Part shown: piece by piece, positions 1-64,000 of the stretch
Layout of the letters: the number at the start of each line of letters is the position of its first letter
Position numbering within the stretch: the first letter of the stretch is position 1
Assembly: GCF_026343115.1 (NCBI RefSeq)
Contig: NZ_JAPEMC010000002.1
Coordinates: 682,001 to 746,000, forward strand
Direction of reading: 5' to 3'
DNA length: 64,000 nucleotides
From: Streptomyces sp. NBC_00102
Lineage (GTDB): Bacteria > Actinomycetota > Actinomycetes > Streptomycetales > Streptomycetaceae
Translations under genes and position numbers: made by a program
The notes under the pieces: generated by a model
What the model was told of the DNA's origin: nothing
Database searches by the model: none
What the model saw: the letters and a program-made list of their open reading frames with translations, nothing else

Positions 1-144
1 TCGACGGTCCCCGGCACTCTGGCGAGCACCGGCGGCGACAGCACCACCACCCTCGTGACGACCCTCGCGGCGACCGTCCTCGTGGCCGTGGGCGTGGGTC
101 TGTACGCGTTCACCCGTCGCCGTCGCCAGGGACTCGTCAACTGA
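1..144 (+). CDS. C-terminal end of an LAxTG-anchored surface protein (partial)
   Basis: The reading frame is open from the window edge and ends at TGA 142-144. The last 47 residues read as a sorting signal: an LASTG pentapeptide, a hydrophobic stretch of about 20 residues (rich in V, L, A), then a basic RRRR tail. LAxTG is the substrate motif of class E sortases, typical of high-GC actinobacteria, where the protein is cleaved after Thr and attached to the cell wall. The function of the missing N-terminal part cannot be judged. Confidence is high for the sorting signal only. Confidence 0.85.
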   Translation, partial: STVPGTLASTGGDSTTTLVTTLAATVLVAVGVGLYAFTRRRRQGLVN

Positions 145-276
145 CTCTCCCCAACTGACTCTCCCTGACGTGAAACCGTTCCGTTCCGCCGACGGCGGCC
201 ACGGAACGGACCGAGGGCCCGACGCCCGGAACCCAAGAGGGTGGCGTCGGGCCCTCGGGCCTTTCGTGGTGGCCGG

Positions 277-2493
277 TCAGCCGTGCGAGACGTCCAGCGC
301 GTAGAACGCGACCTTGGCGCCTTCCGTGCTGCTGCCCGACGCCGACTGGTTGTAGGCCCCCGCCTTGAAGTACTGCTGGTAGGACTTGAAGGAGTCGGCG
401 ATGGGGTAATGGGTGGTGCTTCCGTCGACCGTGAGATCGATGGTGTCGCCGCCCGAGACGCCGATGGTGTAGCTCCACTTCTCGCCGACCGCCACATGCC
501 CCACCGTGTGGGTGGTCTGGCCGCCCGAGGGGGAGTTCTCGGTGCCCAGGACGATGTCGCCGTCGGCGTGGTAGTACAGCTCCAGCAGTGGCTTGGTGGA
601 GGAGCCCCCCTCACCGAGGTGGATCTGCCCCACGCACACGTTGGACGTCACCGACACGACGCGCAGGGTCGCGCTCATCCGGTGGGTGCCGTCGAGCGAC
701 CAGTTGGCACTGCCCCCGCCCGGGTTCATCTCCCGCAACTCCGACCGGGGCGACTTGGAGTTGGGAGTGGTGACGCCCTTCTCCGGCGACCAGAAGGTCA
801 TGGCGCCGTCGTCGGCGGTGAAGAAGTAGGCGTCCTGGTAACCGCTCCGGAGCTGCGACGCGGAGACGGTGGTCGGGGATCCGGGGGAGCCCACCGGTTC
901 CTGGAGCTGCCAGATCGACAAGTCGATGCCGCCCCCGGTGCCGGCCTCCGGGGCGGCGTTGGTGCCGCCCTCGTCGAGTCGGTTCCCGCTGTCCGGGAGT
1001 TGAGCCGTGGCGGAGGAGGAGGCGGAGGGCGTCGGCGTGCCGCTGACCGTTCCCTGGCCGGTGACCGGCTTCGCGGCCGACTGCGCGTCGGGGCTGGTGG
1101 TGGTGACGGTTTCGAAGGTCTTCAGGAACTGGTAGTCGCTCTGCTCGGTGCCGCTGCACGAATCGGAGAGCGTCCCGGCTTCGGGGCAGGCCTCGTCACG
1201 GCCCACCGCCCAGAACGCCAGCTGCCGGATGCCCTTCTCCACGGCGAAGGCCGCCAGCCGCTCGGCGTCGTCCGTGGTGAACACCTCGCCAGGAGTGTCG
1301 TTCACCCCGATCATCGGTGTGTTGCCCTCCATCGCCCACAGTTCCTCGGACGACTTCGACGGCCAGATGCCGCCGAGTTGGCCGTGCAGTGCCGTGGCGG
1401 CGTCGATGGCGGTCTGCCCCATGTCGTCCACCGCGGACCCGTAGTCCATCGTCATGATGTTGACGAGCGACACCCGCAGGCCCGTACTCTCGGCGTCCTG
1501 CAACATGGCGACACCGTCCGCCTCCAGGCCCTGCAGGCCCGAAGGCAGTGTGAACTGGACGTCCAGCGGGTGACCCGCCGCCTCGGACTGCTTCTGCAGC
1601 GCGGCCAGTGCCTGGTTACGACGGTGGTTCGCGGCGCTGTCGGCCAGCGCGGCACCTTCGATGTCGAAGTCGAGCCGCGACAGGCCGAGCGCGTCCACGA
1701 CCGTGCGGTACTGCTCCTGCAGAGCCGTCACGGATTCGCACGCCTGACCGAGCTCGGTCCCCGAGGCCCCGCCGAAGGACGCGATCACGTCCCCGCCCGC
1801 ACCACGCAGCCCCTGCACGGCCGACAACCAGCCCGCGTCCGTGACCGGTGTGTTCCCGTTGAAGGTGGCCTTGCAGCCCCCGCCGTCCAGCACGAAGGCG
1901 AGCGTGGCGTGCCGCAGACCCGCCTGCCGCGCCCTGTCCAGGTCGGAGGGCGACCCCCACGTCTCCACGTACGGTGCCGCGTACCGGGAGGGCCACCCGG
2001 TCCCGCCGGACGCCGGTGCGGGGCTCGCTTCCGGTTCGCCGGACGAGGACGGGAGCGCGACGGCCTCACCGTCGTCGGTGACGAACCTCCAGGAGATGCC
2101 CTTGACGAGGCCCTTCTCCAGAGGAGCGAGCTTCTGGAACGCGGTCTGGCTGAGGTCGAGGTGGCCGGCGTCGCACGAGGGACACATGTCCTTGACCGGC
2201 ACCGTGATCGTCTTGCCGTCGTAGGTCACCTCGACGTCCACGCCGTCGCAGAGCCGGTCCTCGTTGGGATTGGCGGACGTCCACCACTCGTGGGACACGG
2301 CGACGAGATCCTCGGTCGCGGCATCGACCTGACTCCCGCACGCGCCGTACCCGCTGTCGTTGTAGTACGTCATCTGCCCGGAGACGGTCCGGGTACTGAT
2401 CGGGTCGTCGGCCAGCGCCAACGACACGCTTCCCAAGGTGACCGTCACCAAGGCGACAGCACCGCCCGCGATGATCCGATTCCGGATGGACAC
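277..2493 (-). CDS. Secreted three-module polysaccharide-degrading enzyme: DPBB/expansin-like + GH18 + PL7
   Basis: 738-aa secreted protein; the GTG start at 2493 has an AGGAG 7 bases upstream. Residues 1-29 are a signal peptide ending near ALA. Residues ~35-145 resemble an RlpA/expansin-like double-psi beta barrel, with paired cysteines (KDMCPSC) and the HLDLS motif. Residues ~165-460 look like GH18 chitinase or endoglycosidase, with DFDIEG at 275-280 and Glu279 as the expected acid/base. After a Ser/Thr/Pro-rich linker, residues ~515-738 match PL7 alginate lyase: RSELR at 583-587, QIH at 623-625 and YFKAGAYNQ at 708-716, the family's three catalytic signatures. All key residues are present, so both enzymes may be active. 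The combination is unusual. The true substrates are inferred from family only. Confidence 0.88.
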   Translation of the reverse strand: MSIRNRIIAGGAVALVTVTLGSVSLALADDPISTRTVSGQMTYYNDSGYGACGSQVDAATEDLVAVSHEWWTSANPNEDRLCDGVDVEVTYDGKTITVPVKDMCPSCDAGHLDLSQTAFQKLAPLEKGLVKGISWRFVTDDGEAVALPSSSGEPEASPAPASGGTGWPSRYAAPYVETWGSPSDLDRARQAGLRHATLAFVLDGGGCKATFNGNTPVTDAGWLSAVQGLRGAGGDVIASFGGASGTELGQACESVTALQEQYRTVVDALGLSRLDFDIEGAALADSAANHRRNQALAALQKQSEAAGHPLDVQFTLPSGLQGLEADGVAMLQDAESTGLRVSLVNIMTMDYGSAVDDMGQTAIDAATALHGQLGGIWPSKSSEELWAMEGNTPMIGVNDTPGEVFTTDDAERLAAFAVEKGIRQLAFWAVGRDEACPEAGTLSDSCSGTEQSDYQFLKTFETVTTTSPDAQSAAKPVTGQGTVSGTPTPSASSSATAQLPDSGNRLDEGGTNAAPEAGTGGGIDLSIWQLQEPVGSPGSPTTVSASQLRSGYQDAYFFTADDGAMTFWSPEKGVTTPNSKSPRSELREMNPGGGSANWSLDGTHRMSATLRVVSVTSNVCVGQIHLGEGGSSTKPLLELYYHADGDIVLGTENSPSGGQTTHTVGHVAVGEKWSYTIGVSGGDTIDLTVDGSTTHYPIADSFKSYQQYFKAGAYNQSASGSSTEGAKVAFYALDVSHG

Positions 2494-2995
2494 GCGATCT
2501 CCTGGTCAGTCTGATGGGGTGCGGATCGGCCTTCGGCTGAGCGCGCGGACAGCCCGGTACACCTGTTCCGGACAGCACCGAGTCCGAACGGTCCGAGAAG
2601 GCTGCCGCGTCGACCGATCATCGGAGATGCGTCCAGGTATGACAGCGGTACGCCGGACCGTCTGCCCGGCGAGCCACTCACTCCGCCTCTTCGGCCACTC
2701 GAAGGCGGCGCCACCGGGGCCGGTGCGCGGCCGGTCGGGGGCGGGCCGCGCAGGGTTCGGAGCAGGCACGTCCCAGCTCCCGGCGGACCGGCCACGCCCC
2801 TGGTTCTCAGCCCGCCAGGAACTTGCTTCGAGTGAACAGGACTTCAGGTGAAGGGAGTTGACTTACCCTGCGAGGGGCAGTCGGTCGCCGCCCCGATCCG
2901 ACGCCGCTCGTCTTCGCGAGGCGGCATGAGGCCGCGAGGCGGCGCGGGCCTCGTGTGCAGACTGCCCGGTAGCGGAATACGAGGAGGGCGGAACC
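2494..2995. other. Intergenic region, no gene recognised
   Basis: About 500 bp between the divergently transcribed glycanase gene and the EACC1 gene. Open frames here have no recognisable protein character. The only possible signal is a TTGACT hexamer at 2858-2863, which could be a -35 element for the EACC1-caspase pair, but no convincing -10 follows. Confidence 0.4.
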
Positions 2996-3418
2996 ATGCC
3001 GACGGTTCACCTGGAGGCGCGAAGTGACCGATTCGACGAAGACGACGAGCGCTGGCAGAGCCAGGTAAGTCTCCTTCATGGAGCTCTCGACGAGGCGGAA
3101 TGCCCTCTGGAGCGTCGGTTCGTGCCGGCCACGGGCACCAAGGGAGCCCTCTCCGACGTGGTGCTTCAGCTCACAAGCCCTGGAATCGTCGCAGGAGTCG
3201 TCACAGCTCTCGTCGCGTGGCTCAAGCGTGATCGGGGGCGAAGCGTACGTCTCACCTGGACCGTGGACGGCCGCCGCGGCGAGTTCGTCGCGACAGGCAC
3301 CACCATCGACAGCGAAACGCTGCGCAGCGCGCTGGAGCACGGGCTGCGCGCGACACTGGGGGATGACTCCTCGGCCCCCGACGAGCCGGACGCCCTGAAC
3401 GGCGCCCCGGGTGACTGA
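2996..3418 (+). CDS. Effector-associated constant component (EACC1)-like protein
   Basis: 140-aa protein. The N-terminal half is acidic and polar; residues ~60-75 form one hydrophobic segment (SPGIVAGVVTALVAWLKR), followed by a beta-rich stretch (SVRLTWTVDGRRGEFVATG). This matches the small EACC1 component predicted next to caspase, trypsin and TIR effectors in bacterial conflict systems. An AGGAGG lies ahead of the ATG. The stop overlaps the next gene, a caspase, by 8 bases, so the two are co-translated. The assignment rests on sequence pattern plus this pairing. Its molecular role in the family is not established. Confidence 0.7.
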   Translation: MPTVHLEARSDRFDEDDERWQSQVSLLHGALDEAECPLERRFVPATGTKGALSDVVLQLTSPGIVAGVVTALVAWLKRDRGRSVRLTWTVDGRRGEFVATGTTIDSETLRSALEHGLRATLGDDSSAPDEPDALNGAPGD

Positions 3419-5183
3419 GCGGGGGAGGACGTACCGGGCTCTTTTGATCGGCAATTCCGAGTTCCCCGACGACCCGGGCGAACTGCGTTCCCTTCTGGGG
3501 CCACCGACGGATGTCCCCGCGCTTTCCGCGGCTCTCACGGACCCCGACACAGGTCTGCACCGGGCCGACGCCGTGCGAACGGTCCTGGAAGCGACCACAC
3601 AGCGCGTCAAGGACGAACTCGCGGAGTTCTTCGGGAGCGCGCTCCCGCACGAACAGCTCTTCCTCTACTACAGCGGGCACGGCCTCCTCGACCTTCGGAA
3701 CAGACTGCGTCTCTGCGCGAGCGACACCACGCTCGCGCGTCTACAGGCGCGTTCAGTCGAACTGGGCTACGTCAACGACCTGATCGAGGACTGCGCGGCA
3801 CGGTCGATCGTCGTCGTTCTGGACTGCTGCTTCAGTGGCGCGGCCACTGCGAAGGGAACTGATCCCACCGCCCAACTCGCTGGACACGGACGTTTCGTGA
3901 TGACCAGCTCCAGCCATGGAGGCGTCTCCGCCGATGCCGAGGCGGCGGGCATGGCCAGCCCGTTCACCCGGCACTTGGTCACGGGGCTGAGATCCGGCGC
4001 CCCTGGCCGAGACGGCCTCGTGACGGCCTTTGACGTCTACCGGTACGTCCACGGCCGGCTCCGGAGCTCTGGGCAGATACCCCACATGAAGACGCAGGCG
4101 GGGGTGGGAGCCATCCCGCTCGCACGACGCCGGGCCAGGCAGGCCGGGCAGGTGACGGCGGACCGTCCGGACCGCGACCGCGGCCATCGCACGGGCCCCT
4201 TCGACGTGCGCCCGATCTTCACCGATCGCGAGGGAAACCAGTCCCTGCTCGCCTCCTACACCGATTTCAGCGGTGTCCTGCATGTCCCCTTGTCTCCGTC
4301 CGGCGTTGTCCTGACCACGCATCGGGACGAGATCATGGCGGCTGCCGAGGGGGTACCCGTCACAGCCGGGCTGTACAGAAACGCAGACATCACCTGGCGC
4401 GAAGCCCACTCTCTCGTAAACGGCCGCAAGGTGGCTGATCTGCGCGCCGACAACTCCGGGGACGCCGTCTCATTCGTCCTTCCGGGCGGCGAGGGCACCG
4501 TGAAGTGGCAGAAGTTGCGGGTAAGCGCCTTCCGCCAAGCCACTTCTCAGGGGCGATGGCCCGGCACACCTCTCTTGACGAACTCCACCACCAACGAGTA
4601 CCGGGCCGACAGGGGATACCGGCATCTCAAAAGGGCTACTTGGTGGTCATGGCTGTGGCTGATGGTACTCGTCGCCGTAATGGCAGCGCATAACGCCCTT
4701 TCTCGCGAGACATGGTACGGGAACGTAGGACGAGCGTTCTTCGTACTGGTCATCATTTTCTCGCTGTTGCAGGCAGTCTCTCGGCGCAGGGATGCCTGGC
4801 GATTTCTCCTTATACGCAGCGTGCTGCGCGCCCACGGTCTCTATGTCATCCAGATGGGAATGACGACAGGAACGGATGCGGAAGACGTCTCCGACGGATT
4901 CGGGGTCACCGGGGTGAAAAGGCCCTACGCCCGGCTCCGCTACGACGGCGTACCCGAGGGCGACCCCGATGCGGGAACTCCGGAAATGGACGTCGGGCTC
5001 TCGTGGGTCTCACTCAAAGTTCCCCTCCACTCCGTCCATCTTCGGGACATCGTCGAACGAAGCGACCGGTCTGGGATGCCGGCCGTCGAACGCGTCGAGG
5101 TAATCGGCAGTCCGAGACCCGGCTGCTGGGTGATAATCCGAACCAGCGACGGCATGCTCTGGCCGCGCGCCAAAGCCCACTAA
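3411..5183 (+). CDS. Caspase-family (C14) peptidase with C-terminal membrane region
   Basis: 590-aa protein. The N-terminal ~240 residues are a caspase/metacaspase domain: YRALLIGNSEF opens the fold, the catalytic His is H90 in YYSGHG, and the nucleophile lies in DCCFSG (C139-C140, the second Cys expected). A linker and a beta-rich region follow, then two hydrophobic segments at about 410-450, then a ~130-residue C-terminal domain that I do not recognise. The GTG start overlaps the EACC1 gene. It probably acts as a membrane-tethered protease effector triggered by an unknown signal, by analogy with EACC1-caspase systems. GC content is visibly lower from about 4,560 on than in the neighbours, which suggests horizontal transfer. 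Confidence 0.85.
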   Translation: MTERGRTYRALLIGNSEFPDDPGELRSLLGPPTDVPALSAALTDPDTGLHRADAVRTVLEATTQRVKDELAEFFGSALPHEQLFLYYSGHGLLDLRNRLRLCASDTTLARLQARSVELGYVNDLIEDCAARSIVVVLDCCFSGAATAKGTDPTAQLAGHGRFVMTSSSHGGVSADAEAAGMASPFTRHLVTGLRSGAPGRDGLVTAFDVYRYVHGRLRSSGQIPHMKTQAGVGAIPLARRRARQAGQVTADRPDRDRGHRTGPFDVRPIFTDREGNQSLLASYTDFSGVLHVPLSPSGVVLTTHRDEIMAAAEGVPVTAGLYRNADITWREAHSLVNGRKVADLRADNSGDAVSFVLPGGEGTVKWQKLRVSAFRQATSQGRWPGTPLLTNSTTNEYRADRGYRHLKRATWWSWLWLMVLVAVMAAHNALSRETWYGNVGRAFFVLVIIFSLLQAVSRRRDAWRFLLIRSVLRAHGLYVIQMGMTTGTDAEDVSDGFGVTGVKRPYARLRYDGVPEGDPDAGTPEMDVGLSWVSLKVPLHSVHLRDIVERSDRSGMPAVERVEVIGSPRPGCWVIIRTSDGMLWPRAKAH

Positions 5184-5227
5184 GGGCTTGCAGGGAAGCA
5201 ACACCTTGATTCCCTGCAAGCCCTTAG
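5180..5227 (+). terminator. 18-bp perfect hairpin overlapping the caspase stop codon
   Basis: Arms 5180-5197 and 5210-5227 pair perfectly (core TAAGGGCTTGCAGGGA), with a 12-base loop. The TAA stop codon of the caspase gene sits inside the left arm. There is no U-tract, but the stem is long enough to serve as a terminator or a 3'-end stabiliser. Confidence 0.6.
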
Positions 5228-5503
5228 AGCCGGAGAGGGCTCGATGCTGTTCACGCTTTCCCGGGAAGAGTCGGTCGCGTCCCCGAAGCTGTCCCGCTAC
5301 ACGCGGTCAGCCGCCTCTCGGGCCGCGTTCCGTGTCGGCGCCGCCGAGCAGCACCGCACTCCGACGCCGCGGAACCCGAGCGCCGGTCCACGCGCAGAGC
5401 TCATGGCATGCGCCCCGGAGAAGCGATGGGGCGCCCGCACGGTAACCATGAGGGACGCCGGACCCCGGCACACCGATCAGACCGCACATCGCAAGGAGAC
5501 TCC

Positions 5504-6223
5504 ATGACCGTGTCCGACCGCTACCGCACCTCGTGGGAAGGCTTCTGGGAGCAGAGTTCCGGCGAGCAGGGCGAACCCTTCTGGGACTCGGATCCGGCCC
5601 TGACCGCACGCCGCGACCTCGAACACCTGGCCCCGTACGCCGACCCGACCCTGCCGGTCGCCGACCTCGGGTGCGGCAACGGTACCCAGACCCGATTCCT
5701 CTCGGGCCGCTTCACCGCCGCCGTCGGCGTCGACCTCTCCGCCGCGGCCGTCGCCCACGCCCGCCGGGCCGATCCGGGCGGAGCCGCGACGTACGAGCAG
5801 CTCAACCTCGCCGACCCGGCGCAGACCGGCGCGCTGCACGAGCGCCTCGGGGACACCAACGTCTACATGCGGGCGGTCCTGCACCAGAGCGACCCCGAGG
5901 ACCGTCCTGCGGTAGCCGCCGCCGTCGCCCTACTGGTCGGCACGCACGGCAAGGCATTGATCCTGGAGCCGACGGGCCAGGCCAAGGCGGTCATCGCCGC
6001 CATCGCAGCCCGGCCCGGCGGCCCTTCCCCCAGACTGCGCCGCGTCATGGAGAACGACCTTCGCCCCGGCGAAGTCGCCGAGGGCGAAGTCGCCGCCCTG
6101 CTGAGGGCGGCGGGGCTCACCGTCCTCGACGAGGGCGCCACTGCCCTCGCCATGAGCGATACCGGCCCCGACGGTTCCCCGGTCGAGCTCCCCGCCCGCT
6201 GGTTCGTCGTCGGCCGCCTCTGA
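5504..6223 (+). CDS. Class I SAM-dependent methyltransferase
   Basis: 239-aa cytoplasmic protein. The start is the ATG at 5504, which has AAGGAG at 5493-5498; the frame is open further upstream but that part lacks protein character. Motif I for S-adenosylmethionine binding is seen as VADLGCGNGTQT, followed by the acidic loop GVDLS of motif II. The substrate is not predictable. The gene stands alone between the EACC1-caspase pair and a convergent PEP mutase-family gene. Confidence 0.85.
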   Translation: MTVSDRYRTSWEGFWEQSSGEQGEPFWDSDPALTARRDLEHLAPYADPTLPVADLGCGNGTQTRFLSGRFTAAVGVDLSAAAVAHARRADPGGAATYEQLNLADPAQTGALHERLGDTNVYMRAVLHQSDPEDRPAVAAAVALLVGTHGKALILEPTGQAKAVIAAIAARPGGPSPRLRRVMENDLRPGEVAEGEVAALLRAAGLTVLDEGATALAMSDTGPDGSPVELPARWFVVGRL

Positions 6224-6272
6224 CCTGTCCGAGCTGCCGGCTCTTCGTGGCATGCCGGCCGCTACCAGGGCC

Positions 6273-6293
6273 GTGCGGCGGGGCACCTTTTTT
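6273..6293 (+). terminator. Candidate intrinsic terminator
   Basis: A short GTGC/GCAC stem followed directly by six T residues lies between the convergent methyltransferase and PEP mutase-family genes. The stem is short, so this is a weak call. Confidence 0.35.
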
Positions 6294-6321
6294 CCCGGGC
6301 CCCGCCCGTACGGCCGACGCG

Positions 6322-7083
6322 TCAGAGCGCCCACGCCCCGAGCATGTTCTTCATCGCGTCGGTCAACGCGATTTGCAGCAACGGGCCGTAGGTGACGCGG
6401 CCGACGCCGAGACGCCGGAAGCGCTCGAGGTCGTGCTTGACGGGATGCGCGGTGGAGTTCACCGGGATGGCCACGGCACCGGTCACGGCCATGAGCAGAT
6501 CGTCGTCGTCCTGGATACGCACCGGGTAGACGCTGTCGGCGCCGGCCTGTTCCATGGCCCGCAGGCGCTCGATCGCCTCGTCGAGGACATCGGCCGGTTT
6601 CTCCGCGTGGAGGAAGAGATCGGTACGCCCGTTGACCCAGACCGGGATTCCCGCGTCGTCGGCCGCGGCACGCAGCCCGGCGATGTAGCGCGCGTGCTCG
6701 TGCGTGCCGCGCAGGCGTCCGCCGTCGGAATGGACGGTGTCCTCGAGGTTCAGACCGACGCCGCCGGCCTCGATGAGTCCGGCCATGAGGTCCGCGGGTT
6801 CTTGCCCGTACCCTGCCTCCAGGTCCACGGACACGGGGACGTCGACCGCTGCGACGATCGGCCTGACGGCGGCGAGCACCTCCTCGAAGGTCTGTCCCTC
6901 GTGGTCCTCGGCCCCACGGGACGTGGCGAGCGGATGGCTGCCGATGGTCAGAGCGGGGAACCCGGCGTCGACCGCCGTCCGCGCGGACCAGACATCCCAC
7001 ACGGTCGGCAGTACGAGCGGCTTGTGCTCGGCATGCAGCTGCTTCAGGCGTTGAGCGCGTTCAACGGTGGTGTGAAAGTCCAT
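6322..7083 (-). CDS. Isocitrate lyase/PEP phosphonomutase-family protein
   Basis: 253 aa from the ATG at 7083 (a GTG three codons upstream is also possible). The (beta/alpha)8 family signatures are present: VLPTVWDVWSAR near the N-terminus, the SVDLEAGYG metal-binding segment, and the GLNLEDTV strand. This superfamily cleaves or forms C-C or C-P bonds on 2-oxo acids; plain family members without the KKCGH loop of true isocitrate lyases often have unknown substrates, and I see no such loop here. It is convergent with the methyltransferase, and no pathway partners are adjacent. Confidence 0.85.
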   Translation of the reverse strand: MDFHTTVERAQRLKQLHAEHKPLVLPTVWDVWSARTAVDAGFPALTIGSHPLATSRGAEDHEGQTFEEVLAAVRPIVAAVDVPVSVDLEAGYGQEPADLMAGLIEAGGVGLNLEDTVHSDGGRLRGTHEHARYIAGLRAAADDAGIPVWVNGRTDLFLHAEKPADVLDEAIERLRAMEQAGADSVYPVRIQDDDDLLMAVTGAVAIPVNSTAHPVKHDLERFRRLGVGRVTYGPLLQIALTDAMKNMLGAWAL

Positions 7084-7382
7084 GGCCGGCACGCTACTCC
7101 CGTATCGCTCCGTCCGGTGGTCCAGCCCCGAGGAGGGGGCGTGGTGCGTCCGGCGGCCGTGCCGTCCGGGCGGCGAACCGGTGGGGAACGGAGAGCCACC
7201 GCCTGCCGTCGGGTCGTAGAAAGCGTTTCAACCGGTCTCCTGGCGTCCTGCTTCCTTGGCTCTCCCCATAAGGCCTTCCACGGCCGCCGGGAAGGACCTC
7301 CAGAGCTCCTGACCGGCTTCCTCGCTGCGGGCTCCCCGATGCTGGGAGAAGATGGAGGAAAGCCGATCCGAGGAGGAAGGCC

Positions 7383-7556
7383 GTGGGAAACGCCGAAAAG
7401 GGAACGAACGAAGAGCACGGTCTTTACGAGAGCACCCCTTCGCAGGCGGAGGGCGAGCGCGACGAGTCCAGCGGAAACGCCCGCTCCGGTGATGACGTCC
7501 ATCCGATGGCGGCCAGGACCGAACCCTCGCAGGCCGAAGGCGAGCGTACGGGTTGA
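7383..7556 (+). CDS. Small acidic protein with two PSQAEGER repeats
   Basis: A 57-aa frame starting at GTG 7383, with a strong AGGAGG at 7371-7376. The product is hydrophilic and acidic and carries the octapeptide PSQAEGER twice (residues 19-26 and 48-55). A perfect repeat in one frame plus a good ribosome binding site supports real translation; short streptomycete proteins with this motif are familiar to me but have no known function. No membrane segment or signal is present. Confidence 0.7.
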   Translation: MGNAEKGTNEEHGLYESTPSQAEGERDESSGNARSGDDVHPMAARTEPSQAEGERTG

Positions 7557-7686
7557 CCACGCTCGGGTGGTGACGAGCGGCCCACCCCTGCGGCGGCGGG
7601 CGGTCGACGCGATGACGCGGCCGTCGTCTTTTCCGAACTCGCGCCCACAGACTCGCGCCCGCAGATTCGCGCCCACAGACCGCCCA

Positions 7687-9267
7687 TCATGCGGCGGACC
7701 GGTCCACGGGACCGCGGGTCTCCTCGTGATCCGGCCCCGAGGTGCGCACCTTCTGCGGTCCGGTAACCGGCAAGGCGACGATGAGCAGGACGACCGCTCC
7801 GAGGAGTGCGATCGCCGCGATCCAGCCCGCACCGACGTGCATGGCATGGACGAACGCGTCGTCGGCAGCCCGGGCGAGAGCGGGCCGATGGACGGCGGTG
7901 GCGACGTGTCGGGCCTGTTCGGCGGAGACGCGCGCCTGATCCCGCACCGGACCGGATGTGTTCCCCAGCGAAGGCTCGATCTCCCGTCGGTACACCATCG
8001 ACATGACCGTGCCGCCCACCGCGATTCCGATCACGCTCCCGGTCTGTCGTACCGTGTTGGTGACGGCCGATCCGGCGCCGGCCCGATCCAGGGGCAGGTC
8101 GCTGATCAACGCGGCGGTGACGGGGCCGATCACCATGCCGATCGCGAGGCCCTGCACCAGCAGGAGGGCCTCGATCCCGGCGAGTGGAGTCCGCAGCCCG
8201 AGGAATCCGTATCCGCCCATGGTCAGTGCGGCAATGGTCAGCGCCGGCACCGTGACATGCCGTAGTGGCAGGCGGCGTGCCAGACGCGTGGCCAGGGGCG
8301 CCCCCACGAGCGCGCCGAACGCGGTCGGGACATTGGCCAAGCCCGCTTCCATCGGCGAGAGTCCGAGGGCGCCCTGCAGGTAGAACGCGTTGTAGAAGGT
8401 AATGGCCGCAACGGCGAAGAGCAGCAGCCCGAGCGCCGCGTTGCCACCGCCGAATGTGCGCTGTGCGAGCAGCCGCGGATCGAAGCTCGGCACCCTGACA
8501 CGTAGTTCGACGAGTACGAAAACGGCCAGCAGGGCCAGACCGACAGCGATCGGCGCCCAGACGTCGGTACGACTCCACACGGTCACCTGCCCCGCCCGGA
8601 TCAGGCCGTAGGCCAACGCCACCAGCCCGCTGACCGACAGCAGCATTCCGGCGGGGTCCAGTGGCCGCGGCGCGGGGCTGCGGAAATTCGGAACCAGCAC
8701 GGCGAGCCCGGCCAGCGCCAATGCCGCGACCGGCACATTGATCAGGAAGACCGAGCCCCACCAGAAATGACCGAGCAGGAAACCGGCCAACACCGGGCCT
8801 GCGGCCATTCCGACGCCGGCCGATGTCGAGAAGATGCCGATCGCGGCAGCCCGCGCGGGGCCGGTGAAGGTCCACATGAGGATGGCCATCATGGCGGGCG
8901 TGATCAACGCGCTGCCCACCCCCATCGCGGCCCGGGCCGCGATCAGCGTTCCCGCGTCGCCTGCGTACGCCGCCCACAGCGAGGACCCGGCGAAGATCGC
9001 CAACCCACCACAGAAAACGGTCCGGTGGCCGAACCGATCGCCCAACGCGCCCGCGGTGAACATCAAGGTGGCGAAGGCCAGCGTGTATGAACCGGTCGCC
9101 CACTGCAGTTGCCCGGGATCGGCTCCCAGCCCACGAACCGGATCCGCGAGCGTCTCCAGCGTGGCGCTCAGCACGGTGTTGTCCAGCCAGATCAACAGCG
9201 AACACAGCATCAGAACGACGAGGACCAACTGTCGCCTGGAATTCGATTGCACGGGAGGTGGGGTCAT
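7687..9267 (-). CDS. MFS multidrug exporter, DHA2 (EmrB/QacA) type
   Basis: 526 aa from the ATG at 9267 (GAAGG five bases upstream; a GTG at 9273 is the alternative). About 14 hydrophobic segments. Segment 1 carries the family motif LIWLDNTVLSATL, and the cytoplasmic loop motif A is GALGDRFGHR. The family expels drugs and other lipophilic compounds in exchange for protons. No regulator is adjacent. The C-terminus is charged and polar (residues ~505-526). Confidence 0.92.
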   Translation of the reverse strand: MTPPPVQSNSRRQLVLVVLMLCSLLIWLDNTVLSATLETLADPVRGLGADPGQLQWATGSYTLAFATLMFTAGALGDRFGHRTVFCGGLAIFAGSSLWAAYAGDAGTLIAARAAMGVGSALITPAMMAILMWTFTGPARAAAIGIFSTSAGVGMAAGPVLAGFLLGHFWWGSVFLINVPVAALALAGLAVLVPNFRSPAPRPLDPAGMLLSVSGLVALAYGLIRAGQVTVWSRTDVWAPIAVGLALLAVFVLVELRVRVPSFDPRLLAQRTFGGGNAALGLLLFAVAAITFYNAFYLQGALGLSPMEAGLANVPTAFGALVGAPLATRLARRLPLRHVTVPALTIAALTMGGYGFLGLRTPLAGIEALLLVQGLAIGMVIGPVTAALISDLPLDRAGAGSAVTNTVRQTGSVIGIAVGGTVMSMVYRREIEPSLGNTSGPVRDQARVSAEQARHVATAVHRPALARAADDAFVHAMHVGAGWIAAIALLGAVVLLIVALPVTGPQKVRTSGPDHEETRGPVDRSAA

Positions 9268-9749
9268 GGACACCTTCGGACATCGACGGACGAGAAACCG
9301 AACGAGTGGACCGTAAAGAGAATTCGCGATGCCGTCAAGCTCGGAATATTCCTGTCAAAAGCGTTGCGGCGAAACGGACTTCATGCCCCCGTGGGATTTG
9401 CGGACTGCGCAATTCTGTGCCCTCGGGTGAATGTGCGTACCGAAGGAATTCCTGGCTTTTGAGGGTTGTCGGCGCATGCATGTGATGCCCTTGAGGGGCC
9501 GTGCACCGGGGTGCTTCCCCCACCCCCGGGACGCATGAAGTGCCGCGCCGGGGTGTGAGGTCGTCGCCAAAGGTGCGTACCTGCCAGGTCGGCGGGGTCC
9601 TTTGGCTGTCGACCGTGCGGGAACGGCGTTGTACCCGAACGGGACGAGACGCGTACGGTGCACGGGCGCCCGCCGGGCGGGGGGGGGTGGTCCTTCCGTG
9701 CGTCTCTGCGCCGCCGGTGGGCCAGGTATCCGCCGACCGCGCGGACCGG
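9268..9749. other. Intergenic region, no gene recognised
   Basis: About 480 bp upstream of the MFS gene and downstream of the fructosamine kinase gene. The first 200 bp are AT-richer than the surroundings and probably hold the MFS promoter. A homopolymeric G run (9676-9686) is present. No convincing coding frame or operator was found. Confidence 0.4.
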
Positions 9750-10640
9750 TCACGCCACCGCCGGGCCGCCGTCCCTCCGGAACGGGGCGATGATCTTCCG
9801 TACCGCCTCCGCGGCTCCCCAGTCGTCGTCGTCATGGGCGATGACGCCCAGCAGTTCCCGGAGGTGGAAGAGGTCCATCCGGTCCCGCCAGCCGTCGTCG
9901 ATCCCGGTGATCTCCTGGTACACGGCGAAGAAGCGCTCCGAGACGGGCGGGCGCGGGGAGCACCACAGCATGCTGAGGTCGATCTCCGGCCAGTTGTAGG
10001 ACACGGCAGGGTCGATCAGCACGGGCGCACCGCCGGCGGTGGCGACGATGTTCTCCTGCCACAGGTCGCCGTGGGTCAGGCACGGCGGCCGCTTCGGCAC
10101 CAACTCGGGAAGGGCCGCGCACAGACGTTCCAGGGCCCGCCGCTCGGCGGCGTCGAACGCCGCCTCGACCAGGGGTTCCGCCAGCCAGCGCAGGATGCGC
10201 CGTTCGGCGAGGAACGTATGGCCGTCCGTGTCCCAGGTGTTGTCCTGGCGCAGCCGGCCGAGCCAGCCCGGACGGTGCCAGCCGAACCGGTCGGAGGTCG
10301 TGGAGGTGTGCAGGGCTGCGACGGTGTGGGCGAGCCGCTCCCAGAAACGCTCGTCGTCGCGGCGAGGCTGCATCTTCTCCAGCACGAGTAGCCGGGGCGA
10401 GGCGCAGAGTATCTCCGGCGTGACCGCCCCGCCGATTTCGCGGAGCTCGGTCAGTCCGACGGCTTCGACGGGGAAGATGTCCCGGTCCGGTCCGAGAAGG
10501 GTCTTGGCGAATACCTGGGAATCGTCTTCGAGGGTCACCAGTCCGGCGATCGCGACCGCTCCGCCGGTGGCTCTCTCCACTTCCCTGGCCGCGTATCCCG
10601 CTTCGTGGAGGCGTTCGACCAGTATCTTCTCGTCAGGCAC
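9750..10640 (-). CDS. Fructosamine kinase-family protein
   Basis: 296 aa, GTG start. The aminoglycoside phosphotransferase-like fold is clear: the catalytic loop LTHGDLWQENIV, then the metal-binding strand VLIDPAVSYNWPEIDLSML. The family phosphorylates ketoamines on glycated proteins or small glycated amines so that they fall apart (deglycation). Length is normal for the family. Monocistronic; no operon partner. Confidence 0.88.
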   Translation of the reverse strand: MPDEKILVERLHEAGYAAREVERATGGAVAIAGLVTLEDDSQVFAKTLLGPDRDIFPVEAVGLTELREIGGAVTPEILCASPRLLVLEKMQPRRDDERFWERLAHTVAALHTSTTSDRFGWHRPGWLGRLRQDNTWDTDGHTFLAERRILRWLAEPLVEAAFDAAERRALERLCAALPELVPKRPPCLTHGDLWQENIVATAGGAPVLIDPAVSYNWPEIDLSMLWCSPRPPVSERFFAVYQEITGIDDGWRDRMDLFHLRELLGVIAHDDDDWGAAEAVRKIIAPFRRDGGPAVA

Positions 10641-10831
10641 CCGGAGATCACATCACATTGCCCCCGCGGGTACCAGGTGTCCCGTTCCTGCTTCAGGAAG
10701 GTTCCCGGCGGAGGGTCGTGCGGGGCGTGCGACACAGGACCACGCCGATCTCGTCGCACCGGGGGAAACGGGTTCCGGGTACGGGAATTGCTTCCGTCCG
10801 CCTCGCGTGACTCGCCGGTCTGTCCGAGAAG

Positions 10832-11475
10832 ATGCTCGGCGCCGGGAGCAGGAACGAGCTCCTCGACCTGATGGGCGACGCCCTGTCGGTGCCCGAACCA
10901 GGCGGTGATCAGGCGGCGTTGGAGGGGTTGGCGGCGCTCTTCCATGGCCGGGCGGTCCCGTCGGCAGCGTCTTCGATCAAGTCGACCGGGTGGGCCGCAA
11001 AGGTCTTCCGGAGGTGTGGGTCGGCGACACGGGCATCCTCGCCTCCGACGCGGTGAACGCCGCCGGGCGGGCCGTGACCCGGATGAGCGAGGCGTTCCAC
11101 GACGGCGCGAGGGCGCTGCTGACGCCGGCCGACGCGATCGGTGCGGCGCGGGAACGGATGAACGACGCCACCATCGGCAGGGCCACCGGCAGTGACTACC
11201 AGCGCCAGGACCTGGACAGCGCCACGGAGCACAGGGCGGTCCTCACCGAAGTCGAGAACTCGGTGGCGCAGGGGCGGCCGGTGCCGGTCGACGTCTCGGG
11301 CGAAGAGGGCGCCCACGCGATGACCATCATCGCCCAGGAGGGTGACATGCTTCAGGTGTGCAACCCTTGGGGTAACACCACTTGGGTCAGCGAGGACGAC
11401 TTCGTCAACGGCCACATGGGCAAGGCTTCCAACAGTGATCTCTCTGACACGTACAGCGTCCATCGTCCGCGGTAG
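10832..11475 (+). pseudogene. C39-like cysteine peptidase-domain remnant, probably frameshifted
   Basis: The best protein-like sequence is 10990-11475 (ending at TAG 11473-11475): a helical stretch (AFHDGARALLTPADAIGAAR) and then a papain-like C-terminal half with GRPVPVDVSGEEGAHAMTII and LQVCNPWGNTTWVSEDDF, the His and Asn strands of C39-like folds. The upstream 10832-10985 region looks coding in another frame (LLDLMGDALSVPEPGG), so a frameshift near 10,960-10,985 is likely. The nucleophilic Cys region is missing. A cysteine-protease inhibitor-like gene follows at once. Function is unknown. Confidence 0.45.
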
Positions 11476-11488
11476 CAGGAGCGGTGCC

Positions 11489-11965
11489 GTGATCGCGGCA
11501 GCTCTCCTCGCTCTCGCCACGGCGTGCGACTCCGGAACCGACGGACCGTCAGGTGTCTCCGCGAGTCCCACGAGACATCCGGTGGGGGACACCGACATCA
11601 CCGCCGCGCCGGGTGAGCGCTTCACGCTCACCGTGGATCAGAACGCATCCACCCGCGAGTACTGGTACCTGGTCGGCCCCGAGCCCGACAGCTCGGTACT
11701 GGTCGGCAGCGGCCGGGACTACGAGCCGGACTCCGGCGACGATTCAGCGCCCGGTTCCGGTGGCAGGCTCACCTTCACCTTCGAGGCCAAGGGCAAGGGG
11801 ACCACCCGGTTCACCCTGCTGCACTGCACCTTCGCCACGTGCCGGGGCAACACCGCCACGCAGCCCCCCGCGACGACCGCGCCTTCCGCGACCCCGGCCA
11901 CCACCGGGGCGGCAACCGCCTCCCCGGCTCCCGAGCGCATCGTCTACACCGTCACCGTCGGCTGA
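11489..11965 (+). CDS. Chagasin-like (MEROPS I42) protease-inhibitor lipoprotein
   Basis: 158 aa from the GTG at 11489, preceded by AGGAG near 11477. A short signal ends in the lipobox LATAC, so the mature protein is lipid-anchored. The body has the order of the I42 family: DITAAPGERFTLTVDQN, an EYWYLVGP loop in place of the usual NPTTGY-W loop, then GSGGRLTFTFEAKGKG and TTRFTLLHC. The C-terminus has a Thr/Pro/Ala linker before a last beta strand. I42 proteins inhibit papain-type cysteine peptidases, and the gene sits 14 bp after a C39-like remnant, which suggests a former protease-inhibitor pair. Confidence 0.65.
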   Translation: MIAAALLALATACDSGTDGPSGVSASPTRHPVGDTDITAAPGERFTLTVDQNASTREYWYLVGPEPDSSVLVGSGRDYEPDSGDDSAPGSGGRLTFTFEAKGKGTTRFTLLHCTFATCRGNTATQPPATTAPSATPATTGAATASPAPERIVYTVTVG

Positions 11966-12010
11966 GCCGCGGCGGATCAGCCGGCCGAAACGAGACATCC
12001 GAGGCCCGCC

Positions 12011-12249
12011 ATGAACGATGCCCCGCACCGGCCGGACAGTACGGACGACGAGCCGGCCCGGCTCGACGTCCGCGTCCTGCTTGCGGTACGGCCTCGCCGC
12101 CGGGCCGGCGGCGAGGCCGTACCGCCCTGATCGGCGACGGCGACGGCGCCGCGGCCGCGGCCGTTCTTCTCGACCGTCTCGGCACCGAGCCGCGCTCGGT
12201 CGCCTTCCTGGCCGACGCCGTGCGCGCCGGCGGACTCGCCCGCGCCTGA
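12011..12249 (+). pseudogene. Small gene interrupted by a palindrome and out of frame
   Basis: An ATG at 12011 opens a 39-codon frame ending at 12130. Just past it, from 12127 and one base out of phase, a protein-like stretch runs to TGA 12247-12249 (VLLDRLGTEPRSVAFLADAV). The palindrome 12083-12125 sits between the two halves. The simplest reading is one small gene (about 75 aa) broken by insertion or expansion of the palindrome. No family recognised. Confidence 0.3.
12083..12125. repeat. 19-bp perfect inverted repeat
   Basis: Arms 12083-12101 and 12107-12125 (GCGGTACGGCCTCGCCGCC and its complement), with loop GGGCC. It may be a terminator for the lipoprotein gene or a small mobile palindrome. 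Confidence 0.75.
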
Positions 12250-12525
12250 GGCCTGCCTCGTCACGGGGAAGCGGTCTCGCGCCGGGGAGTGTGCGGAGGC
12301 GAGACGGAGTTGCGCCGTCGACGCGAAATGGCCGAAGAACACCGTCGCTCCGTCGACCCCCTGGCCGTCCGCTCCGGGACTCTTGTTAGCCGTGCGGGGG
12401 AATGTGCCGCTCGGAGGCGTGATCCCGTTCGCCCGCAGTCCATGTGCAGACTGCGGAATCGAAACTTCCGCCTGTGTACGTGTGTGCGCAGACGGCTGAA
12501 AGTGATCGGTGCGGGGTCTGCGGTA

Positions 12526-12541
12526 ACTGGTCTATACCTCT
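12526..12541. promoter_or_regulatory. DasR-like box (dre)
   Basis: ACTGGTCTATACCTCT matches the published DasR-responsive consensus A(G/C)TGGTCTAGACCA(G/C)T at 14 of 16 positions. DasR is the GntR-type GlcNAc-sensing repressor of Streptomyces. The site lies about 330 bp upstream of an amino-sugar polymer gene run. Confidence 0.45.
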
Positions 12542-12799
12542 GGAGGTGACCCGGGTGGAATGTTGTCATCCGGATGGTTGTCGACCCGTGTGACACATGG
12601 CTGACAGCGCATTCTCCGCACGCCGGGCATGGCCTCCCGTCCGTCGCCGAAGGGCGTGAAAGGGTTGATCGCGATCAATTGGGCACCTGCGTTTTTTCGC
12701 CAGGTATCGCCGGATGACCACGAAAGCTACACAGGACCATCACCATTAGTGCGACGGATGCGTGACGACCGGCTTCTGAGGGGGACGCCGGCGCCGCGT

Positions 12800-12849
12800 C
12801 AGGGGGTGCGTCGGCTCCACAGCTGTGCCTGGAGCCGTACTCACCCCTG
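12800..12849 (+). promoter_or_regulatory. Nested stem-loop in the 5' leader of the deacetylase gene
   Basis: An inner stem GGCTCCA/TGGAGCC (12813-12819 with 12830-12836) sits inside an outer, one-base-bulged stem (12800-12808 with 12842-12849), directly upstream of the GGGGAGGGG ribosome binding site. It may influence translation. It does not match a riboswitch class I know. Confidence 0.35.
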
Positions 12850-12872
12850 CCCGGGGAGGGGAAACACACCGC

Positions 12873-14975
12873 ATGAAGCGGACCATACGCACGGCCGCGC
12901 TCACGGCCTGCGCGCTCATCGCCGCGCTCGGCCTGCCGGCCGGTGTCGCGCAGGCCGACACCGCCACGCCCCGCGTGGACCTGAGGGTGCTCGTGGTCAC
13001 CGACGGCGGCCCGGCGGCTGAGGCCATCGAGGCCGAACTCGACGGCGAGGGAACTCCCTACACCGAGGTCGACCTGAACTCCGCGTCCAGGCCCACCATC
13101 GACGCGGCGTTCCTCGCGGACACGGTGGACGGCCGCCCGCGGGCCAAGTTCCAGGCGGTCGTGCTGCCCAACGACAACCCGTTCGCCACGGGTTCGGCGG
13201 AAATGGCCGCACTGGCCGCCTACGAGCAGACCTACGCGATTCCCCAGGTGGACGCCTACACCTACGCGCGCCCCGAAGTCGGTCTGCAGTACTACGTCTA
13301 CGGCGGCTACGCCGGCAGTCTCGACGGCGTCACCGCGGGGGTGACCGACGCGGGCCTGGCCGGCCCGTTCGGCTACCTCGGCGGATCGGTGCCGTTCGAG
13401 GACAACGACGCCTCGGTGGGAGAGAGTTACGGCTATCTGGCGGTCCCCCTCGTGGGCGCCGACTTCACCACGTACGTCGACGCCCCCGTGCCCGGTTCCA
13501 CCGGCCGGGCCTCCCTGGTGGGCGAATACCGGCACGACGGACGGCGCGAACTGGTCGTCGGCTTCGTCTACAACCAGTACCAGCAGCAGTTCAAGCTGCT
13601 CGCCCGCGGCATCGTGGACTGGATGACCGACGGCATCCATCTCGGGGCGTCCCACAACTACTTCGCGGTCCACGTGGACGACATCTTCGCCGCCGACGAC
13701 CGCTGGAACAGCACGTACAACTGCACGCCCGGCGATGTCGACTGCACGAACCCCGGCGCCACCGAGTCGACGATCCGCATGACCTCATCGGACGTGACCT
13801 ACGCCAAGTCCTGGCAGGAGTCGCACGACTTCACCCTCGACTTCGCCTACAACGCCCTCGGCAGCGAGGACTACAAGGAAGAGCACGACGGCTCGGACCC
13901 GCTGGCCACCTCTCTGATCGCCGACAAGAACGACTTCCGTTGGGTCAACCACACCTACTCGCACGCGTTCCTCGGCTGCGTTCAGAACACCACCGTCGTC
14001 CCCTGGGTGTGCGCGACCAACCCGAACGGCTCCACCAAGTGGGTCTCCCAGGCGGACATCTCCGACGAGATCTCGACCAACGCCGCCTGGGGTCAGGCGA
14101 AGGGCCTGCCCATCGACAGCTCCGAGCTGATCACCGGTGAGCACTCCGGCTTCTTCGTCACCCCGCAGCAGCCCGTCGACAACCCGAACCTCGGCCCGGC
14201 CTTCACTGCCAACGGCATCCAGTGGGCAGGTTCCGACAACTCCCGCGACCCGCAGCAGCGCCAGGTCGGCTCCGCGCTCACCGTGCCCCGCTACCCGCTG
14301 AACATCTACTACAACGCGGGTACCAAGGCCGACGAGGTCGACGAGTACAACTACATCTACGGCAGCCGGGCCCAGGGCGGCAGCGGCATCTGCGACGACA
14401 ACCCCGCCACCACCACCTGCCTCGCGTCCCCGCTGTCCCTCACCACCGGATTCGACGACTACATCGTGCCGCTGGAGAGCCGCCAGGCACTCGGTCACGT
14501 CCTGGGCAACGACCCGCGGCCGCACTACGTGCACCAGTCCAACCTGACCGAGGACCGGCTGCTCTACCCCGTCCTGACCTCGGTTCTCTCCCAGTACCGG
14601 GCCCTCTACGCCGACAACGCCCCGGTCGTGAACCTGCGTCAGAAAGACATCGGCACCGAGCTCCAGCGCCGCGCCGCCTGGAAGACCGCCCTGTCCGCCG
14701 GCACGGTCACCGCCTACCGCATCGGTGACGACGTGACCGTCCAGGCGCCCTCGGGCACCCAGGTCACCGTGACCGCACCGGCCGGCACCACCCTCGGCGG
14801 CTCCGCGTACGGGACGGCCTACGCCGGCGAGCGGTCCGGCTGGACGGCGTCCACGGGTGCCGCGCTCGCCCTGACCCTGCCCGCCCCGGCCGTCACGGCG
14901 GACGGGACGCCCGCTCCGGCCGACACCACGTCCACGGCTCCCGGGACGACGCTCCCCGCGGGCCTCACCGAGTAG
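12873..14975 (+). CDS. Secreted Agd3-like polysaccharide deacetylase (CE18/CBM87-type)
   Basis: 700 aa from the ATG at 12873. Residues 1-29 are a signal peptide (cleavage near AQA-D). The N-terminal ~230 residues are beta-rich and fit the carbohydrate-binding part of Agd3 proteins. The deacetylase part shows the metal triad pattern: HVDDIF (Asp269/270) and NHTYSH (His360, His364). A Pro/Thr-rich tail follows, with no membrane anchor. Fungal Agd3 partly N-deacetylates galactosaminogalactan so that it sticks to surfaces. It is the first gene of a co-directional run with PelF-, GH135- and GH114-like genes, which supports a galactosamine-polymer role. Substrate is inferred. Confidence 0.82.
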   Translation: MKRTIRTAALTACALIAALGLPAGVAQADTATPRVDLRVLVVTDGGPAAEAIEAELDGEGTPYTEVDLNSASRPTIDAAFLADTVDGRPRAKFQAVVLPNDNPFATGSAEMAALAAYEQTYAIPQVDAYTYARPEVGLQYYVYGGYAGSLDGVTAGVTDAGLAGPFGYLGGSVPFEDNDASVGESYGYLAVPLVGADFTTYVDAPVPGSTGRASLVGEYRHDGRRELVVGFVYNQYQQQFKLLARGIVDWMTDGIHLGASHNYFAVHVDDIFAADDRWNSTYNCTPGDVDCTNPGATESTIRMTSSDVTYAKSWQESHDFTLDFAYNALGSEDYKEEHDGSDPLATSLIADKNDFRWVNHTYSHAFLGCVQNTTVVPWVCATNPNGSTKWVSQADISDEISTNAAWGQAKGLPIDSSELITGEHSGFFVTPQQPVDNPNLGPAFTANGIQWAGSDNSRDPQQRQVGSALTVPRYPLNIYYNAGTKADEVDEYNYIYGSRAQGGSGICDDNPATTTCLASPLSLTTGFDDYIVPLESRQALGHVLGNDPRPHYVHQSNLTEDRLLYPVLTSVLSQYRALYADNAPVVNLRQKDIGTELQRRAAWKTALSAGTVTAYRIGDDVTVQAPSGTQVTVTAPAGTTLGGSAYGTAYAGERSGWTASTGAALALTLPAPAVTADGTPAPADTTSTAPGTTLPAGLTE

Positions 14976-15088
14976 GCGCACACGCCCCGATGACCGACCG
15001 GCGCGAAGCAGCGCCCGTGGTCCTGGCCGGCCCCGCCGGCCAGGACCCGCTCGATCCCACCCCACACCTCGGCCGTGGAGCCCCAGCC

Positions 15089-16690
15089 ATGCACGCTCAA
15101 CCGGGCGGGCGCCGTACCGGCGCCGCGCACGTCACCCTGCTCACCGAAGGCACCTACCCGCACAGTCACGGCGGCGTCAGTGTCTGGTGCGACCAACTCG
15201 TCCAGGGAATGCCCGACATCGACTTCGACGTCATCGCCGTCACCGGAACCGGACGCGAACCACTGGTGTGGGACCTGCCCGCACAGGTGTCCCGGGTCAG
15301 CTCCGTCCCCATGTGGGGAGACCCGCCCGAGGGGCGGGCCCCGCGCGGCCGGGCCCGTACCCGGCTCTCCGAGGCATGGGAGCGGTTCCTGACCGCCCTC
15401 GTCGACCCGTCCGCCGAGAGCGGGTTCGCACCCGCCCTCTACACCATGGCGCGCGCCGCCTCGGCCGGCGTGCTCAGCCCGTTCCTGCGCGGCGACGCCG
15501 CCATCGGCGTCCTGACCTCGGTGTGGAACAGGCCGGGGCTCGCCATCCGCGAGTCCGGACCGAGCCTGCACGACGCCCTGACCGCCGTCTCCCTCCTCGA
15601 GCACGCGCTGCGCCCGCTCTCCGCGGAGCTCCCCGAGCGGGGGGTGGCCCACGCCGTCAGCGGCGGAGTGGCGGCCCTGCCCGGCCTCGCCGCCCTCGAA
15701 CGGCACGGCGTCCCGCTGCTGCTGACCGAGCACGGCGTCTATCTGCGCGAGCGCTACCTCGGCTACCGCACCGCCCCCTACCGCTGGCCCGTGAAAGCTG
15801 TCGTGCTGGGCTTCTTCCGGCTGCTCGCCGAGGAGACCTACCGACGCGCCTCCCTCGTCACCCCCGGCAACCAGTACAACCGGCTGTGGGAGGAACAGGG
15901 CGGCGCGGCCCCCGAGTCCATCCGCACCGTGTACAACGGGGTCGACCCGGCCGCCTTCCCGATGGCCGGACCGGAACCGCTGCGGCCCACGCTGAGCTGG
16001 GCCGGACGAGTCGACCCGATCAAGGACCTGGAGACGCTGATCCGGGCGTTCGCCCTGGTCCGCGAGGAGATCCCGGACGCCGGACTGCGGCTCTTCGGCG
16101 GCACTCCGCGCGGCGGCGAGGCGTACCGGGAGCGCTGCGAGGCGCTGGCCGCCGAACTCGGCCACGGCGACGCGGTGGTGTTCGAGGGGCGCGTCGACGA
16201 CATCAAGGACGCCTACGCGGCCGGGAACGTCGTCATGCTCTCCAGCATCAGCGAGGGCTTCCCGTTCACCCTGATCGAGGCCATGTCCTGCGGGCGGGCG
16301 ACCGTCTCCACGGACGTGGGCGGAGTGCGCGAGGCCGTCGGCGACACCGGACTGGTGGTGCCGCCGCGCGATCCGGCCGCGATGGCCGCCGCCGCACTGG
16401 AACTGCTGCGCGACGCCGGCCGGCGCCGCGCGATGGGGGAGGCGGCCCGGCTGCGGGTCGTCGAGCAGTTCACCCTGCGGCAGACCGTCGACACCTTCCG
16501 CGCGATTTACCTGGAGCTGCCGGACCTCGGCCCGCGCGACCAGGCCGGCCGGCAGGCCGGTACCCGGGACACCGGCACGACCGCCGCGCCGGCCGCCGCG
16601 CCCCGGCCCAAGGGCGCCGGAGGCGCCCACCGCCGTACGACGGGCACCCGCGCCGCCGTTTCCGCCGCACCGAGGAGCATGGCCGGATGA
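15089..16690 (+). CDS. pelF: PelF-like GT4 glycosyltransferase
   Basis: 533 aa from the ATG at 15089 (GGAG eight bases upstream); the frame is open to an ATG at 14990, but the extra 33 residues look non-coding. The N-terminal LLTEGTYPHSHGGVSVW (about residues 17-33) is the hallmark of PelF, the cytosolic glycosyltransferase of Pel synthesis that uses UDP-GalNAc/GlcNAc. The C-terminal Rossmann half carries SWAGRVDPIKDLETLI and the donor-binding E-x7-E region SEGFPFTLIEAMSCG. The stop overlaps the next start (ATGA at 16687). An Ala/Pro-rich tail of ~45 residues is extra. Confidence 0.88.
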   Translation: MHAQPGGRRTGAAHVTLLTEGTYPHSHGGVSVWCDQLVQGMPDIDFDVIAVTGTGREPLVWDLPAQVSRVSSVPMWGDPPEGRAPRGRARTRLSEAWERFLTALVDPSAESGFAPALYTMARAASAGVLSPFLRGDAAIGVLTSVWNRPGLAIRESGPSLHDALTAVSLLEHALRPLSAELPERGVAHAVSGGVAALPGLAALERHGVPLLLTEHGVYLRERYLGYRTAPYRWPVKAVVLGFFRLLAEETYRRASLVTPGNQYNRLWEEQGGAAPESIRTVYNGVDPAAFPMAGPEPLRPTLSWAGRVDPIKDLETLIRAFALVREEIPDAGLRLFGGTPRGGEAYRERCEALAAELGHGDAVVFEGRVDDIKDAYAAGNVVMLSSISEGFPFTLIEAMSCGRATVSTDVGGVREAVGDTGLVVPPRDPAAMAAAALELLRDAGRRRAMGEAARLRVVEQFTLRQTVDTFRAIYLELPDLGPRDQAGRQAGTRDTGTTAAPAAAPRPKGAGGAHRRTTGTRAAVSAAPRSMAG

Positions 16691-18144
16691 GCGGGCCGAT
16701 ATCCCTCGAACCCGGCGGCCCCGAGCAGGAGACGCTCGCCATCCGGCTGGCCGACACCCGCCGGAGCGTCCGCAAGGTGTCGGACGACCACACGGTGCTC
16801 CTCGACACCCGCCGGATCGTCCGGCGCGTGTCGGCGGACCACACGATGGCCCTGCGGATCCCCCGCTTCCAGCCCGACGAGGAAGCCGTCAGCATGCTGG
16901 CGGCCGACCTCGCGGAACGGGTCGGGCCCGCGGTGCACCCGTACGAGGTCGCCGCGCTGCTGGAGTCCGAGGGCCTGACCGCCTCGCTGATCCAGGAACG
17001 CTACGGCCACCCCAACCTGTTCTCGCTGGCGACCGCCCTGTACGAACGGGTACCGCGCACCTTCCCGCAGCCGGCCCTGCCGGCCGACCCGTGGCGGCCC
17101 GACACCCTGCGGTGTCTGCTGCGCGGCGCGCTGTTCGCGCTGCCCGGCCTGGCGTTCCTGCTGACCGCCCCGCTCTGGAACGCGGGCGGGCACACCACGA
17201 CCCTGGTCGTCGCGGGCCTGTTCTCCTGGGCCTGGGGACAGGCACTGGGCCACCGGGCACATCTGCGGATGGCGACCGGCCGCCGCGAGGCGGGCCGCAC
17301 CCTGCTGCTCGGCGCGCCGCTCGGGGCCGTACTGGCCACGGCCACGGCCGGTGCCCAGGACGGCTTCGGCCCAGTGACCCTGGTCGCGGGGGCGCAGTCC
17401 GTGTACCTCGCCGCGGCCGGCGCACTGCTGGTGCTGGGCCGGGAGCGGCTGCTGCTGGCCGCGCTGAGCCCGCTGATCGTGGGAGCCGCCGTCCTGCCGT
17501 GGTGGGAGCCGGGCAAGGAACTGCGGGCCGGCCTGCCGCTGCTGGCACTCCTGGCCACACTGGTGGTCTGCGGAGCGGCCCTGCGGTCCTGCCTGCGCAC
17601 ACCCCCGCAGACCACCGGGCGCCGCCCGAAGCTGCTGTGGTCCCTGCCGTACGGTCTGTTCGGCCTGGCGGCCGGCACGCTGGTGCTGCTGGAGGGCAAG
17701 GTCAACGCGTACGCGGTGATCGTGCTGACGGTGAGCATGGGCCCCGCGGAGTGGCTGCTGTACCGCTACCGGGGCATGTCGGTGGCGGCGCTGCGCGCCA
17801 CGGCGACACCCGCCCGGTTCCTGCTGCGCTCCACCGGCGTCCTCGCCCTGTGCCTGCTCATCTATCTGGGCCCGCTCTTCCCGGCCGCACTCCTCAGCAA
17901 GGCGGACCCGGCCACCCTGCTCACCCTCGCGGCCACGCTGTGGACGGCCCTGCTGCTGCAGGCGTTCGGCGCGGCCTGGCCGGCCGCGACGATCTGCCTC
18001 CTGGCGGCCGGCACCGCGGCGCTCGTCACCCGGCTCGAACTGCCACCGGGCGACGCGATCCTGCCGCTGAGCTGTTGCGGGGCCGCGCTCCTGCTGATCG
18101 TGTGCGCCCTGCGCATGCTCGGCCGCCCGTCGCCCCACGCCTGA
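16687..18144 (+). CDS. Polytopic membrane protein of the polysaccharide locus (PelG-like role proposed)
   Basis: 485 aa. The first ~110 residues are soluble and contain a duplicated 14-residue motif, DTRRxVRxVSxDHT (residues 23-36 and 40-53). From about residue 130 to the end there are roughly ten or more hydrophobic segments, separated by short charged loops. In Pel clusters pelF is followed by pelG, a 12-segment membrane partner for synthesis and export. Position and topology fit that role, but I do not see a clear PelG sequence signature, so the call rests on context. Translation is coupled to pelF by ATGA. Confidence 0.65.
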   Translation: MSGPISLEPGGPEQETLAIRLADTRRSVRKVSDDHTVLLDTRRIVRRVSADHTMALRIPRFQPDEEAVSMLAADLAERVGPAVHPYEVAALLESEGLTASLIQERYGHPNLFSLATALYERVPRTFPQPALPADPWRPDTLRCLLRGALFALPGLAFLLTAPLWNAGGHTTTLVVAGLFSWAWGQALGHRAHLRMATGRREAGRTLLLGAPLGAVLATATAGAQDGFGPVTLVAGAQSVYLAAAGALLVLGRERLLLAALSPLIVGAAVLPWWEPGKELRAGLPLLALLATLVVCGAALRSCLRTPPQTTGRRPKLLWSLPYGLFGLAAGTLVLLEGKVNAYAVIVLTVSMGPAEWLLYRYRGMSVAALRATATPARFLLRSTGVLALCLLIYLGPLFPAALLSKADPATLLTLAATLWTALLLQAFGAAWPAATICLLAAGTAALVTRLELPPGDAILPLSCCGAALLLIVCALRMLGRPSPHA

Positions 18145-18313
18145 CACCCCACCCACCCGTCGCACCGCGCCCGGCCCGGGGCACCCCAGCCCGGCGGGCC
18201 GGTGCGCCCATGGACGTACCCGCTCCCGTGGCACGACCGCACCGCACGCGGCTCCTCTGCCACGCGGCCACCGCGACCGGCACCCGCCCCGACACTCCGG
18301 AAGGACCACTCAG

Positions 18314-19315
18314 TTGACCTCCGCACCACTCGCCGCCGTCACCGGCGCCGAAGGATTCATCGGCTCCCACCTCACCGAGGCCCTGGTCGCCCGGGGGTAC
18401 CGGGTGAGGGCCATGGCCCAGTACAACTCCTTCTCCTCCTACGGCTGGCTGGAGACCCTCTCCGCCGACGTGCTCGACCAGGTCGAGATCGTCCTCGGTG
18501 ACGTCCGCGACCCCGGATCCGTCCGCGGCCTCCTGGAAGGCGCCGACGTCGCCTTCCACCTCGCGGCGCTGATCGCGATCCCGTACTCCTACCAGGCACC
18601 GCACAGTTACGTGGACACCAACGTCACCGGCACCCTCAACGTGCTGGAGGCCGTCCGCGCCCTGGGTACGCCCCGGCTGGTGCACACTTCCACCAGCGAG
18701 ACGTACGGCACCGCGCAGACCGTGCCGATCACCGAGGACCACCCCATCAACACCCAGTCCCCGTACGCGGCTTCGAAGGCCGGCGGCGACCGTCTCGCCG
18801 ACAGCTACCACGCCAGCTTCGGCACCCCCGTGGTGACGCTGCGCCCGTTCAACACCTTCGGCCCGCGCCAGTCGATGCGCGCGGTCATCCCCACCGTGAT
18901 CGGCCAGGTCGCCGCCGGGGAGACCACCATCACGCTGGGCGACCTGCGCCCCACCCGCGACTTCACCTTCGTCAAGGACACCGCGCAGGCGTTCCTGGCG
19001 GTGGGCACCGCGCCCGCCGAGAAGGTCGTCGGCCGCACCCTGAACGCCGGTACCGGCGGAGAGATCTCGGTCGGCGACCTGGTCGGCCTGATCGGAAAGG
19101 TGATGGACTCGCCGCTCGACGTCCGCGAGGACACCGCCCGCATCCGGCCCGCCAACTCCGAGGTGATGCGCCTGGTCGCCGACGCGAGCCGGCTCACCGG
19201 GGCCACCGGCTGGACGCCCGCGCACAGCCTGGAGGAAGGGCTTGCGCAGACCGTCGAGTTCTTCCGCGAACCGTCCAATCTGGCCCGCTACAAGACCGGC
19301 ATCTACAACATCTGA
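18314..19315 (+). CDS. NAD-dependent sugar-nucleotide 4,6-dehydratase/epimerase (SDR)
   Basis: 333 aa from a TTG start with GGAAGGA about ten bases upstream. The extended-SDR features are the Rossmann loop TGAEGFIG near the N-terminus, the catalytic YAASK tetrad segment, and the substrate-binding segment RPFNTFGPRQSMRAVIP. The overall pattern resembles LegB/GDP-mannose dehydratase-like enzymes acting on UDP- or GDP-sugars. It sits 170 bp after the membrane protein gene and presumably supplies a sugar nucleotide for the polymer. The exact substrate cannot be read from sequence. Confidence 0.85.
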   Translation: MTSAPLAAVTGAEGFIGSHLTEALVARGYRVRAMAQYNSFSSYGWLETLSADVLDQVEIVLGDVRDPGSVRGLLEGADVAFHLAALIAIPYSYQAPHSYVDTNVTGTLNVLEAVRALGTPRLVHTSTSETYGTAQTVPITEDHPINTQSPYAASKAGGDRLADSYHASFGTPVVTLRPFNTFGPRQSMRAVIPTVIGQVAAGETTITLGDLRPTRDFTFVKDTAQAFLAVGTAPAEKVVGRTLNAGTGGEISVGDLVGLIGKVMDSPLDVREDTARIRPANSEVMRLVADASRLTGATGWTPAHSLEEGLAQTVEFFREPSNLARYKTGIYNI

Positions 19316-19397
19316 CTGATCATCACATGTGACTGTTCGTCATCTTCAATTCGTCACATCCAGTTCGTCACAACGAACGAACGAGGGGGGAACCACC

Positions 19398-20111
19398 ATG
19401 CACGTCGTCATTCTGGCCGGTGGCAAGGGCGTCCGGCTGCGGCCCTACACGACCGCGCTGCCCAAGCCGCTGGTACCCATAGGCGATCAGCACACGATCC
19501 TGGAGATCGTGCTGCGCCAGCTCGCCACCGCCGGCTTCACCTCCTGCACGCTCGCCATCGGCCATCTCGGCGAGATCATCCGCGCCTACGTCGGCGACGG
19601 CTCCCAGTGGGGCCTGCGGATCGACTACGCCACCGAGGAGAACCCGCTGGGCACCATGGGCCCGCTCCTCAACCTGCGCGACCGGCTGCCCGAGTCGTTC
19701 CTCGTGATGAACGGCGACGTCCTCACCGACCTCGACTACGCCGAGGTGCTCTCCACCCACCGCTCCGCCGGTGCCCCGCTGACCATCGCCACCTACGCCC
19801 GCAAGGTGCACATCGACTTCGGTGTGCTGACCACGGACGACAGCAGGGTCGTCGCCTTCACCGAGAAGCCCAGCATGGACTACCGGGTCTCGATGGGCGT
19901 GTACGGTCTGTCCCGGTCGACCCTCGACAGCTACACCGCCGGCCTGCCGCTCGGCTTCGACGAACTCGTCCTCGACCTGCTGAAGGCCGGAAATCCGCCG
20001 CACGCCTACGAGTTCGACGGATACTGGCTGGACATCGGCCGCCCGGACGACTACGACCGGGCCAACGCCGAATTCACCACCCGCAAGTCGCTGCTGCTCA
20101 AGGGAGCCTGA
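19398..20111 (+). CDS. Sugar-phosphate nucleotidyltransferase
   Basis: 237 aa. The ATG at 19398 has GAGGGGGG ahead. The nucleotide-binding loop is VILAGGKGVRLRPYT with KPLVPIG following, and the metal-binding strand is FLVMNGDVLTDLDY. These define the NTP_transferase family (glucose- or mannose-1-phosphate nucleotidyltransferases). The protein ends soon after the GYWLDIGRPDDY motif, so it lacks the extra C-terminal beta-helix or acyltransferase domain of longer members. In this locus it probably activates a hexose 1-phosphate. Confidence 0.9.
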   Translation: MHVVILAGGKGVRLRPYTTALPKPLVPIGDQHTILEIVLRQLATAGFTSCTLAIGHLGEIIRAYVGDGSQWGLRIDYATEENPLGTMGPLLNLRDRLPESFLVMNGDVLTDLDYAEVLSTHRSAGAPLTIATYARKVHIDFGVLTTDDSRVVAFTEKPSMDYRVSMGVYGLSRSTLDSYTAGLPLGFDELVLDLLKAGNPPHAYEFDGYWLDIGRPDDYDRANAEFTTRKSLLLKGA

Positions 20112-20119
20112 CCCCCGCC

Positions 20120-21052
20120 ATGCGCATTCTCGTCCTGGGCTTCACCGGCTTCCTGGGCGGCCACGTCGTCGAGCACCTGCGCACCCTCCCGGGTGTGCGG
20201 GTGCTCGGCGCGGGCCGCTCCGAGGCCGCGGAGTTCGATCTCGACCTGGCCGGCGACAGCGTCAAGCGGTTGGCGAAGACCCTGGAAGCGGCGGCACCGG
20301 ACGTCGTGATCAACTGCGCCGGAGCCACCGGCGGCGACGCGGTCACCCTCGCGGAGGTCAACTCCCGTGGTACCGCTGCCCTGTGCGCGGCGATGCAGCT
20401 CGCCGCCCCGGCCGCCCGGCTGGTCCACCTCGGATCGGCCGCGGAGTACGGGCCCGGCACGCCGGACGTCTCCATCACCGAATCAGCCCCCACCCACCCG
20501 CTCTCCCCGTACGGCGCCACCAAGCTCGCCGCCACCGTCACCGTGGCCACCTCGGGCCTCGACGCGGTGGTGCTGCGGGTGGGCAACCCGGTGGGTGCCC
20601 GTGCCCCGCTGGCCGGACTCCCCGGCCGGATCGCCGCCCTGCTGAGGGCAGCCGCAGGCGACCGTGACGCGGTGCTGCCGCTGGGCGACCTGTCGGCGTA
20701 CCGCGACTTCGTGGACGCCCGGGACGTGGCGCGGGCCGTCGGCCTCGCGGTGATCGCGGAGGGACCGCTGCCGCCGGTGCTGAACATCGGCGGCGGACGG
20801 GCCGTGCCGGTACGGTCGCTGGTGTACCGGCTGGCCGAACTGGCAGCGTTCCAGGGGCGCATAGAAGAGAGCTCCGACGGCTCCGCGCGCTCCGCCGCGG
20901 TGTCCTGGCAGTGCTCCGACACCTCCCTTGCCGCCTCGGCCCTGAACTGGCGGCCCGCGTACTCGCTCGGCGATTCCCTTGCCGACCTGTGGGCGGCCAC
21001 CGCGCCGCACGACGAGGGCACGCCGGGCCGAGAGGGCGACAGCGCGCCGTGA
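20120..21052 (+). CDS. NAD-dependent epimerase/dehydratase (SDR)
   Basis: 310 aa; ATG eight bases after the nucleotidyltransferase stop. The glycine-rich loop LGFTGFLGG starts the fold, LGSAAEYG leads to the catalytic Ser strand, and SPYGATK holds the Tyr-x3-Lys pair. It is a second, distinct SDR in the same operon, consistent with a two-step sugar conversion (for example 4-epimerisation or reduction). Its stop overlaps the next start as GTGA. Confidence 0.85.
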   Translation: MRILVLGFTGFLGGHVVEHLRTLPGVRVLGAGRSEAAEFDLDLAGDSVKRLAKTLEAAAPDVVINCAGATGGDAVTLAEVNSRGTAALCAAMQLAAPAARLVHLGSAAEYGPGTPDVSITESAPTHPLSPYGATKLAATVTVATSGLDAVVLRVGNPVGARAPLAGLPGRIAALLRAAAGDRDAVLPLGDLSAYRDFVDARDVARAVGLAVIAEGPLPPVLNIGGGRAVPVRSLVYRLAELAAFQGRIEESSDGSARSAAVSWQCSDTSLAASALNWRPAYSLGDSLADLWAATAPHDEGTPGREGDSAP

Positions 21053-21711
21053 GCCTCCTCGTCCCCCTGTACGTGCACCCCGCCGAGGACCCCGGCGCCT
21101 GGCACCGGCTGATCACGGCCGCCGACCGGACCTACGGCGTGGTGCTCAACCCGGCGAGCGGGCCCGGAACCGCGCCGGACCCCGCGTTCGCCGCCGCCGC
21201 CGAGGCGTTGCGCGCGGCGGGCGCGCTGGTCCTCGGCTACGTCGACACCGACTACGGCACCCGCGCACCGGACCTGATCCTCGCCGACTTCGACCTCCAC
21301 CGCGAGTGGTACGGGGTCGACGGCTGCTTCCTGGACCAGGTGACCTCCACCTCACAGGACCTGTCGGCGTGCCGCCGGCTGGTGCGCCGGGTCAGACGGG
21401 CCGGGGCGCGGACGGTGGTGCTGAACCCGGGTGTCCAGCCGGCCCCCGGCTACACCCGGATCGCCGACCTCACCGTCACCTTCGAGGGCCCCTGGTCGAC
21501 CTACGTCTCGGCCTTCACCCGGCCGCCCAAGGCGGGCAAGGAGCCCACGGACCGGCTCTGCCACCTCGTCTACGGGGTGCCGGAGGCCCTGGTGCCCCTC
21601 GCGGTACGGACCGCCACCGAGCGGGGGGCGGCCGTGTGCGGACCCGTCACGGGTGAACTCCCCAACCCCTGGGCGACGTTGTCGCCCGCACTGACCGGGA
21701 AGGAACGATGA
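21049..21711 (+). CDS. Spherulin-4 family glycoside hydrolase (GH135-like)
   Basis: 220 aa from the GTG at 21049. Family order is clear: LVPLYVHPAEDPGAWHRL, then VVLNPASGPG, VLGYVDTDYG, the GVDGCFLDQV strand that holds the catalytic-site Asp, and VLNPGVQPAPGY. Fungal Sph3 of this family is an endo-alpha-1,4-N-acetylgalactosaminidase needed for galactosaminogalactan production. No signal peptide is visible in this frame or its upstream extension, so the product seems cytosolic, unlike Sph3. The family's common DE pair reads DQ here. Coupled to both neighbours by overlapping codons. Confidence 0.8.
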   Translation: MSLLVPLYVHPAEDPGAWHRLITAADRTYGVVLNPASGPGTAPDPAFAAAAEALRAAGALVLGYVDTDYGTRAPDLILADFDLHREWYGVDGCFLDQVTSTSQDLSACRRLVRRVRRAGARTVVLNPGVQPAPGYTRIADLTVTFEGPWSTYVSAFTRPPKAGKEPTDRLCHLVYGVPEALVPLAVRTATERGAAVCGPVTGELPNPWATLSPALTGKER

Positions 21712-22691
21712 GCGACACCACCACGGCGAGCCGGCGGGCGGCCCTCGTGGCGCTGCTGACGGCTGCGGCGCTCACGGCGTGCGGCGGTGCGACGGACGAG
21801 GACCGGGCCGCGGGAGAAGGCGACCGGCCCGCCTCCTCGTCGAGCAGCACGGGTGCGTCCGGGCAGACCCCGCACGCCTCCCGGACCCCCACGACGTCCG
21901 CCACCCACCGCCCCTCGCCCGCGCCGTCGTCCCCCGTGCCCGCCCGGCCCACCCCGTCCGCGTCCGCGAAGGGCGGCTCCACGCGATCCGCCGGCTGGTG
22001 GCGTCCGAAGCCGGGACTGGACTGGCAGTGGCAACTCAACGGGCGCGCCGACCAGTCGGTGGACGTGCCCGTCTACGACATCGACGGTTTCGAGAACTCC
22101 GCCGCCGACGTGGCCCGGCTGCACCGGGCCGGCCGCAAGGCGATCTGCTACATCAACGTCGGCGCCTGGGAGGACTTCCGCTCCGACAAGGCCGCATTCC
22201 CCGCGTCCGTACTGGGATCCGGCGACGACTGGGACGGCGAACGGTGGCTGGACGTACGGCAGATCGCGGTGCTGAAGCCCCTCATGGCCAAGCGGTTCGA
22301 CATGTGCCGCGCCAAGGGGTTCGACGCGGTGGAACCCGACCTCGTCGAGGCGTACAACAACGACAGCGGCTTCGACATCACCGCCGCCGACCAGCTCGCG
22401 TACAACAGGATGATCGCGAAGCTGGCCCACGAACGCGGCATGGCCGTGGGCCTGAAGAACGACCTGCCGCAGGTCCCCGCACTGCTGAAGGACTTCGACT
22501 TCGCGGTCAACGAGGAGTGCGCCCAGTACGACGAGTGCGACGAACTGACGCCCTTCGTCGAGGCGGGCAAGGCTGTCTTCCACGTCGAATACGAGGTGCC
22601 CGCCTCCGACTTCTGCGCCGACTCGCGCCGACTGGGCCTCTCCTCCATGGAGAAGAAGCTCGAACTGGGGGTGTGGCGGAAGGCCTGCTGA
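21708..22691 (+). CDS. GH114 endo-alpha-1,4-polygalactosaminidase-like lipoprotein
   Basis: 327 aa; start overlaps the previous stop (ATGA). The signal ends in the lipobox LTACG, followed by a ~65-residue Ser/Pro/Thr linker. The GH114 barrel has PVYDIDGF, AICYINVGAWEDFR, WLDVRQ, GFDAVEPDLVEAY and MAVGLKNDLPQV, matching Ega3-type enzymes that cut deacetylated galactosamine polymers. The lipid anchor would place it on the outer face of the membrane, where it could trim or release the polymer. It is the last gene of the run. Confidence 0.88.
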   Translation: MSDTTTASRRAALVALLTAAALTACGGATDEDRAAGEGDRPASSSSSTGASGQTPHASRTPTTSATHRPSPAPSSPVPARPTPSASAKGGSTRSAGWWRPKPGLDWQWQLNGRADQSVDVPVYDIDGFENSAADVARLHRAGRKAICYINVGAWEDFRSDKAAFPASVLGSGDDWDGERWLDVRQIAVLKPLMAKRFDMCRAKGFDAVEPDLVEAYNNDSGFDITAADQLAYNRMIAKLAHERGMAVGLKNDLPQVPALLKDFDFAVNEECAQYDECDELTPFVEAGKAVFHVEYEVPASDFCADSRRLGLSSMEKKLELGVWRKAC

Positions 22692-22693
22692 CG

Positions 22694-22990
22694 GCACGCT
22701 CGAAGTCGCTCTCCTCGTCGTTCGCGTCCTCGCTCCATTCGAATTCCTTCAGGAGCCGGTGCAGAGCGAAGGCGAGACAGGAGAGGGAGGACACGTCCGC
22801 GTGCAGTTCCCGCACCGGACCGCCGTTCTCGGAGAACCCGTGGACCTTTCCGGTTCCCGGGTCAAGAGCCAGGTGGGGGGCGTGCGGAATCCAGCCGAAG
22901 ACCGTCCAGGATCCGCACCCGGGCGGGGCCTCGTGGCCGGCCCGCCCGATCCGCTCGTCCGCGAGCGGAAACACACTCCGACGGGTCAGT
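22694..22990 (-). pseudogene. Remnant of a SUKH-type immunity-like protein
   Basis: The minus strand of this 400-bp gap encodes a protein-like segment, including HLALDPGTGKVHGFSENG and HADVSSLSCLAFALHRLLKEFEW followed by an acidic tail. This pattern (beta strands, then an aromatic-acidic helix) resembles SUKH-4 immunity proteins. Both ends are cut: the frame runs straight into the antisense of the GH114 gene on one side and has no plausible N-terminus on the other. Confidence 0.4.
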
Positions 22991-23101
22991 TGTGGCGATT
23001 CCGGGACATCCACCGCCGACGAATGCGGGCAGGGATGAGATCGACCACGGTGGCGCGGCGGACAGCCGCGGGCCGTCGAGCAGAAGCAAGGAGCGTTCTT
23101 G

Positions 23102-23611
23102 ATGCGTACCAACCAGAGGATCGGCGTCCTCCTCGCCGTCACCGTGCTGACGGGCGGGGCCGTGGGTGCGGGAGTCGTGCAGGCTTCGGCGGCGACGGAC
23201 CGCGCAGCCGCCCCCTCGGCATGCCGTCCCGCCAACCACACGGCGACGATCGCCCCGTCGGACAGCTCCGCCGGCCACCGTCACTACCGTGTCACCCTGA
23301 CCGCGCCGCGCGGATACGAGCCGTGCGAACTGGCGGGCTCGCCCACCGACGCGCGGTTCCTGGACCACGGATCGGACAGCGGCATCAGCGCGGGGGCCTA
23401 CGGCGACCAGGACGGCGCGGTGACCTTCGGCCCGGGGCACCCGGTGCACTTCGACATCCAGGTCCCGAACACCGGTCACGGCACGTCCGTGGACGAGGCG
23501 TCGTTCACGCTCCAGGCCCCGGGTGGCGAGATCCCCGGTGCCTCCTTCGCCGAAGGGGCGTTCACGGTGGCCGACGGCACCCTCGTCGGACCGGTCCAGC
23601 AGGGCGCCTGA
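23102..23611 (+). CDS. Secreted DUF4232-like protein
   Basis: 169 aa; AAGGAG lies eight bases before the ATG. Residues 1-31 form a signal peptide ending ASA-A. The mature part has two Cys (SACRPAN and YEPCELAG) and alternating beta strands, as in DUF4232 domains of actinobacterial exported proteins. Function is unknown. It stands alone between the SUKH remnant and the split dipeptidase gene. Confidence 0.7.
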   Translation: MRTNQRIGVLLAVTVLTGGAVGAGVVQASAATDRAAAPSACRPANHTATIAPSDSSAGHRHYRVTLTAPRGYEPCELAGSPTDARFLDHGSDSGISAGAYGDQDGAVTFGPGHPVHFDIQVPNTGHGTSVDEASFTLQAPGGEIPGASFAEGAFTVADGTLVGPVQQGA

Positions 23612-23685
23612 CCACCACCACCCGTACCCGATGGCGTCCTGCGGTCCGGGGCAGGGCGCCACCCGGGGTGCGGGATGATCACCCC

Positions 23686-24288
23686 ATGAACGAGATCATC
23701 CTGATGTCGGATCCGACCGTGGCCGCCATACCCGTCGCGGAGTGCGGGGAGCGTCTGGTGGACGTCCGCGAGGACGGCCGGCTCCTGGTCGACACGCGCA
23801 ACCAGGACCCGGCGGACGCCTTCGCCCACCTGAGGGAGGGCGTGCTGGAGCGGCTGGCGTCGGCGCAGGCGCTGCTCCCGAGGGGTCTTCGGCTGCTGTT
23901 CGTCGAGGGGTACCGGCCCCCCTCGCTCCAGCGCGCGTACTTCGAGGAGTACGCCGGCCGGCTGCGGGCCCTCCACCCCGACTGGTCCGCCGACCGGATC
24001 CACTCGGCGGCCAGCCGGTACGTCTCCCCGCCCGGCATCGCCCCGCACAGCGCCGGTGCCGCGGTCGACCTCACCCTGGCGGACGCCGACGGCCGGGAGC
24101 TGGACCTGGGCACCCGGATGAACGCCGACCCCGAGGAGAGCGACGGCGCCTGCTACACCCACGCACCCGGCATCAGCGCGGAGGCACGGGCCAACCGGGA
24201 GCTGCTGGGGTCCGTCCTCACCGGCGCCGGGCTGGTCAACTACCCCACCGAGTGGTGTTCCCAGTCAAGTCTTTGTGTGCAGGCTTAA
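23686..24288 (+). pseudogene. VanX-like D-Ala-D-Ala dipeptidase, 5' part, broken by a transposon
   Basis: M15D dipeptidases hydrolyse D-Ala-D-Ala. This part carries the substrate-binding Arg segment FVEGYRPPSLQ and the zinc ligands His121 and Asp128 (HSAGAAVD). The normal gene ends at codon 189 (Glu of EWWH), where a transposon begins; the frame then reads 11 foreign codons to TAA 24286-24288. The remaining Glu-Trp-Trp-His and C-terminus are found at 32331-32428. Joining 23686-24250 to 32331-32428 gives 663 nt, an intact 220-aa enzyme. Without the second zinc-ligand His the truncated product should be inactive. Confidence 0.93.
24251..24257. repeat. Transposon core site, left copy (AGTGGTG)
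   Basis: Seven bases shared with 32331-32337; they fall on the Glu-Trp-Trp codons of the split dipeptidase gene. Confidence 0.88.
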
Positions 24289-24424
24289 GACCCCAGTAGG
24301 CAGGTGCCTTGAATGACGCGCCAGATGTTCGGCCGGACTGGCTTCGCTCTACTGCGGAAGAGGGTTCTTCTGGCCAGCTGACCACAGCCACCCATAGGGT
24401 GACGGGGACGAGAGAAGATGCACC

Positions 24425-25012
24425 ATGGATCCCCGCATACCCCGCCTGCGTCGCAAGCTGGCCGCGATCCCGTTCCAACCACTGCGTAGCCACTCCTTCG
24501 GAGAAGAGCAACACAAGTTCCGCCTCGGTCCGAAGCTGGCAGAAGCACGTGTCGCTGCGTTCGAGGCCGAGCACGACATCGCCCTGCCCGACGCCTACCG
24601 GCAGTTCCTCACGCACATCGGCGGCTCAGGCGCGGCGCCGTTTTACGGCCTCATGCCGCTGGAGCGGTGTTTCCTGCTGATCATGAACCCGCGTGAGGAA
24701 CCGGGGACACCCCGCGGCTTCGACGACGCAGAACCCGGGGGTCACGGACGCGACCTCTTCCTTCACGTCATCGAAATGGGCTGCACCGACGTATGCGTCA
24801 TCGCGGTGACAGGTCCCCTCACCGGCCGCGTCCTCATCGGCAACAGTGACGGGTTCTGGGGCCCCAACGTCTCCTCCGCCACCGACTTCCTCGACTGGTA
24901 CGAACGCTGGCTCAACCACATGAGCGCCGGACGCGACAGCCGGGCCCTGGAACTCACCTCACCTCGACTTCGTGCCCATCCAAACCGTCATCGCATGGCC
25001 CCAAAGATTTGA
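24425..25012 (+). CDS. SMI1/KNR4 (SUKH) family protein, transposon cargo
   Basis: 195 aa. The SUKH core is visible: EARVAAFEAEHDIALPDAYRQFLTHIGGSG (first helix, LP-x-Y-x-F pair and GGSG turn), then GPLTGRVLIGNSDGFW and DFLDWYERWLNH near the C-terminus. SUKH proteins are often immunity proteins to polymorphic toxins. It is the only non-recombinase gene of the transposon apart from the IS, runs opposite to the recombinase operon, and has no toxin beside it, so it may be an orphan immunity gene carried as cargo. Confidence 0.78.
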   Translation: MDPRIPRLRRKLAAIPFQPLRSHSFGEEQHKFRLGPKLAEARVAAFEAEHDIALPDAYRQFLTHIGGSGAAPFYGLMPLERCFLLIMNPREEPGTPRGFDDAEPGGHGRDLFLHVIEMGCTDVCVIAVTGPLTGRVLIGNSDGFWGPNVSSATDFLDWYERWLNHMSAGRDSRALELTSPRLRAHPNRHRMAPKI

Positions 25013-25152
25013 CTCTCCGTAACCACTCCGCGGAACGTGATCCAGAACCCGTTCTCGTGAACATCGCCTTCGGCAGGATGGTGTTCCGAAGGGCAGTTGC
25101 TACCGCTGTGGATGGCCATCCAGTCATGCAGCAAGCAGCGTAGGGCGGGTAG

Positions 25153-27682
<2,530 letters not shown>

Positions 27683-27686
<4 letters not shown>

Positions 27687-27846
27687 GGAGCCAGCTGTCC
27701 TTTCAGAAGGAGGTCGACCAAGGCGCGGTCGGTGTGGCTGACCCGGCCCAGGGCGGCAGCCCAGGACGGGCGGCCGACCTTGTCCGCCAGGTCGTCGAGC
27801 CGCTGCCAGTGCTCGTACCAGCGCTGGTGCCATCTGTGTTCAGGCA
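27683..27846 (-). pseudogene. Tyrosine recombinase B, 3' fragment
   Basis: These 164 nt continue the reading frame of recombinase B after the IS (MPEHRWHQRWYEHW...). They end in TGA, overlapping the start of recombinase C. With 29179-30748 they make 1,734 nt, an uninterrupted 577-aa frame. Left without its 5' part by the IS insertion. Confidence 0.88.
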
Positions 27847-27850
27847 TCGC

Positions 27851-27877
27851 TGAACCGCCCCGGGTTCGGTAGAGACT
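27851..27877. repeat. IS3 left terminal inverted repeat
   Basis: Reads inward as TGAACCGCCCCGGGT followed by TCGGTAGAGACT. Partner at 29152-29178. Confidence 0.88.
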
Positions 27878-29128
27878 TCATATTGCGGTTGTGACCTGGG
27901 GTTTCGTGGTCGCGCGGTAGTAGTTGGTCTCGTATTCGACGGGTGGGATGTGCCCTATTTCACCGTGGAGCCGGCGGTGGCAGTACCAGTCCACCCACTC
28001 CGCGGTAGCGAGCTCGACCTGGGAAAGAGTCCTCCAGGGGCGCCCCGGTTTGATCAGCTCGGTCTTGAACAGGCCGATCGCGGACTCCATGAGGGCGTTG
28101 TCGTAGGCGTCGCCGACCGAGCCGATCGAGGCGGCGATGCCGGCGGCTGCCAGGTGCTCGGCGAGCCGGAAGCTCGTGTACTGCGACCCGGCATCGGAAT
28201 GATGTATCAACTCGCCGCGCCGGTGGGGGTGTTCATCGCGGTCGCGTTGCCACAGGGCCATGTCCAGAGTGTCCAGGACGAGCTTGGTCTCCTTCGATGT
28301 GGCAGCGGACCAGCCGACGATCCGGCGGGAGAAGGTGTCGACGACGAAGGCGACGTAGACGACCCCCGACCAGGTCTTGACGTGGGTGAAGTCGGCGACC
28401 CAGTAGCGGTTGGGGGCCGACGCGACGAACTTGCGGTCCAGCAGGTCCGGTGCCCGCTCGACGCTGCTGTCCTGGATCGTGGTGATGACCTTCCTTCCGC
28501 GGACGGCGCCGGTGATGCCGAGCTCGCGCATGAGACGTTCGACGGTGCACCGGGCCACGGTGTGGCCCTGTCGGTGCAGCTCGCGCCAGACTTTCCTGGC
28601 GCCGTAGACACGGTAGTTGGCCTCGTGGACCTCGGTGATCGCGTCCTTGAGGACGGCGTCCCGCACCTGTCTGGCCGAAGGTTCGGCGGCGCGTTTCTTC
28701 GCCGCGTAGTAGGTGGAGGGGGCGATCTTGCAGTCGTGCTCGGCGAGTACGCGGCAGATCGGCTCGACACCGCCGAAGCGGGCCCGGTGCTCGTCGATGA
28801 ACGCTACGAGCGTGTGTGGCCGGTCGAGCTCGGCCGCGAAGAAAGACGCCGCAGCCTTCAGGATGTCGTTCGCGCGGCGCAATTCGGCGTTCTCCTTCTT
28901 CAACGCCTTCATCGCCGCGGACTCCTCCGACGTCGTGCCCGGACGCTGCCCGGAGTCGATCTCGTCCCGCCTGACCCAGTTCCGCAGGGTCTCGGCCGAA
29001 CCGATACCGAGCTTCTGGGCGACCGCCCGCACGGCAGCCGACTCGTTCGGGTAGTCACCGCGGACCTCGCCGACCATACGAACCGCTCGTTTGCGCAGCT
29101 CAACGGGATAAGAGGAAGGGCGTGCCAT
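27878..29128 (-). CDS. IS3-family transposase, OrfA and OrfB in one frame
   Basis: 416 aa. Residues 1-~55 are the OrfA helix-turn-helix, followed by a leucine-zipper-like segment (MKALKKENAELRRANDILKAA). From about residue 115 come OrfB's HTH_21 region and the DDE integrase core: ADFTHVKTW (first D), DAGSQYTS (second D) and the NALMESAIGLFKTELI helix (E). Most IS3 elements join OrfA and OrfB by a -1 frameshift; here the whole protein is in one open frame. All catalytic residues are present, so the element may be active. Confidence 0.92.
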   Translation of the reverse strand: MARPSSYPVELRKRAVRMVGEVRGDYPNESAAVRAVAQKLGIGSAETLRNWVRRDEIDSGQRPGTTSEESAAMKALKKENAELRRANDILKAAASFFAAELDRPHTLVAFIDEHRARFGGVEPICRVLAEHDCKIAPSTYYAAKKRAAEPSARQVRDAVLKDAITEVHEANYRVYGARKVWRELHRQGHTVARCTVERLMRELGITGAVRGRKVITTIQDSSVERAPDLLDRKFVASAPNRYWVADFTHVKTWSGVVYVAFVVDTFSRRIVGWSAATSKETKLVLDTLDMALWQRDRDEHPHRRGELIHHSDAGSQYTSFRLAEHLAAAGIAASIGSVGDAYDNALMESAIGLFKTELIKPGRPWRTLSQVELATAEWVDWYCHRRLHGEIGHIPPVEYETNYYRATTKPQVTTAI

Positions 29129-29151
29129 GACTCAATCCTTTCACGGAATTG

Positions 29152-29178
29152 AGTCTCCACTCGACCCGGGGCGGTTCA
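29152..29178. repeat. IS3 right terminal inverted repeat
   Basis: Reads inward (minus strand) as TGAACCGCCCCGGGT followed by CGAGTGGAGACT. Partner at 27851-27877; followed by TCGC, the second target-duplication copy. Confidence 0.88.
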
Positions 29179-30748
29179 TCGCCGACCGCAAGCTCTGGAT
29201 CTGTTCGTGGAGGAGGGCGAGGCGGGGGTGGTGGCCTGGGTGGATGTGTGCGTTCGGGCAGGCGAGGCAGAGCAGGAAGTCGGCTCCGCAGCCACCGCCC
29301 GGGGCAGGCCACGGGGTGGTGTCCTCGTCCGCACAATCCGCGGTCGCGGTCTGCCCGTGGGCCGGGTCCGGCCCCGGAGCGAGGTGGCCGCCGAAGAAGA
29401 TCTTCTTTGCCTGGTCGAGAGCTTCGAGCGCGCCGTCCTCGAAGATCTGCTGCGAGTCTTGCCGGACTTTCTGGTCGGGCAGCACGTAGATGCTCTCGTG
29501 AGTTCCTTGCGTGTGCTGGAGAGGCTTACCCTCTCGCGTCACCGTTGTACGTCGGATCTGACGGAAGGGCGAACCGCCCAGCTTGTGCTCGCTCGCCCAG
29601 GACTTCCCATCGACACCCGAAACTCCGAAAACGAGTGGGCCGACTACCGGAGGACGGTCCATGTCTCTGCGTCCGCCCTTCTGGCGAACCGCGCGGGCGG
29701 TCATCAACAGGTCTGTGCCTGGAGCCAGTTGCGAGGCCAGGAGTCGACCGTGGAGCGTGGCCTGCAGTGCCTGTGTGATCAATCGCCCTGGCGAGTCGGC
29801 CCCGGAGTCGGTGATGTTCTCCGTGGAAAACCAGCGGCCGTTCCCGGCCCGACGCTTCTCGACCTGCACGTGGTAGGTCACGTTCGTGGTCTCCGCGACC
29901 GACGGAGCCCTGGTCGGGGCCGGCATACGGTCGTAGACGGAGAGGTTCCAACCGAAGCGGTCGGTCAGCAGCACGGCCAGGGCAGTCAGCTCCGACGGGG
30001 TCAGGAACAGCCGGCCCCACGTGTGCTCGCTGTCGCGGCCGCCCAGCAATCCGCGGTTGGTGATGGCCTGTCGACCACTCGGCAGCTGCGTACGGGGCAC
30101 GTCCCCGACACGAGCCACATGGTCCAGCGCTTCCCCGAGCCGCCAGTCATGGCTGCCCTCATCCAGCGCTCCCGCCCGCCACCTCTCCAGCAGTTCACTG
30201 TTCTCCCGGATCCTGAGCCAGGCAGCCCGGAACTGACGGCCTGCTGCCAGCAGCACGTGCTCGCGTTCCGCCTCGTCGTAGGACTTCCTGACGGGCTTCG
30301 GTGCGGGAACGCGACGGGCCAGCTCCTCTGCGACCGGCCCTTCGCTCAACCGGGGGTAGCTGCGGAGTATCCGATGGACTACCCGCAGCGTGGTGCGACC
30401 GGTGTTCGTGCTGATGTTCTGCAGCCGCCAGCGCTTGAGCGTCGCCGCGTCCAGGCCGGTCAGATCCTCGGGAGGAGTGTCGAGACCGGAGATGAACTCG
30501 GCGAACACCTTCAGCCTGTTCCAGGCGGCTGTGGCGCTGTAATGGCTGGTCCACCTCACCTGCTGGGCAGCGAACACCGTTGCCAGGGAGCGCTGCATCG
30601 GCTCAGGAACCGGCAGGTCGGAGAAGGCGAAGTCCTTCCCATGACCAGCCTTGTTGACGATGGTGACCACCAGTCCGTTTGCGGCAAGCGGTGGCTCCGT
30701 CGTGAAGTCGGTCGGCGGCAGGACCGCCCGACGCCCGCGGCGGCTCAT
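29179..30748 (-). pseudogene. Tyrosine recombinase B, 5' part, interrupted by the IS
   Basis: The ATG at 30748 overlaps the stop of recombinase A (ATGA). This part codes for about 523 residues, including an N-terminal core-binding domain, FRQIRRTTVTREGKPLQHTQGTHESIYVLPD with the putative catalytic Arg and Tyr, and a Cys/His-rich tail (CGADFLLCLACPNAH) similar to that of recombinase C. At 29179 the frame runs into the IS and stops after a few foreign codons. The loss is only the last ~55 residues, beyond the catalytic Tyr, so some function could remain. Confidence 0.85.
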
Positions 30749-32286
30749 CGCTCGGCCGCCGGCAGCCGGTCGACGATGACGTCGATGTCCTGGATCCCGG
30801 CCGACTCTCTTGCGAGCCGCGCGAACACGCCGTCGATGTCCTCGACCTTGCCGTCGGGTTCCTCCGCCTCGGCCGTCGCCAGGATCGACTCCAGCTGCAA
30901 ATGCGCGACGGGAGCCAGGTAATGACGCTTGGTCGTCTCGACGTCCGCGTGCCCGAGGAGGGTCTTGACCAGCCACCAGGGGTCGCCGAACAGCATCGCG
31001 AAATCCCGGCGATCCGCCGCGGTCAATCCGAAGCGGGCCTCCATCAGCTGGTTCAGCACGATGAGCATGTAGAGCGCGAAGGAGTGACGCGCGGAGTGTG
31101 GGGTGGCGTACGGAGTCCGGCCCCGGACCTCTGCGGCTCGGAGGTTCCGGCCCACTTCCCGCTCGGCGGGGGTCAACAAAACCTCTTCGCAGCGCAGGTT
31201 CGCCGTGGTGAACACCGTGTTCCAACGGTCGGGAAGCATCGGCAAGCCCTGCTCGGTCAGCCACAGCCACGCAGGTTCCGGCCCCTCCGGGCCGTCAAGG
31301 AACAGCCACTGCCGTTCCCGCCAGCCCAGATGGGTCAAGTACTGATGGCCCTCGACACCCTCTCGGCCGACCCAGAACACTCGCGGTGCTCGGCCATGGG
31401 TCACCTTCGTGACCAGGCGCATCTGCTCAACCCGCTCGTAGCGGCCCATCTGCTGAGCGCGCTTCACCGCCAAAGCACGCTCCGACTGAACGTACGTTTC
31501 AACCTGCCCCAGGGCGTCCAACGAGGTGTAGAAGGTACGGCCGTTCTTCGACCGGGTCACCGCCCCGGCGAGCTGGCCGTGCTGGTAGCGCCCGTGCTGC
31601 AACCGCTGAGCGGGCAGCTCGAACGTCAGGAGGGACCCGCCTTCCTGTCGCCGAAGCCCCGAGCTCAAGATGAACTGCACGAACGAGGTATTACGGGCCT
31701 CGGTCCGCGCATCCCATCCCCAAGTCGGGACCCCATCACGGCCATGTCCGCGCAGCCCGACGTCCGACCACAGGCTCCACGTACGCGGTGTCAGCCACGA
31801 CACCCGGGCACTGACCGAGTCAGCCGCACGGTCCTCCCGCCGGGACGCGTCCACCGGCCGGGGGCTCACCCTCGCCCACTTGAACAGGCGGGTGAAGGCG
31901 GCGGCCTCACGGTTCCATTTCGACCCGCCGATTCGCTCGGGGTTCTGTGGAGCATCACAGCGCCAGGTCCTGTAGTTCAGCAGGTCCTGCTCGGAGGCCC
32001 GGAGCCAGTCGATCCCGCGCGAAGACAGGAAGGTCAGGAGGATCCGAATGTCCGTGGCGTAGTTCCGCTTCGTCTCCCGTGCAAGGAAGCGGAAGTGCTT
32101 TGAGAGAACGAACTCCAACAGGTCGCAGTCGATGGTGAAATCTGGAGCGATGAAGACAGGATCACCCGGCATCAAGCCGATCCGCTCGACCGCCCTCGGC
32201 AGGTCCTCGACCCCCAGCACTCCCGCTTCAGGAAGCGTCCCCCACCGGCCCGGGTCGGGCACCCACACCACACGCCACTCACTCAC
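30745..32286 (-). CDS. Tyrosine recombinase A of the transposon
   Basis: 513 aa from the GTG at 32286, with AAGGAG five bases upstream; the frame is open to 32316. Catalytic residues are intact: first Arg in LSSGLRRQEGG, HSARHSF (His-x2-Arg), and LLGHADVETTKRHYL with the His and nucleophilic Tyr. This is the first gene of the operon and starts 45 bp inside the right end of the transposon, like tnpA of Tn554. It overlaps recombinase B by ATGA. Confidence 0.9.
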   Translation of the reverse strand: MSEWRVVWVPDPGRWGTLPEAGVLGVEDLPRAVERIGLMPGDPVFIAPDFTIDCDLLEFVLSKHFRFLARETKRNYATDIRILLTFLSSRGIDWLRASEQDLLNYRTWRCDAPQNPERIGGSKWNREAAAFTRLFKWARVSPRPVDASRREDRAADSVSARVSWLTPRTWSLWSDVGLRGHGRDGVPTWGWDARTEARNTSFVQFILSSGLRRQEGGSLLTFELPAQRLQHGRYQHGQLAGAVTRSKNGRTFYTSLDALGQVETYVQSERALAVKRAQQMGRYERVEQMRLVTKVTHGRAPRVFWVGREGVEGHQYLTHLGWRERQWLFLDGPEGPEPAWLWLTEQGLPMLPDRWNTVFTTANLRCEEVLLTPAEREVGRNLRAAEVRGRTPYATPHSARHSFALYMLIVLNQLMEARFGLTAADRRDFAMLFGDPWWLVKTLLGHADVETTKRHYLAPVAHLQLESILATAEAEEPDGKVEDIDGVFARLARESAGIQDIDVIVDRLPAAER

Positions 32287-32330
32287 ACTCGCTCCTTCCC
32301 TGATGCTTGAACACATCTAATCGTCAGGGA

Positions 32331-32337
32331 AGTGGTG
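32331..32337. repeat. Transposon core site, right copy (AGTGGTG)
   Basis: Matches 24251-24257. The host dipeptidase frame resumes directly through it. Confidence 0.88.
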
Positions 32338-32428
32338 GCACTGGTCCTTCGGAGACCGGTACTGGGCCCTGAGCACGGGCGCGCCCACGGCCCTGTACGG
32401 CCCGAAGGAACGGGCACCGCGGGCCTGA
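32331..32428 (+). pseudogene. VanX-like dipeptidase, 3' fragment
   Basis: Reads WWHWSFGDRYWALSTG and on to TGA 32426-32428, the conserved C-terminus of M15D dipeptidases, including the zinc-ligand His of EWWH. It has no start of its own. It is the missing end of the gene at 23686. Confidence 0.93.
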
Positions 32429-32799
32429 CGGCCCCGCAACGGGCCGAGCGGGAGGAGAGCGGCGCCCGACGGGCCCGGGCCTGGCGCATGTCGGGAGAAG
32501 CGCCGTGTGGCCCGTCATCGGGTGGCCGCGGGCCGGAGAAGGGGAGACCTCGTGCAGCCGCCTGCGATCGCTCCGGTCGACGACGCGCGTGCCAGGAGCG
32601 GACGTCCACGGGCCACCTCCAGGACGGACCGGCTTCCTTCATCTGGACGAACGATCTCGGACGGGCTGCCAGGACCACCGATGCGCTCCTTTTCGGGATC
32701 GTCGGGGTCAACGACCCGACCCCACCGCTGTCGCCACGTTCGCGGGAGGCGGCGGTGAGGGAGGGCCCGGGCAGGAGGGCGTCGAAAGCTGTCTCGACG
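32429..32799. other. Intergenic region, no gene recognised
   Basis: About 370 bp between the dipeptidase fragment and the degenerate barrel-protein frame. Open frames on both strands are low-complexity Arg/Pro-rich readings with no family features. Nothing else seen. Confidence 0.4.
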
Positions 32800-33297
32800 T
32801 CAAGCTCGCCAGTCTCGCCGTCCGTTGGCCCCCGCAGGTGGTCTCATGGCCCGCGAGAGAGGAAGGTCGCTCGGCCCGTCGAACGAACTCGCTCCGGAAG
32901 AAGCGCACATGTTGGGTGGCCGGTGCGGGAGGAGCCGCCCCGGGACGCCCCGCCGGTGACAGCGGGGCGCCGGCCGGAGCGCGTACCTCCGGCGCCAATC
33001 CGCCGGAACGTACTCCTGGCGCACTTCCACGCCCCGGAGCACGGGGCCGGGTCCGATCCCAGCGTCTTCGACGTCTGCAGCCGGCCCCTCGCCCACCGCG
33101 GCGAGCAGCCCCTGCATCACCTTGTCGGGGTCACCGTCTATCGCGTACAGCGCCACGTAGGGGCCGTAGGGCTCCGGCGGTGCATAACGCGTCGCCGAGA
33201 CGAAACCGTCGAGCGCCACGACCTCCGGCACGTGCACATCGGTGTACCACTGGTCGAATTCGGCCGCGGCTTCCTCGTTCACCGGCCATGTCTCCAC
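32800..33297 (-). pseudogene. Degenerate dimeric alpha/beta-barrel (EthD/DUF4286-like) protein
   Basis: The frame from GTG 33297 encodes EFDQWYTDVHVPEVVALDGF and YVALYAIDGDPDKVMQGL, the ferredoxin-like core of EthD-type or DUF4286 proteins. The usual first beta strand is missing, and after about residue 100 the sequence turns into an Arg/Pro/Ser-rich tail unlike the family. The N-terminal loss coincides with the C-terminal loss of the TetR gene upstream, so one deletion probably removed both. Confidence 0.5.
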
Positions 33298-33554
33298 GCC
33301 ATGACGGAGCTCGGGGACGGGTGTGGGCCGGACAGTGCCTGGTCGTACAGCGGGTGGTAGCCCTGTGCGTACCGCTGGAGGCTTCTCCGGAGGTGGGCGC
33401 TCTTGTCGCCGAAGGTGCTGTAGAGCGAGCTCAGTCCCAGGCCCGTGCCCTCGGTCTGGCGATCGATCGAGGCCTCCGGACAGCCCCAGCGCCAGAAGAC
33501 GTGCATGGCCCGCCGTAGCGCCTCGTCCACGTCGAATCGCTTACGGACTGCCAT
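33279..33554 (-). pseudogene. Truncated TetR-family regulator
   Basis: 91 aa: the N-terminal helix-turn-helix of a TetR protein (MHVFWRWGCPEAS, then LGLSSLYSTFGDKSAHLRRSL), but the ligand-binding domain of ~120 residues is absent. The frame ends in VMAWRHGR inside the start of the next open frame. It probably once controlled the divergent hydrolase gene; a free DNA-binding domain is unlikely to dimerise. Confidence 0.65.
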
Positions 33555-33578
33555 GGTTCGTCGGTCTACGCATCTTGT

Positions 33579-33641
33579 ACCGATCGTTTCAGGATGTGTA
33601 GGGTCGCCGGTATGACAAGTTGGACTGATCGTTCCATGATG
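33579..33641. promoter_or_regulatory. Paired operator-like repeats between TetR remnant and hydrolase
   Basis: Two direct 18-bp copies, ACCGATCGTTTCAGGATG (33579-33596) and ACTGATCGTTCCATGATG (33624-33641), match at 15 of 18 positions with a 45-bp period. Both are centred on GATCGTT. The second copy covers the proposed start region of the hydrolase gene, fitting autoregulated TetR-type control. Confidence 0.5.
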
Positions 33642-34577
33642 AGTGCGGCCGGAGACACGACAAGCCTGCGTGCGTTACGGCTGCCCGACGGGTTCACCGA
33701 CGTCTTCACCAGCCGCCTCGTGGAGTTGGACGGGCTGCGGCTGCACGCGGTCACCGGCGGGGACGGCCCGCCGGTGCTGCTGATCGGCGGGTGGCCACAG
33801 ACCTGGTACGCCTGGCGGGACGTGATGCCGGCGCTCGCCCGCGAGCACAGCGTCGTCGCCGTCGACTCGCGGGGTGCCGGGCTCTCCGACAAGCCCGACG
33901 ACGGTTACGACGCCGGCACTCTGGCCGCCGATCTGGTGGCGCTGATGGCCGCGCTCGGGTACGAGCGGTTCGACGTGGTCGGCCACGACATCGGCACGTG
34001 GACGGCGTACGCCCTCGCCGCCGATCACCCCGAGCGAGTGGGCCGGCTCGCCGTCGTCGAAGCCGTGATCCCCGGTGTCGTGCCGTCCCCGCCGCTCTTC
34101 GGCCCGGCCGCGCTCAATCAGAAGCTCTGGCAGTTCGGCTTCAACCGGCTCACCGAGCTCAACGAGGAACTGGTCCAGGGGCGGGAGCGGCTCTTCTTCG
34201 GCCGGCAGTTCGCCGCCAAGGCCGCCACCGCCACCGCGATCCCCGCGTACGCCGTCGACGTGTATGTCGATGCGATCGCCGCGGATCCTCGCGCGCTGCG
34301 GGCGAGCTTCGCGTACTACCGGGCGCTGGACGAGACGATCGCGCAGAACGAGCGGCGGAGCGGGACCCGGCTGACGCTGCCGGTGCTCGCCGTCGGCGGC
34401 GAGCTGTGGAGCGGCGCGAACGCCGCCCGGACGATGCGGCTGGCGGCCGACGACGTCACCGAGGTGATCCTCGACGGCTGTGGCCACTATCCGGCCGAGG
34501 AACAGCCGGAACGGTTCACCGAAATCCTGGAGGACTTCCTCGGGGGCGAACCGGTGGCGGGCGTGCCGCGCGGCTGA
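33636..34577 (+). CDS. Alpha/beta hydrolase (epoxide hydrolase-like)
   Basis: 313 aa from the ATG at 33636 (another ATG at 33612 is in frame; I prefer the later one because an operator copy lies over the earlier region). Features: oxyanion loop GGWPQTWYAWRD, the nucleophile elbow GHDIGTWTA (Asp nucleophile), and the C-terminal catalytic His in DGCGHYPAEEQPERF. A nucleophilic Asp marks epoxide hydrolases and haloalkane dehalogenases. Divergent from the TetR remnant. Confidence 0.85.
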   Translation: MMSAAGDTTSLRALRLPDGFTDVFTSRLVELDGLRLHAVTGGDGPPVLLIGGWPQTWYAWRDVMPALAREHSVVAVDSRGAGLSDKPDDGYDAGTLAADLVALMAALGYERFDVVGHDIGTWTAYALAADHPERVGRLAVVEAVIPGVVPSPPLFGPAALNQKLWQFGFNRLTELNEELVQGRERLFFGRQFAAKAATATAIPAYAVDVYVDAIAADPRALRASFAYYRALDETIAQNERRSGTRLTLPVLAVGGELWSGANAARTMRLAADDVTEVILDGCGHYPAEEQPERFTEILEDFLGGEPVAGVPRG

Positions 34578-34624
34578 CACCTCGCCGGAACCGGCTGCGC
34601 CCTCACCGGCCTGCGCGTCCGCCG

Positions 34625-34656
34625 GGGCCGGTACCGGAGAGATCCGGTACCGGCCC
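34625..34656. terminator. Bidirectional terminator hairpin
   Basis: A 14-bp perfect stem (34625-34638 with 34643-34656, GGGCCGGTACCGGA) with loop GAGA, between the convergent hydrolase and permease genes. Confidence 0.75.
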
Positions 34657-34689
34657 GTGGCCTTCCGGTGGCGCCGTGACGACCGCCCG

Positions 34690-35988
34690 TCACCACCATC
34701 CGAAGGCGAAGCACGCCAGCGCGGGGCCGACGACCACCGACACGAGCCCGCAGCGCAGGAGTTGGCGGAAGAGCGGCGTACGGTCCTCGGGTTTCGCGGC
34801 GCCGAGGATCAGACCACCCGTGATGCCCAGCGGGTTGATGTCGACCAGGATCGAGGCCAGCGCGACCGCGAGTACGGCACCCACGGGCGAGGCGCCCTCG
34901 GCGACCACGGCGGGGACCAGGGGGATCGTGGTGGCGAAGACCGCGATGGAGCTCGCGGCGAAGGAAGTGACACCGGCGATGTAGCAGAGGACCAGCAGAC
35001 TCAGCATCGGGGAACCGTCCACCCGCAGCAGATCGCTGATCCGGGTGAAGGCGCCCAGGTCCTGCATCAGGCCGACGTAGGTGAGCAGTCCACCGATGAG
35101 CAGCACGATGTTCCACGGGATCCTGGAGATGATCTCGTTCGGCTCCAGCCGGAGCGCGAGCTGCTGGACGACCGCGGCGGTGAGCCCCAGGTAGCCGATG
35201 TTGATGTCGAAGCCGACCGACAGCACCACCACGGCGAGCAGGCATCCGAGGGTGAGGTAACGGCCCCAGAGCGGCGAGGGGCCCCGGCCGTCGGACTCCT
35301 CGCCGGCGGTCCCGCGAGCGTCTTCGCCGGCGGTTCCCCCGGCGTCGGACTCGCCGACCGGCGTGAGGCGGCCGCGCGGCATGGCTCCGGTGCGGTACCC
35401 GACCACGAGACACGCGGCGCAGACCACGAGACCCGCCAGCAGCCCGCCGAGGAAGAAGGTGACGGGCGCGGAACCGGGAAGGTCGAGCCCCATCTTGTCG
35501 CCCAGGTGATTGGCGCTGGTGCCGAACACGGCCAGGGGCGAGAGGAGTCCGCTGATGATGCCGGTGACCCCGAGGACGGCGGCGATGAACGGGGGTATCC
35601 CGTACCGGGCGGCGAGCCCCAGCGCGACGGGCGCGACGATGGCGGTGGCGGCGGCCGGGAGGGTACCGACCGCGGTCAGCACCGCGCCGACCAGGAAGGG
35701 CACCAGTGCCACCAGCAACGCGCGCCCGCCGACCAGGCGGAGCACACCGTCGAGGAGCCAGTCGAGCGTGCCGTTGATCTGGGCGACCGCGAACAACGCC
35801 GTTATCCCGACCAGCAGGACGAAGAAGTCGCCCGGGAAGAACGCCGTCACCTGGTCCGCGGTGCGGTCGGCGGCCAGACCTACGAGGAAGGCGGCGGGCA
35901 GGGCCGCGAGCCCGATGTTGAACCTCGGGACGAGCGTCGCCAGGAACAGGGCGACGAGAACGACGATGGAGACGTCGGCCATGGACAT
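34690..35988 (-). CDS. SLC13/MatC-like dicarboxylate permease
   Basis: 432 aa, about 11-12 hydrophobic segments. The N-terminal half (LVPRFNIGLAALPAAFLVG) resembles the MatC N-terminal domain of malonate/dicarboxylate carriers; the halves are joined by a Gly/Glu-rich cytoplasmic loop at ~205-230. SLC13-type conserved SNxxxD/DINP-like motifs include VDINPLGITGG near the C-terminus. It follows a class III CoA-transferase gene by 17 bp, so uptake of a dicarboxylate and its CoA activation are probably linked. Confidence 0.85.
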   Translation of the reverse strand: MSMADVSIVVLVALFLATLVPRFNIGLAALPAAFLVGLAADRTADQVTAFFPGDFFVLLVGITALFAVAQINGTLDWLLDGVLRLVGGRALLVALVPFLVGAVLTAVGTLPAAATAIVAPVALGLAARYGIPPFIAAVLGVTGIISGLLSPLAVFGTSANHLGDKMGLDLPGSAPVTFFLGGLLAGLVVCAACLVVGYRTGAMPRGRLTPVGESDAGGTAGEDARGTAGEESDGRGPSPLWGRYLTLGCLLAVVVLSVGFDINIGYLGLTAAVVQQLALRLEPNEIISRIPWNIVLLIGGLLTYVGLMQDLGAFTRISDLLRVDGSPMLSLLVLCYIAGVTSFAASSIAVFATTIPLVPAVVAEGASPVGAVLAVALASILVDINPLGITGGLILGAAKPEDRTPLFRQLLRCGLVSVVVGPALACFAFGWW

Positions 35989-36005
35989 CTGTGGTTCTCC
36001 CTGGT

Positions 36006-37190
36006 TCAGATGACGCCGCGGGCGGCGAGGTCGTCGACGGCGGCTGTGTCGAGGCCGAGTTCACCGAGCACGGCGCGGGTGTGTTCACCCAGGTGGGGCG
36101 CGCCGCGGTCGACAGTCTGGCCGAACCCCGAGAACCGTCCGGCGGAGCCCTGCACCAGCCGGGTGCGTCCGTCGTGCTCGTCGGTCACCTCGACCACAGA
36201 ACCGCGCGCCCGTACATGGGGGTCGGCGCAGATGTCGGCTGCGGAGTTCACCGGCCCGCAGGCCACGCCCGCCTCGTCCAGCAGCTTGGTGAGGGGTGCG
36301 AGGTCCTGGCCGGCCACCCAGGTGGCCACCCGGCCCTCGATCTCGGCGCGGTGCTCGATCCGGGCCGTCATCGTGTCGTACGCGGAGAGGTCCGGCGTGT
36401 CCATCGCGACGACCAGCCGACGCCACATCTGCTCCGTCGACGCCGGCAGTGCCAGCCAGCGGCCGTCGCGCGTCCGGTAGAGGTTGTTGGGGCTGATGTG
36501 CGGGTTCTCGTTGCCCTGGCGTTCCCGGACCTCACCGGTCGCGCCGTAGTCGACGATGAAGTCCTCCATCATCCGCAGCAGCGGCTCGTACAGACCGATG
36601 TCGGCGAGCTGGGGCTCGCCCGTCAGGTCACGCTGGCGGAGCGCGAGCATCGCCGCGAAGGCCGCGTAGATCCCGGTGACCCCGTCGGCGACCGGATAAC
36701 CCGCGAACACCGGCGGACCGTCCGGGAACCCCGTGCGATGGGTCAGCCCGGCGAACGCCTCCGCGACCCGGGCGAACCCGGGGCGCTCCGCGTACGGGCC
36801 GGTGCGCCCGAAGGCGCTCACGTGCACCATGACGAGGTCGGGCCGGTGGGCGACGAGGTCGTCGAAGTCGATGGAGAACCGGCGCAGGGTCGCCGGCCGG
36901 AAGTTGGTGACCACCACGTCGGCCGTCGCGGCGAGCCGGCCGACCAGGTCGGCGGCTTCCGGGTGATGCAGGTCGATCGTCACGCTCGACTTGTTGCGGC
37001 CGACGACCGCCCAGCCGGCCGAGACGCCGTCGTCGTCGAGGGGCGGGTAGCCGCGGGCGGGATCACCGGTACCGGGCTGTTCGACCTTGATCACCTCGGC
37101 TCCGAACTCGGCGAGCAGGGAAGAGGCCAGGGGGCCGGCGAGGACGGTCGAGATGTCCAGGACACGCACGCCATTGAGGGGTCCGGGCAC
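36006..37190 (-). CDS. Class III (CaiB/BaiF) CoA-transferase
   Basis: 394 aa from the GTG at 37190, with AAAGGA seven bases upstream; a TTG at 37211 in frame is the alternative. Family signatures: VRVLDISTVLAGPLASSLLAEFGAEVIKVE at the N-terminus, the NKSSVTIDLHHPE strand, and the Asp-containing ADIGLYEPLLRMMEDF segment that holds the covalent CoA site in this family. It moves CoA between carboxylic acids. Co-transcribed with the permease and divergent from a LysR gene that likely controls both. Confidence 0.9.
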   Translation of the reverse strand: MPGPLNGVRVLDISTVLAGPLASSLLAEFGAEVIKVEQPGTGDPARGYPPLDDDGVSAGWAVVGRNKSSVTIDLHHPEAADLVGRLAATADVVVTNFRPATLRRFSIDFDDLVAHRPDLVMVHVSAFGRTGPYAERPGFARVAEAFAGLTHRTGFPDGPPVFAGYPVADGVTGIYAAFAAMLALRQRDLTGEPQLADIGLYEPLLRMMEDFIVDYGATGEVRERQGNENPHISPNNLYRTRDGRWLALPASTEQMWRRLVVAMDTPDLSAYDTMTARIEHRAEIEGRVATWVAGQDLAPLTKLLDEAGVACGPVNSAADICADPHVRARGSVVEVTDEHDGRTRLVQGSAGRFSGFGQTVDRGAPHLGEHTRAVLGELGLDTAAVDDLAARGVI

Positions 37191-37321
37191 GGAAAATCCT
37201 TTCACGAGCAATCAGCACGTCACGGCGATGCGTGACCCGCGTCACGATGTCGTGGTGCGATCCCCGCGGGAAGATGCCGTCCTCTGGATCCGGTGATAGC
37301 CAATGGCACTACCCTGGGCCG

Positions 37322-38215
37322 ATGCGAGTCGAACGCGCCCGGTACTTCCTCGCCGCGCTGCGCACGGGATCCCTCCGGTCCGCGGCGGCGGCCTGCGGTG
37401 TCAGCCAGCCCACGATCGGGCAGCAACTCACGGTGCTGGAAGAGGAGTTGGATGTCGTCCTGCTGACCCGGAGTCCGGGTGGCGTGCGGGCGACACCGGC
37501 CGGCGAGGCGCTGGTCGGCCCGTTCACCCGCCTCGTGGCGGCCGAGGACGCGGTGCGGGAGGCCGCGCTGGCCTCCAACGGGACGTACCAGGGACGGGTT
37601 TCCATCGGCGGCGGCTCGGTCACCGTCGAGACGATCGTCGCCCCGGTCGTCGGGAGGCTGCTCGCGGACCACCCCGGCCTGCGGTTCTCCGTGCGCGAGG
37701 GCCCCTCGGGCGACATCGAGAGCGCGGTGCTCAACGGCGACCTCGACCTCGGCGTGGTCACCACGCCCGACGAACCCGCGCCCAGCGGTCTCGTCCGCCG
37801 ACGGCTCATGACGACACTGCTCGGCGTGCACACCCGGCCGGACCATCCCCTCGCCGGACGCACCGAGGTCACCTGGGCCGATCTGGAGCCCTGGCCGATC
37901 GTCACCATGAGACCGGGCACCGTGCTGCACCAGCGCCTGCGCAAGCACCTTCCCCAGGGTCAGGTGATGGTCGAGGCGATGTCGGCGCGCACCGTGCAGA
38001 CCATGGTCTCCCGAGGCGCCGGGATCGGGCTCCTCGCCCGCTTCGACACCCGCCGCCCGGAGGGCGACCTGTCGTGGCTCCCGCTCGCGGACACCGAGCC
38101 CGTCGAAGTCAGCCTGGTGCAGCGCGCCGACAGCCAGCCGTCCCGGTCCTCCATCGTCGTACGGCGGCTCATCACCGCCCGCGCAGACGAGCTGTCGGGC
38201 GCGGATACGGTCTGA
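37322..38215 (+). CDS. LysR-type transcriptional regulator
   Basis: 297 aa. The winged HTH is at the N-terminus (ARYFLAALRTGSLRSAAAACGVSQPTIGQQL), followed by a linker helix and the type 2 periplasmic-binding-like effector domain (RLLADHPGLRFSVREG...). It is divergent from the CoA-transferase/permease genes, the usual LysR layout, with about 130 bp of shared promoter region. The inducer may be the transported acid. Confidence 0.9.
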   Translation: MRVERARYFLAALRTGSLRSAAAACGVSQPTIGQQLTVLEEELDVVLLTRSPGGVRATPAGEALVGPFTRLVAAEDAVREAALASNGTYQGRVSIGGGSVTVETIVAPVVGRLLADHPGLRFSVREGPSGDIESAVLNGDLDLGVVTTPDEPAPSGLVRRRLMTTLLGVHTRPDHPLAGRTEVTWADLEPWPIVTMRPGTVLHQRLRKHLPQGQVMVEAMSARTVQTMVSRGAGIGLLARFDTRRPEGDLSWLPLADTEPVEVSLVQRADSQPSRSSIVVRRLITARADELSGADTV

Positions 38216-38265
38216 CCGGACCGGACCGGACCGGACGCGACCCGGCCCGGCCCGACGGCTCGCCG

Positions 38266-38303
38266 GACCGGCCGGGGCGGGCCGCGCACGGCCCCGGCCG
38301 GTC
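38266..38303. terminator. Bidirectional terminator hairpin
   Basis: Perfect 13-bp arms, GACCGGCCGGGGC (38266-38278) and its complement (38291-38303), with a 12-base loop, between the convergent LysR and GDPD genes. A run of four CCGGA units just upstream (38217-38237) is simple repeat sequence. Confidence 0.65.
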
Positions 38304-38309
38304 GACGCG

Positions 38310-39785
38310 TCAGGGCCGGACCGGTGAGAGCTGGAGGTAGTCGAGGTTCCAGTTCTGGTAGGTGTCGGCGGGGAGGCTGATGCGCAGCACGTGGTGACCG
38401 GCGGTGAGCCGCTGCTCCACCCCGCTCGGCTGGAGTACCTCCTTGTTGTGGCTGGTGGTGTTGCGTACGGCCACCCGCGCGCTCTGGGCACCTCCGTCGA
38501 AGGAGACGGTGTACGTACCCGCCGGGGAGTACGGCGAGGACGCCCGGGCGGCCAGCGTGTACGTCCCGGTGCGCGCGACGTCCACGTCGTAGGTCAGCCA
38601 CTCACCGCCGCGCATCCAGCTCACCCGGACATTGCCGTCGGCGTCGCTGATGTCGACACCCTCACCGGGGCGCATGCCCAGTCCGCCCGCGTTCACGGTG
38701 TCGTTGTCGTGGTAGCCCGTACCCTCACCGGGCAGGAACTCCTCGGCCTGGACGCGTACGGCTCCGTGCGGCAGCGGGTCGCCCTCCCCGGTACGCAGCC
38801 AGGACTCGACCTTCTCCACGTCGTCCGTCTGGAAGACCGAGGTGTGGAAGCCGCGCACCAGCGCCTCCCACCCCCGCAGTGGGTCGGTCAGCGAAGCCTC
38901 GTCGGTCATGTGGTCGGACAGGCCGTTCCACATGGTGTTGCTCCAGACCCTGCTGTGCCGGGCGAGGGTGTCGAGGAACGGCCTGCGGGCGACGGCGTCC
39001 TGGGTACTGTCGAAGTTGACCTCGTACGCCACCGGCTGGTCGTCGCCGAACCCGTCCACGTCGCCGATGTTCGCGTCCGTGATCATGTGCATGTAGACGG
39101 CGTCGGGGTGGGTCGCGCGGAAGCTCTGGACCTCCGCGACCGGGGCGTCGCTCTTGAAGAGACCGTTGCGGACCGTGCCCGTGCGGGTGAGGACGTCCCA
39201 GACCGCCTCCCGGCTCGACCAGCCCTTGTCCAGGTTGATCAGACCCTGGTTCCTGGCGAGCTTCATCGCCTCCTCCAGCGTCGGCACCCGCTCGTCGGTC
39301 ACGGCGGCCTGGGCGCCTCCCAGCCCTTCTTTGAGGCGGAGTTGCTCGATTTGAGCCAGCGTCAGATCCGCAACCGCCCCGACCCCGTCCGTGGTGCGGT
39401 CGACGGTGGTGTCGTGCATCAGAACGGGAACGCCGTCCTTGGTCAACTGGATGTCTGTCTCGACGAGTTCGGCACCGCGGTCGAACGCCGCTCGGAAGGC
39501 GGGCAGCGAGTTCTCGGGAGCGTCGCGCCACTGGCCCCGGTGCGCCGCGGTGAGGATCTTCGCGTCGGGACCGTGGTCCAGCAGATCGCGGTACGCGCGC
39601 TCGGCCGCGTCGCCGCCCGACCTGCCCGGGCCCCCGAAGGCGAACACCGGGGAACCGGTGCCCCAATCGGCATCCGGCCCGGCTCCTTGACCCGGCAGCC
39701 GGTCGGCCGCGAGCGCGGCACCGGTCGCGACCAGCACGAGGGAAACGGCGATGCCGGCGGAACGGCTCACAAGTGATCTCTTCAT
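38310..39785 (-). CDS. Secreted glycerophosphodiester phosphodiesterase with C-terminal CBM
   Basis: 491 aa. Signal peptide at 1-27 (ends ALA). The GDPD barrel shows AAHRGQWRDAPENSLPAF, ELVETDIQLTKDGVPVLMHD and LDKGW, which supply the catalytic His pair and metal-binding Glu/Asp. After ~350 a CBM6/35-like beta-sandwich follows (VRVQAEEFLPGEGTGYHDND ... GEWLTYDVDVARTGTYTLAARASS). Such enzymes cleave glycerophosphodiesters and, with a carbohydrate module, may attack teichoic-acid-like polymers outside the cell. Monocistronic. Confidence 0.88.
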   Translation of the reverse strand: MKRSLVSRSAGIAVSLVLVATGAALAADRLPGQGAGPDADWGTGSPVFAFGGPGRSGGDAAERAYRDLLDHGPDAKILTAAHRGQWRDAPENSLPAFRAAFDRGAELVETDIQLTKDGVPVLMHDTTVDRTTDGVGAVADLTLAQIEQLRLKEGLGGAQAAVTDERVPTLEEAMKLARNQGLINLDKGWSSREAVWDVLTRTGTVRNGLFKSDAPVAEVQSFRATHPDAVYMHMITDANIGDVDGFGDDQPVAYEVNFDSTQDAVARRPFLDTLARHSRVWSNTMWNGLSDHMTDEASLTDPLRGWEALVRGFHTSVFQTDDVEKVESWLRTGEGDPLPHGAVRVQAEEFLPGEGTGYHDNDTVNAGGLGMRPGEGVDISDADGNVRVSWMRGGEWLTYDVDVARTGTYTLAARASSPYSPAGTYTVSFDGGAQSARVAVRNTTSHNKEVLQPSGVEQRLTAGHHVLRISLPADTYQNWNLDYLQLSPVRP

Positions 39786-40035
39786 GACGGGGACAGTAGG
39801 AAGGCCGCGAACAGAACCGGCGGACACGGGCTGACCCGTCGGTGTCCGGACGCTGAACGGTCCGCGAAGCCGGCCCGGTCGCGGCGGAAGTACGGCCTGG
39901 GGTTCTTCACGGTGTGGCCCCCAGCCGTCTGCCTGCCGCTGACGTGCGGCGGGGAGGAACCGGGCCAACGCCTCCTGGAGAGAGAGCGCATGCGACAATG
40001 GATGGTCAACCACTAGGCGATCAGGGGTATGCGGC

Positions 40036-41517
40036 GTGCCGGAAGCGACTTCTGCCCCGACTCCCGTCCACCTCGGTGCGGTGCTGGACGGTCTGGCGAA
40101 GAATCCCGCGCTGCCGCCCGAAACCTTCCACCGGCTCTTCGCCCGCACCGGGGGACACGGAGAGATCGCCAAGCGCCCGGACCTGACCGACGACATGACC
40201 GACACGATCATCGCCGCGGACGACTTCTGGCACACCCACGCGCTGGCTCTCAACAGGACTCTCCCGCACCGGTATCGGCTGGTGCTCGCCGGACATCCGG
40301 ACTCCGGAATCCGTACCGCCCTGGCAATCGCCGCGACGGACGCACCGCGAGAACTGTTCGAGCGGCTGCTCACCGACCCCGACCCCCGGGTGCGCGTACA
40401 CCTGGCGCAGAACGACGACGTACCCCGGGACCTTCGTGCCCGGCAGGCGTCCGACCCGGAGCCCGAGGTCCGGGCCACGCTCGCCCAGTGGTGGCCCGAG
40501 GCCCCCGAACCGGTGCGCCGCCTCCTCCTGACCGACCCCGACGACTCGGTACGCGCGGCGGCCTGTTCGACCTACTACCGGCGGCTTCCGCACCCCGTCC
40601 CGCCCGCCGATCTGGTCCCTGGCCTGCTGGCCGACCCGGTCACGCGCGCCGGAGCGGTACGCCACGGCGTGCTGGACGCCGAGACCGCCTCCAGGCTCGC
40701 CGGCGACCCGGACGAGAACGTACGCAAGGAACTCGCGGCACATCCTCAACTCCCCTCTCCTGTGAGGGGCATGCTCGCCGAGGACCCCAGCTCACTCGTC
40801 CGGGTCCGCGTCTTCGCCCGCCAGGACACGCCACAGCCGGACCGAGCCGCGATCCACGCGCGGATCACGGCCGACGACCACGGGGTCGAGCGGCTCTTCG
40901 ACCACGACCAGGACCTGGACGACGACGCGCTGGACCGGGAGATCACGGACCACCTGGCCCGGGCGGAACTCCGCTCGCTGCGGCTCCCGTGGGTGAAGGC
41001 CGACCCCCTGCCGTACGTCGACTCGCCCTACGCCTGCTTCCGTGCTTCGGCCGCGATGTCCGACCGCCTTCCGGAGGAGGCCGTGACCCGGCTGCTCCAC
41101 GACGAGGAGAGCGACGTCCGTACGACGATGGCTCTGCATGCCCGTGACCGGATCGACCCCGAGACCGCCGAACGCATCGACCGGAGCCACCGACCGGCCA
41201 AGAGGATGGCATGGCGTCCGGCGGACGACTTCCCTCTCCCGGCAGCCGTTCTGCGTCGGCTGGCCACCGACCCCGACCCGCGCATGCGGCAACTGGCCAC
41301 GCGCGACCCCGAGCTCCCGGTGGAACTGCTCCGCGCTCTCGCGGCCGACTCCGATCCGGCGGTGCGCCGAACGGTCGCCTCCCACAGCGGGGTTCCGCTT
41401 CCCGAACTGATACGGCTGCTGGCCGATCCGTCGGAACGCGTCGCGACCGCGGCGGCCGGCAACCCCGTCCTGCCGCCCGGGGAGATGCACCGGCTCCTCA
41501 CTCTCGCCGGCCTCTGA
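40036..41517 (+). CDS. HEAT/LRV-type repeat protein
   Basis: 493 aa from a GTG with AGGGG upstream. Most of the protein is a series of ~22-25-residue helical repeats built around (L/A)xxDPDxxVRxxxA, for example LLTDPDPRVRVHLAQN, LLTDPDDSVRAAAC and LATDPDPRMRQLATRD. This is typical of HEAT-like or leucine-rich-variant repeats in actinobacteria, used for protein binding. No enzyme domain, signal or membrane segment is visible. Function unknown. Confidence 0.8.
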   Translation: MPEATSAPTPVHLGAVLDGLAKNPALPPETFHRLFARTGGHGEIAKRPDLTDDMTDTIIAADDFWHTHALALNRTLPHRYRLVLAGHPDSGIRTALAIAATDAPRELFERLLTDPDPRVRVHLAQNDDVPRDLRARQASDPEPEVRATLAQWWPEAPEPVRRLLLTDPDDSVRAAACSTYYRRLPHPVPPADLVPGLLADPVTRAGAVRHGVLDAETASRLAGDPDENVRKELAAHPQLPSPVRGMLAEDPSSLVRVRVFARQDTPQPDRAAIHARITADDHGVERLFDHDQDLDDDALDREITDHLARAELRSLRLPWVKADPLPYVDSPYACFRASAAMSDRLPEEAVTRLLHDEESDVRTTMALHARDRIDPETAERIDRSHRPAKRMAWRPADDFPLPAAVLRRLATDPDPRMRQLATRDPELPVELLRALAADSDPAVRRTVASHSGVPLPELIRLLADPSERVATAAAGNPVLPPGEMHRLLTLAGL

Positions 41518-41581
41518 GACCGGCTTCCGGGGGCCGGCCTTCTGCCTGGGCAGCCTGCCACGGCGCGTCGCGGCAGAGCCC

Positions 41582-42331
41582 TCAGCCGCCCGCCACCGCG
41601 GTCGTCGTGAAGCGGTCGCCGCAGACGAGGGGATCGGTGGTCCGCAGGGTGAGCGCCCGGGTGGAGCCCGGCGGGTACACCTTGAGGTAATCGGGCCGGC
41701 CCCAGCACGAGGAGTCGGAGACGCCCCGGTTGTTGGTGTGCAGGGTGACCCCGGCCGTTTTTCCGGGGCCGAGTGCCGTACTCGTACCGGCCGATCCCTC
41801 GTGCGTGGCCGGGACGCCGACGGCACTGCCGTCGCGCCGGATCAGCGAGACGCCGGGGTAACCCTTCAGCGCACACGCCTCCTCGGACGTGTTCGTGAAC
41901 GTGAGCCGGTAGTAGACCTGGCCCGCTCCGGCGTCGGCGGGGGACAGGCTCATCGTCAGCGTTTCTGCGGCACATCGCCGCACGGCGCTCGCCCCACCTG
42001 CTCCGGAGGCCGCGGAAGGCCCGGCGGGCTCGGACGGTCCGGAAGGAGCGCGGCCGGTGGCCGACGCCGAGGGGCTGCCCGCCGTCGGCTCGCCGGACGT
42101 GCCGGGCGCCGGGGGCGTTGTCCCGCCCGCCACGGAGCTGCTCGCGCCGGCCGGTTCGGTCGACGTGGAGCCGCTGCCACCGCAACCGGCCGCGGCGAGC
42201 GCGATCGAGGCGGCCAGGACCGGGACGGCGCCGAACCGGCGGAACCCACCGGAGCGCGGCGCACGCGCGCGTGGCCCCGGGACGGAGGAGCGGAGGACGG
42301 ACGGTGTGGTGGTACGCGGATGAGAGTCCAT
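41582..42331 (-). CDS. DUF4232 lipoprotein
   Basis: 249 aa. A long N-terminal region with a lipobox LAAAGC (Cys near residue 50), then a Ser/Thr/Pro/Ala linker of ~65 residues, then the DUF4232 domain from about 115: RCAAETLTMSLSPADAGAGQVYYRLTFTN, EACALKGYPGVSLI and HTNNRGVSDSSC. The four Cys of this domain probably form two disulfides. Role unknown; predicted on the outer face of the membrane. Confidence 0.8.
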   Translation of the reverse strand: MDSHPRTTTPSVLRSSVPGPRARAPRSGGFRRFGAVPVLAASIALAAAGCGGSGSTSTEPAGASSSVAGGTTPPAPGTSGEPTAGSPSASATGRAPSGPSEPAGPSAASGAGGASAVRRCAAETLTMSLSPADAGAGQVYYRLTFTNTSEEACALKGYPGVSLIRRDGSAVGVPATHEGSAGTSTALGPGKTAGVTLHTNNRGVSDSSCWGRPDYLKVYPPGSTRALTLRTTDPLVCGDRFTTTAVAGG

Positions 42332-42570
42332 GTCTCTCGCCTGCTCGGTTCCGCGCGCTCCGAACCTTCCGGTCGTGGAACAGGACCGATATGGCTACCG
42401 GACCGGGACGTACCCGCGAAGCAAACCTACGGATCCGGCACTGTACGGCTCCGAATCGCGCGCGGCCCCGCAGCGCGACCGCTCCGAATCGCGGAGCGCC
42501 GGCGGTGCTGGGACCATGGAGCGGTCGGAACAGCAGCCTCCCGACGATCCCGATTCAGCTGGAGGTGGCC

Positions 42571-42648
42571 ATGTCATCGAAGCGTCGGCGGAAGAAGAAG
42601 GCTCGCCGCAAGCATCCGGCGAACCACGGCAAGAAGCCTCAGACCTGA
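42571..42648 (+). CDS. Ribosomal protein bL37
   Basis: 25-aa frame, MSSKRRRKKKARRK followed by HPANHGKKPQT, with a perfect GGAGGT five bases before the ATG. The very basic N-terminus and the ANHGKxP end match actinobacterial bL37 (mycobacterial form ends ANHGKRPNA), a tiny extra protein of the large ribosomal subunit described from mycobacterial ribosome structures. It is too short for usual ORF finding. Confidence 0.8.
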   Translation: MSSKRRRKKKARRKHPANHGKKPQT

Positions 42649-42830
42649 CGAGCGGCGAATGCCCGACGAGTCGTTCCTTGTCTTCCTCGTCTTCCTTGTT
42701 TTTTCTTCTCCCGCGCGCACCGCCCACGGCGTTCCCGCGCGCAACGAGGTGGCGAGGTGACGAGGTGACGACCTGCCGGCTCGAGTCCCCGCGCCCGCGC
42801 GGCTCATGACTCGCCCGGCCTGCCAAGACC

Positions 42831-42870
42831 CGGCTCCGGCCCCGTCACTCCGGTGACGGGGCCGGAGCCG
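42831..42870. terminator. 18-bp terminator hairpin
   Basis: Perfect arms 42831-42848 (CGGCTCCGGCCCCGTCAC) and 42853-42870, loop TCCG. It overlaps the last codons and stop of the MFS gene (stop 42845-42847) and separates it from the convergent bL37 gene. Confidence 0.7.
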
Positions 42871-44089
42871 TGACCGGCCCGCCACGCGGGTCCTTCACGG
42901 TCCGCTCGCCACGGGCGAGCAGCAGCCGTGCCGCCGTGGCCAGCGACAGGACTGCTGCCACCAGGAGTTGCACCCGGTGGTCGAAGACGGTGACGAGAAC
43001 CGTGCCCAGCAGCAGCGCGCATCCGGTGGGGCCGAAGACCAGCGTTCCGGCGGTCGCCGCGACCCTGCCGAGCAGCTCGCCCGGAGTCTCCCTCTGGACC
43101 GAGGTCATGGCGCTGATGAGGGGCCACGGCAGACCGAGGCCGACCAGCAGGCCCCCGGCCAGCACCAGCGGAAGGAATCCGGTCGCCCGTGCCAGCACGC
43201 CCGCGGCGAAGAGGGCGAGACCGAGGGCGGACACCGTACGCGCGGACATCCGGCGGAGCAGCGCGCCCGCGGCCAGTCCACCCGAGGCCGATCCCACCCC
43301 CTGCACCGTGGCGAGAACACCGATGAACGCGGCGGGCCGGTGCAGGCCCTCGTCGACGAGGGCGTAGTTGGCCGCGCTGCTCAGCCCGGATGCCGCCATG
43401 GCGCAGCCACCCGCGGCCACCAGGGGGCGCAGCGTGGAGTGGTCCCACAGGTGCCGTACGCCGTCGGCGGTCTCCCGGGCCCAGTTCGTACGTGCCGCTC
43501 TCGCGGGTACCGGCTCCCGTACCCGGATCAGGCTGAACGCGACGGCGGCCAGCAGGAAGGTGAGCGCGTCCAGGACGGCGGCGGCCGGACCTCCCAGCAG
43601 GACGAACAGGCCGGCGCCCGCCAGGGGACCGACGAGACCGGTGCTCTCGACCACGGTTCTGACCAGTCCGTTGAAGTCGCCCCGTGACTCTTCCGGTATC
43701 GCCGAGGTGATCAGGGCGGCCTCCGCGGCGTCCATCAGCACACTGCCCGCACCCACCAGGGTCAGGACCGCGAACAGTACCCAGACGTCCGTGGAGGAGC
43801 GTACGGCGAGCGGGGCGGTCATCACGGCGGCCAGCCCGAGGCTGGTGGCGATCAGGAGGGGGCGCCGCCGCACCCGGTCGGCAAGGGTGCCGATGAACGG
43901 GCCTGCCATCGCCGGAGCCCACGCGCAGAAAGTGACGAGGGCCGCGAGAGCGTTCGAGCCGGTGAGCTCCTTCACCCAGACTCCGGCGGCCAATGACATG
44001 GCGGAGTCCCCGAACCCGGAGACGAGTACCCCCGCCAGATAGATCCGGGCGTTGCGGTGTTTCAGCACCCCGGCAGGACCCCAGGCCAT
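42845..44089 (-). CDS. MFS transporter
   Basis: 414 aa with 12 hydrophobic segments. MFS loop motif TLADRVRRRPLLIATS is present, and the overall pattern fits the enterobactin-exporter/MFS_3 type (DUF894-like). Divergent from an ArsR-type regulator, with a 46-bp palindrome between them, so it is probably that regulator's target. The efflux substrate is unknown. A terminator hairpin covers its 3' end. Confidence 0.88.
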   Translation of the reverse strand: MAWGPAGVLKHRNARIYLAGVLVSGFGDSAMSLAAGVWVKELTGSNALAALVTFCAWAPAMAGPFIGTLADRVRRRPLLIATSLGLAAVMTAPLAVRSSTDVWVLFAVLTLVGAGSVLMDAAEAALITSAIPEESRGDFNGLVRTVVESTGLVGPLAGAGLFVLLGGPAAAVLDALTFLLAAVAFSLIRVREPVPARAARTNWARETADGVRHLWDHSTLRPLVAAGGCAMAASGLSSAANYALVDEGLHRPAAFIGVLATVQGVGSASGGLAAGALLRRMSARTVSALGLALFAAGVLARATGFLPLVLAGGLLVGLGLPWPLISAMTSVQRETPGELLGRVAATAGTLVFGPTGCALLLGTVLVTVFDHRVQLLVAAVLSLATAARLLLARGERTVKDPRGGPVTAPAPSPE

Positions 44090-44119
44090 GACCGCCCCCC
44101 TCGACGTTCCCGTGGCAGG

Positions 44120-44165
44120 TCTGGCACCCTACCCCCAAGCATTTGCTTGGGGGTAGGGTGCCAGA
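44120..44165. promoter_or_regulatory. 46-bp near-perfect palindromic operator
   Basis: Two 22-bp perfect arms (44120-44141 and 44144-44165), with a 2-base centre TT. The inner part reads CAAGCA-TT-TGCTTG, like an ArsR-family site. Located between the divergent MFS and ArsR genes. Confidence 0.8.
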
Positions 44166-44173
44166 GTGCGGGG

Positions 44174-44713
44174 GTGCGCTTTACTGGCCGCGTGACCGCC
44201 ACCGACCCCGTCCTGAAGGCACTCGCCCACCCGCTGAGACTGCGCATGCTGTCGCTCCTGTGGCCAGGGCCGATGTCCGCCGCCGAACTCAGCCGTGAAC
44301 TGGGCATCTCCCACGCACTGGCCAGTCAGCACCTGCGCAGGCTGGACGCCGTCCACCTCGTCGAACTGGCCGAGGAGCGAGAGCGGCGCGGAGGCAGGGA
44401 GCGGCGCTACCGCACTGTCCACGGAGCGCCGTTGTCCGAGCAGCGCGAGGGTGCGCCGGTGCTCGCCGAGGCCTTGGCGTACACGCTGCGAGAGCGCTCC
44501 GCCCGACGTGACCCGGCCGAGGAAGGGGTCACCGTCGACGGGGAGCTCTGGGTGGACCCGTCGGCGTGGGCGGAGGCCCAGGGGCAACTGGCTCACGTCG
44601 CCCGAAAGTTGCACGATGTCGCCCGCCCCGTGCGGACACCTGGCACGGTGCCGGTGAGCGTCACGCTGATGGCCTTCCGTATGGAGCGCACAGCCCCGGC
44701 CGACCCGAAGTGA
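44174..44713 (+). CDS. ArsR/SmtB-like transcriptional regulator
   Basis: 179 aa from GTG 44174 (or 173 from GTG 44192). Winged helix near the N-terminus: LKALAHPLRLRMLSLLWPGPMSAAELSRELGISHALASQHLRRL. No metal-binding Cys motif is seen, and the longer C-terminus suggests another signal. The gene is divergent from the MFS gene, with the palindrome at 44120-44165 just upstream, so autoregulation with control of efflux is likely. Confidence 0.85.
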   Translation: MRFTGRVTATDPVLKALAHPLRLRMLSLLWPGPMSAAELSRELGISHALASQHLRRLDAVHLVELAEERERRGGRERRYRTVHGAPLSEQREGAPVLAEALAYTLRERSARRDPAEEGVTVDGELWVDPSAWAEAQGQLAHVARKLHDVARPVRTPGTVPVSVTLMAFRMERTAPADPK

Positions 44714-44806
44714 GGGCTTCCCCGTCCACCGCGTCGCGGTACGGGGCCGCCACGGGGCGAAGGTGCGGGGCCGCTGCCTGGCGGTAGTCCTGCGCTCGTG
44801 GGTGAC

Positions 44807-45775
44807 TCAGCCCACCAGCCGCAACGCTGTCGGGGAGACGCCGAGCCGCACCGACTGGCCCCAGGTCAGTTCCAGAGCGTCGGACTCCATTCCGTCGCCG
44901 AACACCACCATCCGGTCCGACTCCACGGTCAGCCGGAGTCCCTGGCCCCGCCCCAGCTCGCCTGCGACCAGCGAGGTCCCCGTCACGGGCGAGGGCCAGG
45001 CCTCCCGTACGAACCAGAGCAGCCGGGGGTCCGAGGGCGCGGGCAGCCGCAGGGCGCTGCCGCGCTCCTGCCAGAGGGAGCGGAGCCAGCCCGTGGCGCC
45101 CGTACCGGTGCCGACCAGCACGCCCGAGGAGGCCTGCGCCTCGCCGAACCCGGAGGCGGTACCGGAGGCGGTACCGGAGCCGGCGCGGGCGGTGCCCCCG
45201 CGTCCGGCGCCCTCGGCTCCCGCGTCCGGACCGATCCGGTAGCGGGCGGTCTGGTGGCCCGGGGGGCCGAGGTAGATCTCGTTGAGGGCGACCAGCCGCT
45301 CCCCGTCGTCCGCGACCGCCTCCACCATCGTCAGCTCCTGCGCCCGGCCGCCGGCCCCGGTGGCGGTCGCCGCGCGGAGCAGCGCCCCGGCGTCCCGGAC
45401 CCGGTGGCGGACGAGGACGCCGGGATTGCGCCCCGGATCGGTGTCGATGCCGATCACCGGCTGACCCGCGAGGTACTTCGCCGCGTTGGCGACCAGCCCG
45501 TCCTGCCCGACCACGATCACCACGTCCTCCGGCGCGAAGAGGAAGCGGTCCAGATCGGCGCGTTCCACCCGGGAACGCCGCCAGGTGAGCGGCACCGCGG
45601 ACGCCACGTCGGCCAGCGCCCGCAGCGCCCGGTGATGCCGGTCCGCCACCTCGTCCAGGGAGCGCCCGCGGGTGGAGAGGAAGAAGGCCGCCTGGCCGTG
45701 CGTACCGTGCCGGGCGAGCAACTCCTCGTACTCCGTGGTCCGGTGCACGAGGACCGCGCGGGGGGCGAGGCTCAC
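44807..45775 (-). CDS. NAD kinase-like protein
   Basis: 322 aa; GTG start overlaps the preceding SPFH gene (GTGA). Sugar-kinase-like fold of NAD kinases: VVIVVGQDGLVANAAKYL in place of the usual GGDG loop (GQDG here), PVIGIDTDPGRNPGV, and ASSGVLVGTGTGATGW near the adenine site. The altered GGDG (G-Q-D-G) leaves catalysis uncertain, although the Asp is kept. Paired with an SPFH protein, which suggests a membrane-associated NAD function. Confidence 0.75.
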   Translation of the reverse strand: MSLAPRAVLVHRTTEYEELLARHGTHGQAAFFLSTRGRSLDEVADRHHRALRALADVASAVPLTWRRSRVERADLDRFLFAPEDVVIVVGQDGLVANAAKYLAGQPVIGIDTDPGRNPGVLVRHRVRDAGALLRAATATGAGGRAQELTMVEAVADDGERLVALNEIYLGPPGHQTARYRIGPDAGAEGAGRGGTARAGSGTASGTASGFGEAQASSGVLVGTGTGATGWLRSLWQERGSALRLPAPSDPRLLWFVREAWPSPVTGTSLVAGELGRGQGLRLTVESDRMVVFGDGMESDALELTWGQSVRLGVSPTALRLVG

Positions 45776-46785
45776 GCCGGGGTCCCGCCGCCGGGGCGGC
45801 CGAGACGGGCGAGCAGCCCGGTCAGCACGTCGGGGGAGAGGGTGAGGCTGTCGATGTGCGGCAGGTTCTCCGCCAGCCTGGTCGCCGCGAGGGCATGCAG
45901 GGTCGCGGCGTCGACCTCCGCGTGGACGCGCAGCCAGGCCGCCTGTGCGTCGGCCCGGGCGGCGCCCGTCTCCCGTACGGCCTCCGCTTCCGCCTTGGCC
46001 AGCCGTACCGCGCGGGACGCCTCCGCGCGGGCGCGGACCTCGTCGGCCGCGGCCTTCTCCTCCGCCTCGCGGCGGGCGTTGGTGCCGCGCTGGTCGACCA
46101 GCTGCTCCTCCCGGCGGGCGAGTTCGATCTGGCTGGCGAGCTCGTTCTCGGCGATGGCGCGTTCCCGCTCGACCGCCACCGCGCGGCGCTCGTAGGTGGC
46201 CCGGTCGGCCTCCTGCTGGATCTGCTCGCGGGCGGGGGTGCGCAGGGCGCGTTCCACCTCCGCCTCGGGGCGGATGGCCACGACCCTGGTCGCCACCACG
46301 TCGATCCCCGTCGCGGGCAGCCGCGGCTCGGCCGCGAGCCCGGCCGACACCCGCTCGCGCACCAGGGCCACGCCGTCCACCAGGGCGGTGGCCAGCGGAG
46401 TGCGCGCCAGGGCGTCCAGGGTGTGCTGCTGGGCGGTCTCGGTCAGCAGGGTCGCGATCTGTTCGAGCGGGGAACCGCGCCACACCCCGGTGTCCGGGTC
46501 CACGGAGAAGTCCAGCCGGGCCGCCGCCTGCGCGGGGTCGCTGACCCGGTAGGTGACGGTGGCCTGCACGGTCACGTCCTGGAAGTCGGCGGTACGGGCG
46601 TGGAACGCCATCGCCAGCTCCCGGTCGTCCACCGGCACCTCGGAGAGCGCGGCGCTCAGCGAGCGGTACCAGAAGCTCAGCCCGGGGCCGTCGTGGGTGA
46701 GCGTGCCGCGCTTGTGGTGACGGATGTGGGCGGTGGGCGCGGAGCGCAGGTGGCGCCAACCGAACCGCCGGGTGATGTCGGCCAT
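45772..46785 (-). CDS. SPFH/band 7 domain protein
   Basis: 337 aa. Band-7 core (GPGLSFWYRSLSAALSEVPVDDREL, then VTVQATVTYRVSDPAQAAARLDF), then a long Glu/Ala/Arg-rich coiled coil (REQIQQEADRATYERRAVAVERE...). The usual N-terminal membrane hairpin is lacking, so it may be peripheral. It is the first gene of a two-gene operon with the NAD kinase-like gene; two 15-bp palindromes lie upstream. Confidence 0.85.
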   Translation of the reverse strand: MADITRRFGWRHLRSAPTAHIRHHKRGTLTHDGPGLSFWYRSLSAALSEVPVDDRELAMAFHARTADFQDVTVQATVTYRVSDPAQAAARLDFSVDPDTGVWRGSPLEQIATLLTETAQQHTLDALARTPLATALVDGVALVRERVSAGLAAEPRLPATGIDVVATRVVAIRPEAEVERALRTPAREQIQQEADRATYERRAVAVERERAIAENELASQIELARREEQLVDQRGTNARREAEEKAAADEVRARAEASRAVRLAKAEAEAVRETGAARADAQAAWLRVHAEVDAATLHALAATRLAENLPHIDSLTLSPDVLTGLLARLGRPGGGTPA

Positions 46786-46806
46786 GGGAACGACCCCTTC
46801 CGTTTC

Positions 46807-46867
46807 TCGTCACGTTGACGACAAGTAGGAAGGGTAGGGGTGGGGCGAGATATCGTCAAGAGGACGA
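46807..46867. promoter_or_regulatory. Two 15-bp palindromes upstream of the SPFH operon
   Basis: TCGTCACGTTGACGA (46807-46821) and TCGTCAAGAGGACGA (46853-46867) share TCGTC-n5-GACGA, with centres 46 bp apart. They look like a pair of operator sites around the promoter of the SPFH/NAD-kinase-like operon. Confidence 0.5.
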
Positions 46868-47022
46868 AAAGAGGGGTTCCGGGGGCGCTCCGGGTGTGCC
46901 GGGTACGCGAACGGCCGGCGCCTTCGGTGGAAGTCGCCGGCCGTCGGGGTGCGCCGCCCCCGTCCCCACGGTGCGACGCGGGCGGGCCGTTCCCTCCGCT
47001 GGGATGGACGGCCCACGCTCGA

Positions 47023-47721
47023 TCAGGACTCGGTCGGAGGTACCTCCAGTCCGAGCCCCGGAAGGATGGCTTTCTCGGTGAAGCGCACGAGGTACTCCTC
47101 GTCCGCGTGCCGGCAGTCCAGCAACGGCCGCACGCGCACCATGCCGAACAGCTGCGCCGCCACGTACTCGGCGGTCGGGCAGTCGGGGGCGATCTCGCCG
47201 CGTTCGCGGCCCCTGTGGACCATGGCCTCGATCGCCGCGATCTCCGGCATCACCAGCGACTCGCGCATCGCGCAGAGCAGCTCCGGGCTCTGCAGGGCGG
47301 CGTGGCTCAGGGCGTGCACGAGTGAGGTGTCGAGGCCGGAACGGGCGCCGATCGCGCGTGCCGCCGCCAGCAGGTCGCCGGCCAGGGTGCCGGTGTCGAT
47401 GTGGGCGAGCGACCCGCGCCGGGTGCTGTGGAGCGCCGCGACGACCAGCTCGGGCTTCGATCCCCACTGCCGGTAGAGCGTCGACTTGCCGCAGCGGGTC
47501 CGTGCGGCGACGCCCTCCATGGTGAGGGATTCGTATCCACTCTCGCGGAGCAGCTCCAGCACCGCCGCGTACAGCTCCTGAGCCCGCTCCGGTGTGATTT
47601 TCGACCTGGGTGACCGGGGTGAGGGTGTCACGGTCTCCCGCGCGCCGACGTCGTGCGACTCCCGGGTTTCCTGAGTTTCGCGAGTTTCTGGGGTGTTCCC
47701 CACGGAGTCCCGGGTCGGCAC
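47023..47721 (-). CDS. TetR-family regulator
   Basis: 232 aa from GTG 47721 (AGGAGG upstream). After a ~40-residue polar N-terminal extension, the HTH reads YESLTMEGVAARTRCGKSTLYRQWGSK, typical TetR. The C-terminal ligand domain is of the TetR_C_16-like type (RSGLDTSLVHALSHAALQSPEL ... AEYVAAQLFGMVRVRPLL). Divergent from the PAP2/DMT genes; its operator is probably the 52-bp palindrome at 47756-47807. Confidence 0.88.
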   Translation of the reverse strand: MPTRDSVGNTPETRETQETRESHDVGARETVTPSPRSPRSKITPERAQELYAAVLELLRESGYESLTMEGVAARTRCGKSTLYRQWGSKPELVVAALHSTRRGSLAHIDTGTLAGDLLAAARAIGARSGLDTSLVHALSHAALQSPELLCAMRESLVMPEIAAIEAMVHRGRERGEIAPDCPTAEYVAAQLFGMVRVRPLLDCRHADEEYLVRFTEKAILPGLGLEVPPTES

Positions 47722-47755
47722 GGTTCGTTCCTCCTGGACTCGGCAGTAAAACGCT

Positions 47756-47807
47756 TCGATACGCCAGTGTACCGATACGTTTGCGTATCGGTACACTGGC
47801 GTATCGA
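47756..47807. promoter_or_regulatory. 52-bp palindromic TetR operator array
   Basis: Two perfect 24-bp arms (47756-47779 and 47784-47807) around TTTG. The arms contain three overlapping TetR-like units: CGATACGCCAGTGTACCG, CGATACGTTTGCGTATCG and CGGTACACTGGCGTATCG. It sits in the divergent promoter region of the TetR and PAP2 genes. Confidence 0.8.
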
Positions 47808-47867
47808 TTGGGTGTGGATTGGACCATGCCCAGGTACCAACGCAACCGTAAGTAAGGGGCACGGGTG

Positions 47868-48767
47868 ATGTACGCCCGCAGAACGCCTGTGGAACGGGAG
47901 CCGGACGCCTCGGCCCGCCCGCCCCTCGTCCGGGAGTTCCTGCTCGTCGTCGGACTCTTCGTCGTCTACAAGCTCGGCCGCCAGGCGGCCAACGGCCATG
48001 TCGACGAGGCCTTCCACAACGCCGGGCACGTCTGGAGCTTCGAACGCGCCCTCGGTCTGCCGGGAGAGGGCGATGTCCAGGGAGTCCTGCTGCACAGCGA
48101 GACCCTGATCCACCTGGCGAACACCTACTACGCGGTGGTCCACTTCCCGGCCACCGTGCTCTTCCTGGTCTGGCTGTACTGGCGGCACCCCCACCACTAC
48201 GTCTGGTCCCGCCGAATACTCGCGGCGCTCACAGGCGCCGCCCTCGCGCTCCACCTGCTCTTCCCGCTGGCACCGCCGCGCATGCTCGCCGCCGCGGGGC
48301 TGGTCGACACCGGCCAGGTGTACGGACCCACGGTCTACGGCGCCACGCCCACCACCGACACCATGGCCAACCAGTTCGCCGCGATGCCCTCGCTGCACTT
48401 CGGCTGGGCCCTCATGGTGGCGATCGGGCTCGTCGCCGCCGGCCGCTCCCGCTGGCGCTGGCTCTGGCTGGCACACCCGCTCGCCACCCTGCTGGTGATC
48501 GTCGGAACCGCCAACCACTACTGGCTCGACGCCCTGGTCGTATCGGCCCTCCTCGCACTCGCGCTGGCCGCGATCCCGCTGCACCGTCCCTCCCGCGCGG
48601 TACGGCTCCGAGGGGCATGGCCCTCCGCCACCCCGGCCGGATTCGCCCCCGCCACGATCCACCCGGCCTACGCCGCCGGGGTACCGGCCCAGGCCGGCGC
48701 CCCCGCGTTCGCCGTCAGTCCGTCCGCCTCGCAGCGGACCCTCACCGCACCCGGAGCCGGACGGTGA
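47868..48767 (+). CDS. PAP2-family phosphatase
   Basis: 299 aa from the ATG at 47868, with five to six membrane segments. Signatures of the Aur1/Ipt1-like PAP2_3 group: NTYYAVVHFPATVLFLVW (in place of the first motif), AMPSLHFGW (PSxH motif with the acid/base His) and GTANHYWLDALV (nucleophile His-Asp motif). Acts on lipid phosphates or transfers phosphoinositol-type head groups. Ala/Pro-rich C-terminal tail. The start of the DMT gene overlaps its stop. Confidence 0.82.
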   Translation: MYARRTPVEREPDASARPPLVREFLLVVGLFVVYKLGRQAANGHVDEAFHNAGHVWSFERALGLPGEGDVQGVLLHSETLIHLANTYYAVVHFPATVLFLVWLYWRHPHHYVWSRRILAALTGAALALHLLFPLAPPRMLAAAGLVDTGQVYGPTVYGATPTTDTMANQFAAMPSLHFGWALMVAIGLVAAGRSRWRWLWLAHPLATLLVIVGTANHYWLDALVVSALLALALAAIPLHRPSRAVRLRGAWPSATPAGFAPATIHPAYAAGVPAQAGAPAFAVSPSASQRTLTAPGAGR

Positions 48768-49882
48768 ACGCCACGCTCGTCGCCATCCTCTTCTGCCTCG
48801 TCTCCGCCGTGGCCTACGCCACCGCCGCCGTGGCCCAGTCCCGCCTCGCCGGACGCACCGAACCCGGCACGGGCGGGCTCCGGCTGCTCGGACGCGGCGC
48901 CTGGTGGGCATCGGTCGGGCTCAACGCGACCGGGGCCCTACTGCACGTCGCCGCCCTGAAGTACGGGCCGCTCACCCTGGTCCAGCCCCTCGGCGCGCTG
49001 ACCCTGGTGGCGGCCGTGCCGCTCGGCGCCCGCACCGCGGGCCGCAAGGTCAGCGGCACCGAATGGCGGGGCACGGTCCTCACCCTCGTCGGACTGGCCG
49101 CACTGCTGGCGGCGGCGGGCGGCGCCGAACCGCACGAGACCCTCGGCCTCGGCGAAGCCCTCGCCGTCGGTGCGGTCACCCTCGCCGTGGTGTCCGGCCT
49201 CGGCCGCCCCGGCGCCCGCCCCGGCCTGCGGCACGCGGCGGCCTCCGGGATCACCTCCGGCGTCGCCTCCGCGCTGACCCAGACCCTGACGGTCGCCTTC
49301 ACCGCCCACACCGCAGGCGCCCTGTTCACCCCGCGCACCGTCGTGGTGACCCTGCTGGTCGCCGCCTTCTCGATGGGCGGGCTGCTGTTCTCCCAGACCG
49401 CCTACCGCGACGGTCTGGGCGCACCGCTCGCCGTGCTGACCCTCGCCAACCCGGTGGCGGCCGCCACGATCGGTATCGTCCTGCTCCGCGAACGTCTCCA
49501 GGGCGGTCCCCTCAGCCTGGTCCCGGCCGTCGTCGGCATCGCGCTCTCGGCGTACGGAGTGATCCTGCTCTGCAGGGCGCAGTCCCGGACACAGGCCGCG
49601 GCCGAGGCCCCGGCGCCCGCACCGGAACCTGTCTCGGACGATCCGGTACGTCCCCTGCCCGCGTCCGGACCCGTCCCCGAACCCGCGTCCGTGGTGCCCG
49701 CCACCGCCACCGCTCCCGTCGTCGTGCCGGGCCGCCACCCGGCCTCTCCGGTACCCGCCGCCGGGCACACGCGCCGCAGGGGCCGGTCGCTGCGCACGGT
49801 CATCGGGAGCCCGAGGAGTTCGAGGAGCCTGAAGCGAGCGGTGGCCGACAGCCCCGAACCCGTGACGGCATCCGGAAGCTGA
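48764..49882 (+). CDS. DMT (EamA-like) transporter
   Basis: 372 aa from GTG 48764 (overlaps the PAP2 stop). About nine to ten hydrophobic segments arranged as two EamA-like repeats, with AALKYGPLTLVQPLGALTLVAAVPLG and LTLANPVAAATIGIVLLRERLQGG as repeat-end motifs. A ~90-residue Pro/Ser/Ala tail is unusual. Substrate unknown. Likely controlled by the divergent TetR. Confidence 0.82.
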   Translation: MNATLVAILFCLVSAVAYATAAVAQSRLAGRTEPGTGGLRLLGRGAWWASVGLNATGALLHVAALKYGPLTLVQPLGALTLVAAVPLGARTAGRKVSGTEWRGTVLTLVGLAALLAAAGGAEPHETLGLGEALAVGAVTLAVVSGLGRPGARPGLRHAAASGITSGVASALTQTLTVAFTAHTAGALFTPRTVVVTLLVAAFSMGGLLFSQTAYRDGLGAPLAVLTLANPVAAATIGIVLLRERLQGGPLSLVPAVVGIALSAYGVILLCRAQSRTQAAAEAPAPAPEPVSDDPVRPLPASGPVPEPASVVPATATAPVVVPGRHPASPVPAAGHTRRRGRSLRTVIGSPRSSRSLKRAVADSPEPVTASGS

Positions 49883-49941
49883 CCTGACCGGACCGGACCG
49901 AAGAGCGGCGCGAGATCCTCCAGGGCCCGGGACCGGTCAGG
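49883..49941. terminator. Possible terminator region between DMT and LamG genes
   Basis: CCTGACCGG (49883-49891) pairs with CCGGTCAGG (49933-49941) around a 41-base loop. Long loop, weak evidence. Confidence 0.3.
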
Positions 49942-49961
49942 AAGCCCCGGGCCTCAGAGCC

Positions 49962-50705
49962 TCAGGTGCTGGTCATGACGGCGTGGTGGGCCAGGAGACG
50001 CTCGGCGCCGAGTTCGCGCGGGTAGACGGCTACCTTGCCGATGGCGCCCAGGAAGAAGGAACGCAGGCTCGCGGTGCCGATGCGCAGGGGGGACGGGGTG
50101 TCGCCCGGGACGATCGAGTAGTCGGCGAGCGCGTCCTGGTCGCGCAGCCTCCCGTCGCGGTAGATCTTCGTGTATCCGGTCGGGTAGGAGGATCCGGCGG
50201 GACTGGTGGTGATCACCAGGGCGTAGTGGATCCACTCCCCGGGATACAGGGTGTCCTGGAAGTAGGAACCGGCGCCCAGTCCCCCGGCAGGGTTGAAGGC
50301 GTATCCGGAGACGCGGTTGGCGCGGCCTTCGGTGTTGTCGGCGCTGTAGACGCGCGCCGTCCACTCGGCCTGGTTGACCGTGGCATAGGTGAGCTTCCCC
50401 AACCAGTGCACGTAACCGGTGCCCTCGCTCGCAGGGAACGTGAGGGTGTCGGGACGGAACCAGGCTTCCACCGTCAGCGCCCCGGTCGTCGACACGGACA
50501 GGGAACGGTCGTCGGGGACCTCGACGTACTGGGCGGGGGTTCCGTCGAACAGGGTCGCGCTGTCGCCGTTGGGCAGATGGCTGTGGGACGGCGAGCCGTG
50601 GAACACGGCGCGCGGGCCGCCCGGGGACAGCTCCGAACCGGCGCCGCCCAGCCGGAGGTAGAGCACGGGGTCTTCGGCTTCGATCAGTTCGTCGTACGCG
50701 CTCAC
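49962..50705 (-). CDS. LamG-like (concanavalin A-fold) protein
   Basis: 247 aa from the GTG at 50705 with GGGAGG upstream. Laminin-G-like jellyroll strands are visible: SATLFDGTPAQYVEVPDDRSLSVSTTGALTVEAWFRPD, YPGEWIHYALVITTS and GYTKIYRDGRLRDQD. No signal peptide or lipobox is seen, which is uncommon for this fold. Probably binds carbohydrate. Monocistronic. Confidence 0.78.
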   Translation of the reverse strand: MSAYDELIEAEDPVLYLRLGGAGSELSPGGPRAVFHGSPSHSHLPNGDSATLFDGTPAQYVEVPDDRSLSVSTTGALTVEAWFRPDTLTFPASEGTGYVHWLGKLTYATVNQAEWTARVYSADNTEGRANRVSGYAFNPAGGLGAGSYFQDTLYPGEWIHYALVITTSPAGSSYPTGYTKIYRDGRLRDQDALADYSIVPGDTPSPLRIGTASLRSFFLGAIGKVAVYPRELGAERLLAHHAVMTST

Positions 50706-50991
50706 ACGCGCCTCCCTGGGACTGCGTCGGCGGTCGGGCCGGTCCAGGTTAGGCCGGTCCGGGGCCTGTACGGGAGGGCGTGAGGGCCGCGAACGGACGG
50801 AGCCCCACGGCCCCGCACGCGGGCGTACGGACAGCGCGCGCTCGTCGCCGCCCCGCACGCCCCCGGGTCCTTCCTTCCGATCGTGCTGGAGCGAGGAGGG
50901 GGTAGGGGACGCGCCGGAAGCCACTTCCCGATGTCTCCTCGGGCGGACGCCGACGCACCCCCGACCGACGGCGGGACTCCGACCCAGGTCC

Positions 50992-51262
50992 TCAGCGGGC
51001 TACCCGGAATCCGATGTTGCCGGTCGAGCTGTCGGGTGTGTTGGAGCTGCGTGCGCCGACACGGTAGCGGTTGCAGTAGGAGAGGTGGCACAGGTGGGAG
51101 CCGCCGCGCATCACCCGGGTCGTGCCGTCGGGGGGACCTGTGGGCGCGGTCCGGGGGCCGGTGGCGTGGAAGTCGGGGCCGCCGTCGGAACCGAGGTGTC
51201 CGGCGACGTATCCCCGCAGTTCGTCGTGTATCCGGTCAGCTTCCCACGGCGGGACAGTCCTT
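50992..51262 (-). pseudogene. C-terminal remnant of a formylglycine-generating enzyme (SUMF1-like)
   Basis: The minus strand encodes [21 protein letters not shown], then [20 protein letters not shown] to TGA at 50992-50994. This is the conserved catalytic end of formylglycine-generating enzymes, including both active-site cysteines (LCHLSYC). The frame is open upstream only to about 51262 (stop before it), and the N-terminal two thirds are missing. No sulfatase gene lies nearby. Confidence 0.75.
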
Positions 51263-51288
51263 ACCTACGCAGAAGTCCGGCCGGCGTA

Positions 51289-51846
51289 CTACGGAGTCCC
51301 GTCCGGCCCGTCGAGCCCCTCGATCGCCCCCGCCAGCCAGGTGATCCAGAAGCTCTCCAGATCGATGCCACCGCGCAGCACGAGATGGCGCAGCCGGTCG
51401 TCCTGGGCCGTCCGCCGCTCCGGCGGGAAGTCCCGCTTCTCGATCTCCAAGTACTCCGCCAACTGCCGCCGGTGCAGCTCCATGTGGCGGCGCAGCTCCG
51501 CACCGAGCCCGGGCGCCCCGACGACCGCGGCCGCCCGCATCCGCAACAGCAGCGGATCGCGGACGGGCCTCGGGTCCTCGGGGAGCGCCACCCAGGCCGC
51601 CAGCTCCTCGCGGCCCGCCGGCAGCACCTCGTACTCCTTCTTGCTGCCCCTCGCGGGCCGGCCGGGCAGCAGGGCCCTGATCCGCCCCGCCTGCTCCAGC
51701 CTGCCCAGCTCGCGGTAGATCTGCTGGTGCGTCGACGGCCAGAAGTAGCCGATCGACCGGTCGAACCGGCGGGTCAGTTCGAGCCCCGACGACGGCTTCT
51801 CCAGCAGAGCGGTGAGGATCGCGTGCGGCAGTGACATGGGGTGCAT
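51289..51846 (-). CDS. PadR-family regulator
   Basis: 185 aa. Winged helix (MSLPHAILTALLEKPSSGLELTRRFDRSIGYFWPSTHQQIYRELGRLEQAGRI) plus the C-terminal helical dimerisation region typical of the larger PadR (Vir-like) group (HMELHRRQLAEYLEIEKRDFP). It lies just downstream of the reductase gene on the same strand (39 bp gap), so it may control that gene. Confidence 0.88.
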   Translation of the reverse strand: MHPMSLPHAILTALLEKPSSGLELTRRFDRSIGYFWPSTHQQIYRELGRLEQAGRIRALLPGRPARGSKKEYEVLPAGREELAAWVALPEDPRPVRDPLLLRMRAAAVVGAPGLGAELRRHMELHRRQLAEYLEIEKRDFPPERRTAQDDRLRHLVLRGGIDLESFWITWLAGAIEGLDGPDGTP

Positions 51847-51885
51847 CCTACGAACGCGGGCAGGGGGACCGGGCCCGGAGCGTGC

Positions 51886-54000
<2,115 letters not shown>

Positions 54001-54120
54001 TTACAGCGCCCGGGAGGGTCCCGCGAGACGTCCCCCGTACGGCGTAACAGGCCGCGCCCCCGCAGCGGCACCGGGCGACAGTGGAGCGGTACCCCGTCCT
54101 CCTCGTCCCCGGGAGTTCCC

Positions 54121-54654
54121 ATGGCCTGCCTCAATCGGCGTGACCTCGGCCTGCTCGTCCTGCGCGCCGGAACCGGCGCGGTCCTCGCCGCCCACGGCTC
54201 CCAGAAGCTCCTGGGCTGGTTCGGCGGTGGCGGGGTCGAGGGCACCACCGCCGCCATGGAAGCCATGGGCTTCCATCCCCCCAAGCACAGTGCGGTCGCT
54301 GCCGGGCTCGGCGAGGCGGGCGGCGGCGTGCTGCTCGCGGTCGGCCTCGCCACCCCGGCGGCCGGCGCCGCCGCGGCCGGAGCCATGGCGGGCGCGGTCG
54401 CGGTGCACGCGCCCGCCGGATTCTTCGCGCAGGGCGGCGGCTACGAGTACCCGGCGTTCCTCGGATTCGCCGCCGCCGCGATCGGCCTCGCCGGCGCCGG
54501 CCGCTACTCCCTCGACCACGCCACCGGCCACGTGCTGGACAAGCCCTGGGTGGTCGCGCTGGCATTCCTCGGCAGCGCCGCGGCGGCAGCCGCCGTCGTC
54601 GGCAAGCGCGCGAAGGCGCAGGGTGCCGACGCCCCGGGGGCCGAGGCGGTCTGA
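54121..54654 (+). CDS. DoxX-family membrane protein
   Basis: 177 aa with four hydrophobic segments. The DoxX signatures RAGTGAVLAAHGSQKLLGWFGGGG at the N-terminus and GFHPPKHSAVAAGLGEAGGGVLLAVGL are clear. GGAG precedes the ATG. DoxX proteins are small inner-membrane proteins linked to redox stress or thiol oxidation. Function here is unproved. Confidence 0.87.
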   Translation: MACLNRRDLGLLVLRAGTGAVLAAHGSQKLLGWFGGGGVEGTTAAMEAMGFHPPKHSAVAAGLGEAGGGVLLAVGLATPAAGAAAAGAMAGAVAVHAPAGFFAQGGGYEYPAFLGFAAAAIGLAGAGRYSLDHATGHVLDKPWVVALAFLGSAAAAAAVVGKRAKAQGADAPGAEAV

Positions 54655-54714
54655 AGGCCGGGGTTCGAGCCCGGCCTTCGCCCGGCGCCGGACGGACCCG
54701 GCCGGGCGCCGGGC
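54654..54714. terminator. Two adjacent terminator hairpins
   Basis: AAGGCCGGG/CCCGGCCTT (54654-54662 with 54670-54678, 7-base loop) begins on the DoxX stop codon. A second stem, GCCCGGCGCC (54680-54689) with 54705-54714, follows. They separate the convergent DoxX and sialidase genes. Confidence 0.65.
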
Positions 54715-54785
54715 GACAACGATCGTTGCGTACCTGACCGTGGGCGTCAGCGAGCGTCAACGGCGGTCGCTGACGCACCGCCGGG

Positions 54786-57068
54786 TCACCAGGTGCTGGT
54801 CGTGGCGATCGTTCCGGCCCAGCTCTCGTCCTTGTTGCCGTCACTCGCGTTCCACCACCAGTGGTGCAGCGTCGAGTCGGCAGCCGCGCCGAAGACTTCC
54901 TGTGTGTTGTCGAACACACCGGCCACCGGGTCCGTGTAGATCGATCCGGCCCGCACGCCGTAGTTGTTGCCCGTGGTCGGATCCCACCACCAGTGGGCGA
55001 GGGTGTTGTTCACGGTGCGCGCGTAGACGTGCTGCTGCGACCCGTGGACGAACGCGATGGGGGACCCGCCCAGCGCGGTCGGGGTGGACAGGACCTGGCG
55101 CTTGAGCCCGTCGGTGGTGCTCCACCACCAGTGCGCGAGGCGGTCCTGCGTGTCGCCGGCGTAGACGTGCAGTTGGCTCCTGTATACGAACGCGGTCGGG
55201 GTGCCCTTGACCGATCCGGTCCAGACCTCGCTCTGGACACCTATCTTCGGGGACCACCACCAGTGGTGCAGCCGGTCGTCCGTGTCAACGGCCCAGACGT
55301 GCTGCTGATTGCCGTACAGGACGGACACGGGGTCACCGCGGATTTCGCCGGGCTGAGCCCAGGTCTGCTGCTGGAACGACGGCTTGTTCGCGTCCCACCA
55401 CACGTGCAACAGCCGGCCGTCCGTGGCACGGACGAAGGCGTGCTGCTGATGTCCGTCGACGAAGCCCGTGGGTGCTCCGGCCACGATGCCCGCCCCGAGC
55501 CAGGTCTGCGTGACAGGCGCGGTCGCTCCCGGTGCGTAGAACTCGTGGACAAGGCTTCCGTCAGTGCCGCGCACCAGAACATGCTGCTGATCCCCGTACC
55601 TGAACGCCACTGTCCTGCCGGTGACCTCTCGGGTGCCCCAGATGCCCCGCTTGATGGTTGCGTCGGGTTCCCTGAACCAGTTCCCGAGAGCGCTGGTCGG
55701 AGTGGGGGCGAAGAGATGCAGTTGGTCGGGGTCGGTGGTGGCCAGCGCGCCCGTGTTCTGGTTGAGCGTGATGTCGAGAGCCTCCGGAGACGTATTCAGA
55801 TCGTCCTCGGTGAACGTGTCGTACCCGATGAACTCGTGCGGGTCCTGGCTGCCGGCCTCGAAAATGATGCCGTACGTACTGTTGCCCAGGTCGATCATGG
55901 CGCTGTAACCGGCAGGACCGGCCCATACCTGCATCCCGTCCGAGGGGAGCTGCCAGGTGTACCCGCCGTCCAAGGACGAGCGGACCGTGAGGTTCGCCCG
56001 GGAAGTGCTGGTCGGGAGTGCGAGAAGGACCTGGTCGTATCCGTCCACATCCTTCTCCCGGATGGACAGAGTCGAGGCCTGTATGCCGCTGGAGGGATAG
56101 TCCATCTCCTGGTCGAACCGCGTGAAGTGGTTCTGGAAGGATTCCCCGTCGTCACCTGAGATCGCATAGACCGGCTGCTTCGGAAGGGTGCCTTCTTCGT
56201 TGCGTGCCTCCACGAATATGCTGCCGTCGCCGCGCTCGAACAGGCTCAGCTCCTGTGCGCCAATGGCAGGCTCGGCGCCGAGAGAGACCGCACCAGCCCT
56301 CCAGTCACCGTCCGTGTCCTTGTAGATGAGCGCCCCGCCCAGATCCGCCGGTTTCCCTCCCCCCTTGCGGACCGTTATGCCGGCCACCAGGCGTCCGGAA
56401 TGTGAACCGTGGGTGAGCTGGATGGCACTCGCAGGCCCGAACGACATCTGCGCCGAGTCCAGTGCCACCCCTCCCATCGCGGCTTTCATGCTTGCCGAGT
56501 CCCATATGCGCGCGGAGATGTCGGTGGAGAAGGGGGCGTCAGCGTTCAGTGGATCCGAGCTCCAGTTCCGGCCGCCATCGGCGCTGATGGTCACGTGAAG
56601 TCTTTTGTAGTTTTCGGTGTACAGCAAAAATACATTGCCAGTATTTTCATCGACCACCGGCGAGACGTTGTGAAAGAACTGCCCACCGGAGTGCGTGACC
56701 ACCGGGCGCACCGAACTCCAGTCGGCGTCTTGCGCTGTGGCGAGGCTCTTCATCACGACGTCGATGTCGCCACTGTCGCTGCAGCTGCCCAATCGCCCCT
56801 CGGCAAAGGCCAGCAGCGTGCCGTCGCGGGTCTTGACCACCGCGGGGGCACGGAAGCAGGCGTAGCCCCCTTCGCCACTGGTGAAAACTCTCTGCTGAGT
56901 GCTGGTCGGATCGACCGCGCGCGCGGCGTCGGCGGGAAGGGCGACCAGTGACAATGCCGCCAGAAGCAGGGCGAGTGCCGCACCCACCACTGCCCACGAA
57001 CTTCCGAACTGCATTCTCCCGGTCTTCGGCAACCTGCCCGTTGTGGAAATCTGCATTTCGCCCCCCAT
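54786..57068 (-). CDS. Secreted sialidase (GH33) with C-terminal lectin-like beta-propeller
   Basis: 760 aa from the ATG at 57068 (AAGGAG upstream). A signal or anchor segment at ~20-50 (VVGAALALLLAALSLVALPADAARA). The sialidase domain has CFRAPAVV with the FRxP Arg and three Asp boxes (SADGGRNW, SGDDGESF, SLDGGYTW). From about residue 430 there are about seven repeats of ~45 residues with the pattern QHVxAxxTDxxLxHWWW, like the PLL fucose-binding propeller. It would release terminal sialic acid from host or environmental glycans while the propeller holds sugar. Catalytic Tyr/Glu were not mapped. Confidence 0.87.
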   Translation of the reverse strand: MGGEMQISTTGRLPKTGRMQFGSSWAVVGAALALLLAALSLVALPADAARAVDPTSTQQRVFTSGEGGYACFRAPAVVKTRDGTLLAFAEGRLGSCSDSGDIDVVMKSLATAQDADWSSVRPVVTHSGGQFFHNVSPVVDENTGNVFLLYTENYKRLHVTISADGGRNWSSDPLNADAPFSTDISARIWDSASMKAAMGGVALDSAQMSFGPASAIQLTHGSHSGRLVAGITVRKGGGKPADLGGALIYKDTDGDWRAGAVSLGAEPAIGAQELSLFERGDGSIFVEARNEEGTLPKQPVYAISGDDGESFQNHFTRFDQEMDYPSSGIQASTLSIREKDVDGYDQVLLALPTSTSRANLTVRSSLDGGYTWQLPSDGMQVWAGPAGYSAMIDLGNSTYGIIFEAGSQDPHEFIGYDTFTEDDLNTSPEALDITLNQNTGALATTDPDQLHLFAPTPTSALGNWFREPDATIKRGIWGTREVTGRTVAFRYGDQQHVLVRGTDGSLVHEFYAPGATAPVTQTWLGAGIVAGAPTGFVDGHQQHAFVRATDGRLLHVWWDANKPSFQQQTWAQPGEIRGDPVSVLYGNQQHVWAVDTDDRLHHWWWSPKIGVQSEVWTGSVKGTPTAFVYRSQLHVYAGDTQDRLAHWWWSTTDGLKRQVLSTPTALGGSPIAFVHGSQQHVYARTVNNTLAHWWWDPTTGNNYGVRAGSIYTDPVAGVFDNTQEVFGAAADSTLHHWWWNASDGNKDESWAGTIATTSTW

Positions 57069-57519
57069 GTGTTCTCCTTTGCTGGAACGAGGCCAGGGGG
57101 TTGCGTGGCATCTGATCGATTGCTCCGCCGCCCCGGCCTGATCTTCGGCATTCTTGCATAGATCCATAAACCACTTGCATGCCTTTCTGTGGGGGTTCGC
57201 ATTCCCTTTCGGTGCCCGAAATGTATTGATTTAATGGAATTTGCTGGACGGTCTCAAGGGTGTTTTGCGGCGGTGCGGCCTCTCCGTCCGAACTTTCCGC
57301 CCAGGGCCGCGTGGTGTGCCGGAACGTGATCACCGCATTGTCGAAGGAGGTGATTGCTCGAATCCCACGGGTGGCCGGAGGCCGCAGCGGCGTCCGGTGT
57401 ACGGACGGTGCTCCGCCTGGCGACGCACCCCATCCGACTCCGCGTACCGGCCCGCCACGATCACGGGGCAATCCTGGGCGGCGGGCATTGATCCACCGTT
57501 CAGGGGCATCCGTCGGTCC
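57069..57519. other. Intergenic regulatory region of the sialidase gene
   Basis: About 450 bp between divergent genes. Two direct CTTGCAT copies (57153-57159 and 57174-57180) are 21 bp apart, two helical turns, which is typical of an activator site. A TTTCGG-TGC-CCGAAA palindrome lies at 57207-57221. The stretch 57150-57240 is notably AT-rich for this genome. No gene recognised. Confidence 0.45.
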
Positions 57520-58368
57520 ATGGAGACCAGTGCGATAGCGGAACGCGGACGAGGACAGGCCCGGAGCGGGGCCACCGGAAAAGCGGTCGAGACGGCGGCG
57601 CGCGCAGGATTCGTGGCGCGCGGTGCCATCTACCTGCTCATCGGAGTGCTCGCCCTGCGCGTGGCCTTCCCGGGCGACAGTGGCAGCGGGAAGCAGGCCG
57701 ACCGGGGCGGCGCTCTGAAGGAAGTGGCAGAGCAGCCGCTCGGCGGGGTCCTTCTGTGGCTGCTCGGCATCGGACTCGTGGGCATGGCGCTCTGGCGGCT
57801 CTCCGAGGCGCTGTTCGGCCAGGCCGGGCCGGACGGACAGAAGCCCACGAAGCGGATCATCGCCGCCGGACGCTGCGTGTTCTACGCCTTCGTCGCGTAC
57901 TCCGTGATCTCGTACGCCGCCGGGGACAAGAGCAGTGGCAGCGGGTCGAGCGACAAGAAGACCGACGACGTCACCGCCAAGGCCCTCGACTGGTCCGGCG
58001 GCCAGTGGCTCGTAGGGATCGCCGGAGCCGTTGTCGTGGGCGTCGGGCTGTGGCTGATCTACCGCGCCGTGACCCGGAAGTTCCGCAAGCACCTCGACAT
58101 GTCCGGCACCGGGGAGAAGGTCCGCCGGACCGTCGACGCGGTCGGCGTGTTCGGCGGAACGGCCCGGGGCGTCGTCTTCGGCACGGCCGGCGGCTTCGCC
58201 ATCGCCGCCGCCGTCCAGCACGAACCGGGACAGGCCAAGGGCATGGACGACACCCTCCGCTCCTTCACCGACACCCCCACCGGCCCTTGGCTGCTCGTGC
58301 TGGTCGCCCTCGGACTGGCCGCCTTCGGCGTCTTCTCCTGGGCCAACGCCCGCTGGCGCAAGGTCTGA
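57520..58368 (+). CDS. DUF1206 membrane protein
   Basis: 282 aa from the ATG at 57520. Six hydrophobic segments in three repeats, each starting with an RGAIYLLIGVLALR- or GGTARGVVFGTAGGF-like pattern, as in DUF1206 (three tandem copies of a two-segment unit). N-terminal ~25 residues polar. Function unknown. A terminator hairpin follows at 58387. Confidence 0.85.
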   Translation: METSAIAERGRGQARSGATGKAVETAARAGFVARGAIYLLIGVLALRVAFPGDSGSGKQADRGGALKEVAEQPLGGVLLWLLGIGLVGMALWRLSEALFGQAGPDGQKPTKRIIAAGRCVFYAFVAYSVISYAAGDKSSGSGSSDKKTDDVTAKALDWSGGQWLVGIAGAVVVGVGLWLIYRAVTRKFRKHLDMSGTGEKVRRTVDAVGVFGGTARGVVFGTAGGFAIAAAVQHEPGQAKGMDDTLRSFTDTPTGPWLLVLVALGLAAFGVFSWANARWRKV

Positions 58369-58386
58369 CACCCCGTCCACTCAGAC

Positions 58387-58425
58387 ACGGCCCCGCCGGG
58401 CACCCCCACCCACCGGCGGGGCCGT
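58387..58425. terminator. 13-bp terminator hairpin
   Basis: ACGGCCCCGCCGG (58387-58399) with its exact complement at 58413-58425, 13-base loop, between the convergent DUF1206 and photolyase genes. Confidence 0.7.
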
Positions 58426-58450
58426 CCCCCGCTCGCGGTGCGGCGCGCTC

Positions 58451-59830
58451 TCAGAGCAGGCCGCGCGCCTGCTTGAACCGGTCCAGCGCGTCCGCCAGAC
58501 CGACCAGCGGAGCGGGGTAGTCCAGCGCGGCGCGCTCCGGCTCGGGGAGCTGCCACGGCTCGTGCACCGCGCCGCCCCCGATGCCCGCCAACTCCGGTAC
58601 CCAGCGGCGTACGTACGCCCCGTCGGGGTCGTAACGGTGGCCCTGGCGCACCGGGTTGAGTACCCGGTTGGGGCGGCTGTCGGTTCCGGTGCCCGCCACC
58701 CACTGCCAGTTGAGCTGGTTGTTGGCGATGTCGCCGTCCACCAGCAGATCCAGGAAATGGCGCGCGCCGATCCGCCAGTCCACGTACAGCGACTTCGCCA
58801 GGAAGCTCGCCGCGAGCAGCCGGCCCCGGTTGTGCATCCAGCCCTCGTGGCGCAATTGACGCATCGCGGCGTCCACGACCGGATAGCCGGTACGCCCCTC
58901 CCGCCAGGCCTCGATCTCGTCCCCCGCCTCCTTCTCGTCCCGCCAGTCGTCCTGCCGCGTACGGTAGTTCTCGTGCGAGGCGGCCGGACGCGCCGCGAGG
59001 ACCTGGTGGTGGAAGTCCCGCCAGCACACCTGCCGTACGAAGGCCTCCGCACCCGCGCCGCCCGCGCCGCGGGCCCGCCCGACCAGCTCGGCCGGCGAGA
59101 CTGTGCCGAAGTGCAGATGGGGCGAGAGCCGTGAGGTCGCGTCGCCCGCGAGGTCGTCGTGCGTCTCCGCGTACGACTCGAGTCCGGACCTGCGCCACGC
59201 GGTGAGCAGGGCCCGGCCCGCCTTCTCTCCGCCCTTCGCCAGACCGGGCGACACCCCGGACACCCCTTTCCGGGAAGGCAGTTCGCCGGAAAGCGCGGCG
59301 TCGGGCACCCGAAGCGCGCGGGGCGGGGCGAGGGGGTCCCGCAGCCGTTCCTGGGACCAGCGCCGGAAGTACGGGGTGAACACGGCGAAGTGGTCCGCTC
59401 CCGAGCCCGTGGGCCGTACCGCCCCCGGGGCGACGGCGGTCACCACCGCGTCATGGACGTGCAACCTCCGCCCCTGCGACTCCAGTTCCGCGCGCAGCCG
59501 CTCCTCGCGGGCATGGGCGTACGCGCTGACCCCGCCGGACATGTGGACGTCCCCGGCGCCCGTCCCGGCGGCGACCCGGCAGACCTCCTCGGCCACGTCC
59601 CCGGTACGGATCACGAGGCGTCCGCCCCGCTCGCGCAGTCCCGCGTCCAGGTCCCGCAGGCAGTCGGCGAGGAAGGCCCGGCGGTTGGGCACCGCGAAAC
59701 CGGCCTCCTCCACGCGCCGGTCGAGGACGAAGAGTGGCACGACCTCGTCGCTCGCGGCCGAGGCGGCACACAGCGGCGGGTGGTCGTGCAGCCGCAGGTC
59801 GGAGGTGTACAGGACGACCGAGACGGTCAT
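58451..59830 (-). CDS. phr: Cryptochrome/photolyase-family deoxyribodipyrimidine photolyase
   Basis: 459 aa, typical for CPD photolyases. N-terminal alpha/beta antenna domain (VVLYTSDLRLHDHPPLCAA...). FAD domain with LSPHLHFGTVSPAEL, the WRDFHHQVLAARP segment, TGYPVVDAAMRQL and HNRGRLLAASFLAKSLYVDWRIGARHF, then ANNQLNWQWVAGTGTD, the Trp-rich electron-transfer region. Uses blue light to split pyrimidine dimers. It neighbours the SDR and crt genes, a common light-regulated set in Streptomyces. Confidence 0.92.
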   Translation of the reverse strand: MTVSVVLYTSDLRLHDHPPLCAASAASDEVVPLFVLDRRVEEAGFAVPNRRAFLADCLRDLDAGLRERGGRLVIRTGDVAEEVCRVAAGTGAGDVHMSGGVSAYAHAREERLRAELESQGRRLHVHDAVVTAVAPGAVRPTGSGADHFAVFTPYFRRWSQERLRDPLAPPRALRVPDAALSGELPSRKGVSGVSPGLAKGGEKAGRALLTAWRRSGLESYAETHDDLAGDATSRLSPHLHFGTVSPAELVGRARGAGGAGAEAFVRQVCWRDFHHQVLAARPAASHENYRTRQDDWRDEKEAGDEIEAWREGRTGYPVVDAAMRQLRHEGWMHNRGRLLAASFLAKSLYVDWRIGARHFLDLLVDGDIANNQLNWQWVAGTGTDSRPNRVLNPVRQGHRYDPDGAYVRRWVPELAGIGGGAVHEPWQLPEPERAALDYPAPLVGLADALDRFKQARGLL

Positions 59831-59977
59831 GGCGCTACTCCTGGACGGGATCGGAACCGGAACGGGGACATCTGGTGCAATCGGTGCTTCCGCGCGGCCC
59901 GGCGGTCCGGATGCGCGGGTGCCCCCCGGAGGCTGCGCGGGGCACCGGCCGTCCGGACCGCCGGCCGCTGTCCGGGC

Positions 59978-61546
59978 TCAGGACTGCTCCCGAGGACGCG
60001 GACGCACCGCCGCGGTCTCCGCCCGAGCACGGGCCGAGCCGGGGGTCCGGGACGCGGCCCGTGCGATGTTCCGGGCCATCCCGCCGAAGACGATCGCGTG
60101 GAAGGGCGAGACGCTCCACCAGTAGGCGTGGCCCAGCAGCCCGCGCGGGTGGAAGAGCGCCCGCTGACGGTAGTGGGAGCGCCCGCCCTCCCGGTTCTCG
60201 ACGTGCATCTCCAGCCAGGCCAGACCCGGCACCCGCATCTCCGCCCGCAGCCGCAGCAGCCTGCCCGGTTCGATCTCCTCCACCCGCCAGAAGTCCAGCG
60301 AATCACCCACCCGCAGGCGGTCCGCGTCACGGCGGCCCCGCCGCAGCCCGACCCCGCCCATCGCCCGGTCCAGCCACCCCCGCACCGCCCAGGCCAGCGG
60401 GAACGAGTACCAGCCGTTGTCGCCCCCGATCCCCTCCACGACCCGCCACAGCGCCGCCGGTGACGCGTCCACCTCCCGCTCCCGGACGTCCTCGTACAGG
60501 CTGCCGCCCGCCCAGTCCGGGTCCGTGGGCAGCGGGTCGCTGGGCGCGCCCGGCAGCGAGGCCGAGGACCACCGGGTGGTCACCTTCGCCTCCCGCACCC
60601 GCTGGAGCGCGAGAGAGAGCGCCGTGTCGAACGGGAACGGCTGCCCCGGCCCGTCCGGGACGTACCGCGCGATGTCGTGCTCGGCGCAGACCACCTCGTA
60701 CCTCAGCGACTCGGCGAGCGGGCGTGCGAGAGCCCTGGGCACCGGGGTCACCAGCCCGATCCAGTGGCTGGACAGCCTTGGCGTGAGCATCGGGACAGGC
60801 AGGATCAGCCGTTTCGGCAGGCCCCCGACCTCGGCGTACCGCTCCATCATCACCCGGTACGTCAGCACGTCCGGCCCGCCGATGTCGAAGGAGCGGTGCA
60901 CGTCCGCGGGCATCCGGGCGCAGCCGACGAGGTAGCGCAGCACGTCCCGGACACCGATCGGCTGGATCCGGGTGGACACCCAGCTCGGGGTGACCATGAC
61001 CGGCAGCCGCTCGGTGAGGTAGCGGAGCATCTCGAAGGACGCCGAACCCGAACCGATGATGACGGCGGCCCGCAGCACGGTCGTCGGCACCCCCGAATCC
61101 AGCAGGATGCGGCCGACCTCCGCCCGGGAGCGCAGATGAGGGGAGAGCTCGTCCTCCGGTACGTCCCCGGGCGTGAGGCCCCCCAGATAGACGATGCGGC
61201 GCACCCCGGCCGCACGGGCCTGCTCACCGAAGTTCCGGGCCGCCCTGCGATCGGTCTCCTCGAAGCCCGTACCGGTGCCCAGCGCGTGCACCAGGTAGTA
61301 GGCGACGTCGATGTCCCGCATGGCCGAGGCCAGCGACTCCGGATCGGTGACGTCCCCGCGCACCACCTCCGCCTCGGCGACCCAGGGGTAGTCGCGCAGT
61401 TTCTGGGGGGTCCTCGCCAGGCACCGCACCCGGTGGCCGGCGAGGAGCAGCTCCGGCACCAGGCGGCCCCCGATGTAGCCGGTGGCCCCCGTCACCAGGC
61501 AGCGCAGGCCCTTCCCGTCGTCCCTGGTCCCCTTTGCCGTCTCCAT
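59978..61546 (-). CDS. SDR oxidoreductase with DUF2867 domain
   Basis: 522 aa from the ATG at 61546 (GGAGG upstream). N-terminal atypical SDR: CLVTGATGYIGGRLVPELLLAGHRVRCLART, then VAYYLVHALG and SPHLRSRAEVGRIL. From about 330 the DUF2867 lipocalin-like domain follows (LRVGDSLDFWRVEEIEPGRLLRLRAEM). Such two-domain proteins accompany carotenoid/light-induced genes (litQ-type position) in streptomycetes. Divergent from crtE and upstream of phr on the same strand. Substrate unknown. Confidence 0.85.
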   Translation of the reverse strand: METAKGTRDDGKGLRCLVTGATGYIGGRLVPELLLAGHRVRCLARTPQKLRDYPWVAEAEVVRGDVTDPESLASAMRDIDVAYYLVHALGTGTGFEETDRRAARNFGEQARAAGVRRIVYLGGLTPGDVPEDELSPHLRSRAEVGRILLDSGVPTTVLRAAVIIGSGSASFEMLRYLTERLPVMVTPSWVSTRIQPIGVRDVLRYLVGCARMPADVHRSFDIGGPDVLTYRVMMERYAEVGGLPKRLILPVPMLTPRLSSHWIGLVTPVPRALARPLAESLRYEVVCAEHDIARYVPDGPGQPFPFDTALSLALQRVREAKVTTRWSSASLPGAPSDPLPTDPDWAGGSLYEDVREREVDASPAALWRVVEGIGGDNGWYSFPLAWAVRGWLDRAMGGVGLRRGRRDADRLRVGDSLDFWRVEEIEPGRLLRLRAEMRVPGLAWLEMHVENREGGRSHYRQRALFHPRGLLGHAYWWSVSPFHAIVFGGMARNIARAASRTPGSARARAETAAVRPRPREQS

Positions 61547-61937
61547 GGCGCCTCCGCCTCGCGTTCGATTCCGGTCTTCCTCTTCCACCGTCCCCGCCCC
61601 TACCGCATTCCGCCCGGCGGGGCCCGGCGGACCCACCGCGACACGGTCCGGGACGGCCGAATGGGTCGCGGCGCCGCTCCGGAGCTCCCGCCACCGGCCC
61701 CGGCAGCCACCGCCCGGCCGGTCGGCGTGATCCCCTCGGTGCCGGGGCCCCGGCACCGGCACCTCGCCGGCACGGATCGGGGTCCGCCCGCATCCGCCGG
61801 ACGAGGGACGGCGGAAGAGACGCGACGGGCCCGGAAGACCGGGGCCCGCGACGGACCCCGTACCGCCGGAGCGCCGGCCCGGCGGTCCGGGGCCCGCCCG
61901 AGCGGTACGGAGACCGATGCGACCAGAAGGACCAGCG
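61547..61937. other. Divergent promoter region of the SDR and crtE genes
   Basis: About 390 bp. It must hold the promoters of both operons. I see no clear -35/-10 pair or strong palindrome, and no coding sequence. Confidence 0.4.
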
Positions 61938-63500
61938 ATGCGCCTCACCCGGGCAGCGGTTTCCGCCTCTGCCGACCACCGGCGGTCGGAGCGGTCCTGC
62001 GGGGGTGCGCAGCCCCCCGACCGGCCCCGCAGCCCCGCAGAGGGGGCCGCCCAGGACGGTCCGGACGCCCAGGACCCGTACGACGCGGCGGACGGCTCGG
62101 CGGGCGGTTCGGCGGCCGGTTCGGCGGCCGGCGAACACTCCCGGGCGTACGACGGACCCGGGCGCACCGCCGGCGGCCCCGGCGGAACACGCGGCGGCCG
62201 CGACCCGGACACCGCCGCTCAGCCACCGGCCGGCCCCGCCGCTCCGCCGCGGCCCGGTCCACGGACCGCCGGAGCCGTCGAGCCCCCCGAAGGCGGCCCG
62301 GCCGGGGAAGCCGTGGACGCCGTCGACGCCGACGTGGCAGGAGCCGTGCTGCGTACCGCCCGTACGGTCCTGCGGGAGCACCTCGCCGAGGCCTCCGCCG
62401 TCGACGCGGTCTTCGCCCGGGACGTGGCCCGGCGGGTGGCGGACTTCACGCTCGGCGGCGGGAAGCGGGCCCGCCCCCGCTTCCTCTGGTGGGCGATGCG
62501 GGCCTGTGGCGGCGGTACGGACACCGTCGGCGCGGCCCTGCGCCTCGGCGTCGCCCTCGAACTCATCCAGACCTGCGCCCTGGTCCACGACGACGTGATG
62601 GACGGCTCCCCGCTGCGCCGCGGCCGCCCCGCCGTCCACGTGGAACTGGCCGACGTGCCCGGCGGACCCCCGGACACCGCGTTCGGTACCTCGGCGGCCG
62701 TCCTCGTCGGCGACCTCGCCCTCGCCTGGGCGGACGACACCGTCGCCGCCGTCACCGCCGTCCCGATGAACCCCGCCACCCGGCACCGGGTACTGGACAT
62801 CTGGCGGGCCATGCGCACCGAGATGGTGGCCGGCCAGTACCTCGACCTGCACGGACAGGCCGCCGCCACCCGTACCGCCGCACACGCGCTGCGGACCGCC
62901 TGCCTCAAGAGCGCCCTCTACTCCGTGGAGCGCCCCCTCGCGCTGGGCGCCGCGCTGGCCGGCGCGGACGAGCGTACGACCGCCGCCCTCTGCGCGGCGG
63001 GCCGCAGCGCGGGCACCGCCTTCCAGCTCCGCGACGACCTGCTCGGCGCGTTCGGTGACCCGGCGGTCACCGGGAAACCCTCCGGCGGCGACCTCCGCGA
63101 CGGCAAGCCCACCTACCTGGTCGCCGTCGCCCGGGAGCGCGCCGAGGCGGCCGGTGACACCGCCGTGCTCGCCGTCCTGGACGCGGACGTGGGCGACCCC
63201 GGGCTCACCGACGAGGGCCTCGCCCGGGTACGGGACGCGCTCACCCGCAGCGGGGCGCGCGCGGCCGTGGAGCACCGGGCGGACCGGCTCGCCGCCGACG
63301 CCGAGGCCCGCCTCGACCTCGTAGGACTCCACCCGGAGGGCGCCCGGCGACTGCGCCTGCTGCTGCGGGAGGCCGCGGGCGGCCCCACCCTGTCGTCCTC
63401 GCCGCCCCCTCCGCCTCCGTCGCCCCTGGGGTCCCCGCCGCCCGTGGCCCGCCCCGCGACCGACCCCGGCCCCGGCTCCCAAGGAGAATCCACCCGATGA
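61938..63500 (+). CDS. crtE: Geranylgeranyl diphosphate synthase with long disordered N-terminus
   Basis: 520 aa from the ATG at 61938; AAGGACC lies nearby. Residues ~1-130 are Gly/Ala/Pro/Asp-rich and look disordered, so translation may begin further in. The trans-prenyltransferase domain follows: GGGKRARPRFLWW, first Asp-rich motif LVHDDVMDGSPLRRGRPAVH, and the second Asp-rich region FQLRDDLLGAFGD. It condenses isoprenyl diphosphates to GGPP, the first carotenoid step. Its stop overlaps the crtI start (ATGA). Confidence 0.88.
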   Translation: MRLTRAAVSASADHRRSERSCGGAQPPDRPRSPAEGAAQDGPDAQDPYDAADGSAGGSAAGSAAGEHSRAYDGPGRTAGGPGGTRGGRDPDTAAQPPAGPAAPPRPGPRTAGAVEPPEGGPAGEAVDAVDADVAGAVLRTARTVLREHLAEASAVDAVFARDVARRVADFTLGGGKRARPRFLWWAMRACGGGTDTVGAALRLGVALELIQTCALVHDDVMDGSPLRRGRPAVHVELADVPGGPPDTAFGTSAAVLVGDLALAWADDTVAAVTAVPMNPATRHRVLDIWRAMRTEMVAGQYLDLHGQAAATRTAAHALRTACLKSALYSVERPLALGAALAGADERTTAALCAAGRSAGTAFQLRDDLLGAFGDPAVTGKPSGGDLRDGKPTYLVAVARERAEAAGDTAVLAVLDADVGDPGLTDEGLARVRDALTRSGARAAVEHRADRLAADAEARLDLVGLHPEGARRLRLLLREAAGGPTLSSSPPPPPPSPLGSPPPVARPATDPGPGSQGESTR

Positions 63501-64000
63501 GGACCGTCCCCGGGCGCACCGACCACGTCGTGGTGGTCGGTGCCGGCCTCGCAGGCCTGTCCGCCACCCTCCATCTGCTCGGCGCCGGCCGCCGGGTCAC
63601 CGTCGTCGAACGCGACCCCACCCCGGGCGGACGCGCCGGACTGCTGGAGCGCGGCGGCTACCGCATGGACACCGGCCCCACCGTGCTCACCATGCCCGAC
63701 CTCGTCGAGGAGGCCTTCGCCGCCGTCGGACACCGGCTCGCCGACCGGCTCGACCTGATCCCGCTCCACCCCGCCTACCGCGCCTGGTTCGCCGACGGAT
63801 CCACCCTCGACGTGCACACCGAACCGGCGGCGATGGAAGCGGCCGTGGAGGAGTTCGCGGGCGGCCACGAGGCGCTCGGCTACCGCCGGCTGAGGCAGTG
63901 GCTGGAACGCCTCTACGCCGTCCAGATGCGCCGCTTCATCGACGCCAACTTCGACTCGCCGCTCCAGCTCCTCCACCCCGACCTGGCCCGGCTCGCCGCG
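63497..64000 (+). CDS. crtI: Phytoene desaturase (partial, cut by the window end)
   Basis: 168 codons visible. FAD-binding loop VVVVGAGLAGLSATLHLLGAGRRVTVVERDPTPGGRAG, then GGYRMDTGPTVLTMPDLVEE, the typical CrtI N-terminus. Desaturates phytoene to lycopene. AAGGAG lies ahead of the ATG, and the start overlaps crtE. Confidence 0.92.
   Translation, partial: MRTVPGRTDHVVVVGAGLAGLSATLHLLGAGRRVTVVERDPTPGGRAGLLERGGYRMDTGPTVLTMPDLVEEAFAAVGHRLADRLDLIPLHPAYRAWFADGSTLDVHTEPAAMEAAVEEFAGGHEALGYRRLRQWLERLYAVQMRRFIDANFDSPLQLLHPDLARLAA

Follow-up and report, generated by a model that had tools for sequence, protein, structure and literature searches.

Why should a run of genes in a streptomycete bring relatives of the fungal enzymes Agd3, Sph3 and Ega3 together with a PelF-type glycosyltransferase, and what would such a run make? 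The first-pass annotation of this DNA had proposed an eight-gene, operon-like run at 12873..22691, and its reading frames, strand, packing and order are confirmed here. All eight open reading frames at 12873-22691 lie co-directionally and tightly packed on the + strand of the window (the whole 64-kb stretch of DNA analysed). Third-position GC is 0.89-0.94 in each of them, and the PELF/MEM (16687-16690), SDR2/SPH (21049-21052) and SPH/GH114 (21708-21711) junctions are 4-base overlaps. Across the window, Rfam at gathering thresholds gave no match and no tRNA was found. A sigma-70/terminator scan was uninformative, with no promoter-like site and with 3 terminator-like sites where 2.2 were expected. 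The protein families support the view that this actinomycete operon serves to make an amino-sugar polymer and to de-N-acetylate it.

RESULTS

A predicted deacetylase and two hydrolase relatives

The first gene, AGD (12873..14975, +), encodes a predicted Agd3-like CE18 deacetylase of 700 aa with a CBM87-like N-terminal domain and, by eye, an apparent Sec signal peptide. PF25115 gave 24 bits, below its cut-off of 27.6, and matched 7 of 14 members at E<=0.01; a search with it found 0 matches in the genome itself and likewise 0 in every control, and so is uninformative. The solved Agd3 structure 6nwz was not found by a single-sequence search or by a narrow profile (A1), while a profile built from 12 AGD relatives (A7) reached it at E=1.9e-32 in two stretches that cover both domains (CBM87 and CE). 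The CE18 motifs CM1-CM4 (Asp-Asp, HxxxH, Arg and His) correspond to D269/D270, H360/H364, R473 and H554, which are kept in all 41 aligned AGD sequences, and in 12 diverse rows the catalytic motifs are invariant except for the CM3 Arg, which is Cys in L088. The structure model of AGD was poor (pLDDT 43.8). Membership of CE18 survives these sequence tests, and de-N-acetylase activity is predicted.

The last gene, GH114 (21708..22691, +), encodes a putative Ega3-like endo-alpha-1,4-galactosaminidase with a lipobox, LTAC, identified by eye. It scored 283 bits against PF03537, over the cut-off, and matched Ega3 (6oj1) at E=7e-57. Its D211/E269 pair has a spacing of 58, the same as D189/E247 of Ega3 (residues from PMC12054363), and the residue beside the nucleophile is L212 instead of Asn. 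This assignment, too, survives the sequence tests.

SPH (21049..21711, +) encodes a spherulin-4/GH135-like TIM barrel that scored 122 bits against PF12138 (cut-off 30.2) and matched Sph3 structures at E ~1e-12 (5c5g, E 7.6e-13). The predicted nucleophile D96 and acid/base E146 are kept in 36/36 copies, and by profile and by this Asp/Glu pair its membership of GH135 holds up. From spacing, we take the nucleophile of Sph3 to be Asp166 rather than the printed 196; the Glu beside it, E167, is an important residue of Sph3. At that position the window protein has Q97, and Gln or Arg stands there in all 36 copies. The Sph3 residues were taken from PMC12054363, which prints Asp196, and which describes fungal Sph3 as membrane-bound and acting outside the cell.

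On reading the sequences, a convincing N-terminal signal peptide or TM segment was seen in 0/36 SPH copies. Starts in other genomes had at first been taken nearest to the window start, by which longer N-termini could be hidden, and each frame was also read upstream to the previous stop with a lax hydrophobicity mark. No start-led stretch above that mark was present in 32/36, and a mildly hydrophobic alternative reading (1.21-1.43) occurred in four (L026, L030, L033 and L037). The deposited S. californicus protein is also 220 aa long, with the same start position. Since none of the 36 copies has a convincing signal peptide, SPH is probably cytosolic. The first-pass annotation had named relatives of CE18, GH135 and GH114 and had counted trimming among the functions of the run; profile and catalytic-residue searches support all three families, but trimming outside the cell by both hydrolases is doubtful because SPH has no convincing export signal.

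A PelF-type synthase beside a membrane protein that is not PelG by sequence

PELF (14990..16690, +) is 566 aa as called, with a true start possibly up to ~33 codons downstream. The GT4 glycosyltransferase scored 178 bits against the PelF equivalog NF038011 (cut-off 100) and 206 bits against DUF3492, and the PelF assignment, which had been made at first pass, survives the sequence tests. In Pel systems the substrate of PelF is UDP-GalNAc (PMC12345266).

The next gene, MEM (16687..18144, +), encodes a membrane protein of ~12 TM helices, a putative transporter in the position of PelG, with a conserved N-terminal cytosolic helical domain at about residues 65-121. Pfam returned no match for the window protein and stray weak matches in single MEM members, the best being Acyl_transf_3 (E 0.0067). 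Foldseek with the structure model (pLDDT 63) placed MATE/MOP proteins at the top (E 0.03), and 40 of the first 41 VIA-align rows are named MATE/MOP, WzxE or MurJ, with Z up to 14.4. Row 25 of that comparison is 5c6n, titled only 'protein A'. With caution, the model suggests a MOP-like fold; PelG is a 12-helix protein of the MOP superfamily (PMC13254593). PelG, which the first-pass annotation had named as a component of Pel loci, was not found by profile: PF16933 had no match in the genome (its control matched in 1/14 genomes), and 0/12 MEM members matched PelG. The identity MEM = PelG was rejected at the sequence level, where hhalign gave a probability of 0.13 against three actinobacterial PelG sequences. 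Profile searches also found no PelD-type c-di-GMP receptor and no PelE family among the eight genes.

Two operon lineages in Streptomyces

Conservation was counted among the best 80 of 557 Streptomyces loci, a set biased to close relatives, using the 64 with >=7.5 kb downstream and leaving the 16 with <7.5 kb out of the order count. The order AGD-PELF-MEM-SDR1-NTP-SDR2-SPH is found in 63/64 of these, and GH114 comes next after SPH in 49 of the 63. In the exception, L122, all seven genes match, MEM having been dropped by the script for overlap, and GH114 was not found. Among the type I strains, Streptomyces sp. SirexAA-E (L173) carries the complete set of eight genes, and S. griseofuscus DSM 40191 (L129) lacks GH114. 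In a second set of 20 loci with AGD near that of the window, the seven-gene order recurs in 19; L029, the one left over, lies at a contig end. The gene order is far beyond chance.

We chose 40 loci (L023-L062) from AGD matches in 101 Streptomyces genomes and inspected five further genomes. Type was defined by the presence of the NTP/SDR1/SDR2 trio, which is absent from 20/20 type II loci (L043-L062); two lone AGD genes (L047, L058) were put in type II by sequence. Inside the operon, 19/20 type I and 18/20 type II loci have both a synthase of the PelF type and a membrane protein with 12 helices. Type I, to which the window belongs, forms one clade in the AGD tree (99/97; L029 left out here and in the AGD type comparison), the PELF tree (96/96) and a quick MEM tree (100), showing that Streptomyces hold two separate operon lineages, one with the trio and one without. 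In GH114 (L027 and L040 left out as partial or misaligned), two positions only separate the types at the thresholds used, and one adjoins the nucleophile: EPDL in type I, EPDN in 12/13 type II. Type-specific residues beside the active site are also present in PELF.

An AGD match was present in 54/101 sampled genomes (in G068 a weak 75-residue match only), and at least four genomes (G034, G038, G067 and G080) carry both operon types. SDR1 orthologues (E<=1e-100) occur in 26/101, of which 24 share a contig with an AGD match and lie <=5 kb from it (AGD truncated or broken in G016 and G069); of the other two genomes, G095 has an operon without AGD, and in G099 the two genes both lie at contig ends.

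A trio of predicted sugar-nucleotide genes

SDR1 (18314..19315, +, TTG start) is a LegB-like extended SDR that scored 449 bits against TIGR04180, under the curated cut-off of 475. Its motifs TSTSETYG and SPYAASK are found in 20/20 type I loci, and [ST]SE..Y..K is a 4,6-dehydratase-type signature according to a published signature table (PMC8987622). The best PDB rows are a mixture of dehydratases and epimerases, GalE entries included; in C. jejuni, the substrate that LegB dehydrates is GDP-GlcNAc (PMC7439481). NTP (19398..20111, +) is a predicted sugar-1-phosphate nucleotidyltransferase (PF00483, 136 bits; NF052502, 149 bits, under the cut-off of 440), nearest to mannose-1-P guanylyltransferases, with GDP-Man pyrophosphorylase beta as its best PDB match (E 5e-29). 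SDR2 (20120..21052, +), an extended SDR without the dehydratase acid/base pair, has the motif GSAAEYG..YGATK in the window and GS[AS]AEYG in 20/20 loci. Among the PDB entries that carry a specific enzyme name, the nearest to it are 2pk3, a GDP-6-deoxy-4-ketohexose reductase, and 6x3b, then GalE. SDR2 is ambiguous and may be an epimerase or a reductase, and no gene of the operon is clearly a UDP-GalNAc 4-epimerase.

As the trio comprises a nucleotidyltransferase, a 4,6-dehydratase-like SDR and a reductase/epimerase-like SDR, it is predicted to supply one more nucleotide sugar, in addition to GalNAc or in its place; the simplest candidate is a 6-deoxyhexose(amine). The fungal cluster also holds a UDP-glucose 4-epimerase and the GAG synthase (PMC11356417), so that calling the run the full fungal toolkit went too far, SDR1 having a dehydratase and not an epimerase signature and SDR2 being ambiguous. 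Nor is precursor supply for GalNAc specifically supported, as the trio is absent from 20/20 sister loci and resembles a 6-deoxy-sugar set. What is left of the partly deacetylated galactosamine polymer proposed at first is a de-N-acetylated amino-sugar polymer operon, which the families support.

DISCUSSION

We infer the function of the operon, with its polymer, donor sugar, export route and protein localisation, to be that of a synthase-dependent exopolysaccharide operon, and we hold this explanation as a whole, trio-made sugar and cytosolic SPH included, with slightly better than even confidence. NTP, SDR1 and SDR2 would provide an activated sugar specific to the operon; in the simplest case this would be a 6-deoxyhexose or a 6-deoxy-amino sugar bound to a nucleotide. 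Cytosolic PELF, docked on the N-terminal domain of MEM, would polymerise an N-acetylated amino sugar, with UDP-GalNAc, the trio sugar or both as donor, and the chain would cross the membrane through MEM, as predicted for PelG. Outside, secreted AGD would strip off some of the N-acetyl groups and so make the polymer cationic and adhesive, and its de-acetylated stretches would be cut by the GH114 lipoprotein. SPH, most likely in the cytosol, would work at the synthase and cut chains that have stalled or been mis-primed.

The trio might instead only boost an ordinary precursor, NTP supplying UDP-HexNAc and one SDR acting as the 4-epimerase to UDP-GalNAc, so that the polymer would be plain Pel/GAG-like alpha-1,4-GalNAc/GalN, as in type II. 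The SE dehydratase signature in 20/20 SDR1 proteins speaks against this, even though GalE entries are among the solved relatives of SDR1, and SDR2 scores with GalE and lacks the dehydratase acid/base pair. The substrates of characterised GH114, GH135 and CE18 enzymes are GalNAc/GalN polymers (PMC12054363, PMC7229062), as would fit a plain polymer made by PelF from UDP-GalNAc (PMC12345266), but the 20/20 type II loci dispense with the trio, GH114 and PELF carry type-specific residues beside the active site, and having both operon types in at least four genomes would be odd if they shared a product. We regard this account as possible, well short of even. About as possible is that SPH leaves the cell by way of a non-classical signal or none, or that it is an accessory protein with an altered catalytic site, which binds the polymer and does not cut it: the Gln or Arg beside the nucleophile in 36/36 copies and the outside activity of membrane-bound fungal Sph3 (PMC12054363) favour this, whereas the Asp and Glu kept in every copy, the lack of any convincing signal or TM segment and the matching start of the S. 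californicus protein argue against it.

That the locus degrades or remodels a foreign polymer, fungal GAG or Pel, instead of making one appears very improbable. Two hydrolase families and a deacetylase are present and a galactosaminidase is known from Streptomyces griseus (PMC7229062), but nearly all loci of both types hold the PelF-type synthase and 12-helix membrane protein inside the operon, and Pfam matched no known sugar-uptake or sugar-kinase family in any of the eight genes, MEM matching nothing. A bolder form of the synthase-dependent reading, which we put forward as doubtful, is that the two sister operons make two distinct Pel/GAG-like polymers, type I with a 6-deoxy amino sugar (e.g. 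fucosamine or quinovosamine) replacing or alternating with galactosamine, a MOP-type transporter in place of PelG, and a cytosolic GH135 as quality control of the synthase.

If the synthase-dependent reading is right, about half of streptomycetes, judging from AGD in 54/101 genomes, could have a GAG/Pel-like polymer that is cationic and adhesive. It would stand beside the PNAG-type polymer of MatAB, which is known to cause hyphal clumping (PMC5972031). The operon could also be a natural source of enzymes for use against Pel and GAG biofilms, perhaps with different sugar specificity. Bacterial agd3 operons have been taken to support the idea that the fungal cluster came from bacteria (PMC7229062), and this locus would extend that set of operons.

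Comparison with known systems

The combination is not new, since bacterial agd3 operons were already in print in 2020. Bamford et al. (PMC7229062) reported an Agd3 homologue with a cytoplasmic glycosyltransferase, a multi-span membrane protein, GH114 and spherulin-4 in some Actinobacteria, and in the literature consulted this was the only description of Streptomyces GAG/Pel-type operons found; the accessible text on Actinoplanes polysaccharide clusters (PMC13390465) has no PelF, spherulin or galactosamin- term. The passages of Bamford et al. covered by the comparison mention neither the trio, nor a split into two lineages, nor a spherulin-4 that stays inside the cell. Beside those operons, the three extra sugar-making genes suggest an altered polymer.

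The fungal galactosaminogalactan cluster of A. fumigatus and N. crassa likewise unites relatives of Agd3, Sph3 (GH135) and Ega3 (GH114), but has a one-protein transmembrane synthase and the Uge3 epimerase, whereas the window has synthase and transporter as separate genes and the extra trio; Sph3 is outside in fungi, and SPH apparently is not. With the Gram-positive Pel operon pelDEA(DA)FG of B. cereus it shares PelF, a membrane protein directly 3' of pelF and a separate deacetylase, which is CE18 here and not CE26; it has no PelD-like regulator or PelE, its MEM is not PelG by sequence, and two hydrolases are added. The sister type II operon has the same AGD-PELF-MEM-SPH-GH114 order, and differs from the operon in the window in having no trio, in lying outside the type I clade and in its EPDN motif (12/13) in GH114.

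RESULTS

Eight genes lie on the + strand at 12873-22691 of the window, within a genome of 8.6 Mb, in the order AGD (an Agd3-like CE18 deacetylase), PELF (a PelF-type GT4 glycosyltransferase), MEM (a membrane protein), the trio SDR1, NTP and SDR2 (a sugar-1-phosphate nucleotidyltransferase between two extended SDRs), SPH (spherulin-4/GH135-like) and GH114 (Ega3-like). Three junctions are four-base overlaps, and the largest intergenic gap, between MEM and SDR1, is 169 bases. The closest named proteins come from Streptomyces. Elsewhere in the window, 277-2493 (- strand) encodes a predicted multi-domain protein of 738 aa that matches alginate lyase 2 and DPBB and, weakly, GH18. At 27878-32220 (- strand), inside a region of lowered GC (24-32 kb), three proteins are encoded consecutively: an IS-type transposase (rve, HTH_21), an unknown protein of 509 aa and one that weakly resembles phage integrases. 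They are likely what is left of a mobile element.

An AGD match was found in 54 of 101 Streptomyces genomes, one of them weak, and 40 loci were fetched from these. Among the 20 loci with AGD closest to the window's, PELF, MEM, SDR1, NTP, SDR2 and SPH follow in the window's order in 19 (type I, as assigned by the presence of the trio), 13 of which have a GH114 match, at least partial; the remaining locus is a contig end. The trio is absent from all of the other 20 loci (type II), where PELF and MEM occur in 18, SPH in 16 and GH114 in 13, and where AGD stands alone in L047 and L058. Trio-bearing loci formed one clade in the trees of AGD (99/97), PELF (96/96) and MEM (100, a quick tree), and four genomes (G034, G038, G067 and G080) carry both types. 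The best 80 of 557 named relatives were all from Streptomyces and close to the window; type I order was kept in 63 of the 64 loci from these 80 with enough flank, 49 of them with GH114, and the seven genes are likewise present in the last (L122).

SDR1 orthologues occur in 26 of the 101 genomes, and in 25 they sit inside a type I operon that is intact, AGD-less (G095), truncated in AGD (G016) or decayed (G069); in the 26th, G099, they are at contig ends. The G095 operon (L096) has no AGD and that of G016 (L097, with L047) only its C-terminal end; both genomes encode AGD elsewhere, and the deacetylase may act in trans there. In the decayed operon (L098), AGD, SDR2 and SPH are fragmented, and PELF, MEM and NTP are unmatched. 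A complete type I operon (L185) also lies on a linear plasmid of Streptomyces californicus (NZ_CP070247.1), close to a non-ribosomal peptide synthetase.

Across the phylum, AGD matched in 11 of 346 genomes and 6 of 218 genera, Streptomyces included. L089, from a different family, reads AGD, PELF, an ORF aligning with MEM (24%), SPH and GH114. In another actinobacterial lineage (L085 and L086, from G111 and G140), an Agd3-like gene lies 3' of a genuine pelG, itself preceded by PelF in L086, and a GAF-GGDEF protein is encoded upstream; we read this arrangement as a Pel operon whose deacetylase is of the CE18 type.

The window's AGD by itself scored 24 bits in Pfam (cut-off 27.6) and, like a narrow profile, did not find Agd3 (6nwz) in the PDB. 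A profile of 12 diverse AGD relatives aligned with 6nwz at E=1.9e-32; the alignment spans both the CBM87 and the CE domain and keeps motif-like segments in register. The distant relative L087 scored 130 bits for Agd3_CE and 51 bits for CBM87. Catalytic D269/D270, H360/H364, R473 and H554 are present in all 41 aligned Streptomyces sequences; in the 12 diverse rows, the sole one to vary is R473, the Arg of motif CM3, replaced by Cys in L088.

PELF scored above the cut-off of the PelF equivalog model. A profile search did not find PelG in the genome, a Pfam search gave no match for MEM, and comparing a MEM profile with PelG sequences from three actinobacterial sources showed no relation. In a modest AlphaFold model (pLDDT 63), MEM has about 12 membrane helices; the top 13 Foldseek rows were MATE/MOP or WzxE exporters with weak E-values, and 40 of the first 41 VIA-align rows (Z up to 14.4) were titled MATE/MOP, WzxE or MurJ, the exception, row 25, having an uninformative title. 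PelG is described as a MOP-superfamily protein with 12 helices (PMC13254593), and MEM is a probable PelG counterpart by position and modelled fold, without detectable homology. Of the 12 MEM columns that are invariant when distant relatives are included, 8 fall in residues 83-115, within a short cytosolic domain at which PELF could plausibly dock.

GH114 matched Ega3 at E=7e-57, its Asp/Glu pair 58 residues apart as in Ega3. A second GH114 gene lies at G000:C1:1386796-1387440 in the same genome (L001, L101), the other operon genes being absent from the 20 kb fetched. SPH matched Sph3 at about 1e-12 and retains the Asp/Glu pair; where Sph3 has Glu directly after the Asp, all 36 copies examined have Gln or Arg. 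SPH starts at, or shortly ahead of, the first barrel strand, and the deposited S. californicus protein (220 aa) has an identical start. Reading all frames of the 36 copies upstream to the preceding stop revealed no convincing signal peptide; four had a mildly hydrophobic, Arg/Gly-rich alternative reading overlapping the 3' end of SDR2. SPH is thus probably cytosolic. Fungal Sph3 is described as acting outside the membrane (PMC12054363), a likely difference between the two.

DISCUSSION

A nucleotidyltransferase, a dehydratase and a reductase make up the standard route to nucleotide 6-deoxy sugars. NTP is closest to GDP-mannose pyrophosphorylases, and SDR2 is near GDP-4-keto-6-deoxyhexose reductase and GalE alike. 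SDR1 carries [ST]SE...Y..K in 20 of 20 sequences, described as the GDP-mannose 4,6-dehydratase signature, while GalE has [ST]...Y..K and lacks the acid/base pair (PMC8987622). SDR1 scored 449 bits on the LegB model, slightly below cut-off, and its best solved relatives are a mixture of 4,6-dehydratases and 4-epimerases. The two types differ consistently, at the thresholds used, in only two positions of GH114, one of which adjoins the nucleophile (Leu in 12 of 12 type I; Asn in 12 of 13 type II and in Ega3), in keeping with a changed polymer. In PELF, 15 positions separate them, one within the E-x7-E motif. In the distant relative L088 (G298), a single run comprises AGD, PELF, MEM, NTP, SDR2, a nucleotide-sugar dehydrogenase and a further SDR of the SE type. 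It would represent a third form of the precursor set, and its pairing of NTP and SDR2 with the dehydrogenase and that SDR suggests that the sugar there is a uronic acid or pentose, which speaks against a firm conclusion on the trio.

This kind of operon has been known since 2020, in a report describing bacterial agd3 operons as always pairing a glycosyltransferase with a multi-span membrane protein, with GH114 highly consistent and spherulin-4 in some Actinobacteria (PMC7229062). To this we add a lineage that carries the trio and stands apart from the other one, the lack of PelG by sequence with its predicted MOP-like replacement, and a GH135 protein that is apparently unexported; the whole makes a testable prediction on polymer composition.
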